Assembly: GCA_032622095.1 (NCBI GenBank) | Contig: CP136067.1 | Span: 134,729,990 to 134,793,989 of the forward strand | From: Siphonodentalium dalli | Taxonomy: Eukaryota > Mollusca > Scaphopoda > Gadilida > Siphonodentaliidae | DNA length: 64,000 bases | Reading direction: 5' to 3' | Position numbers and translations under genes: made by a program | Notes under the pieces: model-generated | What the model saw: the letters and a program-made list of their open reading frames with translations, nothing else | Database searches by the model: none | Told to the model about the DNA's origin: nothing | Shown here: in pieces, positions 1 to 64,000 of the stretch | Layout: each line of letters starts with the position of its first letter | Position numbering within the stretch: position 1 is the first letter of the stretch

Positions 1-76
1 TACATTTTCTCCATCATAACTCTACATCAAAGAGTCTATCGACTCCTTCGGGACCTACATAGACTCCTTCATTCAG
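1..76 (+). pseudogene. Dioxygenase exon (KES motif), cut by window edge, with in-frame TAA
   Basis: Read backward from the GTAATT donor at 77, phase 0 gives LYIKESIDSFGTYIDSFIQ, which joins in frame to TWPRE of the next exon. The KESIDSFG stretch fits the family's conserved KE(S/A)FDFG region. Codon 17-19 is TAA; the paralogous exon at 46169-46282 has GAA there. The acceptor is outside the window. Confidence 0.7.
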
Positions 77-690
77 GTAATTTTACTTATAATTGGGAAG
101 TGTTATCATTTTTGGTTCGTGCGAAGACCTCTTTCTATCGGGCGGGAAAAGAGACTTCAAAACGCGATTTCGTAATTCAACGCAATAGGCTGAATAGCCT
201 AACCTTCAGTCGAGTTCCGGGTCAAATACGACGCATAACGTAACACAAAACAAAACGCATTTGTTGACACGAGCACCATTTGAAGAGTTTATTATTACAT
301 AAAATGATCGTTATCGATTAATTATTGATTAATTATTGATATTTATTGTTGCATATTGGCTGCTATCAATATTTACACAAATGGTAGTAATTATTTCTTA
401 TAATTGCTCATTTGGTCAACTTTGACTATCGGAAAATGAAAATGAAAATATGCCGCTGAAAAAAATGTAATCGATATTAAAGTCTCATCCTTTCGGCCAC
501 ATGGAATTGGTTTTAATTACTTAAATGATTAATATAGTAATTTGCCTTTTATCTGTGATGAAATGAGAAATGGTAATTGTCTTGCTAACATTAAATTAAA
601 TTAAATAAATTAAGTAAAATACAGTGAAATTATTTTTTATTACATTTGTGCGCACGGTGGCAACCATCTGAGTGCATTCTAGTTCCCATT
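1..690 (+). repeat. Segmental duplication, copy 1 (exon plus intron of the dioxygenase gene)
   Basis: The sequence matches 46207-47425 almost base for base apart from small indels and a 497-bp MITE present only in the 46-kb copy. Similarity fades about 60 bp before the exon at 752. It may extend left of the window. Confidence 0.85.
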
Positions 691-3600
691 TGATTTTGAT
701 CAGAATTTAGGACAGCTGGACTGAAAACGTATTATTTTAAACTTTTCGCAGACTTGGCCGCGCGAAGCTGAGAAATTCGAGGAGACTTTCAGAGAATTCA
801 ACAAGGAAGCGACCAAACTAGCGTACCGTGTCTTTGATATTATCTCATTAAATTTTTGTCCACAGGTAAGATTTTAGTTACGTATAATTATCCTCTTGCA
901 TATAGTTATGTTCACCCTTTGTATGATATATTGTTCATCTAATATGAGGTAGGAGGGGCACGAGCATTGATAAGATTGTTTTAATCGCCGATATCCCCCA
1001 AAGTTATATATAGTCATCTCCACAATTCGTTCTAATGAGTTTTTGGCTTTCAAATTTCATAACCTCGATACATGCTGGCCGAATTAAATCACTTGATTAT
1101 CTTATATATTCTTTTCAATATGTATATCTGGACGGGAATCAGGGCATGCGTATTGTCAGTTACGGATACATGGAAGAAAGAATTAAAACTATAGTTATCA
1201 TTCTATTTAAGAGATACATATATTCTTTCAACATGAGGGACACTGAACCGTCAGAGGATATCATGTTAGATGACTCATGTATTATAACACAATTAAGTCT
1301 GTCCCATTCAAGATAGTTCCACAAAAAAAGATAAAACTTGTCGAGAGAGATGGAAATGTATATACATAGAAGGCCTGCTAAAATCGTGATCACAGTGTGC
1401 AGTCAAATAGAGTTTCTTCTGAGATAAAAGAAAACCACGTCCGTTAGACTCCTGATATCATGGAGATTATTAGGTATATAAGTTTGGTGGTAATCGGCAA
1501 CTAAAAAAATACTTAATTTAGTGCCCCATCTCTCACACAAACGCCACCAATCTGGCGTCTTTAAATCACAAGATTATATTTCTGGTATCATGGAGAAGAT
1601 TATGTATAAATTTGGTGGAAATCGGCGCTAAAAACAATGTTCTGCTTCTGACACCAACATCGTTACTTTATAAAATTTTAACCCGCACAATTATCTTCCT
1701 CATAAAAGGTTACCACTGTTATACCCCATTTGGTGCCATGTAGATGGTCGCTCGTGAATTTATTTATGAATAAGTCCAAACCTCGATGACTTCATCTATA
1801 TTGTCGAAACAGACTGCAAATGTGTACTTTGGTTGATAATAAGCCACAAGTACACTCCAACTGACGAAGATGTCATAGTAGGTGCTGTCTATATATCCCA
1901 CCGCGAAATACATCTTATTCCATCAACGATCCATACACACAACTTCAGTGTGAGTACCTTAGAATGGTAAGTACGCACAGCTACATTTTTCTTGCAGGCG
2001 ATTTTAACGCACAAACATCTTGCGATAACGATTACGGAGCATATACTGACGAATCAGAATGGGCCCAATTAGATGAACCCCGAGAAATTGAAATGGAAAC
2101 TGTATTAATTGCATGTGGATTTTCTGTCAGTAGAACTAAAAAAAGTTCACTAAGAGCCCAGTTTACTTCTAGATATATGTATAAATAATGATGTATTTAT
2201 ATTGAATGATAGGGTGGGTGCAGATATTGGGGTAGGCGATTACACATGCAGAGGATTATCAACTGTAGATTATGTTCTTTCGTCAATGAATGCAGCCCCC
2301 CTGATAGAAAATTTTGAAGTTCTGCCGTTTAGCTCTCTTTTCAGCGACGTATATTCGCCAATCGCTTTAAAAATTAAAATTACAATTACCCGTCTCAAAG
2401 AGCAGTCACATCTGAAGAAACAAATTCGGTCTGAATCCGTACAAAGTCTGTGGGATATTAATAAAGCTAATTGTTTTATTGATAAAATGAACCAGAACGA
2501 GCTTGAACATATCTCCAATAATGTAAACGAAATGGCAAGTGGTGTTGCGAATCAATATAGTATTAATCAAGCGATTGCAATTTTTTTTTAAGTATTAGTG
2601 GATTCAGTGCGAAAGACATTTGGAACCCGAAAGATATTATCTCATAACCCACCCCGAGTAAGGCGAGCAATCCGTGGTTCGATCGGCACTGTAGAGAGGC
2701 CAGCGCATCGCTTGATAATCTACACAAGCACTTCGAACATCTCAACAAAGGATGTGATACCCCTAATCAGTTACCTGATTTTGAGGTTTGTCATAGTGAA
2801 GATCTTAATACGAAAATTACAGAGGAAAAAATCCGTCTATTTATTAGTAAGTTGAAAAATAATAACCCTTCATCTGATGATGGCATTCGGAACGAATATT
2901 TAAGAGTTTCAGCCGCTAAAATGATGCCAATTTATGTTTGCCTGTTCAATTTAATATTCGATTCTGGTTGCATACCAGGTGATTGGTTGATCGGTAACAT
3001 TCACCCTATATACAAGAAAACAGGATCACGAGATTACCCCAATAATTACAGGGGAATAATAATATTCAGTTGCTTTGGCAAACTATTTACCTCCATATTA
3101 AATAACAGACTAAATCTCTTTATTGAATCGAGAAATATATTAAGCGATAACCAGACAGGATTTAGAAAAGGATACTCTACTCTTGATAATTTGTTCACGC
3201 TGATTGATCTGGAAAAAGCTTTTGATTCTGTTTGGAGGCAGGGACTTTGGTACAAGATGTCACTTGATCATGATGGTATCGGGGGTAAAATGAAAAGGGT
3301 TATTGTGAATATGTATGATTCTATCAAATCTAGAGTTGTTTTGAACGGTAAAATATCTGATGTGTTCATGTCAAATGTAGGATTTATGCGGATGATACGG
3401 TTCTAATGGCAGAATTCCCACATGTATTGCAATATTCACTTGATTTATTTGCTGACTATTGCGATATTTGGCATCTTCGGGTAAACATCTCAAAAATAAA
3501 GTTAGTCTATTTCGCCAAACGAAAGCCAAAACATTACCCAGCAATAAATTTCCTTGGAAACCAACTACAATAATTATATCGGTGCTTTTAACTACCTTGG

Positions 3601-6600
3601 TGTTCATTTCTGTAGTAGAACAGGTTCGTTCAACGCTATGTAACATGTAACAAAGCCACCAAAGCTATGTATGATTTGATTAAGATCGTAAAACGAAATA
3701 ACCTCTCTTTTAAATGGATTTGCATGTTTTTTGATCAAATGGTGGTACCAATACTTACATACGGCTGTGATATATGGGGGCTTGATGGTGATATATGTTA
3801 TATTGAACGAGTACATTTAAAATTTTGTAAGATTATTCTAAACCTCAAAAAGTCAACTCCAACATATATGGTTTATGGAGAAACAGGTAGATACCACATA
3901 AAAGTTACATTAAAAAAAACATAATGCTAAAATTATGGTTTTCACTTGTCACAAATAAACATGGCAAAATGTCAAAATCGCTCTACACATTGCTGTATAA
4001 TCATTACACAAACGGTATATTCTTTTCACCGGGTATTTATGCAGTTAAAGGAATAATTGATTGTTGCGGTGTGCCTCATGTTTGACCGAATCAATATTCA
4101 CTTATCAACACGATATGCATTCTCAAAGATGTCACACGAATTTTAAGAGATCAGTTTATACAAGGGTGGCAAATCGATATATCACTTTCCAGAAAGGGCA
4201 TGTTTTATTCCTTTATTAAGAACGTATTCACTTTGTCTAGATTTAGGACCAGAAACATAAACTGCCAGTAGAATCGGGAAGTTGGACTAACGTTCCGAGA
4301 TGTATGTACTTTGTGCAATCTGAATGCATCCGGCGATAAAATACACTACCTGATTGATTACCCAATCTTCTCCGATATGATGGAATCATTATTTCTTGTC
4401 TTTTCGAAAAGTACATACAGTCTTGGTAAATTGAAAATGCTTTTAAGGAGCACACGACCATCTGTTTTAAAGTAAATGATCAAAGAGTTTCAAACTTTCG
4501 TAGCTACCTGTTCTCCATGTTAAATCAGGTATCTTCCACCTCACAGGGCGGCAGCCTGTAAACTGCCATAACACATTTTCTATTCTTATTTGTCAAACCC
4601 CATGCACGTCACGTCCTGATGACACTCTCGAGTAAGTCATTATTACCAAACCCCCATACCTCACAGAAAAAGCAAAAATGGGTGTCACGTATGTCTCAAA
4701 TAGGTCGAGATGGATAAACAATATTCCGAGACTTCCATATAATCGCGTACATGGCCCGCGTGGCCTTATCCATTAATACCCGTTGGGTTGAATGAGCCAG
4801 ATTTGCAGAAACTTATACCCATGTAGTTAAACTGTTTGACAATATCAATCTTACTCCCTTTTAATATGAATTTCGTTTTCTTTGGGAGGCTAGTTTTCGA
4901 CAGGTTTAGAATTATAGTCTTCTCAGTATTAACTGTGAACTTCCACCTGTCGCAATATTTTTCAAATTCATTTAATTGTTTCTCTAGTGCTTTTTGTGTC
5001 TCAGCCATGATTACTGTATCATTACCAAGTGTCATTCTGGAGAGCATCTGTGCAGATAGGATTTTACTTAGCCGAGAATAAGTTCCTTCCTCATACCAAA
5101 ACCAAGAGAGACAAGCGCAAAGAGAAACAATACTGTGGTTGTGGTGAGAATTAATTTATGACTGGAGTCATAAGTTGGTTTTCATTGTAATGGCCATGTT
5201 GTTTGTCTGGTTCATGGGGTCCATGGGTGTGTTTTGCACTGGTCCATGGTTCGAGTTCTTTCATTTACTGCATGTGTACTGTTGAGTGTAGAATGGTGGT
5301 CCCGTGAATGTCCGGATTTGGTGTACCACTTTAACTGGATGATATATTAGTATTCCATCCTACCCTGTGCTATGGAATGACTGGGGAAGAATATCATAAC
5401 GATGAACCATTTATAAGAGCCAATGTCTGAGTGTTATGGTCCAGATCAAGGCGGTAACTCTATTTGCTCCAGAAAAACACAAACTAGTATACAAATATAC
5501 TTAATCGATAAATTTTGTGACCAGTTCAAAAACATTAATTATTTCACAGTAAATTACTCTAAAATAATGCGGATTGACACTCTATTCGAGATTTCAAGGC
5601 CAGTTAATTTGTAGAAGGACAAAAAGTAAGGAAACCTTATATAACACCACGAATGGCACAGTATAATACAAACAAACCACACAAGATATTCTTAATTGCT
5701 GAATTCTCAATAAATCGGCTGCTTCATAATTTATAGTGATTAATTAACCTGGGAACAAGCGTGTCATTTTCATTATCACGCAAAGTATGTACTTATATAT
5801 GCTTATTTATATATACATGTATCTTGCTTTTTATTTGTATTTTGAATTTATGATCGTTTGTCTCACTACTCATCACATTCTTCCAACAAACATATTTGTA
5901 ACGGACACTGTCTCAATGGTCTCGCACAATATACGCTGTTACCTGCATGTAAACCGCAATTTCCAATTTAGTCCGCCATGACATCAAATCTAGCGCAATA
6001 TAGGCCGGTGATAAGGCTTTTTAATTTACGTACCGGTATGTGCAATGTGGATAAATTATCCAAAACTCGGCGTGGTAACACTTCAAACATTACATTATCT
6101 AAATTCGGACACAAGCAAAAATTACTTGTTCGTGCAGTTCTAATAAGTATGCTTCTGGTTATTTTGAGCAATGCCGTGCATAAAAATCCAGGTCCATTAT
6201 AACGTCCGAAAACTAAGACACAAATTGCCGAAACTAACTAAGCATACTGATGAATATGATATTGTTTGTTTTTCAGAAACCCATCTAAATGTTGGTTTCC
6301 CAAGCGAAAAAGATTCTGCTTCCTAATTATCAAGGCCAATCATATTGGATAGAAACGAACGAGGAGACGGCCTGGCAATTTATATTGCTGATGGTCTCGT
6401 ATTTAAACACATCCCTCAACTCGATTTTGATAATGAAATACTTTGGTTCGAAATTGGTTCGAAACAATATTTGCTATGTGTGACATATCGATCTGAGAAG
6501 GAATGTATAGAATCATACTGGGAAGACCTGAAATCCTCTGTCGAAAGCGCTCTGGCGATAAATCCTTCCCTTGTTAGTGTCGGCCACTTAAATTGTAACC

Positions 6601-9600
6601 TTTCGAAACAATCAGGACCATTGCACAATATAAAAAGTAGATGGGCTCTAACAAACGCTATCACCAACCCAACTCGTGTGACTGGAAGCTCCTCCATCTT
6701 GATCGACCCAATCCTGATAAGTGATACCATATCATTCGTTAACGCGTCAACTATTGATCTGGGGCACTCAGACCATTATGCGATCACCATGGAACTACTA
6801 ACACCCAATCGTAAATCAGAGATATGCATTCGTCAGGTATGGAATTATACCAAAGGTGATTACCTGAGTACGAATGCAGAGATCCATGCAATAAATTGGA
6901 CAGATGTTTTATCTAAAAGAGGCACAAACACCAATGTTAATCAAATGGTAACAATTTTCGCAGACATGTTCCTTAATGTAGCAAAAAAGCATATACCTTT
7001 CCAAACAATTACAATTACGACAAATGATAAACCATGGTTTGATAGCTCTATTGGAGTAAGTATAAGAAAAAGAGATCGTTTGAGAAATAAAGCTTTAAAA
7101 TCCAATACAAAAACGCACTGGGACAAGTATAAACAAATTCGAAATAAGATAAACAACATGAAAAAATTTGCAAAATAGAATTATATGTTAAATCTGGATG
7201 AAATTTTGAAACTCAACACAGGTCCAAAGCAATTATGGCATGTCGTGAAACAGCTGCTTAACAATTTTCTAATTAGAGTGAAATTCCAACTCTCGAGTAT
7301 GAGAATTCAGTTTATGATTATGATGAAGAAAGGGCTAAGCTATTGAACAAAATGTTTAAAATGAATAACACCATAGGTAGTTCGGAATCTCAAACCCACA
7401 ATTCGCAAATAGAACATCATCAAATATAAGCTCGATAGAAACAACAGAAAATGAAATCTCAACTATTCTCAAATCTTTATCCACAAATAGACCAATGGTC
7501 CGGTGGATATCAGTAACAACATGTTAATGGAAAATCACAGCTCAGTATGCAAACCACTCAAAATAATGTTTAATAAATCGCTTACGAGCTGTTGTTTTCC
7601 GGACACATGGAAACGTGCTGATGTCATTCCATTGTTCAAAAACGATCCAAATAATTACAGACCCATCTCACTTCTCAGTTGTGTTTGGGAAAGTTCTCGA
7701 CAGATTCATTCATAATAATTTTTTACACATTTGCAATCCAGATATTTCTTATATTCCCACCAGTCTGGGTTTATCCCCGGTCATGGAGCGGAACTTCAAC
7801 TGGTAGAAGTTATTCAGAGTCCCGAGCTAGACTATTTGCCGACGATATATGTCTCACGAATGAAAACTCTCATCTGCAAACTATAGAATCATCGATAAAT
7901 CAGTGAATGGGCTGATAAGTGGATTGTCAAATTCAACGTGCCAAAACTAAAGAATTGCTGTTTACAAGTATAGAAAATACTATAAAACCGAATATAGTTT
8001 CCAATGGAGCTACCCATGAGTATACGTCACATACATATGGGTATTGATATCTCAGAAGACCTATCATGGAATACTGATATCGAAAATGTATGTACTAAAG
8101 CCTATGCTAGACTTGACCAAATGAGAAAACTGAAATATCTTCTCAACCGTCATGCAGACTCACGAAATATTATATTTATCTCACGTTCGTCCATTAATGG
8201 AGTATGCTAGTTGTGTGTGGATTGGAGAACCTGACTATCTATTAAAACAACTAGATGATATACATGTCGAAGCGGCGCGTATAGTTACAAGTTGTACAAA
8301 GTCATGATCGGTTACTCACTGAACTCGGATGGGGGAAGCTGGAACGTAGGCGATGTGTTAAACGAATGAGTATATTTTACAACATTGCAAACGGAAAAGC
8401 CCCCGCCCACTTGACTCAGCGTTTTCTATCAAAAGTTAAGGACAAATGTGATTACGAACTGCGATATGCATCGAATTTAAATCGTCCCACTTCTAATAGC
8501 AAAAGAACAGATTCAACTTTCTTCCACACAATCATGCGTCATGGATTGGAACAAATTGGATAAAAAAAAACATTCCACTTGATATGTTCAAAAAAGCACC
8601 AGTAACTAAGCCATTAAAACCACCAACATATTTTTTAATGGTAAACGGTTATCAAACATCCTGTATTGTAAACTAAGGTGAGAATGCAATAATTTGCCAG
8701 AAGATAAACTTGAAAATCATATAGCAATCTATGCTACATGTAGGTATGGACGTTCTGTAGAAAATGCTTTCCATTATTGTTTTTTCAATGCGACCTACAC
8801 TTTGAAGAAAGAATTACACTTCGCAATAATCTTCTGCGTTTCAATATACATTCAGTTAAGACATAACTATTAGGGGATCCCGAACTTAAAACAGTTAGAA
8901 AATGAAGATATATTTAAAGCTGTACAAAATTATTTCCGACAAAGTGCTATTAAGACGCCCGCCCCAAGATACAACTTGTAAAATGTTATGAACGCGCACT
9001 GAGATACAAATATCACATTTAAAACAGCTACTCGATAATCTTATTGGAATTATGAAGAATTGGGTGGAGTGGTGAGACCATAAATTAGACTTCAAATAAT
9101 ATATAATGATATATGTATACACTTGTAAATATGTTTTTCCTATTGTGTTGACAACCCAAATTATTATATATCAGTGTTTATAACGGCAATTGGGAGAGGG
9201 GTTATGCACAAGTGGATCGCACTTGCCCCCCAATCCCATTGCCAATTTGTATTGGTAATAAATATGTCTAAACCAACAACACTGCCACAAAAACTCACAT
9301 TTTTCACGAGCGCTTTATGCAAAGAGAATTGTCTTTGCGGATCGGCCCCATTGGCCACTAGAGGCGTTGTAACCGGGAAAGTGACTACAAGACTGACGCA
9401 TGCCGATGATACGCTGACACTCGTATGCACGTAGATTTCCGGATATCCGTTTAGTGTTATACGAATTAAGTTTTTATTGAGACCTCTCACGGCGAAACAA
9501 TACGATACGCACCAATGCTTTGTCGTAATCCTATTGGTGTGACAAACTTTCTCTCTGGTTTTGACATGAGTATACTTTAGCTTGATTAACATATTGTTAT

Positions 9601-12600
9601 ATCAGCTACTTTCATTATATTATCACTAATGAAACAGATTAATCTGATCTTGGAATATAAATATCGTATTGGTACAATACCGGGATGTTTCAGGTTTATC
9701 CCGGATTTGGTATGACGGCACCTTAGTTTGTTTTCTCGTTGAAGGATCGCAACATGATGAGGAATTACCACAAAGCATTAGGGACACCTTCACATGAGCA
9801 ATGTGGGTTAACCATACGGACAAACTGGTACCCCAAGATTGACGGCAAAGATATCGATGGTGAGTATATAGGCCTTTACATGTATCTGTGTATATTTACT
9901 CGATGGTGAGTATATAGGCCTTTACATGTATCTATGTATATTCACATAACCTGTGTGTTATACTAAATAATGTTCGGTGATTGGTTTACTGGCAATTGTG
10001 CTATGTGTTTTATATCCCAATACAATACACCATATAACATATCCGGCTTCACAAATTGTTTACATATGACTAAAAGCGGTAAGTATAATAACTGGGCGTG
10101 CACTCTAAATCTCGTTGGGTAAAATGTTACTCAACACAATGGTGCATATAGATTCACACGAACGTTCGGTAATTTTACCCAATGTTGGGCAATGTTTTTA
10201 CTCAACGCAGGGTAACAAATATTAGTTTCCCTTCTGCGTTGGGCGATTTTTTGTATCCGTAAATTAATATTGGGTAAATTGTTACGCTGCGTTGACCAAA
10301 AACATTGCCCAACATTGGGTAAAATTTACCTAACGTTCGCATGGTGCTATATGTACCATTGTGTTGGGTAACATTTACCTAACGTTCGCGCTGTGCTATA
10401 TGTACCATTGTGTTGGGTAACATTTACCTAACGTTCGCGTGGTGCTAAATGTACCATTGTGTTGGGTAAAATTTTACCCAACGCGATTTAGAGTGTGTGT
10501 TTTAAGTGAGCGGCCATAAACTAATCAATCGATAAATCACACGTAGAATATTGGGCCAAATTACACGGTATAATGCATGGTATACTATCCAAACTATAGC
10601 CAGATTCAGGAAAACAAAATAAGTTGAGTTTAGTTTGTACAAAAATTAATAAGAAGCTACATAAATATAAAAAATGAATATATTACGAGTGTGTTTTATT
10701 GATGGGTGTGTCGTTGTAGCCATTGTAACACATTTCAATAGACACAATCAATTGTAAAGTGGTTGCTATGTTATTAAAGTAAATGATGGACCAGATTCGA
10801 AAGCATGTTGGTGCAATAAACCCTAGAGTTATCCTTCCTACCACGTACGAGAGCCGAACTGGAAATTATAAAATGTGCAACAAAAAGTGGAAAAATAACA
10901 TTAAAATGGCGATGCGATTCCCGTTGAATATATAGAAGGTTCGTGGTATATATTATAAAAAGGGTACAAGAGCGGCACGGTTAAATGTACCGTCTTTCTG
11001 TCGTCCAGACACAAGTATATTGAATGGAATTTAAATAATAAAACTAGTTTAAACGACAACGTGAAATGGAATAACATTTTGGTGAAAACAATCTGAAACA
11101 AATACACGGTGTGTGACGTGTGTGGCGGTGATGCATGGTAGTATATATGGTCTCTTATCACTTTCACGACGGGAGCTGCGCTGGTGCAAGATTAAAGACC
11201 CTGTGCCAGTATGTTTTGGTAGCATGAGGAAAATGAGAAACAATCATATTTTGCACCTTATATTCACCCCGCAACCACCGAATCATGAAACTAGAATAAC
11301 TATATAGGCTATATTAATTGTGGAAATTCCCATACCTCGAGCAATGAGAGTCCATGCTATTGTAGTGTCTACAAGCTGGTATTTGTCTTATAAACACAGT
11401 TAAATAGTATGGTTAACTATAATGATTACCTTAAATCATGTGACTTTGAAGCCTAATCAGCAAGAAAACGAAGAATCAGCTTTGTGGTCACTTTCTGTTT
11501 CCGTGTTTCGGCTCGAGACTGTTAGACCTGCCTTGTCCGTCACCGACTGACAAAAGCAGCAATTTTTCGCGCATTCATGGTGCGTTCTGCGGCGAATGTT
11601 ATCTAATCCTCGACATTCAAGCTTTCGTTTTTCAGTGTAACATCTCGAATCACTCTCCCAAATAAATCTCCACGTTGTTGAGTGTTTTGCTTCAAGCTCT
11701 CGTTTTACAGTGTAACAACTCGAATCACTCTCCGAAATAAATCTCCACGTTGTTGAGTGTTTTGCTTATCCTACGTTCTTTAAATATTGTATAAACCACG
11801 TATATTGATAAATGTACATTCTTATTCATTAAACAGGCCCCGTTGAAACAGGCGATCGATGCAGTGAACACTCGGACTATCTCACAGTGACATTGTTGTT
11901 CCAAGATGAAGTCGGTGGGTTGGAGGTGAGAAAATAGTCCCCGTGGTAGAATATAATGTTTATCGACATCCAATTGGTCATGCTCAAATTGAGTCAGCAA
12001 TTCACTGGACATTATACAAATATAACAGTGCGTGTGCTTCTCAAGCATACCATGCGCGTTGTGATCTCCAAAAAATGTCGAGTGTCTCCATCATGTTGAG
12101 ATCAAGTCTATGTAACTTCTGGCGAAAATTGTCATCAATAGAACCGGCTCCTTGACCACATTGTGATAGTTACAGTTATGCCCTGTGCCAATGCATTCTC
12201 TTATATATGCGAGTCGACCATAGGTCGCCTCGCATATATAAGAGAATGCATTGGCCTAAAAAATAAATCCTTTTTTAACACTTTTTACCATTTTTTCTTA
12301 CATTCTTTAACAATTTTATAATTTTTAATGTGTTAAGCCAATGCATTCTCTTATATATGCGAGGCGACCTATGGTCGACTCGCATATATAAGAGAATGCA
12401 TTGGCACAGGGCCCTCTTGTTGGGTAAAGGGTTATGGCGTAATTTGTCATCAATAGACACCTTTAGCATAATGAACGATGATAGATGATTATTACGAATA
12501 GCTATTTTGTAGTCAGAGTAGAGATTCGTGGCATGATCTAGCAACAAAGGTAACTTAACGACGCCAAATGAGTTCGTTTGTTTTTAAATTATGTAAACAT

Positions 12601-14424
12601 TGTGATAAAATATATTTTTCACATTAAATTGCCGCTTTCAATTGACAACTCTTGTGGCAGAACAAATATTATGTATTTTATGGAATGTCACAATAATTAT
12701 TGTGACTTGTTATAACATTTATATGTTTGTTTAGAAACACCGCTATAAAAAGGTATAGGCAGGATGTTTCGACGTATAATAAAGCAGTATCAGCTGTCCC
12801 TATACACATTTCAATAGCTGCTTTACGTCGAAGAACACTTGGACTATATAATAGAATTGTTTATTAGCAAAGTCAACATCGAAATTCCAACATGCATGCT
12901 ACAACGTATATATATCATACATACAAACAATACATAACATGTACATGTACATCAATAAATTATTCCACCATATTATATGGTATTAATATGGTATTAATAA
13001 TAGAGGCAAATACTGCTAATACATTCAGGAATATGTTTTCTTAAATGGTATAACTCATATAATATTTATATTATATATAATAGAATATAATATAATATAA
13101 TACTTGCGTCATGGTAACTTTTTAAACGCTAATTTTATACTTATATTTAGCAGTGACAGCATTCTGTATAATTTATTTATGTTGGGATTTTCCCAGTAAT
13201 ACTTCAGGATATATGTTTCTCGCAGGTCGTTAAGTTATGTACACAAAATAACAAAATGGTATTCCATCACAGACATTTTCGTCAAATAACGGACATTTCG
13301 TGTCTTTACATGTACATTTATTCCATTTGCATACTATTATGCATACGTATTGCAGGTCCAATCATTAGAAAGTGAATATAAATTCGTGGATCCCATTCCC
13401 GAGACGATTGTTGTGAATGTGGGGGATCTGATGCAGAGGTGGACGTCCGATAAACTAATAGCTGCTGTAAGTGTTTATAATAATCACATCGAAAGGTGCA
13501 TGTACGCGTATATGTATAGTGCACAAATCACAACATCTTTCTTTTATTAGCGCCCATCGCTCCTTTGAGTAGAACTTTCCAACTGTCGGAAATTTCCAGC
13601 TTAACACACACTGTGGTGAGTTTGACAGGAAATATAAGCAACAAACACACTGTATGCATTATCTAGCTTCTGAACCCAACTAGGGTATGCGCTCATCATG
13701 TTACTATCTGAAAGCATGAATGCCTGCGAGAAAATAACAATTTAGTTTCCCGGCGGCCATTTGCAGAACTATTTTTGGAGGAAAAGTCACCTTAAAACAC
13801 CATAATGTCTGGAAAGATGAATCAGTATTGAGTGTTTCTGTCTGTAAGATTATTACAAACGTGGTTGATTAATATTTATGTTGTTCTATGTTGTTTTGTT
13901 CCTTCGCTCAACAACAAAAATAGTTCTGAAATGGCCACCAAATATAAAATATGCAATGAAAAATGCTTTAAAGAAAGAAAAATTCATGGTGAATAGACAC
14001 ATTGAAATATAGTGTGACTAAAATGACCCCGATTTTGAGAATGTGTGAGAAATATGACAGATGGTGCAGCTGGATGATGTTATATTTATTGTAACATCTG
14101 ACTTATGAGGCTTGTCTTTGGTATAGAATATATTGGTATATTTGGTATTTTCCCCAGTGGTTTGTGAGTGGGATGTCACATCATGGCCGCACTTATGATT
14201 CTACGTACTGTTCATCAATATTCGTGATATCTTTTACTTCGCAGAAACATCGAGTTACTTCAGCCGACCAGGAGAAGAGGAAGAAGACGCGACAGTCCAT
14301 TGCTTTCTTTTGTGGCCCGGATCTTGATACCGAGTTGTCTTGCCTTGATGGATCACAAAAATATTCGCCTATAACCGCCAGAAAATATCTGATGCAAAAA
14401 TTCAAGGAAACGCTCAAATACTAG
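1..14424 (+). CDS. 2-oxoglutarate/Fe(II) dioxygenase, isopenicillin-N-synthase-like, multi-exon, 5' end outside window
   Basis: Enzymes of this superfamily couple oxidation of a small substrate to decarboxylation of 2-oxoglutarate, using Fe(II) held by HxD...H. Exons read 1-76, 752-865, 9727-9859, 11837-11925, 13356-13466, 14245-14424, all bounded by AG/GT. Intron phases are 0, 0, 1, 0, 0 and agree across every junction. In order they encode KESIDSFG, TWPREAEKFEETFREF, LTIRTNWYPKIDG, EHSDYLTVTLLFQDEVGGL, PETIVVNVGDLMQRWTSDK, then HRV and RQSIAFF before the stop at 14422-14424. This is the order of the family's C-terminal two thirds, with the iron ligands (HSD, later H) and the 2OG-binding RxS visible. 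The substrate cannot be told. Exon 1-76 has an in-frame TAA at 17-19 where the 46-kb copy has GAA, so the locus may be a pseudogene or may use another exon. The 866-9726 intron is packed with LINEs. Family call firm; functional state uncertain. Confidence 0.85.
752..865 (+). CDS. Dioxygenase exon (TWPRE...)
   Basis: It lies between the acceptor TTTTCGCAG and the donor GTAAG, 114 nt, phase 0 at both ends. It encodes TWPREAEKFEETFREF and then KLAYRVFDIISLNF, the WP-x-F and helical region found before the first core strand in this family. Confidence 0.8.
866..1734 (+). other. Intron sequence, nothing recognised
   Basis: This follows the GTAAG donor of the dioxygenase exon. It is AT-rich, with only short chance ORFs on either strand. 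It precedes the first LINE. Confidence 0.5.
1735..4530 (+). mobile_element. Decayed APE-type LINE (CR1/Jockey-like group), sense, in the dioxygenase intron
   Basis: Broken pieces of one ORF2-type protein occur in order. Endonuclease: VGAVYI near 1880, AGDFNAQ near 1995, STVDYVLSS near 2260. Reverse transcriptase: NNYRGIII near 3045, QTGFRKGYSTLDN near 3155, DLEKAFDSVW near 3205, YADDTVLMAE near 3383 in another frame. Thumb and C-terminus: VPILTYGCDIWGLDG near 3750. The endonuclease SDH is replaced by SDV. The catalytic ADD lies past a frameshift from the palm. Further stops and frame changes follow to about 4530, so it cannot be active. Clade assignment is by style only. Confidence 0.85.
4600..5060 (-). 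mobile_element. LINE reverse-transcriptase fragment, antisense
   Basis: On the minus strand, 5047-4766 encodes GNDTVIMAETQKALEKQLNE and then FEKYCDRWKFTVNTEKT and FNYMGISFCKSGSFNP. These are the YADD-strand (degenerate), palm and thumb of the same LINE family as 1735-4530. A frame change lets ATRAMYAI and TPIFAFSVRYGGL follow down to about 4600. It is truncated at both ends. Confidence 0.8.
5150..5338. mobile_element. Old degenerate copy of the AGGGGTACTG TTAA-MITE family
   Basis: Blocks such as GACTGGAGTCATAA, TTTTGCACTGGTCCATGG and TGTACTGTTGAGTGTAGAA match, in order, the complete element at 62831-63177. Both ends are lost. Confidence 0.6.
5339..5940. other. Intron sequence, nothing recognised
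   Basis: AT-rich DNA between the MITE relic and the next LINE. I see no motif, repeat or coding stretch that can be supported. Confidence 0.4.
5950..9110 (+). mobile_element. Near full-length but decayed CR1/Jockey-like LINE, sense
   Basis: Read in order on + strand: an N-terminal hydrophobic stretch ending AVHKNPGP (6130-6200), the typical start of many marine-invertebrate LINE ORF2s; endonuclease start DIVCFSETHL (near 6260); endonuclease core 6345-7178 with GHLNCNL (degenerate GDFN) and SDHYAI; RT with NNYRPISLLS (7650) and FADDICLTNENSHL (7845); C-terminal VHPLMEYASCVWIGEP (8195), EAARIVT, and a late Cys/His patch CRYGRSVENAFHY (8745). At least six frame changes or stops are seen, and the RT core between 7715 and 7840 is shortened. 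An AT-rich 3' UTR follows to about 9110. Confidence 0.85.
9111..9726. other. End of long intron; unassigned 142-codon minus ORF
   Basis: 9592-9164 on the minus strand stays open for 142 codons, and an 86-codon + ORF overlaps it. Neither product resembles a known family, and neither has splice or start context. The DNA also contains a short imperfect inverted repeat near 9185-9243. I treat it as intron. Confidence 0.3.
9727..9859 (+). CDS. Dioxygenase exon (LTIRTNWYP)
   Basis: The acceptor is CACCTTAG and the donor GTGAG; length 133 nt, phase 0 to 1. It encodes FVFSLKDRNMM, NYHKALGTPSHEQ and LTIRTNWYPKIDG, matching the family's LR-x-x-YYPPI strand just before the HxD segment. The donor lies in a 46-bp tandem duplication, so a second donor-like copy occurs at about 9906; only the first keeps the frame. 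Confidence 0.8.
9855..9946 (+). repeat. 46-bp tandem duplication spanning a splice donor
   Basis: Two adjacent 46-bp units (9855-9900 and 9901-9946) with few mismatches. Each contains CGATGGTGAG, the exon end plus GT donor of the dioxygenase exon. Confidence 0.85.
10101..10495. mobile_element. Foldback MITE with CACTCTAAATC ends
   Basis: The ends are exact inverses (CACTCTAAATC / GATTTAGAGTG), flanked by a 2-bp TG duplication. CACT-type ends with short TSDs recall CACTA/EnSpm-like elements, but no transposase is present. Three 49-bp tandem units lie inside (starting 10324, 10373, 10422), and GTTGGGTAA-type blocks recur in both orientations so the whole can fold back. Confidence 0.75.
10500..11617. 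other. Intron sequence, nothing recognised
   Basis: AT-rich DNA between the foldback MITE and the intronic minisatellite. Only short ORFs occur, with no motif. Confidence 0.4.
11618..11768 (-). repeat. 75-bp intronic minisatellite, two copies
   Basis: Two head-to-tail copies of a 75-bp unit containing AAATCTCCACGTTGTTGAG, just upstream of the HxD exon. The duplicated locus at 63.7-64.0 kb (opposite strand) has at least four copies. Confidence 0.8.
11837..11925 (+). CDS. Dioxygenase exon with HxD iron-binding motif
   Basis: The exon runs from acceptor ATTAAACAG to donor GTGAG, 89 nt, phase 1 to 0, joining neighbours without a frame break. It encodes PVETGDRCS followed by EHSDYLTVTLLFQDEVGGL. 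HSD supplies two Fe(II) ligands, and TLLFQDEVGGL is the family's signature strand. A near-identical copy lies at 63553-63641 on the minus strand. Confidence 0.85.
11990..12545. repeat. Dispersed repeat hosting a palindromic MITE
   Basis: 11990-12141 and 12436-12480 together match, in reverse complement, the unbroken stretch 44645-44785, for example CTTCTCAAGCAT and GAGTGTCTCCATCA. The 12.1-12.4 kb element splits this repeat. Confidence 0.65.
12142..12435. mobile_element. TTAA-type MITE with twin 69-bp palindromes (left end lost)
   Basis: Two 69-bp near-perfect palindromes, 12187-12255 and 12337-12405, are reverse complements of each other. Each has 27-nt arms (GCCAATGCATTCTC...) and a small CGACC-ATA-GGTCG centre. 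The right end TTGGGTAAAGGGTTA matches the complete copy at 36338-36706. A 21-bp near-duplicate (12121-12141 and 12436-12456, two mismatches) flanks this copy. Confidence 0.75.
12546..13355 (+). other. Intron sequence
   Basis: AT-rich intron up to the acceptor at 13354-13355. It contains an AT-rich simple tract near 13060-13105. No gene is seen. Confidence 0.5.
13356..13466 (+). CDS. Dioxygenase exon (VVNVGDLMQRWT)
   Basis: The acceptor is TACGTATTGCAG and the donor GTAAGT; 111 nt, phase 0 at both ends. It encodes VQSLESEYKFVDPI and PETIVVNVGDLMQRWTSDK, the (V/I)VN(V/I)GD(L/M)(L/M)(Q/E)xWT strand seen in nearly all plant and animal members of this family. Confidence 0.9.
13741..13946. mobile_element. 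Short foldback element in last dioxygenase intron
   Basis: About 35-bp inverted arms, left GGCGGCCATTTGCAGAACTA and right TAGTTCTGAAATGGCCACC, enclose a non-coding loop. No clear target duplication was resolved. Confidence 0.6.
14245..14424 (+). CDS. Dioxygenase terminal exon with distal His and RxS
   Basis: The acceptor is TTTACTTCGCAG; the exon reads in phase 0 to TAG at 14422-14424. It encodes KHRVTS (third iron ligand), RQSIAFFCGPD (2-oxoglutarate-binding Arg and Ser) and KYSPITARKYLMQKF, the usual C-terminus. An AATAAA occurs near 14788, inside a MITE that sits in the 3' flank. Confidence 0.9.
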   Translation, partial: KHRVTSADQEKRKKTRQSIAFFCGPDLDTELSCLDGSQKYSPITARKYLMQKFKETLKY

Positions 14425-14465
14425 GAAGTAGTGATGCAGATTATGCTGAGAATCTCTACTCTGTC

Positions 14466-14890
14466 TAAAGTTGCCATTACACGATTAAGCTTGCTTAATT
14501 CAGCTCCAAATGGTAACCACAGGGGGTTATGCTGGATGTTCACATTACACCATTCAGCAAACTTTTGAAAGCACTGTTTTATCAGGAAATCTTTCATGTG
14601 CAGATGTCCATCATAATTAACTGGTCTGTGGTTATATTTACTAACTCGACTCCAATATTGTGGACTACACATGTGTTTTTTATCAGATATCACGAGGAAA
14701 TCTGTTATTTAACTGCTACTTGACATTAATGGGGGATCCGTGCTGAATAGAAAAACGGCCCGGTTCCTTTCCATACAGCTTGCTCAATGGGTAATAAAAA
14801 GTGCTGAGCTCTATGAAATGACATGGTATTGCACAACTCGCATCTTGAGCTTGCTGAATTAAACAAGCTTAATCGTGTAATGGCACCTTA
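14466..14890. mobile_element. MITE with about 40-bp TIRs, probable TTAA target
   Basis: The left arm GCCATTACACGATTAAGCTT recurs inverted at the right end (AAGCTTAATCGTGTAATGGC). The right end is followed by TTAA; the left has the degenerate CTAA. It lies in the 3' flank of the dioxygenase gene and supplies an AATAAA. Confidence 0.7.
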
Positions 14891-14892
14891 AC

Positions 14893-15746
14893 GCCCGTAG
14901 ATATCATATTCCACCTGTACAAAACCTGGGAACTTTTTTAAGTTTTTACAGGGAACTATACAGTCGAACAATTACTAGTGTAAACGGGTTGATATAGAAA
15001 TACACACAGAAAGAAAGAGGTATTCGTTCGTGTGAGCAAAAATCGTGTCCGTTATAAGTCACGGTCAACACCGAGGCATTGCGACAGGCAAATCTGATTT
15101 TATTAATTGTTACTCGGGCTTGGCGAATGTGCTTAATCTTTCTTTGTCATTTCAACCCATGTATTTCACACTGTGTAATCGAGAACATGTGTACTGGTGC
15201 GTAAGGTGACAAAGTACTTAAAGTTAAGTTTTTTGTTTAATAATATTTATTCCCACATATAAATTACAATATAATATTTGGTAATTCATCTTATCATCGG
15301 TGGACATAATATAAAATGTCGTGATAAAGCGAGCAATATTATGCTGTATAATTCGAGTCGTCTCCCGTCGTGGAGTTGTCGGAGACAGGTAATGAATTGG
15401 TATATTCATGTGCTTTATGTTTGCACCATGTCTAATATATTATATAATGGGTGTCATATGAGCAATACAGACAGACATATATACAACATTTTTGTGTCAC
15501 CTGTCGTGTCGGTCATCAGCTGTTTTAATCTATCCATACATTGGATATTTCCTTAATGTAATTATTATTATTTTAATATGGAAGTATATTGTTATTCAAA
15601 TTTTTATTTTTATATTTCATTATTTATAGTTCTTAACATATTTTGTAACCCTTATATCTCAGAAAGTTTAAAAGATAAAGCATTGAAATTTGGTAGGTAT
15701 ATGCAACTTGTGAAGTGACAACTGAATGAAACATTTAGGTTTATGT
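14893..15746. other. Intergenic, nothing recognised
   Basis: AT-rich, short ORFs only. Its right end and the DNA after 25341 appear to be one dispersed repeat split by the LTR element. Confidence 0.4.
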
Positions 15747-16194
15747 TGTAGAGTAATTATCCCTGATACATACTAAACATATCTATCTTAACCGATGAGG
15801 GGAGACAGGAATATAATCGAACTATAAGTGACCCCAACCAATTACCAAGGTCATACTCGAAGAGGCCGCGACCTTTGGGTTATGCAAGTCTAACCACAAA
15901 GGATTGATAGTCTTAGGTAATAATTCCCAGTTCACCCATGGGTCAGTACAGACAAAGAGATACACTAATGACTGCTACCAGTCATTAGCGATATATAAAC
16001 CAGACATTAATCTACTCTTCAATCAGTTTCGGCTCTTCAGACTAATTGGCAGATGTCAACATCCACCCGCTAAATTAATAAGCGGCGTTCCTGTCTTTCC
16101 ATCCATCCAAGATGATTCATAACATTGCTGTTGACTATACATTGATATTAGATGTGAATAAATGATATACAAGAACTGACTTCATTCTTCCACA
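15747..16194 (+). repeat. 5' LTR of Ty3/Gypsy element
   Basis: Begins TGTAGAGTAATTATC and ends TTCTTCCACA. It is matched by 24895-25341. Confidence 0.93.
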
Positions 16195-16764
16195 TAGATG
16201 AAATGGTCCCGTTAAGCAGTTCTGCGTCTCACTACTACACAACTTGAAGTCTCGGCCACTAAACGATCAAAACCAAAGAAAAATACAGAAGATAGCAGCC
16301 AACCCAAAAAGAAAAAACTTTATAAAATTGCTACAGAAGATTGCTGCCAAAACAAAGAAAAATACAGAAGATAGCAGCCAAACCAAAGAGAAAAAACTTT
16401 ATAAAATTGCTACAGAACATTGCTGCCAAAACAAAGAAAATACAGAAGATAGAAGCAAAAATAAAGACAACTTTATAAATTGCTTACGAAGATCACAGCC
16501 AGAAGAAGATAACATAGACGAAAAAGAGAAGAAAAGACGAAAGAACCAAAGACAAGAACAAAACAAACAATTTGAACTCGGCAGTTGTGACAGTCAGTTA
16601 TTCATAGGATTTGGTGAGTTAAACTTTTTTATTTTTGCCAGATGTGCGTTTTCACACCTTGTTAGAGGCTTGATTATTAACACCCAATTCCACCCTAAAA
16701 TTTTCGCGTGGTATGGCCCTTGCCCCCAAACAATTTTCAAATCAAACACATTTAATTAACTTTC

Positions 16765-17957
16765 ATGGAACCACCGCCACCCGAATCCGTAGAATATTCT
16801 AATCAAGATAGTTTATTTAATCGAACTTTCAATATGGAACGAGAATGCCACCTACACGCGGCCAGTAATTCAAACATGCAAGACAAAAATATACCAAATC
16901 CCTCCTTTCAAATGCCGAGCGCACAAGACACACAGAATACCCTCATATCTCAATTAACGCGAGAAATAGGTCAATTTAACATGACAATGCGTAAGACTTC
17001 TGCCGCCACCCATTCACAGGCCACAGTATCTGCCATTATAGGTATGAACGCAATGGTTACATCATTTGATGGCAAACCATCAGAATTTTCAAATTGGATG
17101 CACGAAATTGAGAAATATTCTTCGACACTTGGGGCAGAGGATGAAACAATAATTAAAATAGCCGCTCATCTGTTTCCGAATTCGTGCAACGATACATCAA
17201 TGACAATACGGTTAACGGCACAATAACGGTCACATGGCCTGATTTGAAAGCGCAGTTGCGATCCCGTTTCAGCGCGATAAGTGACGCACCACAGGCTCTG
17301 GCCATGTTGCGAGCATTAAAACAAACACACCAGGAAACACTACCTATGTTTGCAGAGAGAATTAGATCACTCGCAAACACTGCCTTTATTGATGAAATAA
17401 ATACACAGGCGGTACAAACACAATTGGTAACATTTTTTGCGGATGGCATACGCGATGACCATATCAAATCCACTTTAATTAAAGATGACCCAACGTCGCT
17501 CGACCGTGCCACCGAGATCGCAATGAAACAAATGAACATTAAACAGAGGTTCAAACTTCGCTATGGTGATAGAACATTGAGGTCAAATGAACAACACCAA
17601 ATACACGACTCCTTCCCACAACCCATGGAGGTTGACCATTTTAGGCGACGTCCCATACTATGGAAACCGCGCAATAATATATCTAATAGCTCTGCAACTA
17701 ACAAACCAGTGCACCGTGCAAATCATCACTCAAACCCACCATTCCGAATGCCACCAAGATTTCAAAACACTAACTTTAATAGACAAAACAATGATATCCG
17801 CCAGGATCGAGTAAACAATATAGACTACAACTCAACCCGGCCAAACTTCCCAAATCAAAGGAAACTCCAGTTCTGCACACTATGTAAGATGAACAACCAC
17901 GATATACGAAATTGCCGAAGACGGATCGCCAATAACAAACAATATTTAAACATGTAA
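16765..17957 (+). other. gag region of the young Ty3/Gypsy element
   Basis: Capsid/nucleocapsid-type coding stretch, ending with a zinc knuckle CTLCKMNNHDIRNC near 17875. It sits immediately before pol. Part of the fossil element described above. Confidence 0.8.
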
Positions 17958-17959
17958 GA

Positions 17960-20900
17960 ATGTCTTTGAAGAAGCCGCAAGGACATTCTAAAAATCATAA
18001 TCGTCATCATCATAATACATCACATCAGAGCGCGAGATATCAAACCAAAACCGTCTTCAAGACACCCTCAAAATTTACGACCATAAATAGATTTTCGCCT
18101 AATTACCCAAAGCAAAATAGTTATGCAACTAAACCAGCGACTGGTACCCTAAACACCAGAGCAGCACGTGTTACTATAAAAGAACAGAGACATCGTTCAG
18201 ACCAGGCCAATAAATTGAAACCTAATACATCTTATCATGCTGATACGAGCATGAATAAACACGTGCATTCTCCAATTATAAATAGAAATTCCGCTGGTCA
18301 CGTTAGAACAGATATGAATAAACGATTACATAAGATCGTTCCCAAACAAAAGGACATTAATAGTGAAGTAAACACTAAAACTCGAAACCAACGACAAGCT
18401 AATCAAATTGCAACGGTTTACCAAAATAATAATAATAATGAGCCGAGTAAAAACTGTCAAAGTATAAATAACCAGTCGGAACAGATGCAATTGTATACAT
18501 TACCTAAACTCAAATACCATGCAGAGATTGCACAAGGACTGCAACAGCAAACGCCTTGTTCAACAATTATTAAAATTGGTAACCAACGCATTAGGGCATT
18601 ACTTGACTCTGGGGCAAGTACAAGTTGCTTAAAATATGACGTATATCGCTCCCTTCCAAATAAGCCCCCGTTAATAAAAGAACAAATAATTCTGACCTCA
18701 GCAACAGGCCAAAATATGAAAGTATACGGCAGTATACATTTGCCCTTCAAAATTGGATCAATGTCATTAGTACATAAATTCTTTATATTACCCAACCTAG
18801 CAAGATCAGCGATTTTTGGTCGCGATTTTTTAACAGACAAACGTGTAAGACTCTATTTCGATTTGAATGCATTTAGAGTAGGCAACAAAACATTCCCCAT
18901 GTTACAGGATTTACATATAGCATCATTGCTACGTTCGCGGCAAGATATCAAATTACCACCCCATTCATGTGCATTGGTGAACACAAAAATAATTGGTACA
19001 CCAGACATGTATGAGACACCATATCTTGGAGTAAGTCACGCCGATATCGGCATATTTAAGGATGAACCTAATGTGTCCATTATGGACGGGATAGTTTCTG
19101 CATCAAAACGAGATATACCGGTCATGATCATGAATAATTCAGACTCGTATATATCTATATTTAAAGGTAATATAGTTGCGAAAACACATGGCCTAAGTTC
19201 AGACCAGATCTGTCAAACAAAGGCTAAGATACCCACCACAAATAAAATGAATGATTCTCAAGAAGTATTTAGTATAGAAAATCAAACAAATATATCTAAG
19301 GCTGGCCAGAAACCTTTCAAATTGGACGATATATGTGCCCCCGACCACCACAAAATTGAACTACTTGGACTGGTCTCCCAATATCAAGATGTGTTTACAA
19401 ACGATCCAAATAAGGTAGGATTTTGCGATAAAATAGTCATGCGTGTTGATACCAAACCAGATGCAGAACCTATCTTTTGTCGTGCGTATCCTACTCCATT
19501 ACATAGACGCGAACACATGGAAAAGGCACTTCAAAAATTATTAGATGCTGGTATTATAAAGAAAACTACAAACGCGAGTTGGTCATTCCCTGCCTTATTG
19601 ATCCGTAAGGGAATCGTAGATCCTAATGGAATTCAAAATTATAGACTATGTATAGACCTGAGAAAGCTAAATAAAATCACCGTCCCATTACGATGGTACC
19701 TCCGCTCTTTTACCGAAGTTTCCAGCCGCCTCCAAAAATCCAAAGTTTTTTCCACAATCGACATTAGCCAAGCTTATCATGTTATCGGTGTTCTCAAAGA
19801 ACATCAAGAAAAGTTAACTATGAGCACAGATTTCGGATTGTTTTATTTCACAAGGGCCCCATTTGGCTATTGCAACTCGAGCGCGACGTTTTTGACATTA
19901 ATCCATAAAGCATTGGAAGGGTTAAGTTTTGTTGACAACTTCGTCGACGATTTAATTTGTCACAGCGAAACGGAGGCCCTCCATAAACAGCACCTCAAAA
20001 TAGTATTCGAACGACTCAGAGAGTATGGATTAGTAGCACGATTAACAAAGTCCCAATTTTATATGAAAGAAGTAAAATTTTTAGGGCATATCGTATCACA
20101 AAATGGAACGCGCCCAGATCCCGCCAAAGTTAAAGCCATACAAGATGTGCCGGCCCCAACATCAGTTAAAGAAGTCCATAGAGTATTAGGGATTTTTAAT
20201 TTTTATCGGAACTATTGTAAAGATTTCTCCGACACTGCTGCATCATTAATTAAATTAACTGCTCGTTACGCAAAATTTGCATGGTCCAAAGAATGTCAAA
20301 ATGCTTTTGATACACTAAAACAAAATTTGCTTAAAGTACCTACTCTGGCCTACCCTGATAGGAACAGGAAAATGATCTTATATTGCGATGCATCAATGCA
20401 TTCAGTGGGGGGATCATTAGTCCAGCCATACCCAGAAAACAAATTAGAAACTGATATCAAAACCCCGGAATTTCCAATTTGCTTTGTTAGCAAAAAGTTG
20501 AATCACTCTCAACGAAATTACAGTACCACAGAGCGCGAAGCACTCGCCATATATGTATGTCTAAAGAAACTCAATTTCTATCTAGAGGGATCAGACGTAG
20601 AAATACGAACAGATCATTTACCCATAGTTTCTATGTTTCAAAATACTCAGATGGCCAATAAACGTATTCAAAAATGGTTTATTGAAATTTCCGCATACAA
20701 TCCAAAAATTACCTATATACAAGGGTCCGAAAACATTGCCGCTGACTTTTGTTCTCGGGTGGACCCGACAAACCAACAGAGTATGTCAGAGTGTTCAGTG
20801 GAGAGCGAAGAGAAAACGCCATATGACATAGCGATCAATGACGGATCACTAAACATATTAGATTCACAGAAAATAAAAAATTACGTCAAGACAATAGGTA

Positions 20901-22504
20901 AACAAAAAGTGCATACGTTGCCCGACACTATATTAATTTCCGAAAATGAACAACTAAATGTACCTACCAATATCGAAGAAATGCAAAAAGAGGACCATAT
21001 TATCGCAGACATAATTCGCAAATTAAAATCCGATAAACCACCCGAAAAGATAACAAAGCAATATATATCGAAAGACGGAATTCTATACTATATGTCTGTA
21101 TTTAATGAGCAAGCATCGCAACGCATTTATGTCCCGGAAAAGCTGACTAAGCAGATAATTTCTGAATATCATATTGTCGGTCATTATGGATCCCAACGAA
21201 TGTACCATACCATACGTTTGCGATATTATTGGCCACGAATGTTCCCAATGATAGTCAGTTTCGCCAACAATTGCCACATTTGTAAACAAAGAAATCAAAA
21301 CACTGCCCGTATTCCAAATCAAATGACGGATATACCGAGCCGACCAGGGGAAATGATCGCGATAGATTTAATGGGAAAATTTAACCCACCCACAGCCAGC
21401 GGCAATTCCTACATTCTAACAGTCATAGATTTATTCAGTTTACACAAAATGGCATATGCGCTTCCCACAAAACACGCAGAAGTGGTCGCTGAAAGACTTA
21501 TGACTCAGTATTTCACCATATTTGGTTATCCCGCTAGTCTGGTATCAGATAATGGCAGTGACGTATGCAGTGAGGTATTCAAAATAATATCTAACTACTA
21601 TGTTATTCAGCATCGCAAGACCTCGTTCTATGCGCCTTTCAGCAACGGATCAAGTGAACGATCTCATCGCGACTACAATGGAATATTAGCCAAATTAACT
21701 GAGGGAAATCCAACATCATGGGACCTATTTCTCAATTTCGCATCAGAAGCCATGAATTTTCATGTCTCAGCAACGACTCAATTTTCTCCATATTTTTTAA
21801 CTTTCTGCAGACACCCCCAAATAAATATTGACAAGATACTGACACCGCGACAGAAATACACGGGTGAATGCCTCATTCAACAGTTACTAGAGAAGCAGCA
21901 CTTCGCATTTCAATTAGTTAAACAAAATATGAAACAAGTCAAGACGAAACGAAACGAAAACAGTAAAGGTAAAATACCGAAATTTCCCATAGGTTCCCAG
22001 GTCTATGTTAAGAATCACAGACAAACCCATAAACTAGGTATGAAATATGATCCATTTTGGGTGATACTTAAACAAACAGGACCAGTTTCGTGTGTAATTC
22101 GTAATCAAATTACAGGCAGTTTATCTAAAAGTCATGCCAAACATTTAAAATTAGCAACGACTAAATGGCATACACCACAATTACAGGAGAACCAGAAAGT
22201 TCGAAAAAGCAGATTTGCATTCCCACATAATTCATCAACACAAAGCTCAGATGCTGACATATCGAGTAATAGTAACAATTCGGACACCGAAAATGAGAAC
22301 AATGAGACAGCCCCTTTAACACAATTAATACGACAAAATCGCGTCATCCGGGACGGATCGGATTCAAATGAAACAGTTCCCTTACCAGAGATGGCACATA
22401 AATTAATAGCATCAAAACGCGATCATGAAAAACAATCATTTTCATCAACCGAACCATACAACCCTTATGATATGCTAACTCAAAACGATGAAGCAAAAAT
22501 GTAA
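17960..22504 (+). other. pol region of the young Ty3/Gypsy element
   Basis: A single 1514-codon frame. Domains in order: aspartic protease (LLDSGAS, about residue 215), reverse transcriptase (about 510-700), RNase H (about 800-920), and integrase with HHCC zinc finger and catalytic core (about 1070-1300). This order defines Ty3/Gypsy rather than Copia. Part of the fossil element. Confidence 0.92.
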
Positions 22505-24894
22505 AATGCAAGTTCATCAACCGAGCCATACAATCCGTATGACATGTCAACCCAACAATTAGTACAACAAAACAAGCGTAAAAATAAGTCCAGTTGCGAT
22601 ACATATAACATATCAACCGAAAATTATGATCCTTTCGATATAACCACCCAAACCGACAGAAATAGCACAGACGAACAGAGCATGTCGATATAGGAAAATT
22701 AAATATTTAAACAACTACCATAATTAGATAACATACATAATCATAAAAGCAACTAACCTCATAAACTCAACTCTATATCCAAAAGCACGAAACGAAAACA
22801 GTTCACACAGGTATAAACTTTAACTGAATAAAACTCAACAACTTAACTCCAGGAAACAAACTGACAAAGTAAAAATTACCAATTTCTAACAAAAACGACC
22901 AGATCTATCCCGCGCGAAATGCAACGAATATTATTGGACAGTCTCGACCTATCATAAATAAATAGCACCCTGTCGTAAAAAGACACAATACAAAGAGAGA
23001 ATTGTCATCGCGCAAAACCAGGACTGCCAGACCATGTGCAGTGCATGTAACGCGATATGGCAATCACACACGCACCAAGTGGGTGACATATTTATTTTCA
23101 CCAACCCGCCCAGATGCACAAAATCGAGGCTTAATTAATCAAAGAAACCGACCCGAACTATACAAAGTGGGTTGGCCAATAATACAGAAATTTAACGCCA
23201 TGTACCCGTATATATCACGCACATGGCCCCCTCACAGCAAGGCAATATTTCATATCCAGGAAGTTATCACCTGGCGGCCAACACGCTTTATTATCGCCTC
23301 AATCAACAATTCGGGAGACGCGAATAACTTCGGCCTCTTCAAATTTCAGGCGAATTGCATGCATTCATTTAAATGCTAAATCAAATCAAGAAACATGAAG
23401 CATTTCCAGTCATACAAGTTTAAATGCCAAGTTCATAATTGTCAGACCGTTTTGCATCATTAGCACTCAGATAATAGCATGTGTCACGACGGACACATAT
23501 ACTAATTAAATTATTCACGCCCCATCTTCGGAATAATTATCACAGACACCGAATAAACAATTACGTCATAATGAATCGTGTTAATCACCACAACGGTAAT
23601 CATACACATAATCACGCGTAGTTACCACCCTGTGTTCAATCCAATGCAATAGCGACGATTCATAGCTAAAATTATCGCTGGTCCGGCCGGGTAGAATGTA
23701 GACCATTAAATTGATCCCGTACAGAAGTGCAGTCAAAGTCTGATCAACTTTGATTCCACATAGATCAAATGAACTAGTATAGAGGCCAGGAAACGCATCT
23801 CAACACATATGCGTAACCACTCTTCATATAAACATATCATGATTCATTATACTCCCAAAGATAGCTTTACCGGTTCAAGTTATCCAAATAATCACAATTA
23901 TATACCGCTTGTAAAATATCTTAATCTCAAGTGTCAAAATCGCCCCACGCTACATCGACAAATACAATTGTCACATGGCGGGGTATGACAATAACATAGG
24001 CTGAAATGATGGCCTACATTAAGGGACAAGCGCATATATCTGAGTATATAACTTTAATTGTGATGTAGCAATGCCAAGCATCAATGATGACCGAATCAAT
24101 CGATATTTTAACCGTACGCGCGCGATGTAAAACTTCAAACCCAAGTACCCAGTTGATATCGCACTCCAGTATAAATCATACGACATTATGTGAAAACAAA
24201 TTTATTTCTATGTCAACCACAAATAAATATCACATGAATGCAAATGGCAGCCCATGTTTGAAGCAATCGCACGAATCCCAATATTTTTATACACAAAGCA
24301 CGACTACCAACAGAGCCTACACCCCTCCCTCAATTTTTAAACCAAATGAGTCCCACCCGAATCATTTCAATGATGTAACAGTTCTCCCGATTTTTTTATT
24401 ATCATGATAATTTTAATCATTATTATCCAACTCCAGTTCCAAGTCATTACAACCGAATGCCTCCAAAAATTCAAGCTTTGCAAACGCACATCTTATCGCA
24501 ATAATGAAACAGTTTGTCCACAAGCCAGGAGCCGGAAGTGAACATTAGCGCTCGCCAATCGAGCACATCCATGAACTCTTGAACGAAGTATCGTTCACCC
24601 ATTTATTATTCAACATACTTATGATTGTATTACATGTATTCCAATGATTTATATTGATAACTTATATTATTACACTCATGTTATCTCATCATGCCAACTC
24701 TCCTTCAAAGAGTGGATAACCATAATCATCCAACCATAATGCAAATGGCTTCAACATGTACATAGATATATATATATATTCAATTGATACAATTTTTGCT
24801 GATGACCACACATCGTAACTTATATGCATACCGAAGTATCCAACCCTTAGATTTTAACACCAGTAGTCAAAATCTGAAAATAAGGGGGACCCTA
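22505..24894 (+). other. Long 3' non-coding region of the Ty3/Gypsy element
   Basis: About 2.4 kb between pol and the 3' LTR. Only short ORFs are seen, with no envelope signature. The purine-rich tract AAAATAAGGGGGA precedes the LTR. Confidence 0.75.
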
Positions 24895-25341
24895 TGTAGA
24901 GTAATGATCCCTGATACATACTAAACATATCTATCTTAACCGATGGGGGAGACAGGAATATAATCGAACTATAAGTGACCCCAACCAATTACCAAGGTCA
25001 TACTCGAAGAGGCCGCGACCTATGGGTTATGCAAGTCTAACCACAAAGGATTGATAGTCTTAGGTAATAATTCCCAGTTCACCCATGGGTCAGTACAGAC
25101 AAAGAGATACACTAATGACTGCTACCAGTCATTAGCGATATATAAACCAGACATTAATCTACTCTTCAATCAGTTTCGGCTCTTCAGACTAATTGGCAGA
25201 TGTCAACATCCACCCGCTAAATTAATAAGCGGCGTTCCTGTCTTTCCATCCATCCAAGATGATTCATAACATTGCTGTTGACTATACATTGATATTAGAT
25301 GTGAATAAATGATATACAAGAACTGACTTCATTCTTCCACA
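24895..25341 (+). repeat. 3' LTR of Ty3/Gypsy element
   Basis: Near-identical to 15747-16194. It is followed by ATGT, the target duplication. Confidence 0.93.
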
Positions 25342-27604
25342 ATGTCCTAATTTGCTTTCCAGAGTTATGCCCCTTACAATTTTTTTTTGGAAAAAGTTTG
25401 TGGCCAGATATTCTCCTATAAGAAGCCAAGCAGATGAATTCGGTTCTCGTAATCGTGTTAACTAACGAAAGGGTACGAATCGGGGAAATTTTCACCAAGG
25501 TCCGAACACAATTTGTTGACCTGGGGAGGGGTGCAAAATTTGACAATTTTTTTCTTGTCACCATTTTTACTGTCGTGTATCTTTACGACGTACTGATGCT
25601 ACACTGAAAGAATTTTGTAAATCGGTTGAGAAATTTCCAAGTTATAACACATCAAAACATGTACTAATAAAGTCCATGTGTTGAAAGTGCTTGTGCCCAG
25701 ATCTTCTCCTGGACGAAGCGCAACAGCTGGATTTGGTGTATGTGAGCGTCTTAAACATAGACAGAAGACGAAACCAGGAAATTTTGACTACCCAGTCTCA
25801 AACCTAACCCCGTTAACCAAGAAAGTGTCTATTCAAAATGTAATACACGAACTATGAACGAATGTTGTACATGCTCACGTCTCATTCAACAAACTAGCCT
25901 GTAACAAAGACGCGGCTGTTCCTTTCATCACGTCTTATTCAATACTGATTCATAAATTTCCCGTTATGCTACACACGAAACGGAGTCGACTTTTGGGGAA
26001 ACCAGAGTCCAAACGGGTCCAAATCAACCTGTTCCAGAAAAGTCGAACAACCCGTCTCGCGGGCCAGACTCATTCCTCTACGTGGGAACCGACAGAACTC
26101 TCATCGAATTCCAACAATCATTTCCAGAGTGGTATATTGGTATGAGTACATATCGGAGCTGTTATAAACCAAATAACTTGTATAATAAACCCACCGATTC
26201 GTAAATTTTGTAGCCAATGGTGTGTGCTAAATTATAATTTTATCGTGTATAGTGTGTCATGAACTATCTGCGTGCATTTCACTTTTGTATTTTCTTTCGC
26301 ATCTTCAACGCACTGCATCTCATATACAACCAAACAAAATACAAAAATTACATTAATAGGATCAAAAAAGGCTTATTTATACGATGTATACTTATACTAA
26401 CGTAAAGACGACGTATATCCAATTATTTCATTTGCGATAACGATAAAACACATAGAAAAATGCAAACATCATCATTTTGTAATAACAATTTGTATATTGT
26501 CATACACCGTAGGATATTGCAAATGGACATTCAATTCTTTCTGTTAGTATATTTCTGCCAAATTAGAAATGACTCCCTTTATACTTTCACAAAATAAAAC
26601 ACCACTGATAGTTTCGTACCCGTCATTTATGTCTTGTCAGCAAGCAAACGTGAAACAAACGCTCATTATTCCTACCATATAGGGAATATACTTACAGAGA
26701 ACGCTCTTTTCTGTTCGTTTACGTTCATACCCCATGGATATTTTTGTGTGTGTTGTTGTTGTTTATCGTGACTGTTGAATATACCGTGAAATTCATTTTA
26801 TTCTTCGGATTCAACGTTCATTGATCGCGGTACATGTTCTGTGCTTGTTCAAACCACTTATCTGCCCATGTGGGACAAGACTTGTGAGAACGGGACGGAT
26901 ATTTTCGGAGTTAGTAACATCCAACATCGGGAAATCGTCAAATTGGAGTCGTGTTTCAATGTTGGAATTCTGCAAATGTGCAGTGCTAAAGAGTACGACA
27001 TTAAAGCATTCTCATTAATCTTCCGATTATACGTGCATTGATGTGGAGTGTTCAGGTACCATTTATATTAGAATTGTTACCTGTATTATACCCCTGCAAT
27101 AAGTTGTGAGTGGGGTGAGAATTGTATAGGCCTACAGGAATCAGCTTGTCCGTCCGTCCGTCCGTCCGTCCGTTCATTAATATATATATCTAATTGTCCC
27201 GATAGATTTGGGAGGAATATAGTAATCAACATGTCTGTCCGTGCGTGCGTCTGAGATGGTTTCTGATTGATAACTTTAGTATTAGTTAACTGATTCGTAA
27301 GTGGCATGTTCGTTATATTTCTACAATGCGAGAGTTGGGGTATAGTAGAACTTCATTTATCCAAATATTCGCCTTTATCACATTCGCCTTTATCACATTC
27401 CGAATGTATTGATTTCATAGAGATGTGAGGAATTAATGGACTGTCCCGTTATGCAGAAGGATACAGCAGGGTGCTCTCTAAACTACAGTCAGAACAAGAC
27501 GCGTAATATGTTGGACGACATATGTGACCCAGTTCGCCATAACATTAACAAGCTGAGCAACGTGGTCGCCACGTTGCGATGTAAGGAATACATGTAGTAT
27601 TTAG
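25342..27604. other. Intergenic DNA with dispersed repeat and simple repeat
   Basis: 25342-25560 holds a CAGAGTTATGCCCCTT-type dispersed repeat. A (TCCG)n tract lies at about 27147-27174. 26840-27045 has two overlapping short + ORFs with no recognised family. No gene can be supported. Confidence 0.45.
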
Positions 27605-27710
27605 AATATATCTATTGCACAGGGGCCTGTATCGCGCTCACATTCGTTCCCGCCCCTTTGCACTGTCCATATATGCCGCTTCTATATACTCGAGTACGCG
27701 TTAATGGTAG
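27605..27710 (+). repeat. Left arm of a foldback element split by an LTR element
   Basis: It matches the reverse complement of 32322-32425 over about 105 bp with scattered mismatches, for example CGTTAATGGTAG versus CTACCATTAACG at the inner ends. Confidence 0.75.
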
Positions 27711-27867
27711 TGTAATGTTCGTTACTTGTGGACATTACTATTGTTAACTAAGTTGATGAAACACGAACCAACTCAAACCAACTCAAACGCACATAAAAAT
27801 ATAGGTTCCTTATTTTATGGACCCAAACAAAACGTTTATATATAACGCAGTCTATATGGACATTACA
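27711..27867 (-). repeat. 3' LTR of the older Ty3/Gypsy element
   Basis: On the + strand it begins TGTAATGTTCGTTACTTG and ends GGACATTACA. It is matched by 32132-32295. Confidence 0.88.
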
Positions 27868-27908
27868 CCACCCATTTAGTTTAAATTTTAAGAGCACGTC
27901 TTTCAAAC

Positions 27909-30426
27909 CTAGTCCAAGACATAGTCACTATATCGCGCGGGTGGTCTTCTGTCTCTTGTAATTCGAACCGGTATCACTACTTCTGGTTCCACGTCAACGT
28001 CATCCGTTGGCTGTACGTCAAATGAGCAATCATTGTCCGCACTGTGAACACTTTGACGCTCCCCTACATACGAACCATTTCCATTTCCGATGAACCTTTT
28101 AAATTGTGAAGAATTACGTGTCACAGTCCTATGACTATTTTGTCCAGTGATCATCGACCCATTCACATCGATCACTTCATATGTGTCTTTTTCATATGGT
28201 GGGGTCAGTTTATTTTTCTTTCGTTGTCGAACCAATACGCGATCTCCAATTTTAAATTCATGCTCACGAACATACGATTTGGAATCAGCTCCCTCCTTCA
28301 TTTTGTCCTTTGATCGCTTATCTTTCAAACGAGCATCTTCATCAGTTACTGGATCGTCTTTTACCATACCTGGGATCTTTGTGTTCATTGGTCGACCGAA
28401 CAAAAGTGCATATGGCGATTTTCCTGTTGAGCAATGCGGAGCCGCTCTATAGTTTCTTAAAAACTGAAACGGTTCATCTTTCCAATTACGGTTTTCCACA
28501 TGCGCGGTCTGTACTGCTTTTTTTTAGTGAAGCCATAAACCTCTCGATTTCACTATTTGCCAGGGGATGTTCAGGGGTAATTTTGCGATGGTGGAACCCC
28601 ATAGAGTTCGCATAATCTTGAAAAGCACCACTGTTGAATGGTGGTCCATTGTCACTTCTGATTTCTCTCGGTGTAGAGTACTCTGCTAGAATTTGGTCCA
28701 ACTTTGGAATCGCCGTTTCTGCAGACGTTGATCTGATCACTTCTACTACTGGGAATCTAGAATAATCATCCATTATAGCAAACAGATAATCTCCAGATGG
28801 GAAAGGCCCACAAAAATCCATTGATAAACAACGCCACGGACCATCAGGTAACTCCGACATTTTCGCTGGTTCGGCACTTGGAGTGTAGGTACATACTTGA
28901 CAAGCTGGGCATTGTTTCACAAAATGTTCGGTCATTTTGTCGATACCAGAGAACCAAAATCGATCGCGGAGATACTGCTTTGTTTTGATTATACCCAAGT
29001 GTCCTTCGTGTGCTAATTTAACCACAACTTCCTGTAATTTCTCCGGAATCACAATTCTCTCCCCTCGCAATATAATTCCATCAACCAGGGTAAGTTCGCT
29101 CAATATGGGTTTAAATACTTTAAGTTCCTGATCTTTATCCAAACATATTGAATCGCCTTGAAGGACTCTCATCAGCTTTGACAAAACGCTATCATTGTCA
29201 GTCTCAGACTTTATCTTCTGAAGAGTAATGGCATCTGGAATGATTGAGGATATCAAACAAATGAACTGGTCAGCTTCTAATTCAGTTTCATGGTCTGCTA
29301 AAGGATGTCGGCTCAAATAGTCTACTACACATTTTCGTCCAGGTCGATATTTCACCACAAAATCATATTTTAGTAGCCGTAATCTCATTCTTTCAATCCT
29401 TGCTGATGTCTGGGACTTTGGATTGTTGTATAACGTTTGCAAAGGTTCATGATCAGATAATGCCGTGAATTTCTTGCCCAGAAGATAACCTTCAAACTTT
29501 GTACATGCAAACAAAACTGCTACAGCTTCGCGTTCAATGTGTGCATATTTCTGTTCGGTTGGGGTTAAACTTCGACTTGAATACGCCACTGGTCGGAAAT
29601 TTCTTGCTTCATCTACTTGACTGACCATAGCTCCAACTCCGAATGGGCTTGCGTCAACGTGGACTTTGTGATAATAAGCCATGTGTGTGTGAGCTGTCAG
29701 GGAACTGTTTATATCATCGAACTCCTTCTGGTGATCCAATGTCCAGTCCCATGGTTTACCCTTCAACAACAGTTCACGAAGTTTGTGTGTCCGACTACTA
29801 TAGTTATTGATGAAACGAGCACTGTAGTTGCAATTACCGAGATAACTACGCAGGTCTGAAACATTTGTTGGTGGCTTTGCTTCTTTCAGGGCTTCGATTT
29901 TTGTTTGAGCTGGCGACATGCCTTCTTCAGAAAAAACGAACCCAAAGAACTCTATTGACTTTGTGTTGAAACAACATTTGTCTTTGTTAATGGTTAGTCC
30001 GACATCGTATAGTCGCTGTAATGCAGCTTCTAGTGCTTTTTGATGATTTGCTTTATTATCCCCGAATATAATGATGTCATCGTGTACATTAAGAACTCCC
30101 GGTATATCTAAAAATGTCTTTCTGAGGATCTCATGGAATTCCTCGGATGCAGACTTTGTTCCGTAGTTTAGGCGCTTATATCGCATAAGTCCTTTGTGAG
30201 TTGAAAATGTCGTGATATATCGGCTTTCTTCAGACAGGTAAATGTGATGAAACGAATCCCGAAGATCAACTCTTGAAAACACAGTTGCGCCATTTAATCC
30301 ATATGCTATTTCCTCTATGGTTGGTACCGGGTGACGTGTTCGCTTTATTGCCTTATTGGGTAATCTCATATCCAGACAGAAACGAATCGAACCATTCCGT
30401 CTGCGGGTAATAACTGGAGGAGTCAA
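27909..30426 (-). other. RT, RNase H and integrase region of the older Ty3/Gypsy element
   Basis: Minus-strand coding stretch with reverse transcriptase at about 30420-29850, RNase H about 29680-29330, integrase zinc finger near 29000 and core about 28850-28560, and the integrase tail to 27909. Part of the fossil element. Confidence 0.88.
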
Positions 30427-31948
30427 CCAATCTGTAAGACCCGAAACTTCTTCTTAGCACATCGGCATCTTTTAATCTTTTTATTTGATTCTCCACTCCT
30501 GCTTGCAGATTGAAAGGAATTCTCCTGTGCTTTTGTGCCACTGGCTTGACAGATGTGTCGATGTGGAGTGTCACTTCTGCAGTTTTGTGCTTGCTAATGC
30601 CATTGAATATGTCACTAAATTTATCCACTAAAGACGCGGTCTCCATCATGTTAACTTGTAATGTTTCTGGAGGAGTATTTATTTTGTTCTCCTCATTTGT
30701 AACAGAAAGGACATCACGATTACACACAGTCTCGTTTTCGGCAAACACATCTGGTTTAATCTTCATTATTTCTAATTGCGAAGCCGTCTTATATCCCATA
30801 ATTGGTGTGACACTGTGCTGCACATCTATTATAACTAACTCCGCTGTTTGACATGAGCCAGTATGTGTTATGTTCGTTGTGTACTTTCCTTCAATTGGAA
30901 TTTGGTTATCTGGGAAACCTTTAATTGTATAATTGCATGGTGACAGTTTAGCATTTGGTAGAACTCTCTTGAATGTATTTATATCCATCAAGTTCACATC
31001 TGACCCTGTGTCAATAAGAAATTCGACATACTGATTATTTATTTCGACTTTTGTTATGGGTCTTGTTTCGTTTATTTCAAAACATTGTAGAATTCTGGAA
31101 TGTTGTGTGCTTTCAGACTTGCGGTTGTTAAAACTGGAACTAACATCGCCTCGATTTTCTACACATGCTACTCGCTTGCGGAAACAGTATTTAGCAAAAT
31201 GATGAAGTCCTCGACAGTTTCGACAAACTATGTTATGAGCCGGACAATTTGATTGGCCGCCAGAATGAGGCCATTTATTTCCACAACCTTTACACATATA
31301 ACCACTTGAACCATAACCATGTGTTACTGATGACGCATTCTCTGGTCTATACTGCTGTCGTTGAATTTCCATAACACTGTTTTCTTGGGTTCCTTTCATC
31401 ACATGAGCTTGTTCAACTGCTCTTTCTTTTTCTCTTAAATTAGTAAGAGTCGTGGTAAGGTCCCATTTTCCCACAAATGACCGTGTGCAGAATGAATCAC
31501 CACAGCTGAGAAGCACCTGTAAAATCATCTCAGTATCTTCTTGATCCTTATATTCGCAGAACGCTGCTGCTTGTTTGAGACGAAACAAGAATTTTTCCAA
31601 GGATTCTCCAGACTCTCGTTTCAGCTGTCTAAATTTATACCGTTCGAATACGTTATTTAACTTTGGAACCAAGTAACCATTTAGAGCATCCTTCGCCTGT
31701 TTATACGTATCTCATGTGTTAGGGATTGTCTGGAATATTCTATGCACCTCCGATCCTGCATGATTCAGAAGAAATCTTAGTTGTTTGTCTTCTTTTATTC
31801 CACTAGCCCCAACCATTATTTCAAATTCACTCAACCGCTGTTGCCATCTGGGTCCTATATTCAGAGAATCAGTCTCTATCACAAAGTTGCCAGGGCTCAT
31901 TGTTGTCGGCATCATAACTGCCATCTTGATTATATACTTAATGTTCAA
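30427..31948 (-). other. gag and protease region of the older Ty3/Gypsy element
   Basis: Minus-strand coding stretch with two Cys/His knuckles (about 31300-31180) and an aspartic protease motif (FLIDTGSDVNLMD, about 31020-30980). Part of the fossil element. Confidence 0.82.
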
Positions 31949-32131
31949 CTACTTGTTTCCGGGTTTTAGCACAATAACTGTCCGTTTCCGATTCCGGGGT
32001 TGTTTTTTTTACAAAATATGTGCGTGGATTCTTTCTTTCCCGATTTCCCCTAAATATTTCAGTTTATTACAACATTTTTATTATAGAACACAGTCCACAC
32101 ACACGGGGGGAAACACATAATTCGTCGCCAT

Positions 32132-32295
32132 TGTAATGTTCGTTACTTGTGGACAATACTATTGTTAACTAAGTTGATGAAACACGAACATACTTTTATT
32201 CGTAACCAACTCAAACGCACATAAAAATATAGGTTCCTTATTTTAGGGACCCAAGCAAAATGTTTATATATAACGCAGTCTATATGGACATTACA
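32132..32295 (-). repeat. 5' LTR of the older Ty3/Gypsy element
   Basis: Begins TGTAATGTTCGTTACTTG and ends GGACATTACA on the + strand. It is slightly longer than its partner because of an indel. Confidence 0.88.
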
Positions 32296-32321
32296 GATAG
32301 TACAATAAGGACCTTATTATT

Positions 32322-32425
32322 CTACCATTAACGTGAAGCAGGCGCGTATATAGAGGAGGTGTATATTGGCAGCGCAAAAGGGGGGTGGGCAACTGAGCGC
32401 GTTACAGGTCCCTGTGATCTATTGT
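32322..32425 (-). repeat. Right arm of the foldback element split by the LTR element
   Basis: The reverse complement of this stretch matches 27605-27710. Together they outline an older inverted-repeat DNA element of roughly 250 bp before the LTR insertion. Confidence 0.75.
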
Positions 32426-32915
32426 ATAAATAAAGGGATATACAGTGGACCAATGTACTCTCCAAGCCACCAATAACTTCAAGGGCTGGCATTTTCCCCC
32501 CATATTCTCAGTGTTGAATAGGTCGGTATACTATACACAGTTATGCATTGGATTCATTATGTTAAGCCATCGTGAATTTGTCCTTGCTTGTTTTATGTAG
32601 TTATGGCCCTTAAACCGACCTCTCACATGTGTCGACAATTTATTGTAGAGTATCTCCGGAATGCTTTGACGTAGCGGAATGGGACAAATTATCTTCATTT
32701 CTAAAAAATGTGGCTGTTATCATAATATTGACGGGGAGGGGTGTTCAATGTTCAAATTCTCTCCAATCGCGACCAAACATTAATGGAATGCATGTTCTAC
32801 CTGACACCCCGATATCGATGCCGTGAACATTTTGTAATTGGTTTAAAATTGACCGAGTTACCGTTGAAAAATATTGAACAAATTAATCACCCCCCTCTCT
32901 CTCTAATTGAGGAAC
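32426..32915. other. Intergenic, nothing recognised
   Basis: Contains a TAGTTATGGCCCTTAA dispersed-repeat motif near 32598. No coding evidence. Confidence 0.4.
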
Positions 32916-33077
32916 ATGGCGAATAGAGGAGCCAAATATTTATTGCATTTTCCAGATGAGAAGAGTGATTCGGACCGAAATGTTCCACTTGAAAGTGTTT
33001 TGTCCCAGCTGTTACCAACGTATGACTGGGACAAAACAATCCGATATTTTTCCTGCCAAATCAAAACGGGCGAATGA
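32916..33077 (+). CDS. Possible small ORF or first exon, 53 residues, unknown function
   Basis: The sequence GGAACATGGCGAATAGAGG gives an ATG in fair context, followed by 53 codons to TGA. The product begins MANRGAKYLLHFPDEKSDSD and ends WDKTIRYFSCQIKTGE. Composition is protein-like, and the opening recalls first exons of some regulatory proteins, but I do not recognise the family. A good acceptor-like TTGCATTTTCCAG lies inside (ends at 32955), so this could instead be a terminal exon. It could also be chance. Confidence 0.3.
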   Translation: MANRGAKYLLHFPDEKSDSDRNVPLESVLSQLLPTYDWDKTIRYFSCQIKTGE

Positions 33078-33224
33078 AGGACGGATGTTAAAGGTGGATT
33101 ATCTCTTTGTAAACATGTATTATATAGTTACCGGGGTATAAAATATTAGAAATGAATCGAAGACTCCTGTCTAGAAATGCTTCTTTCGATTAATATTGAT
33201 TTGATTGCGAATATTTTGAGCTAA

Positions 33225-33378
33225 AAAAAAAGGTGTGGTTGTTTAATTATTGAACAATAGTGGTTACTGTTAACATATACCAGAAATGTTATTGTTTAAT
33301 TGTATCACAAATACACGTTAATTATACTCTTTATCGCTTATAACTATGGAATAAAACAATACAATCAATCAATCTGGG
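33225..33378 (+). mobile_element. Probable LINE 3' tail
   Basis: An AT-rich stretch ends GGAATAAAACAATACAATCA and continues as ATCAATC, the kind of short tandem tail that closes many animal LINEs. No coding part is attached. Confidence 0.4.
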
Positions 33379-35055
33379 ACATCTGGGACATTTGATGTTC
33401 GGTACGTATCTATAAAAACAACCTAATGCTACCTATCATTATATGATATCGCTTGAATTGGGTGTTCTAAAAATAGACAAATAAAGTGTCCCAATTAATC
33501 ATCTCATTTCATAATAAAATATTCGAAATAAAATAGATAGTAATTGATAGAAGCCTTTCCGGACAGGGGTATTCAATTCATAGTTATTATTCTAGACTCA
33601 TGCAACCATTTCAAATTTGTTATTTAAAGAGATAATCCATCTTTAATGCAGGGACATGTACGTCGGTATACTGTCGGATTGCCCACCAAGGTTGACCACA
33701 AAGCAACCTGCCCAACGGAGAGCTCGCTTCGGGAGGGTTCAGACTTTAGGCAAATTCCGTAGAAACTTAGAGGGGGGGGTCAAATTCGCCAATCCAGATA
33801 AAACTAAACCAAAGAGAGGATGTGAATGGTAGTAGTACCTATGTGCAACTTTAGTGCGATTTTCTAAGTTTTTTTTAGCGAACGAGTATAGAATGTTGCA
33901 CGGACGTTTATTATATATACTATCACCGTCATAATCAAGTAATAATATTACCTTAATAATTATTGCTTGGCTTTTATTATACTCTGTCTCCATCATGATC
34001 GAGTAATAGCACGGGGTATGAACTGCTGCGCGAGGCTGATACCTCTTCCGATCTTAGGTCCAGTTCTTATCCGATCTGGTCAAGGCGATCTGGTCAAGGT
34101 CACTGGGAATTTTCCCCATGGTAAATAACGCAAATTTTACGCAACAGAGATATATATGCAGTTCATTTGTGTATATACATTGCCAACTACCTCAACTATC
34201 AAGGCATACTAGTTGGAAATTGCTAAGTAAATGTGGAATAGTATAATTGTATCCATTTTAAGAAATGTTCCAGTTCACTATTGGTGGTCCCAGTTCACCA
34301 TTGATAAGATCCGTTCACTACATGAACATCTATTCAACAGATTTTTGGTAAAATAAGTCTGCACATTTGTTTGAACTAAACGTCACACTACACTAACTTT
34401 TGTTTGAATTTAATCGCCAATTGTTATTGCGGTACGGTAGTTTGGTACATGGTGTAAAGCACGTCTGTTTTGGACCAAGTACAAACAACTCGCAAGTGAA
34501 CTGGACACGGATCGATAGTGAATTGGACCGAAACTCACAAGTGGATCTTTTCTCATGGAGCAGTTCCTACCCCGTGAATAGTATTGCAACTATTAATAGT
34601 ATAAGTAGAGAACTATATCGTGCATCAGGTTTTATATAGCAGACATGTTTGTGATCGCTTCAGTTAATAAACTAGGTGTATACATACACAAAGTGCATAC
34701 ATGTACTCAGTCACGGCCATTATAATCGCGCTCTCGCACCAGGTGTGGATCGACCTTTACTGACTTAGCTTTAAATAATCGTTGTCACCAGCAGGTGTGT
34801 TTCCACTGGCCGTTGAAATAACTGACCCGACAAATTGATAAACCGACACTGGCAAATTACAGATCGGCATTGATTTAAAATTTGGCACTTCAGTGTTGGA
34901 CAGACTATAACACTCTGCATCTTTCACGAGAATATACCATCCAATTGCAGATGTAATTTTTAACATCTCAAGTTTTTTATTTGAAATATAGGTACAAGAC
35001 AGAAACACATACGTTTATAAAGAACACGCACGTATTCTTTATTCCCGTTGCCAAT

Positions 35056-35058
<3 letters not shown>
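33379..35058. other. Intergenic, nothing recognised
   Basis: Contains short duplicated phrases (GGTCAAGGCGATCTGGTCAA near 34078; CAGTTCAC blocks near 34270-34300). A 79-codon + ORF (34400-34639) and an 83-codon minus ORF (35008-34757) have no family match or gene context. Confidence 0.4.

Positions 35059-35086
<28 letters not shown>
35059..35086. repeat. (AT)n microsatellite
   Basis: An uninterrupted alternating AT run of about 28 bp. Confidence 0.95.
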
Positions 35087-35089
<3 letters not shown>

Positions 35090-36060
35090 ACACATTTATG
35101 TATTTATACTAATAAAACCCAATTGTGTGTGTGTTCGTTTGTTTGTCTGTCTGCCCGGCTATTGGCGACAAACCGGTTGGATCATGGCAAAAGAAAATTG
35201 GTACACATGGTAAATTATCAAATGGAGTGTCATCGGATAGGTACAGCTGACGTCAAATGATTTAAATTGGCATTCATGAATAATTTAATAACATAATTAA
35301 TTACATACCTATTATGAGCTTAAAATTAGTACACATGTTTAAATTGTCCAGGGAAATGCTATCCGTTAGGTGCTTTGCCATCATATGACTTGAGGTAGGA
35401 CAAATAAATGATATCAACAAAGATAAACATCAAATAGCGTTTATTATCAGCTTGGAAGATTGTGGGGAAATTGCAACACATGGGTAACATGACCATGATA
35501 TTGCCATGGGACAGGTGCCGTGGATCTCAGATGACTTAACCAGCAATAATCATTAGCAATAAAGATCGTTTATCTAGTTTATATAGCTAAGAATAAATGG
35601 ATGGAGAAATTGGTAGCTTCCCGGAGGTGTCTCATTGAATATACGTGGTTTATCTCAGTACAAATCGACACATGGGTAACTTGACCCAGGTAACCGTTAA
35701 AGAAATATTTAGTGTTTGTGTTTTGGTTAGTTTTATGGTTAGTGTTATGGATTATGTCAGGGATGTGAAAAGTATAGTCAGGGCTAAAGGATGGGTAAGG
35801 GTTGGTTAGGGTTATATACATAGTTAGAATAGTAGATGTGGTTATGGTTACGGCTAGAGCACGGTTATGCTTATGAAAACATTTCGCCTTAAGATACAGT
35901 ATGGGATGCCAATAGGTATGATTATGGCTAAGGTTTGGGTTATGGGAAAGGTAAAGATTGAGGAGGGGTTTGGATTGGGATATATATGTTAATTATATGG
36001 AAGTATCAAACTTCCAATTGGAAGTTTAAAATTTCTAGTTATTATTATTATTGAGCAGTG
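35087..36060. other. Intergenic with GTTTGTCTGTCTG repeat and GGTTA-rich tract
   Basis: 35110-35270 resembles the opening part of the Helitron units at 58.6 kb (GTTTGTTTGTCTGTCTG followed by TTGGTACACATGG). 35720-35850 is rich in degenerate GGTTAGNG motifs but not a regular telomere repeat. No gene. Confidence 0.45.
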
Positions 36061-36080
36061 TCATATAGTCTGCATATATA

Positions 36081-36305
36081 TTAGCTCGAAAAGCGTTCTG
36101 TCGTAATTATGTTTTTCTGGACTGTTTTAAATATAAAAATATTTTCCCTCAGACTATTTGTAATCGTGCCTTTCAGTGCACTCTCAATTGTTGTTCTTTC
36201 CAAATTTCCAGAGAAACATTCGTTTCTTTGTCTACTGTATATTGGGCAGTGGAATAAGAAATGGCTCGCTGTTTCATCGCTTCCACACACACAATGAGGA
36301 CTTGA
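36081..36305 (-). mobile_element. LINE C-terminal fragment
   Basis: Minus-strand reading gives HCVCGSDETASHFLFHCPIY, the CxC...H...C knuckle at the C-terminus of CR1/Jockey-like ORF2, then SRQRNECF. It is truncated upstream next to the TTAA MITE. Confidence 0.7.
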
Positions 36306-36337
36306 TCTGAGATAATTTTAACACAGGTCTTTATTAA

Positions 36338-36706
36338 CCCTTTACCCAACAAAACGGCCAAAACCGGCCAAATAAAGCTTCAACCGCCTAAAATATCTTC
36401 GGTCTGTCTCAATAGAACCACACAAATGTGGATATCATTGGAACCGGCTCCTTGACCACATTGTGATAGTTACAGTTTTGCAATGTGCCAATGCATTCTC
36501 TTATATATGCGAGTCGACCATAGGTCGCCTCGCATATATAAGAGAATGCATTTACCATTTTACCATTTTTTCTGACATTCTTTAACAATTTTATAATTTT
36601 TAATGTGTTAAGCCAATGCATTCTCTTATATATGCGAGGCGACCTATGGTCGACTCGCATATATAAGAGAATGCATTGGCACAGGGCCGTTCTGTTGGGT
36701 AAAGGG
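36338..36706. mobile_element. Complete TTAA MITE with CCCTTTACCCAACA ends and twin palindromes
   Basis: TTAA at 36334-36337 and 36707-36710 flanks an element beginning CCCTTTACCCAACA and ending TGTTGGGTAAAGGG. CCC...GGG ends on a TTAA target are the hallmark of piggyBac-type elements. It contains palindromes at 36487-36552 (trimmed) and 36612-36680 (full 69 bp). 369 bp, no transposase. Confidence 0.9.
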
Positions 36707-36759
36707 TTAAGAAAACTATACAACCGCTGGGCGTGAGTAATAGTAGTAGTGATTTATAT

Positions 36760-38140
36760 AAGGTTCCCTATGGTTATTATCCGTGCTTCCTATTGCTGAC
36801 TTAAAGTCACACAATGTTTCACACTTCCGCACGTTATCTGGGAGTGTGTTCCACATCTGACGGCTGAAGGAAGAAATGACTTTTCGTATGACGCAGTATC
36901 ACGAGAGGGGTTAGTTAGGTGATGCTTTCTCAGTGGATATCGGTGCATATTCTCTGTTGATCTCGGAACTAATGTATATAGATATGAGGGTGTCATTTTA
37001 TAGAACATTTTGTAGAATTGGCATAATTTGGAGATTTTCCGACGTTCAGACAATTTTTCCCATCCAGTTTCCTTTATGAGGTTTTCATTACTGCAGCTTT
37101 TTGTTGCCCCAGTTACTATTCTCGCTGCCTCATATTGCACTTTTTCGAGCATGTCGCTTTCGCCATTAGTACTGTTGTCCCAGACAGGAGAAGCATATTC
37201 TAAAATAGGACGTATGTAAACAAAATAAATTCTTTCGATGGTTCTCCTGTCTGGGACAAATTTGTTCTTTGCAAGCAATGCCACTTTTTTGGCTGCTCTC
37301 TTTTGAATTTCCGTTACATGATGGCTCCAGTTACCTTTGTTATTATATGTCACTCCTAGATGTTTATAATTAGACAGAGTTTATATTACTTCATCGCCCA
37401 GTATTAAAGGTTTGTGTATAGGTTTGTTATCTTTTCGCGATATTATCATTGACTTTGTTTTAGGGGCACTAAATTCCACTGTTTGCCCACCTCATAATTT
37501 TATCTAAGTCAGAATTCATGACATCAGCCGCTAAATCTGGATCTTCAATTGATAGATAAATTGATGTGAAGAGCTTTATATTACATGTGAGGTCATTCAC
37601 GATATCGTTTGTGTAAACTAGGAATAAAAGAGGGCCTAGTATTTATCCTTGAGGGACACCTGCCATGACGGGTTTCCATGACGATTGCACCCCTTCAATG
37701 CATACGTTTGCCTCCTCTCGCCCAAGTAGCTAGACAATAATGTCAAAATATTCCCCGCTACGCCACATTTTTGTAATTTAAAAATCAATCCTTTATGCCA
37801 AACCTTGTCGAAAGCTTTACTAATATCACAAAATAGGCATCTGATTTCCTTTCCTTCTTCTAGATTTGAAATTATATACTGGTATATCTCAGTTAATTGG
37901 TATACGGTGGAATCTTTTGGAGTGAATCCAGATTGTAAATTTGTAAGGAGATTATTATCCCTTAGGTATGTGGAGAGACTTTTATAGATACATTTCTCAA
38001 AGACTTTAGAAATACAAGTGAGAAGTGCGACTGGGTGATAGTTACTCGGGTCAGAGGAATCACATTTTTTGTAAATAGGCGTTATATTCGCGCGTTTCCA
38101 TTCGAGTGGAAAATATGATTCTTCAATATATTTATTTATG
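36760..38140 (-). mobile_element. 5'-truncated CR1/Jockey-like LINE, antisense
   Basis: From right to left: WKRANITPIYKK, NYHPVALLTCISKVFE, LQSGFTPKDSTVYQLTE and DISKAFDKVWHKG (38110-37780). Then GPLLFLVYTND in another frame, where the catalytic FADD is replaced by LFTSIYL, an apparent in-frame loss. Then PILEYASPVWDNS, AARIVTGATKS (37200-37080) and a C-terminal LPSAVRCGT. It ends upstream at a TTAA MITE. Inactive: two or more frame changes plus loss of the RT active site. Confidence 0.85.
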
Positions 38141-38502
38141 GGACCATCTCCTTTTATACTCAACAGAACATACGCAACAAATGAATGAATTTGAGCCATG
38201 AATTAGTGCAAAATACACTTGTGTGCTCTATGGACGATGCAAACAACATGGTAGTTATAATGAAAATGAATAAATGGCTGGAGTCATAAATTCATATTCA
38301 TTATAATTTCCATATGGGTTGCATCGTTCATAGATCACACGAGTGTATTTTGCACTAATTCATGGCTCAAATTCATTCATTTGTTGCATATATTCTGTTG
38401 AATATAAAAGGAGATGGTCCCAAAAATGGTCGGATTTAGTGTACAGTACCCCTTTAAATAGAACCATTATATACATGGTCGGATTTAGTGTACAGTACCC
38501 CT
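38141..38502. mobile_element. AGGGGTACTG-family TTAA MITE, left end missing, right end doubled
   Basis: The interior matches 62831-63177. The right terminus (GTACAGTACCCCT then TTAA) occurs twice, ending at 38453 and 38502, separated by a 49-bp tandem duplication. The missing left end coincides with the 5' break of the LINE. Confidence 0.8.
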
Positions 38503-39324
38503 TTAAGATCTACTATATTGTGCCTTTTCCGGACAGTCCGTTTCTGATTCCAGAATTCCGATGAATACAAATGGCACAGTCTTTGTACCGGGCCGGGTTC
38601 GGTGTTGTATTTTTTCAATGCGTCTTTCTGGGACATATCATGCTCGTAGAAAGGTATAATTAATTAATTATAGTCCATGTATTTACCGACCTATTTCAAT
38701 ACCGGGTAAAATTCTAAAGCGAATATTAGTATGGAGAGAAAACCGCCAAATATGGCTTTAAACTTGAGTTTAGCTATCAAACAACAGTTTAAACAGGACG
38801 TATAAACCCATGTTTAGACTGGATATGACAAATCGGGCTAATACTATGGTGTAACATTCCGGGCTAACACAAACTGAATTAAACGAAAGCGGACTGGAAC
38901 GTCCATTATTACGGAGGCACGGACTTTGTTTGATGACCCGACTTCGTCTGGGCTTTGACCTTGAATTGACCATTTTGAAGTTCAAGGTCAGGTCGGGGTC
39001 ACGATTTTACCCGTCCAAAACACTCCCGGAGAAAATTATCCGTAAGTATAAAATTTCGTCGAAATCCGTCCAGCAATTTTCCCGGCAATAGCTAACAGAC
39101 AAACAAACAGACAGAAGTCCCAAAATATATATTATATCATTTGTGGGTACCCGTTTCAAGGTGAAGGTCACCTCGGGCGGAAAAACTGACCCGATGAAAA
39201 TCTCCCCATTCCTAGGAACCCCTAAGTACGAATCACACAACACGCTCATGTCTGGACACAGACACAAACGCTCATGTCTGGACACATACACGCTCTTTAT
39301 CAACGACACTGCGGATACGAACGC
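38503..39324. other. Intergenic repeat with CAAGGTCA motifs
   Basis: 38930-39340 is a dispersed repeat of the kind carrying TTCAAGGTCAGGTC and GACAAACAAACAGACAGA. A 26-bp tandem duplication (ACGCTCATGTCTGGACAC) lies at 39240-39290. No gene. Confidence 0.5.
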
Positions 39325-39343
39325 TTTAGTGTACAGTACCCCT
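39325..39343. mobile_element. End fragment of AGGGGTACTG-family MITE
   Basis: TTTAGTGTACAGTACCCCT followed by TTAA at 39344-39347. Only this terminus is present. Confidence 0.6.
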
Positions 39344-39347
39344 TTAA

Positions 39348-39695
39348 CACGAAACTAATTAAAAAAAATCCACACACACGTTTTAATCATCAAAATAATT
39401 TAATGTCATAACCGTTGCAGAACGACGACTGCTCTAAAATCTGGAAAAGTTTCTATCAATTAATATAAATTTTATTCAGAATTTCTTATCACATCCGCGG
39501 GACAGTTTTATGGGCTATTTTTAGAACATAAATTGGCGCTAACACGTACAGAGCATACACAAAGCATATCAAGAAGGACAACTCTGCCTTGTTATAGCAG
39601 CCTCGATCACCGCAAATGTATTTCAACTATAGATTTACCACGATCGTATACGATCGTAATGAATCACTGTATTATTTCTTTATATAGACAAATAA
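39348..39695. other. Intergenic, nothing recognised
   Basis: AT-rich, no ORF of note, no repeat resolved. Confidence 0.4.
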
Positions 39696-39936
39696 CCCTT
39701 CCATGACTGGAGCGTCCTGAAATTTTGCAAAAGCAGTGTGCTAATGCATTCTCTTATATATGCGAGTCTCACATAGGGAACGTCGCATCTATACGATAAT
39801 ACATTGGCCTAACAATGTTTATCGTGATCTTGCAAGTCAGTCCATTCTCCCTATGGGGGACCCGCGTATATAAGATAAGGCACATCTGGCACATGATCTT
39901 TAATGCTGCACCAGCGCATATCTCGTCATGAAAGGG
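39696..39936. mobile_element. Diverged TTAA-type MITE with one 69-bp palindrome
   Basis: Ends CCCTTCCATGAC and GTCATGAAAGGG are imperfect inverses. The flanks ATAA and TTGA are decayed TTAA. A degenerate 69-bp palindrome at 39740-39808 is related to those at 12 and 36 kb. Confidence 0.7.
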
Positions 39937-40170
39937 TTGATATACCATGCGAGTCTTCAGTTTTATCTGTATTTTATTAACAAACTAGCTATTTGTAGTC
40001 TTAATATTGGATTTTATAAAACAAAATGTTGTTGTTGTAATTGTGACCCGGAAGAGAAAGGCCGTCTTTAAATAGATACGACGAACCAGTCCATGCAGGG
40101 AGTTCCCCGCATGTCTCACACGTGTTATCAATTCTCGCACTATATTACACCATAAACTAACGCATTTTAA

Positions 40171-40642
40171 AGATGCACAATTAACGCTCGCAAATTACTA
40201 TTTCCTTGGCTTCGGGGGTAAAACATATTTGATTCGAGTAGAGGAATCCACCCATCAAAGCTCAGAGTGATCAGATATCGATGTTTGAAATCTATTATTT
40301 TTCACCACCCATAATTTGAGGTGGCCCAGTAAACAGTCGATGAGAAGACTTCCTCTGACCAAATTGCGGATGAAGATGGATAACTCTAAAATCAAGTGGC
40401 TTTTTGGTGTCAGATATTTGACAAACCGGCAAAATTTCGTTGAATAAACGTTGACAAATAACAGGTTTTGGGCAATTTTATACTATAGTTGACTGTGGTT
40501 AGCATTATTTTTGGGCAATTGCTCGATTCTGACAACTGAAGCGGCATTTCAAAAAATGTTGTTGTTGTTTTTGTTGTTGTTGTTGTGGTTGTTGTTGTTG
40601 GAATCTGATGATATGGGGACCATCGAATCGGATTGAGTATCT
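40171..40642 (-). mobile_element. AGGTACTCAATCC-family TTAA MITE, inverted copy
   Basis: Flanked by TTAA at 40167-40170 and 40643-40646. It matches the reverse complement of 52879-53313 along most of its length. It holds a (TTG)n tract at about 40558-40600. Confidence 0.8.
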
Positions 40643-40646
40643 TTAA

Positions 40647-41534
40647 TTTCGTGGTGGGAGCAGCTAGACTAAAAGTAATTTCTATCTTCTCAACAAAATA
40701 ATGTCTTCATTTCATCAACAGTGAACGATATCTGCCTACATTATTATTTTAACCCAATGACATGATTTGTGAAGATTTGTAAAGACGCAATAGCCAAACC
40801 GAAATGAACTGCAAGCCTTAATTTCAACACCCTATATATATAATTCGGCAATTTATGTTGAACTGATGAAACGGAACATTTAAGGTTAATTCTGTTTATG
40901 TGGATAATTTGGTTTGGGCCATGCACGGGGCATTTGTTTTTTTCTTTCGAATCAGGAATATGCATGAACTGACAATAAGTACAACAATTACTGTCTTTGA
41001 TGTAATGAAAAGACTGCATGACTAAAGGTTCCACTGACCAAAAGTCGCATCTCCGATGGGCAGTTGTGCAACTGTCGTATATTCGGGGAGAGGCAAAGGA
41101 CTAGATTTCCTGGACTATACTTTACTTTAAACATATTTTATTTGTATATTAAGCATGATACAAAAGGGATTGGGGACAAGTTACAGAAACTTACTTATCC
41201 CGTCTCTCGATTTAAATAAAATGTCGTATATAGATAAGAAACAAAATCATAAAATTATATAGGTTAAATATATTTACGTTAAAAGGGAGTGCGTTAAGGG
41301 GGTTTGTGTGGGAGGTGCCAAAACCGGTTTCGTTGCTAATGTGCTTAAGGTGACTATTATCAAATACTTCGATCTAGTCGAATTCGAATCGATTTGTCGC
41401 AGTTATATAACAGGATATATAGCTTCCCTGGATTAACTCTCTAATGCGTCCTGCAGCACTTGTAGTTTTGCAGATAATTCCAAGGAAGCTACATGTAGAT
41501 ATACATGCATGTAGCTTCTCCTGGAAGCATTTTC
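40647..41534. other. Intergenic; unassigned 96-codon minus ORF
   Basis: 41034-40744 on the minus strand is open for 96 codons with a Cys-rich start (CCTYCQFMH), but no family or splice context is recognised. The rest is AT-rich and featureless. Confidence 0.35.
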
Positions 41535-41538
41535 TTAA

Positions 41539-41690
41539 CCCTTTCAGTGCCAAGTCCGATTTTTGTATCAACCCATATTTTCCTCTAAGAGCTCTTTCCA
41601 TCAATGTATCACATTATTATAATCAATAAATTTGAAAAATGATCAAGGAAATATGGGTTGATACAAAAATCGGACTTGGCACTGAAAAGA
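41539..41690. mobile_element. Short TTAA MITE with CCCTTTCAGTGCCAAG ends
   Basis: Perfect TTAA duplications at 41535-41538 and 41691-41694. The arms are about 47 bp, left CCCTTTCAGTGCCAAGTCC and right GGACTTGGCACTGAAA, nearly identical. 152 bp, piggyBac-like ends. Confidence 0.88.
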
Positions 41691-41877
41691 TTAAAAATAA
41701 AGTGGCGCAGCGTGCATGAGACAGTTTGGGCCGTTATGGCGGTACCGTGAATGTTATTGATACAGAGTGTGGCCTTGGACAATTTTGAGTAACCTCGATA
41801 CATGTAACTTCGGAGTGGACACCATAAGCAGAGGACGTCACCCACCTGAATCCGGAATACCTGTTATTAAAAGAGGG

Positions 41878-42085
41878 GCGTGAATACTGAATACCAATTA
41901 TTAACAGCGGGGTGAATACTGAATACCAGTTTATATAGAGTGTGAATACTGAATACCAGTTAACAGAGGGGTGAATACTGAATACCAGTTAACAGAGGGG
42001 TGAATACTGAATACCAGAAACTGATAACAGATGGGGTGAATACTGAATACCAGTTTACAGAGGGGGTGATTACTGAATACAGGTT
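41878..42085 (+). repeat. About 30-bp minisatellite
   Basis: Six or seven units of GTGAATACTGAATACCAGTT followed by a variable ACAGAGGG spacer. Unit lengths vary. Confidence 0.9.
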
Positions 42086-43109
42086 AAGAAACAAGGCCTA
42101 TAATTGCTGAAGGACATATATTTCACACTCCAATAATCTATATTTTCATCATTTTTCTCAATAGTAATCTGCCAAACTGTACCACATTAAGAGAAAAGTC
42201 CTGATAGTTACCTATGTATCATATCATATCATATCAGATCATATCACACATATCTTGCATAGCGCACATATCACCGATGTTTCAAGGCGCTTGACAACAT
42301 TAAAATAAATTAACAAATTTACAGTTCAGAAATGCGATAATTATGTAGCCCGCATTGAAAGCTGGTTCCACGCCCAAATGTTCAGAATAATATTCCGTGA
42401 ATAAATGAGTTTTCAAAAGACCCTTGAACTTATCATGTCCAGGACAGTTGTTGCAAATCAACACATTACTCTATGTTCCGACACAATGATGACCGGATGC
42501 GGCACGGTTGATATGTAAATGCCCGCTACATGCAAATTAGCGTCCGATTAACAGAACGAGACCCGAAAATGTACAAAAAGCCAACAAGGACCATTCTAGA
42601 CATGCGTCAAATACAGTTTGTCGTCATTAAAGTCGCGTACCAGCGGGGTATGATATATAGCCTGAACATGGCCTAACCCCCGCGTACCAAAGGGGAGTGT
42701 GATACCCTGAAAGGCATATACCCCAATGGCAACATCACTATATTAGATCATGCCATGAATCTCTACTCTGGCAGGGAACCTTATAAAGTCGAAAAAATAA
42801 TGCGGGGAATAAATTTCCTAGTTAGAATCTATTCCTTTGTATGTATAGGTGAATGTCCCAACTCGAAATTTCACGATGTAAGTGACTTTGTGGGCCATTT
42901 TGCTATGTGTTGCTTACAATTATGGAATTTATCATGGGTAATTAATTTCAATGTTAAGTGTGATATCGGCTCACAAAATTCACAGAAAAGCATGCAACAA
43001 GAGATGGACTGTCGTCCGGTGCATACCCCCTCATGGCATACCGCCTAGTGTGGGCATATCTATAACTTATGATCGCTATACTCAGACATATGGACCCAGA
43101 AATCAGCAT
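42086..43109. other. Intergenic; CATAT microsatellite
   Basis: A CATAT-type pentanucleotide run lies at about 42219-42247. A 97-codon + ORF (42755-43048) has no recognised family or gene context. Confidence 0.4.
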
Positions 43110-44150
43110 TTTCATATAAACAAAGATGAATAACTATAGAACAAAAAACCAAAACAAACATTTGAATGTGCCATTAAATGTCCTCATAGTGGTGAACATC
43201 CATAAAAAATTTCATTGAGATCCGAGCATTACTGTTCAAGTTATGAGTTGAACAGACATCGGATGGATCAAACAGCCAACATTTCCAGATAAACAAAGAT
43301 GAATTACTCTAGAATGGAAAAGCAGAACAGCACAATGGAACCCTCTATTTAATGTCCTCATAGCAGTGAACATCTATACCAAATTCCATTGAGATCCCAG
43401 CACAACTGTTGAAGTTACGACATGAACAGACACCAGATGGACCAAAAAGCCAACATTTCCAGATGAACAAAGATGAATAACTCTAGAATGGAAAAGCGGA
43501 ACAAAACGATGGAACCCTCTTTTTAATGTCCTCATAGTAGTGAACATCCATACCAAATCCCATTGAGATCCCAGTACAACTGTCGAAGTTACAATATGAA
43601 CAGACACCAGACGAACCAAAAAGCCAACATTTCCAGATGAACAAAGATGTATAACTCTAGAATGGAAAATCCGAACAAAACGATGGAACCCTCTATTGAA
43701 TGCTCTCATAGTAGTGAACATCCATACAAAATTTCATTGAGATCCGAGCACTACTGTTCAGGTTATGAAATGAACAGACACCAGATGGATCAAAAATCCA
43801 ACATTTCAAGATAAACAAAGATGAATAACTCTAGAATGGAAAATCCGAACAAAACGATGGAACCCTCTATTTAATGTCCTCATAGTTGTGAACATCCACA
43901 CCAAATTTGGTTGAGATCCCAGCACAACTGTTGAAGTTACGACATGAACAGACACCAGACGGACCAAAAAGCCACTATTTCCAGATAAACAAAGATGAAT
44001 AACTCTAGAATGGAAAATCCAAACAAAACGATGGAACCCTCTATTTATGTCCTCATAATAGTGAACATCCATACCTAATTTCATTGAGATCCGAGCACTA
44101 CTGTTCAAGTTATGACACGAACAGACATCGGACGGACGTACGGACTCACG
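43110..44150 (+). repeat. Satellite of about 175 bp, six copies
   Basis: Units begin near 43124, 43292, 43466, 43640, 43813 and 43987, each opening ACAAAGATGAATAACTCTAG and containing TGAACATCCAT and GATCCGAGCAC. Units differ by a few percent. The array runs into a CGGACG/CGCACG-rich simple tract to 44180. Minus-strand ORFs here are by-products. Confidence 0.92.
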
Positions 44151-44214
44151 GACGCACGCACGGACGGACGCACGACAACAGATAATGATTACGAATAAGG
44201 TACAATGCACTACG

Positions 44215-44640
44215 TCACTATAATTGGTGTTCTTCCTATTCGTTGTCGTTTTTACTTATCCGTTGTTACGATTATGGTTTTAGATTTTCAACAAAACTCA
44301 CAAATACATCATATAGTAATATGTTCGTTAGCTCCTCAATGTGGGAGAAGAATCTAAGATTATGTCCTTAAATTGTTATCTCCATGTGACCTTGATTGTT
44401 ATATATTAGTGGCAATCGTCGTCGTGAAACACGAGAATATTGCCAAACACAAAGCGCTAAGCTATGACCGATAACAGCATAATAAAGTACAAAAAAATCA
44501 CGGCACGTAGAACCACAATCCCCTTAATGCGACTGGCAAGCAATATTGTCTCACAATTAGTAATTTCTGCGGAAAGGTTTCTAGACCGTGCGAAAAAAAA
44601 TGCGACTACAAATACCTATTCCTAATAATTTTCTGTCGTT
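44215..44640. other. Intergenic, nothing recognised
   Basis: No ORF, repeat or motif that can be supported. Confidence 0.35.
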
Positions 44641-45870
44641 CATTATGTAAAAGGTGTCTATTGATGAACATTTACGCCATAAGTTACATAGACGTGATCT
44701 GAACTTTGATGGAGACACTCGAAATTATTTGTAGATAACAACGCGCATGGCATGCTTGAGAAGCACACGCAATTGATGACTCAATTTGAGTTAAAAACAT
44801 ATAGTAGAGGCTCTTATGTACTCCCGTGTGCACTTTGTGAAGAAATATAGCGACTATGCCAATGACGTTGCTTGATATCACAGGCACCAGAAAACAAATG
44901 TTAGACACCTTGGGGTCGCGACTGGGATAGATTTATGACGTCATCAAGATGGCCGCCATACACAATTTCACAGTATGCACTTAGTCAATTTGATTAATAT
45001 CTACTTGTAAATTTATTATAGAAATTTGATTATCTCACCACTGACGTGAAACTAATACCCCATACTTCCATTTGACAGAAAGAGTGGCCACCAAAAACCA
45101 AGATGGCCGCCAAATGGCGACCTAAATTCGGAAAATTGATGATTTTTCACACTTTCCTCTTGAATCATTAACCGGTGTTTGAAATTTGTAACGAATAAAG
45201 ACCTAAATTTGAATAAATTCTAGTATCCAACCATTTCTACAACATAATATTTCATATTTCGGATCTCATTCCTGCCAGCTATCTTTAAAATGTGAATTCA
45301 AAAATGTGCTATGAAAGTTAACCAAAATTCAATTATATGATTCTAGCCAAGAGTTGAACAGAAAATAACTGAATTTGATGATGATAATGTAAAAAATGTT
45401 TTAAATATGTAAATTGCCATATAGTTATACTGAAAATAATGCATTTTCGTTTAAGATGGCGGCCAAGATGGCTGCCAAAATGGAGAAATCACCAAAATCT
45501 GTCCAATTTTTATTAATATCACTCATGTGTTGGGGAAAAGTAAATATATGTGAATATGTGCTACTTTTTCGCGGACATCCATGGACTTATGAAATGATTT
45601 GTAAATTTGGTGAACCATACAGCTGCTTATACCCGAGAATTCAACAGAATTATACCACGAAAATTAAGTCAAATCATCTTCATGGCAGCCACACAAATTT
45701 GCAGAATGGGCACTGAGTGAGGAAGAAAATTTAACACAGAAAATGAAAAATATTTCTACGGCAATGATAAAATTGCACCAAGCTTCCTTTTGAAAGAACA
45801 AGATTGATAACAAAACCAAGATGGCTGTCAAAATGGCGACCGAAATATAGAAATGTGTTGAATTGTTACA
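44641..45870 (+). repeat. Dispersed repeat with CAAGATGGCCGCC motifs, inverted partner of 61.3-62.8 kb
   Basis: 44790-44950 matches the reverse complement of 62610-62790 (for example TGTTAGACACC...GTCGCGAC). 45060-45180 matches that of 62380-62480. The motif CAAGATGG(C/T)(C/G)GCCA recurs near 44949, 45100, 45457 and 45820. No transposon ends were resolved. Confidence 0.75.
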
Positions 45871-46168
45871 CATGCCACTTACATCATTTTCGGTTATTAC
45901 GTGCGCTCGCGCAACAGTATGGCGATCAGACAGATTCGTAGGTTGGTGTCATTCTACTCCGTTTCACTCCATGACGTCACCAAAAACGACGTAAAACCCC
46001 TCGTGGCGTTCTGCCATTTTTACTGTGCCGCGTTTTTGCTATGTTTATTTTATGTGTTGTTTTCGATTATTTGTTTGTCGCCGATATCGCCATTTGTCGG
46101 GATTCCCTGTTTCTATATTTAAAACTGGCATGCTCGTAGTGAGCCTCGATTTCGATTTTTTCTCCCAG

Positions 46169-46282
46169 GTCAAAATACGTCAGAGTTATGAAAAAATAGA
46201 TCGACCTACATTTTCTCCATCAGAACTCTACATCAAAGAGTCTATAGACTCCTTCGGGACCTACATAGACTCCTTCATTTGG
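46169..46282 (+). pseudogene. Isolated duplicate exon of the dioxygenase gene (KES exon)
   Basis: The acceptor TTTTTTCTCCCAG precedes 114 nt in phase 0 and a GTATTT donor. It encodes VKIRQSYEKIDRPTFSPSEL, then YIKESIDSFGTYIDSFI. This extends the N-terminal side of the 1-76 exon and lacks its TAA. The following intron is duplicated to about 47425, but the next exon (TWPRE) does not follow, so this is a gene fragment in what can be seen. Confidence 0.7.
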
Positions 46283-47425
46283 GTATTTTTACTTATAAGT
46301 TTTATCATTTTTGGTTCGTGCGAAGACCTCTTTTTATCGTGCGGGAAAAGAGAGACATTCAAAACGCGATTCCGTAATTCGACGCAATAGGCTGAATAGC
46401 CTAACCTTCAGCCGAGTTCCGGGTCAAATACGACGAATGACGTAACACAAAACAAAACCATAGATGAAGGAAGGACAAAACGCATTTGTTGACACAAACA
46501 CTGTTTGAAGAGTTTATTATTACATAAAATGATCATTATTGATTCATTATTGATTAATTATTGATATTTATTGTTGCATATTGGCTGCTATCAATATTTA
46601 CACAAATGTTATTAATTATTTCTGATAATTGCTCCTTTGGTCAACTTTGACTATCGGAAAATCAAAATCAAAATATGCCGCTGAAAAAAATGTAATCGTT
46701 ATTAAAGGTACGGTTGGCCTTGGCGGTGGGTATCCTGTGAAAATATTTCCAACCGTCAAAAACCGCCACAAACGGAAAGAACATCAAAATGTAGACACAC
46801 TTTGTCCGTATTCAAATAAGAAATATCGCATAAACAGTATGTTATTGTCATATGGTTGACAATTGTTATGTAAACAAAAGCATAACAAGTTACTTTTCTG
46901 ATGTGTGTTTATATTATGATGGTAAACATAAAGAGCGTTCTTTGTGGGTGAATTCCTGATATGGAACTAATAAAGAGCGTTTATGCCATTTGTGTGTGAT
47001 TAGTCAGTAGCATCGTGCTGTCTTCTGTAACACAATCAGGCTCTTGCTTAGGTAAAATATAGTAGGTCTTTATGATAACATGCTGTTTGCGCGATGGTCA
47101 TGGTATATATGAACGAAACTGTGTGCATTTTACTGTTTTTTTTCTGTTTACGGTGATTGGAACAAATATGAATATTTTCGACAACTAAGGCCTCACGTGC
47201 CTTTAAAGTCTCATCCTTTCGGCAACATGGAATTGGTGTTAATTACTTAAATGATTGATATAGTAATTTGCCTTTTATCTGTGATGATATGAGAAATGGT
47301 AATTGTATTTTTTTGCTAACATTAAATTAAATAAATTAAGTAAAATACAGTGAAATTATTTTTTTAATTATTTTTTATTACATTTTTGCGCACGTTGGCA
47401 TCTCTGAGTGCATTCTAGTTTGTAA
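46207..47425 (+). repeat. Segmental duplication, copy 2
   Basis: It matches 1-690 except for a 497-bp MITE and a roughly 22-bp extra stretch near 46460. Upstream exon bases 46169-46206 would lie left of the window in copy 1. Confidence 0.85.
46706..47202. mobile_element. TTAA MITE with AGGTACGG/AGGCACG ends, absent from the paralogous site
   Basis: TTAA at 46702-46705 and 47203-47206. The ends AGGTACGGTTGGCCT and the inverse AGGCACGTGAGGCCT are imperfect TIRs. The empty site is seen directly at about 476-483 in copy 1, which proves insertion. Confidence 0.9.
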
Positions 47426-47849
47426 ACTGTGGCGAATAGGAATTGTCTTTGTTTTTATCAGTCATGACACCAAGTACTTTGGAAAACATATTATGCTGTA
47501 ATTTGTGTCTAATTGTTGTCCATACTCCGAAAAATGCAAATTAAATAATTCGCTATGTAATTTCACAAATAAACTTGCTTCTCGAGGTTCTAGATTAACA
47601 TTGGACATAAATAGGCATAATAAAACAAACAAAAGTGTACACAGTTTTAAATATCGTTAGTGTCATTCAATTACACTCGACATTGATCTATTTGACCCAA
47701 GATGGTCGCCAGAATGGCCGCCAAAACTCACAGTTATCAAATGTGACAAATGTTTATATTCTCAAACGGCATTTAGCAAAGGAGTTGGATATATTCGCCC
47801 AATCTAAATTAGATACTATCATGTTAAGGTATATTGTGACTATGTTTGA
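47426..47849. other. Intergenic with one CAAGATGG motif block
   Basis: 47695-47725 has the CAAGATGGTCGCC and ATGGCCGCCAAAA pair of the YY1-like repeat family. Nothing else is recognised. Confidence 0.4.
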
Positions 47850-50169
47850 CCAAACATAGTTTGTTTATAATCGAGAATATATCAGAATGGACTCTTAGAA
47901 ACCTAACATGAAATTGCCCAATATAATTTAAACGATCCTGTCCGTTTCCTGGGAAGGAAGTGAAACCAGATATGTGCTGACTATCATTATAAGGGCATAA
48001 CGAGTACTCGAACGCAAAAGAATCCATGCAGTCATAATACAGACAGAAATCCAACTTTATGGCTATATTATTTCGTTTGGGGCAGATCTGCTTTATTCGT
48101 TGCCTATTCTTGATGAATTGTTGACCACGTTGATTTCGCCCGGCCACACAAATTTAGAAGATTCAGGAAAAATATCACACCTTGACTTCATCGAAGTTGC
48201 ATTGCTATCATACTGCCACCGGGAAATATAATTGCTCAACTTAGAAATACACAGGCATTACATGTTAGTGCAAACATTATTTCGTATCTAATTATGAAAC
48301 AGTTGTGTCTAATAAGATACAATAAGGGGAGATTGCATTGTTCAGTTTCTTGTTTTTGGCATATCTGTGTTTCATCACCCGAAATTCGTTTGAATGGTTG
48401 AGACATTGTCACACTTCTCAAGACGCGAGTCAGCACATGTACCACTCTTGTTACTTCGTCCAAATAGATGGTCACATTGATGGTAGCCTAACTACAACCA
48501 ACTCACCCCAGCAACTACAGTTGAATTACAAACTCATCTCGCAAGCTAACAGAGCTCACCACAAAACTCTCCGACTGCATATCAGAGACTCCATATAGAA
48601 TGTTTCTTTCGGTTGTGGAATGGAGAGTCCATAATACAGATTTAATAAATAAATGTCAATACGGCCGCTGTCCTCATAGCAGATACATTGCATATTCACT
48701 TCGATGTAGTCTAACAGAACTGTGCACGTAACCGAGTTAATGCTTGTCCGTTTATTTTAGAATATGTCAAAACATCAGTATCGGGCAAAAATAGCCTAAG
48801 GTTTGTCATTCTCCATGTCGAGTCCAGCAAGTGACAATAACGGCTCCTCAACTTCTTCCTGGTTGTCAACGAAACAATATCGTAAAATCAAAATGACTAT
48901 GCCTAGTGCCTGGATATTTAGTGATGAAATACCTCATCGAAACACCAGAAGCTCATCTTTGGTCCGTGCCATATGATGGTGAATCGAACTAATGAATACA
49001 GTGACGGGTCATCAAGATCATTTAATGGAACGTTTATTAAGATTTCTTGCAAAATGTCCACATGGGGACATTCATTAGCATTATACATCAACTGTTAGTT
49101 CACAGAAAGTAAAGATCTTCGAATCACAGAAACCCCGCAATCTCGAACGAAATCCTTTAATTGTCCATCGAACAAATGTAGTTTATAGAATTGGCTGGCA
49201 AACCGTACAACCATAATAGTCGGATCCACAAGTAGGCCAATAACAAGCTTGGAATATAGATACTGCGCAAAAGTTGGAAGTAATAGATAACAATGTTATT
49301 CTTGAATTGAGAGAATATTGTGGATTGTTAGCTATTTGAAGAATCCACAACTGAAATATACTTCAACTATTGCTCAGGGAGGTATAATATTACAACGTTT
49401 AACGACCTGAGTTTTCTGCAGACCTGATTTCATTGTAGTGGGATATCAAATGTTCCTGTATAAAACATCTGGAAAGAATACTACAAACTTTCCACCCAAT
49501 AATAATACATGTACCTCAACATGTCGGTGAGTTGAATTGCCTCTACAGCCAAGTCGAACTGTGCATTTGTGCGAAAATTATTATCAATTTTATCTGGAAC
49601 ATTGCCGATAGCCGATACAATTACAGAATTGCAGGCATTTAAAGAAAATTTGGTGTGAATATGTTTCTTGTGTGACATTTTGATGAGACCGCATAACGCA
49701 AGCATGAAAGAACTTCGATAACACATGTGACAAATATGACATTTAGTGCATAAGTTCTGCACAGGAAGATGTGGATCATACACGGAACGAACTTGTAGTA
49801 TATGCGATATCCAGAAACCTATCTCTGTGGAACTCAAATACACATGTATACCAATTGAACTCATTATATGAGGCTATCTTCCTATCCTAGCTCGATCAAA
49901 ATCAGCCACGCTTTCGCAAATCTTGGGTCTGGAGTCAGTGAGTTGACATATGAGCTGTCAAGAGCTCCACAACAATTTCTGTTTTGGTACGAACCTGAAC
50001 ATAATTTATCTCTAGTCGCTATATATCGCATGTAATAAGCAGAGGTCTGGTAGAAATCCGCCGATGCGATTCTTCTTCGCAGAAGACAGATAGAGCTCAC
50101 ATCTGAACGCTCTCGTTTGGTAGTCTGCGACAAAGCAATTACTGTCATATAATCCCCTGATGCACACAC
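47850..50169 (-). other. Minus-strand patches with protein-like composition, unassigned
   Basis: On the minus strand 50169-49882 (95 codons), 49864-49481 (127 codons) and 48147-47824 (107 codons) are open, with short coding-like pieces between, such as LYSLVRFTIIWHGPKMSFW near 49000. A Cys-rich CTKCHICHMCY occurs near 49745. No start, splice pattern or family is recognised. It could be a decayed host gene or chance. Confidence 0.25.
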
Positions 50170-52433
50170 AATATGAACTAGATGTTATTCAAGGACGAGC
50201 AATTGCAAAAAAATTCAGTTTCACAAAAGTATACCCTGTGTTTTCGTACATGTATATTAATAAGAACGAATCACACAAATATTAGCTCCTATTCTTATCA
50301 CAACCCAAAGGGTTGTTTTACAGTAACATAAGCGACGCAAGTATAGTTGTGACGTCAGTAATTTCTATACCCTATCAACATGAAAAAATTGTTTTTACAT
50401 CCGGGCGATTCAGACCTATGGGGCCCTATGGTGGCCGCCATGTTGGAATAGAATTGTCAAATTAATAAAACGAATTTATTTTACTTCTTCGATCAGCCTC
50501 CATATAGCAACACTATTAAATTTGAAAAACAAAATCAACCTTATTCAAAATTAAATGCTTAATGTGGATTTAGCTTACGCGGGCGCATAGCATTCGGCAA
50601 ACCTCGCCAGATTCCGTACCGTTACAGTTAGAATATTACGTCCCCTGGTAGGCCATAGCAACGTTGGAAATGATGACGTAATTTCGTTACAAAATGGTGG
50701 CGCTCTCTTGTTTGCGAAATTTGAAATGGAATTGCTTGTTATTGTTATCGCTCGTATTTTAAATGTACAACGGTATCACAGCACGTAAGCGTTGAGAACA
50801 AACAAGAAAGCACAAGCGAAGATAGCACTACGAGCCAATTACTGGAATGACTTTAGAGTCAAAGCAGTCAAAAGAAGAAGAATAATAACAACAACATGTC
50901 AACAACAACAACTTGTTAAGTTGTTTTGAAGTTGAAGTGAACTGTGTTCAAAGTGAAAATCAGTCAGTCGGAAAGAAACTCAATGACGAATCTGTGAAAA
51001 AAATATGAAAATGAAGGTCACTGGAATGGAATGTGGACTGGTCTGTGCAGACTGCTCACCACGGCGATTTGACTTGTTCTGTTATTGTTCAATTTTAAGT
51101 CTGTTTTCACCTGGACTGGTTTAGTGGTTAGACTTAGAGTTTCAACTGCAAGCGGCAAATCGTTCAATCTACTAACTACTTCTCTAAATAGTAAATTTAA
51201 TTGTTAATATCTAACACTGTCATGTCAAACCTCAACTTGGGTCAAGGAAATCAGAAAATGGACATTTTAGAGCTGACTGATTTACTATACACACTAACAC
51301 AGTATAGTTCAGTCCAGTCTGGAGTAAACTACATACCCACATATAAAAAATAGTATCAGTATGAATATGAGTGTATGTTTAAATATACTGAGTTCAGTCA
51401 TGAACCGTTGAACGTAGCGCGTATATAGCTGGAACTTGTGGACGCAGTAATCGGTGAAAGCGTTCATGTGGCTTACTAATCTAATAATATTAGGATTGTA
51501 TTAGTCAATTTAGTGATTACAGATTACTAAATTTAGTTATCAACGACTCACCCACTCACTGTGAGTGTGAATGTGACTCAGGTCAAAATACAATTCTAGC
51601 CATCTACAGTCGACAGACTCGACACACAGATGTAACAAACATGTGAAGCCCAGTGAATTGGTGACTAACAAAGTGAGTCATTTATCTTCTTGTTGAGTGA
51701 AGGAAAAGAAGAACATCTCCCAATCCCACTTGGTCTCGGCATACTGCATAGTTCATGCAGTGACTGTTGAGAGGATATGCTTCCGGGCCAACTTTCCATA
51801 TGTGTGTATGAATTCTGTTTCCTGTGATGGACACATCAAGTTAAATTTAATAATTATATTGCACGGTGATTAGTTTTAGCATTCTCACATATTAAATAAT
51901 TCATGATTTTAACACTGTGTTCTCGATTTAAACTTTAAGCATAAAGCGGGAGCTTGGTCAGCATGGCTAGCATATATATATTAACTAGTGGCTATTTGTG
52001 GAAAAATTATTAAATATAGCCCTGTTGACTTGACACATTGGGATTGGAATAATATATGTATGCTAAACATAATAATTCCAGGCCAACTTAGTTGAACTGT
52101 CACGACCTTCTAGTTATACATGTACATGACTAATGTTAAATGTAGTAATGAGGCAATCATATAAATGTTTAATCTAGTAGCATTTTCTCAGACCATGCCA
52201 TGAACATCTATGTATCTATGCCTGTCAAGAATACTGCCATTCCTCCCGGGCAATTATTAAAATGTTCATATACTATCAGATGCCTATTAACCAATAATGT
52301 CAGCATGTGTCGCATGATTAGTAATTTTATATACAATTATCAACGATCATTAAGTTTTTTGGCAAAGAGACATATATAGAATTAAATTGAAATAGAATTA
52401 AATAGAATTAAATTTCCATCAATATTGTTAATT
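50170..52433. other. Intergenic; possible promoter-like patch
   Basis: 50340-50720 contains a CRE-type TGACGTCA near 50351, a TGGTGGCCGCCATGTTGG block near 50434 and ATGACGTAA near 50675. 50870-50930 is rich in AAC/AAG triplets. No ORF above 60 codons was found. Promoter activity is only a guess. Confidence 0.25.
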
Positions 52434-52709
52434 TCAGTCTAGGTCTCCGCTATCACTATTTTGACCATCACAATGATTAGACATCTGAGAGTACGATAAA
52501 AGCTCACAAAAGTCACGAACAAGCATGCAATCTCGAGCTGGGACCACCCTTAATACTTGTTTCTTATCATCTACTTCACAGAAGGGGTCACCCCTAAGTA
52601 GTAACCATATAGGAAATGCACCAAACATATCACTATTGCACAATGACATCAGTTTGTTTGATCTAAAATATTTATCCACTCCAGCCCCAAAACAATAGTC
52701 ATTTGGCAA
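52434..52709 (-). CDS. Possible terminal exon or ORF, about 91 codons, unknown
   Basis: The minus-strand frame starts LPNDYCFGAGVDKYFRSNKL, continues MFGAFPIWLLLRGDPFCEVD and ends SDSGDLD at a TGA. It has no ATG at its start and an in-frame stop a few codons upstream, so it would have to be a terminal exon. Composition is protein-like (balanced, Cys-containing), but I recognise no family and the acceptor is weak. Confidence 0.3.
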   Translation of the reverse strand: MPNDYCFGAGVDKYFRSNKLMSLCNSDMFGAFPIWLLLRGDPFCEVDDKKQVLRVVPARDCMLVRDFCELLSYSQMSNHCDGQNSDSGDLD

Positions 52710-52878
52710 ATTATCTCATTCATTTTTGAAGTGCCTATCATCTACTGAAGTTGGATCCTACCACAGGCCATAAATTATGTCTCATTGAGCCATTGTGCCC
52801 CATCCACGTAACCCGTTTTCATAAAAATGTATTCAGTATTATATGTAAATTTATCCAATAAAGATATTTTTCCCTTAA

Positions 52879-53313
52879 AGGTCCTCAATCCGAATAAATA
52901 GTCCCCATATCATCAGATTCCAACAACAAGAAGATTTTTTGAAATGACACTTCAGTTGACAGAATCAATTAATTTAAAAAAAAAACCAGTCAATTATAGC
53001 ATAAAATTGACAAAAACTTGTAATTCATCAACTTTTTGCTCAACGAATATTGCTGATTTGTCAAACATCTGACACACACACAAAAAAACAGTTGATTTTA
53101 GAATTATCCATCTTCATCTGCAATTTGGTCAGAAAAAGTATTCTCGTCTGCTGTTTGCTGGGCCACTAAAAAATTTAAATGATAGATTTAAAAAATCGGT
53201 ATCTGATCACTATGAGCTTTGATGTTGTGGGTTCCTCGACTTGAACCAAATATTTTTCACCTCCGAAGCCAAGGAAATAATAATCTGCGAGGGTTAATTT
53301 GGATTGAGTACCT
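52879..53313 (+). mobile_element. AGGTACTCAATCC-family TTAA MITE, complete
   Basis: TTAA at 52875-52878 and 53314-53317. The ends AGGTCCTCAATCC and GGATTGAGTACCT are inverse. Related copies lie at 40171-40642 (inverted) and 53955-54213 (partial). Confidence 0.85.
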
Positions 53314-53954
53314 TTAAAATTGCAAAAATTAAATTAAAATAATTTTTGCCTTGAAAATTGGTCGCTTGGTCAGATTCAACCTTCACCTGATGATTGCATT
53401 TTGAAGAAATATAGTAAAATGTGCTATATGGCTAATATCGCTTGACTGGCGCCATGGATATTGGTCTGGAAATTAGAGAAATGTTAAGAGGCAATATCTC
53501 ACTCTGACCCATGTCTAACTGTGGCCCACATTCCTCTATATCTGGTGCTGCAACATATTCTCGTGCAAATAGGTTTATTTGTACCTGAATATTCACATAT
53601 GTTCATATTTTTTTTATTCATTTAAATTTGTTTAAATCAAAATTTAGAAAAACTAACGCCATTATACACTCTGCCAGGGCACCCTGAGTCACCACACCAA
53701 ATTTCGTTGAAATCTGGGCACCAAAATTAACAAAGACATGTTGGTCTCAACTTTACTCCAGTCTTATATATGTATATATAAACAGTCCCATGAAACATGT
53801 ATACATTTATTGATGGACGTATCATGGGCTCTTCATACAGGATCGCATTCATTATTTCGAAGGTTCCATATTCGCTATTCCAAAGGTTCTTATTCAGACA
53901 TCGAAGGTTCGCTATTCTGAAGGTTTGATATTCTGGGCGTATTTAACCAGAAAA
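53314..53954. other. Intergenic with TTCGAAGGTT-type phrase repeat
   Basis: 53845-53935 repeats phrases such as TTCGAAGGTTCCATATTCGC and AAGGTTCGCTATTCTGAAGG. The inverse form recurs at 54300-54390 (CCTTGGGAATGGCGAA), and CATGAAACATGTATAC...GGATGGACGTA phrases recur at 53790 and 54475. Confidence 0.5.
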
Positions 53955-54213
53955 GATGGACAACTCTAATACCAAGTAGTTATTATTACCACGATTTTAC
54001 AGTTATCCACCTTTATCTGGAAGACCGCCCATTTGACCTCGTCCTTCTGGCACGATCAGGCCCAGAAACAATAAAAATAGCAAACTGCAAAGATCGATAT
54101 CTAATTACTCTGAGCTTTGATGGGTGGGTTCCTCGACACTAATCAAATATTTTTTTTCCCCACCGAAACCAAGGAAGGAGTAATTTAGCAGCGTCTTATC
54201 GGATTGAGTACCT
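53955..54213 (+). mobile_element. AGGTACTCAATCC-family TTAA MITE, left-truncated
   Basis: The right end GGATTGAGTACCT is followed by TTAA at 54214-54217. The interior (GAGCTTTGATGGGTGGGTTC, CCGAAACCAAGGAAG) matches the other two copies. Confidence 0.75.
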
Positions 54214-54217
54214 TTAA

Positions 54218-54640
54218 GTTATTTCCTTCATAAAAAGAGTCTTATGATAAAGAAACCTCTCAAAACTTTAGAATATAGAATGAAACTTCAAAATAAAAGT
54301 TATAAAAACCTTCTGAATATCGAGGAATATAGAGAACCTTGGGAATGGCGAAACTTCGGTATAATGAACCTTGGGATTAGCGAACCTTTGGACACAGTGA
54401 CATGTCGCCGTCCTACGGTCCATACGTACTGGCGTGATCGTATATATCCCAAGTTGGCCAGAAATACAGGCACTCCTATGAAACATACATTTTTCATATT
54501 ATAGATGGACGTACGTGGTTTTTGGGTTGTCCATACGTACTGACGTAATCATATTATTTGAACTTAGTATACACTAATTATTAAGCTTGTTAACATGGAA
54601 GATGTCTGTAATGTCAACGCATTATATGCCGCTACCGTTT
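54218..54640. repeat. Inverse of the TTCGAAGGTT phrase repeat
   Basis: Contains GAACCTTGGGAATGGCGAA, GAACCTTGGGATTAGCGAA and related phrases, forming with 53.8-53.94 kb a loose inverted pair around the truncated MITE. ORFs here are by-products. Confidence 0.5.
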
Positions 54641-54649
54641 TTCACCCAC

Positions 54650-54690
54650 TGACCGACGCGCAAAGCGCGTCCAGTGGGTGTCTATAATCG
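54650..54690. other. GC-rich hairpin
   Basis: CACCCACTG ... GACGCGCAAAGCGCGTC ... CAGTGGGTG forms two stacked stems with an AAA loop. It is followed by two ATGCGTTTCTGCTGA phrases. It resembles the terminal hairpin of some repeats, but no element boundaries are seen. Confidence 0.55.
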
Positions 54691-55504
54691 TAGGACTCAT
54701 GCGTTTCTGCTGAATTGAACTAGTGCCTATGCGTTTCTGCTGAGCTGCACTGACGTTTGATCGCAAAATAAAATTATAATCACTATCAAAGCGCACCTTT
54801 GGATAACACCGCCATAAACAGTGACATATTATGATGTTGAGCTCGTATCATCAATAAAATTAGAGTTATAACTTATAAAACTAAGAATTACTGCTAAAGT
54901 ATTTCTACCAATTGAGTAACTAGATTCAGGTTGAGCTGGAACTTGAGAACTTTTTAATGTCAACCAATTGAAATGTCGTTGAGAGTGGAAAGGGTTAAGG
55001 TTGGGAAGCAACGCAAATGACGTCACCGTAAACAAGGCTCATCAAAATCAAATCGTACACATGTACATGTCTGGCTTCGTCTCGGAAGCTGATTTAAATT
55101 CATTCATCTGGACTGTTTCTGTGTCCTAATATATTAAAAACTTGCGAGATATCTTTGAATGTGCTTAGGGAGGATTGTTTTTATATCTAATTTATTGGAT
55201 TTACCTCCCAAAAAGGTGAGTTTCAGGCCTGCATTTGTTCAATGTGTTGTCAATCTGATTCTGACAGTGACAGCGCTCGTCTGCAACTGGCTGAATTCGC
55301 ATGTTTGAAGCAAACGTTTTCTCCACTAAAATTCTCTCAAAATGCACCATAATCTGTCAAATTCTCTCAATATTTCTATCTAAATACATCTTAGCTTTTG
55401 TTAGGATCAGATCTCCCCGTCGAGAAAGCGATATTTTGACCAAAACGACACTTGGGAAAATGATTGTTAAATTTGTTTACGGCAAATTACGCTGGTTTAC
55501 GCTG
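54691..55504. other. Intergenic, nothing recognised
   Basis: Short ORFs only (for example 55301-55543 +, 80 codons, no family). Confidence 0.35.
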
Positions 55505-56045
55505 GATTTTTATCATCGAAAAAAATCAATTTCTTCCATCTAAAAGATAATTACGTGCTGAACCCTGCCGTTTTAGGAATATATAAGTATTCCACTCATA
55601 AACACCGACTCTCAGCTTAAAATTTTGAAAAATAACAGTTTTATCGACATAAATAGATTTGAATGGGACAATCCCATGTTAAATTAAAATTTATCATCGA
55701 AAAAAATTCATTTCTTCCATCTAAAACATAATTACGTAATGGACCCTGGTATTTTAGGAATATATAAGTATTCCACGCAGATATACCAAGTCTCAGCTTA
55801 AAATATTGAAAAATAAGAGTTTTATGGACATAAATCGTTTTGAATGGCAAATCCTATATTAAAATTTATCATCGAAAAAAAATTCTTTCTGCCATCTAGA
55901 ACATAATTACGTGCTGGAACCTGTCATTTTAGGAATATATAAGAATTTCATGCAGACACACCAAGTCTCAGCTTAAAATTTTGAAAAATAAGAATTTTAT
56001 GGACATAAATCGATTTGAATGGGAAATCATGTGTTAAACTTAAAT
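55505..56045 (+). repeat. Tandem repeat of about 180 bp, three copies
   Basis: Units start near 55507, 55690 and 55866 with TTATCATCGAAAAAAA, and share AGGAATATATAAG and CTCAGCTTAAAAT. Confidence 0.85.
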
Positions 56046-56129
56046 AAATTTTAGGGCCCTGCGAATGTTTTCTGATGTGCTCCATATTGGACACCAGGGA
56101 ACATATTTGACAATTTATACCTGATAATT

Positions 56130-57440
56130 GTGCGACAGTACAGTCGCATTACTTTTTACGTCAACATTGGTCACTTACACTCGACAAATTTATTTCGGTC
56201 TATTTATTTCGGTCTATCGTATCAACGGTGAACCCCTATCTTACTTACTTACTTCTTGTTCTCTACGCCCGTGTACGAGCAACCTCAATAATGAGTCAAT
56301 ATGAGTATTAAAATAATCATCACCTTCCAATTTAGTGAGTTTATATACAGTAGTTGATCTAAAAATACTAATTGACATTTTGTTGCTGTGTATATGACTG
56401 GGAACTGTGTTGTAGTTTCATAGAATTCTTCTGCTCTTTCATAAGTAACAGCTTATTGTACCTCTCGATATGTAGCGCATAGCATAACCTGGAAGTATGG
56501 AACTGCAGATGGGTGATGTCTTTGGAGTTATGAATATCTTCAGATAGATTGGACACATGTACTCTATGACCTAGTATGACATCCATTTTGGAGTCTTCAG
56601 ACAAGTCGGTGTAGTTGACAGCAAGACACTCCCTCAATTCGTCCTCAATATGTGGTAAAGTTCGATTTCTGACTTCATTCAGGGCTGGACATCTTATCAG
56701 AAAGTGCTGTCTGTTTTCATCTATCGTATTAACTGCATATCCAATTATCCACATGTAACCAACCCAACCTCTAATCCTGGTCCAATTTATTACTTTTTTC
56801 ATTGGTATAGTCGAGTTATGTACATATTTTTATCATGTGATCAATACTTATGTGTATGGTATCACGTGTACTATGCCGTATACGTATATCAATTGCTATT
56901 CCTTTATATATAATTCTGGTGCCATCTATAGAGATAGAGATAATTTCAGACCCCCCCTTAAATTTTATACAATTGTCGCTACAGTACAGTCGCGATGCAT
57001 TACATGGCAACATTGATCGCTATAGCTCTACTAATTTATGTCAGTTCATCGTATTAACTCCTTTTACTCCATATAACCAACCCAACATCTAATCCCAGTC
57101 CAAATTATTATTTTTCTTTTCATTGGTATAGTTGTGTCAGATACATATTTTATAATTTGATTCTAATTTGCATTGTACCACTATAGAAGTCGATAAATAA
57201 CTATTCTGGCACTATATAGAGATAACTACTAGTAAGTTTCTGACACCCCCTCTATTTTATAGCCTTGTCGCAACAATAGAGTTGAGATGCATAATATATC
57301 AACATTGGTCATTATCGCTCTTCAAATCTATATCGGTATCAACCCATATTTCCCCGTATCGCCCACCCTCCCCAAGTTTTTCATTTGTATTATAGACTCG
57401 TTACATATACATTTTATCATTTGATACTGATTTGTATTCT
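56130..57440 (+). repeat. Diverged satellite of about 300 bp, split by a LINE
   Basis: The phrases CAGTACAGTCGC, CAACATTGGTCA and TTTCATTGGTATAG recur near 56130, 56770-56990, 57060-57270 and 57345-57400. The LINE fragment at 56227-56719 interrupts one unit. Confidence 0.65.
56227..56719 (-). mobile_element. 5'-truncated LINE fragment with 14-bp target-site duplication
   Basis: The minus-strand ORF gives QHFLIRCPALNEVRNRTLPH, the C-terminal knuckle region of a CR1/Jockey-like ORF2, then LRECLAVNYTDLSEDSKMD and KDITHLQFHTSRLCYALH. The flanks TCTATCGTATCAAC (56213-56226) and TCTATCGTATTAAC (56720-56733) are a one-mismatch duplication. The 3' tail holds AAGTAAGTAAGTAAG. Confidence 0.8.
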
Positions 57441-57613
57441 GTATTTCTCTTCTGTTCAACAATGCCAAAATCATAACGGTGCAATGCCTTTTGCTTCAAC
57501 ATGCCGAGTTCCGCTGCAGACGATACAAAATTGACAACATTTCGAAATGTAAACAGGCTTCAAACTCACCAAAAACAAAGGTCCCAAGTCAAGGTCCAAA
57601 ATCCCCAACACAC

Positions 57614-57790
57614 TGATGTGAGGTATAATGATAACTCCATCTAAATAACCAATATAAGGATGTGAGGTTTAATGATAACCCCATCCACATAACCAATATA
57701 ATGATGTGAGGTTTAATGATAACCCCATCCGCATAACCAATATAAGGATGTGAGGTTAATTATAACTCCATCCACATAACTAATAAATAT
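57614..57790 (+). repeat. About 45-bp minisatellite, four copies
   Basis: Units of ATGTGAGGTTTAATGATAAC plus CCCATCCACATAACCAATAT, with small differences. Confidence 0.9.
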
Positions 57791-58079
57791 GTCTGAAAAT
57801 TAAACAAAAAATTAAATTCCATGATGGCGACCAATATGGACTACCCGGTACCTAATTCTGCTCCAAAAACATGTATTTTGAATATATGGATGTTTATGGG
57901 GAGAAACCGATTATTTCAATGACATTTTAATTCACTTGGTGCCACTGTATCTTCAGCATATGTGCATCTTTAATAAGCCAACAATTGGAATCCCAATAGA
58001 GAAGATTGGCGTGGGCCCCTTGCGCATAGACATCATTGATGATCTCTATGGGAATCAATATTGACATTTAATAGACAAT

Positions 58080-58510
58080 TTCGATTAACCGCAATAACTT
58101 AAGGAATCTCTAATTGCGCTTAAGCCCAATGAGAATGCAATAAGACATTCCTTATTACGCTTAACCGCAATTACTTCCCATTGCACTTAAACACAATTAA
58201 TATCTCTCTCAATAGATCACCCTTCTGCAAATAGTAGAATAATCCTATATTTGTTCCACCCATTGTGCCATGGAGATGGACTACACCACCTGAATTATAA
58301 GGAGTTTAATGTACTATATATAATATATTATTCCTTATTAAGAGATTCATTATTGGGCTTTATCAGCGCAATTTGAATATTCTTCATTGCGCTTAAGCGC
58401 AATTAAATATTCCCTTATTGCGCTTAAGCACAATAGAGATTCCCTTATTCCCTTATTGAGCTTTATATAAGCGCAATAAGGAATATCCCTCTTGCGCTTA
58501 ATTAAGAAAA
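58080..58510. repeat. Cluster of TTGCGCTTAAGCGCAA palindromes
   Basis: The palindromic core GCGCTTAAGCGC and variants (GCGCTTAAGCCC, GCACTTAAACAC, ACGCTTAACCGC) recur about eight times, often followed by AATAAGGAAT or its inverse CTTATT. Confidence 0.75.
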
Positions 58511-58573
58511 AAAGTTATAATTGTATTGTAACTATTGGTTTGTTCTTTAATATTTCCATACATCATGCCCACA

Positions 58574-60668
58574 TCTCATATATATTTTGAAGACCTCTGT
58601 CTGTCTGTTTGTTTGTCATTTATAAAAATCTACGATTCTCGACCGATCGGGACGAAACTTGGTACGTGTGTGTAGTTTGACCAGGCGGTGGACGTTGTCG
58701 TATTGGCGAGCCCGTGCGGCGCCCGCTTCGCGCATGCGCAGACGAGATCTCGGAAACGGGTGGAGCTATCGACTTGAAATTTGCTATGTGAATGTATCTT
58801 GCCCCGGATACGAATTTTATCGGGTCGCCGAGCCCATGCGACGCCAGCTTCGCGCATGCGCAAAAATTTGGTATGTGAATGTATCTTGCCCCGGATACGA
58901 ATTTTATCGGGTCGCCGAGCCCGTGCGACGCCAGCTTCGCGCATGCGCAGACGAGATCTCGGAAACGGGTGGAGCTATCGACTTGAAATTTGCTATGTGA
59001 ATGTATCTTGCCCCGGAAACGAATTTTATCGGGTCGCCGAGCACGTGCGACGCCAGCTTCGCGCATGCGCAGACCAGATCTCGGAAACGGGTAAAGCTAT
59101 CGACTTGAATTTTGGTTGTTGAATAGCCCGGACAACGTCGGGCTCATCGGCTAGTCTCATATATAGTTTGAAGACCTCTGTCTGTCTGTTTGTTTGTCAT
59201 TTATACAAATCTACGATTCTCGACCGATCGGGACGAAACTTGGTACGTGTGTGTGGTCTGACCAGGCGGTGGACGTTGTCGTATTGGCGAGCCCGTGCGG
59301 CTCCCGCTTCGCGCATGCGCAGACGAGATCTCGGAAACGGGTGGAGCTATCGACTTGAAATTTGGTATGTGAATGTATCTTGCCCCGGATACGAATTTTA
59401 TCGGGTCGACGAGCCCGTTCGACGCCAGCTTCGCGCATGCGCAGACCAGATCTCGGAAACGGGTGGAGCTATCGACTTGAAATTTGGTTTTTGAATAGCC
59501 CGGACAACGTCGGGCTCATCGGCTAGTCTCATATATAGTTTGAAGACCTCTGTCTGTTTGTTTGTCATTTATACAAATCTACGATTCTCGACCGATCGGG
59601 ACGAAACTTGGTACGTGTGTGTGGTCTGACCAGGCGGTGGACGTTGTCGTATTGGCGAGCCCGTGCGGCGCCCGCTTCGCGCATGCGCAGACGAGATCTC
59701 GGAAACGGGTGGAGCTATCGACTTGAAATTTGCTATGTGAATGTATCTTGCCCCGGATACGAATTTTATCGGGTCGCCGAGCCCGTGCGACGCCAGCTTC
59801 GCGCATGCGCAGACGAGATCTCGGAAACGGGTGGAGCTATCGACTTGAAATTTGCTATGTGAATGTATCTTGCCCCGGAAACGAATTTTATCGGGTCGCC
59901 GAGCACGTGCGACGCCAGCTTCGCGCATGCGCAGACCAGATCTCGGAAACGGGTAAAGCTATCGACTTGAATTTTGGTTGTTGAATAGCCCGGACAACGT
60001 CGGGCTCATCGGCTAGTCTCATATATAGTTTGAAGACCTCTGTCTGTCTGTTTGTTTGTCATTTATACAAATCTACGATTCTCGACCGATCGGGACGAAA
60101 CTTGGTACGTGTGTGTGGTCTGACCAGGCGGTGGACGTTGTCGTATTGGCGAGCCCGTGCGGCTCCCGCTTCGCGCATGCGCAGACGAGATCTCGGAAAC
60201 GGGTGGAGCTATCGACTTGAAATTTGGTATGTGAATGTATCTTGCCCCGGATACGAATTTTATCGGGTCGACGAGCCCGTTCGACGCCAGCTTCGCGCAT
60301 GCGCAGACCAGATCTCGGAAACGGGTGGAGCTATCGACTTGAAATTTGGTTTTTGAATAGCCCGGACAACGTCGGGCTCATCGGCTAGTCTCATATATAG
60401 TTTGAAGACCTCTGTCTGTCTGTTTGTTTGTCATTTATACAAATCTACGATTCTCGACCGATCGGGACGAAACTTGGTACGTGTGTGTGGTCTGACCAGG
60501 CGGTGGACGTTGTCGTATTGGCGAGCCCGTTCGACGCCAGCTTCGTGCATGCGCAGACCAGATCTCGGAAACGGGTGGAGCTATCGACTTGAAATTTGGT
60601 TTTTGAATAGCTATCGACTTGAAATTTGGTTTTTGAATAGCCCGGACAACGTCGGGCTCATCGGCTAG
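58574..60668 (+). mobile_element. Head-to-tail array of five non-autonomous Helitron units
   Basis: Each unit starts TCTCATATATAG (unit 1 TCTCATATATAT) and ends with a hairpin AGCCCGGACAACGTCGGGCT followed by CATCGGCTAG. This is the TC start, 3' hairpin and CTAG end of Helitrons. Units are 58574-59154, 59155-59526, 59527-60016, 60017-60388 and 60389-60668. The array is flanked by A and T, as expected for AT insertion. Internal modules of about 85-125 bp vary from one to four per unit, each with CTTCGCGCATGCGCAGA. Open frames run through both strands but are periodic and not conserved genes. No Rep/helicase is present. Confidence 0.88.
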
Positions 60669-61319
60669 TATATTATAAAAGAATAGTACTATTATTATTA
60701 ATAGTGCTCGTAGTAGTTAATACCACCTTACCGTCAATATTCTAGCATAGCATGGTTAGTTTCAAAATCACAACGTTAATTGTTATTACTATTTGTGTGT
60801 AGTGTATATGTACATCAGTCATCAATTGAGAAACTTAAGCACAGCCTGGTTGAATATCAACCATATATGGTGGGGTATTCTCACATTCAAGCTGTTTGTG
60901 TCATTCATGTTATTTTGCAATGCGAAGAGGTAGACCCCCCCCCCCAATAGCTTATCAATACCACTCAGGACAGTGGGTGTTTTTCCTCAATTAATTGAAT
61001 TTCTTGTTGGGTACTGCATTGTGTGATGTCCATTCAATTAATTTCCGTGAGCAGCTGAATTTCGGTAGAATTGACTTAGTATGATGGCATTACATGAGCA
61101 ATACAGGAGTCAAGTGAAAAATTCTTAGCCAAACCCCATAAGGGGGCGATATCAAGGGGAAGTAATTAAAGTATTTGCCAATACCGACAGCCTTATTGTT
61201 GAGGTAGGTATTTTTCTCCAGTCGAGTCACCCAAATCAGGACATTTCCGCTGTACATGTAATGATGGATGTAATCAGCATATATTCAGATTTGGATATTT
61301 TCAAATAGGTCAACATCAG
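60669..61319. other. Intergenic, nothing recognised
   Basis: A poly-C run near 60937. No ORF or repeat that can be supported. Confidence 0.35.
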
Positions 61320-62640
61320 ATGAATTTATCTACTTTTCATGGTTTCTGTTTCCATTCTCATGAAATCTCGGATATAAGCAGCTACTGTTCGCAAAATATT
61401 CATATTGTATCAGATTGTATCAGCATTCCTGGCTTTTTGTCAACAGGGGAACAAATGTGTTTACCAGTAGTCACTGAAACCCACATTAGGAGCGTTATCA
61501 ATGAAAACTAGCAAATTTGGATGATTTCTCCATTTTGGTAACCATCTGAGTCACCATCCTGAATTTTGATTCATGTGGATAATAATATCTTAATCTAACA
61601 GATCATTGTTGTCGAATGATTAGATAGTATAATTCATTCAAAATAATGTTGCTAATAGCCACCGATTTCAAACCGCTGTGAATAATTTAAGAGGAGAGTG
61701 TGAAAAATCATCAATTATTATAATTTCGGTCGCCGTTTTGGGAGCCATCTTGGATTTTGAGGTCCAAATTGCACCGTCAAGAGGAAGTGTGATCCAATGG
61801 TATTATTGGTCGCGAAACATAATCATTTCACTATCTAAAGTTTCCTCCCAGACTCAATGCCAACTCTGAAATTGTTCATGGTTGCCATTTTGATGATTTC
61901 ATCTCATTTTCGTCTTTTCATTCTCTCGAATTCTTGAGTATAAACAGCCATTGTTCACAAACTATTCATATTGTTTCATATCTCCATGTTATTACGCCAA
62001 CACGGAGCAAATATATTCACATATATTAACTAAATCGCACATTAGGAGTGATATCAAAGAAAATTTGACAAATTTTAGTGATTTATCAATTTTGGCAACC
62101 ATTTTGGACGCCATCTTGAATACAGATGCACTTTTTTGGTTGTAATTATATGGCAATCTATATGTTTAAACCTATTGCAAATGTTTGTCAACAAAATCAG
62201 CTATTTTCTGGGTAACACTTGGCTTGAATTACAAAATCGATATTTGGTAAAATTTCATAGCATATATATGAATTCACATTTTGACGACATTTTGTAGGAA
62301 TAAGACCCAAAATAAGACATATTGTCATGTGCAAATGGTTAGGTGTTCACGTGTATTTAAAATTAAGTTGCTATTAGCCACAGATTTCAAACAACCGTGA
62401 ATGTTTTAAGAGAAATGTGTGAAAATTCATCATTTTCCCGAACTTCGGTCGCCATTTTGGCGGCCATCTTGGTTAAATGTGGTCAATTTTTCTGTCAAAG
62501 TGAAGCCTGTTATCATAGTATCACAACAGTAGAGAAATATTATATTTCCTACCATAAATTCACTACTAGCTATTAATCAAACTAATTCAGTGCCTACTCT
62601 GAAATGTTGGATGGCGGCCATCTTGATGACGTCATAAAAC
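61320..62640 (-). repeat. Two-unit tandem repeat with GGCGGCCATCTTGG motifs
   Basis: Two diverged units repeat in order: GCAGCTACTGTTCGC/ACAGCCATTGTTCAC (61378, 61945), CATTAGGAG (61484, 62042), GATTTCAAAC (61667, 62386), and TCGGTCGCC(A/G)TTTTGG-GCCATCTTGG (61727, 62450). It is the inverted relative of 44.9-45.87 kb. Confidence 0.75.
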
Positions 62641-62790
62641 ACCAAGTCGCGACCCCCAGGTGTCTAACATTTGTTTTCTGGTGCCTCAGATATCAAGCAA
62701 CATCATGAGCATAGTGGCTATATTTCTTCACAAAATGCACACGGGAGCCAAAAAAATGGACATAAGAGCCTCTACTAATAAGCATTAAAA
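62610..62790 (-). repeat. Inverted partner of 44790-44950
   Basis: Shares GTCGCGACCCCCAGGTGTCT, ATTTGTTTTCTGGTGCCT and TAAGAGCCTCTACTA with the reverse complement of the 44.8-kb copy. Confidence 0.8.
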
Positions 62791-62830
62791 GATTGTCTTT
62801 ATTTTTTTAAAATGCATTTAAAGAGTTTAA

Positions 62831-63177
62831 ATGGGTACTGTACACTAAATCCGACCATTTATGTGACCATCTCTTTTTATACTCAACAGAATATATGCAA
62901 TAAATTAATGAATTTGAGCCATGAATTAGTGCAAAATACATGTGTGTGCTCTATGAACGACGCAAACAAGATGGTTGTTATAATGAAAATGAAAAAATGG
63001 CTGGAGTAATAAATTCATATTCATTATAATTGCCATATGGTTTGTATCGTTCATAGATCACACGAGTATATTTTTGCAATAATTCATGGCTCAAATTCAT
63101 ACATTTGTTGCATATATTCTGTTGAGTATAAAAGGAGATGGTCCCATAAATGGCCGGATTTAGTGTGCAGTACCCCT
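62831..63177. mobile_element. Complete AGGGGTACTG-family TTAA MITE
   Basis: TTAA at 62827-62830 and 63178-63181. The ends ATGGGTACTGTACACTAAAT and TTTAGTGTGCAGTACCCCT are inverse. The interior is a long imperfect inverted repeat (GAATTTGAGCCATGAATTA versus TAATTCATGGCTCAAATTC), so the whole 347 bp can fold. Confidence 0.9.
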
Positions 63178-63349
63178 TTAAATAGAACCATTATACATGT
63201 ATAAATGGGTGCCCCAAATCCTGATACTCCACTGACATCATGTCTCCTATGTATCACACGGAGAAACAAACCAACCTTATCCGCTATCATTGAGGGGCTG
63301 ACGTGCTATGGGGTATTATATACTATACATAAGATTTCCACGGGATAGA

Positions 63350-63496
63350 CAAGATGGTACGCGCGATGGAATAATGTACTGTATAAATATTAATTTATAT
63401 TTATTGTGTACATACCCATGTATATGTTCTGTTTGCATGCTGCGTGCATTATTGTCTGCACATTTTTTTTTTGCAATAAATGATTGATTGAGCATG
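63350..63496 (+). mobile_element. Probable LINE 3' tail
   Basis: Ends TTTTTTTTTGCAATAAATG then ATTGATTGAG, a poly(T)/AATAAA plus ATTG-repeat end typical of animal LINE tails. No coding part. Confidence 0.35.
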
Positions 63497-63552
63497 AACA
63501 ATTTGAATCTCGGTAAACATGCTATTCTATACCACGGGGACTATTTTCTCAC

Positions 63553-63641
63553 CTCCAACCCACCGACTTCATCTTGGAACAACAAGGTCAATGTGAGATA
63601 GTCCGAGTGTTCACTGCACCGATCGGCTGTTTCAACGGGGC
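63553..63641 (-). CDS. Duplicate HxD exon of the dioxygenase family
   Basis: Bounded on the minus strand by an AG acceptor and GTGAG donor, 89 nt, same phases as 11837-11925. It encodes PVETADRCS and EHSDYLTLTLLFQDEVGGL, with three residue differences at most from the first copy and no stop. The next exon (VVNVGD...) is not found downstream in the window, so this is either a gene fragment or part of a paralogue whose 3' exons have moved or been lost. Confidence 0.7.
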
Positions 63642-63724
63642 CTGTTTAATGAATAAGAATGTACATTTATCAATATACGTGGTATATACAATATTTAAAG
63701 AATGTAGGATAAGCAAAACACCCA

Positions 63725-64000
63725 AGAACGTGGAGATTTATTTGGGAGAGTGATTCGAGATGTTACACTGTAAAACGAAAGCTTGAAGCAAAACACTCAA
63801 CAACGTGGATATTTATTTGGAAGAGTGGTTCGCGACGTTTCACTGTAAAACGAAAGCTTGAAGCAAAGCACTCAACAACGTGGAGATTTATTTGGGAGAG
63901 TGATTCGAGAAGTTCCACTGTAAAACGAAAGCTTGAAGCAAAACACTCAACAACGTGGAGATTTATTTGGGAGAGTGATTCGAGACGTTCTACTGTAAAA
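63725..64000 (+). repeat. 75-bp intronic minisatellite, at least four copies
   Basis: Units start near 63729, 63804, 63879 and 63954, each with ACGTGGAGATTTATTTGGGA and CTGTAAAACGAAAGCTTGAA. The array runs off the window. The homologous intron at 11.6 kb has two copies. Confidence 0.92.

Follow-up and report, generated by a model that had tools for sequence, protein, structure and literature searches.

Among described enzymes, the nearest solved structure to the protein analysed here is thymine-7-hydroxylase of Neurospora crassa (PDB 5c3p; E about 2e-21), for which residue numbering and roles are taken throughout from PMC4787775. This hydroxylase is in turn the closest structural homologue of HxnY from Aspergillus nidulans, in which the base-binding residues are kept and the substrate itself is unsettled (PMC9304392), so that HxnY, likened to our protein by its published description alone, illustrates how such residues can be kept without fixing function. 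Relatives are common among bacteria, and the best sequence matches were cyanobacterial (Nostoc) and other bacterial 2-oxoglutarate/iron-dependent oxygenases (38-40% identity over about 195 residues). Full-length bacterial oxygenases carry PF14226 and PF03171 in the domain order expected for the present gene's family, and differ from it in being intact and free of introns. Isopenicillin N synthase (IPNS) has the fold superfamily and the HxD...H...RxS layout in common with our protein, and animal IPNS has been described from springtails and Plectus (Roelofs 2013, as cited in PMC10531068). A literature search returned no work on this family of oxygenase genes in the group to which the host probably belongs.

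The window (the whole 64-kb stretch of DNA that was analysed) is retroelement-rich eukaryotic DNA, and it almost certainly holds the 3′ two thirds of a real eukaryotic 2-oxoglutarate (2OG) oxygenase gene, spread over five complete exons (A to E) on the plus strand. When all frames of positions 1-16000 were read, the exon-bearing open stretches measured just 34 to 109 codons, in agreement with the preliminary description of a gene without a long ORF. Exon A (752-865; 114 nt, phase 0/0, encoding TWPREAEKFEETFREFNKEATKLAYRVFDIISLNFCPQ) is followed by exon B (9745-9859; 115 nt, phase 0/1), exon C (11837-11925; 89 nt, phase 1/0, with an EHSDY motif), exon D (13356-13466; 111 nt, phase 0/0, encoding the core strand VVNVGDLMQRWTSD) and exon E (14245-14424; 180 nt, including the stop codon TAG at 14422-14424). 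Their borders follow the GT-AG rule, the intervening introns measure 8,879, 1,977, 1,430 and 778 nt, and splicing with junction phases 0, 1, 0 and 0 yields an open frame of 606 nt that runs into the TAG. The compatible phases that had been proposed were thus confirmed for A to E, and of the six exons of 89-180 nt originally counted, five are complete and within that range, while the sixth is cut by the window edge with 76 nt visible. Although the gene had been called hidden in tiny exons, and the exons are indeed short, short exons within long repeat-filled introns are an ordinary eukaryotic gene layout. With its introns filled by transposable elements, such a gene is missed by ORF scans and plain to profile methods. 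At exon B the 5′ splice site occurs twice owing to a 46-bp tandem duplication (9854-9942), and use of its distal copy would bring in an in-frame stop.

The joined A-E peptide matched Pfam 2OG-FeII_Oxy (PF03171) at E 4.1e-18, its 66 bits lying above the curated cut-off of 23, and returned no match in NCBIfam. Bacterial relatives were collected from plasmids and genomes (in genome contigs by an alignment-based scan, a single-peptide scan having given no match), and a family profile built from 84 of them was run on the window's open stretches in all six frames. It matched exons E, D, C and A, each independently (E 1.7e-18, 1.1e-11, 1.7e-8 and 0.0024, respectively); the single further match was a minus-strand copy of exon C (E 1.4e-8), and the best match in a reversed-window control had an E of 22. 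Exon B fits by its phase, position and TIRxxxYP motif, and is weak by itself, with 25 of 1000 shuffles equalling its score. Of the two profiles against which the preliminary description had proposed to search the peptide, 2OG-FeII_Oxy was therefore matched, whereas DIOX_N (PF14226) matched neither the visible protein nor, in a profile search, any exon of the 64-kb window, because the DIOX_N exons lie outside it; the visible part amounts to about two thirds of the protein. Relatives of the oxygenase are also encoded by many IMG/VR contigs (272 out of 311 that matched a pattern), with at most ~42% identity over the catalytic core.

The HxD motif, distal His and RxS attributed to this gene from its exon peptides were all recovered. 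Exon C supplies the iron ligands His (11869-11871) and Asp (11875-11877) within HSD, and exon E supplies the distal iron ligand His (14248-14250, in KHRV) as well as the Arg (14290-14292) and Ser (14296-14298) of RxS (RQS). The equivalents of the 2OG-binding Arg190 and Tyr194 fall in exon B (9817-9819 and 9829-9831); these two were located from the R-x-x-x-Y motif together with the alignment of bacterial relatives, as the printed thymine-7-hydroxylase match begins downstream of both. Together with the PF03171 match, these residues bear out the assignment as a 2OG/Fe(II) dioxygenase. Over the aligned stretch, 49 of 117 residues (42%) are identical to the Neurospora enzyme, and His214, Asp216, His271, Arg286 and Ser288 are kept, as are Tyr217 and Phe292, which stack on the base, in addition to the Arg190/Tyr194 pair. 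In contrast, Asn294 is replaced by Gly, the Asn87 position falls outside the window, and Glu122, which aids substrate binding in thymine-7-hydroxylase (PMC4787775), has an equivalent only by way of the uncertain exon e1 (see below). Because the Tyr217 and Phe292 columns are near-invariant in the bacterial relatives (Y in 79 and F in all 84, respectively), neither residue identifies the substrate. By homology, a working copy would adopt a double-stranded beta helix fold, holding Fe(II) by His-Asp-His and 2OG by the Arg and Ser of RxS plus a further Arg and Tyr, and would presumably oxidise a small substrate by means of O2 and 2OG, with release of succinate and CO2.

Its sequence marks the oxygenase as an ordinary representative of a family already known, the thymine-7-hydroxylase / IPNS-like enzymes. 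The label "isopenicillin-N-synthase-like" holds for the superfamily, but not at the level of sequence, where IPNS was barely detectable, with an E of 0.058 against about 2e-21 for thymine-7-hydroxylase; identity with IPNS was accordingly rejected, and the gene is no candidate for penicillin synthesis.

The protein has nevertheless diverged: at the 34 near-invariant columns (each conserved in at least 90% of the bacterial relatives) it departs in 9, compared with 0 to 7 among the 84 relatives, yet every catalytic residue is kept. In a quick tree its branch was the longest (2.46, versus 1.04 for the fungal thymine-7-hydroxylase), and its placement is unsure owing to that length. This divergence could stem from a relaxation of constraint, from a new function or simply from eukaryotic-bacterial distance.

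Upstream of exon A, positions 1-76 (probable exon e1) are cut by the left edge of the window and end in phase 0 at a good donor (CAG|GTAATT, 76/77). In the frame demanded by exon A this segment reads TFSPS*LYIKESIDSFGTYIDSFIQ, with a TAA stop at 17-19; exon A is open in phase 0 alone, with stops in its other two frames, so that the TAA is in frame if the donor at 76/77 is used. A near-copy of the segment on the plus strand (alignment of 1-482 with 46207-46707) has GAA in place of the TAA, and there the donor is preceded by 114 nt of open frame (46169-46282) and, ahead of these, by a pyrimidine-rich acceptor. The peptide of this near-copy resembles the family motif GYxxxRERLDPxxPxDLKE[AST]FN in the right place, a score reached by 8 of 5000 shuffles and ranking second among 1649 stretches of the window. 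A minus-strand fragment (32890-33060) scored at least as high as e1; upon inspection it was unrelated and was judged to be a chance match. Compared with the bacterial relatives, e1 was not significant by plain profile or free local alignment, and was borderline in an anchored alignment, the motif-specific score being the one significant result. On the strength of its position, phase and splice sites and of the weak motif match, we consider it quite likely that 1-76 is an exon of the gene.

The near-copy of e1 is one of two orphan duplicates in the window. The intron that follows it runs to 47420, is split by an insertion (46707-47203) and stops ~68 nt short of the expected start of exon A. The other duplicate is a near-copy of exon C on the minus strand (63553-63641, encoding GPVETADRCSEHSDYLTLTLLFQDEVGGLE), recovered by DNA matches as well as by the family profile (E 1.4e-8), and it belongs to a block (11616-11987, including exon C) that is duplicated in inverted orientation at 63488-63862. 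Collinear scraps of the intron after exon C follow on the same minus strand at 44604-44771 and 42744-42770, without D or E, and no further A, B, D or E turned up in the 64-kb window by DNA matches or the family profile. Between copies, the exons differ at 4 of 76 and 4 of 89 positions (8/165) and non-coding DNA at 24 of 399, 16 of 206 and 8 of 131 (48/736). Exon differences are hence no rarer than non-coding ones (Fisher p 0.48, with small numbers and little power), and five of the eight alter the protein or create the stop; small as the numbers are, this pattern resembles that of unconstrained fragments.

The best explanation, to which we assign a probability of roughly 0.6, is a thymine-7-hydroxylase / IPNS-like gene of which this copy is a recent pseudogene or null allele. 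Because of the stop in e1 and the scrap duplicates nearby, the copy is probably broken: translation would end at the TAA at 17-19, ahead of the whole catalytic domain, and the locus would be a cluster of duplicated and rearranged fragments holding that recent pseudogene or null allele. The intact gene implied by the preliminary description is not supported, given this stop and the orphan duplicates of two exons. We counted in favour of a broken copy the TAA where the near-copy has GAA, the orphan e1 and C, the exon differences that are no rarer than non-coding ones, the departures at 9 of 34 columns and the longest branch, and against it the open A-E frame, the good splice sites and an active site as intact as in a working gene. 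The TAA itself may be a sequence error or confined to a single allele. A tentative alternative, to which we give distinctly less credence, is that the gene is intact and expressed as a working 2OG oxygenase, 1-76 being no exon or being skipped, and an exon outside the window joining at 752. The 606-nt open frame with all catalytic residues, the weak similarity of the e1 peptide to the family and the fact that skipping e1 (114 nt, phase 0/0) keeps the frame would suit this explanation. However, the phase of e1 is right, its donor is good, as is the acceptor seen in the copy, and its motif match is the best placed; moreover, its skipping would drop the DLKEAFN-like segment, including the equivalent of Glu122, to which substrate binding is ascribed in thymine-7-hydroxylase (PMC4787775). 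It is rather improbable that a working, fast-diverging oxygenase of the thymine-7-hydroxylase kind has changed its substrate and replaced the broken exon by an upstream one outside the window. An intact gene would add one further uncharacterised eukaryotic enzyme to the thymine-7-hydroxylase / IPNS-like oxygenases, whereas a broken one would be a routine pseudogene within a repeat-rich region.

The two orphans, e1 at 46 kb and C at 63.6 kb on the other strand, could also be read as parts of one or more working paralogues reaching past the window, since both are open with splice sites and the inverted copy passes the right edge of the window. This is very unlikely, as the plus-strand copy lacks an exon A in the following 16 kb and the minus-strand copy lacks D and E across 63 kb downstream. 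That short open stretches without any relation have come together by chance to mimic an exon set, with no gene at all, is a negligible prospect: while exon B and e1, each taken alone, score near chance level, A, C, D and E are independently far above it, with order, strand and phase all right, and the PF03171 match (E 4.1e-18) and the per-exon profile matches refute such an assembly. The lesson of the probable pseudogene is that reading a gene exon by exon must include checks for stops and duplicates.

The surroundings of the gene contain several repeats and mobile elements. Just 3′ of the last exon lies a young, apparently full-length Gypsy LTR retrotransposon (15747-25341), with LTRs at 15747-16194 and 24895-25341 that are 99.3% identical, TG...CA ends, ATGT on each flank and a pol ORF of 1522 aa comprising protease, RT, RNase H and integrase. 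A second Gypsy-type element (27909-31711, minus strand) has RT, RNase H, integrase and protease matches, and LINE elements are present in the window as well. Introns and retroelements establish a eukaryotic source and no more than that, although an animal host would fit the introns together with the Gypsy and LINE elements. The C-D intron carries a palindromic fold-back (MITE-like) element at 12134-12434, which is absent from the inverted paralogous scrap at 44.6 kb and has other copies at 36434-36709 and 39737-39815. Tandem repeats occur at 43107-44137 and 58574-60669, as a 174-bp satellite array and as a GC-rich array in which higher-order units are nested.
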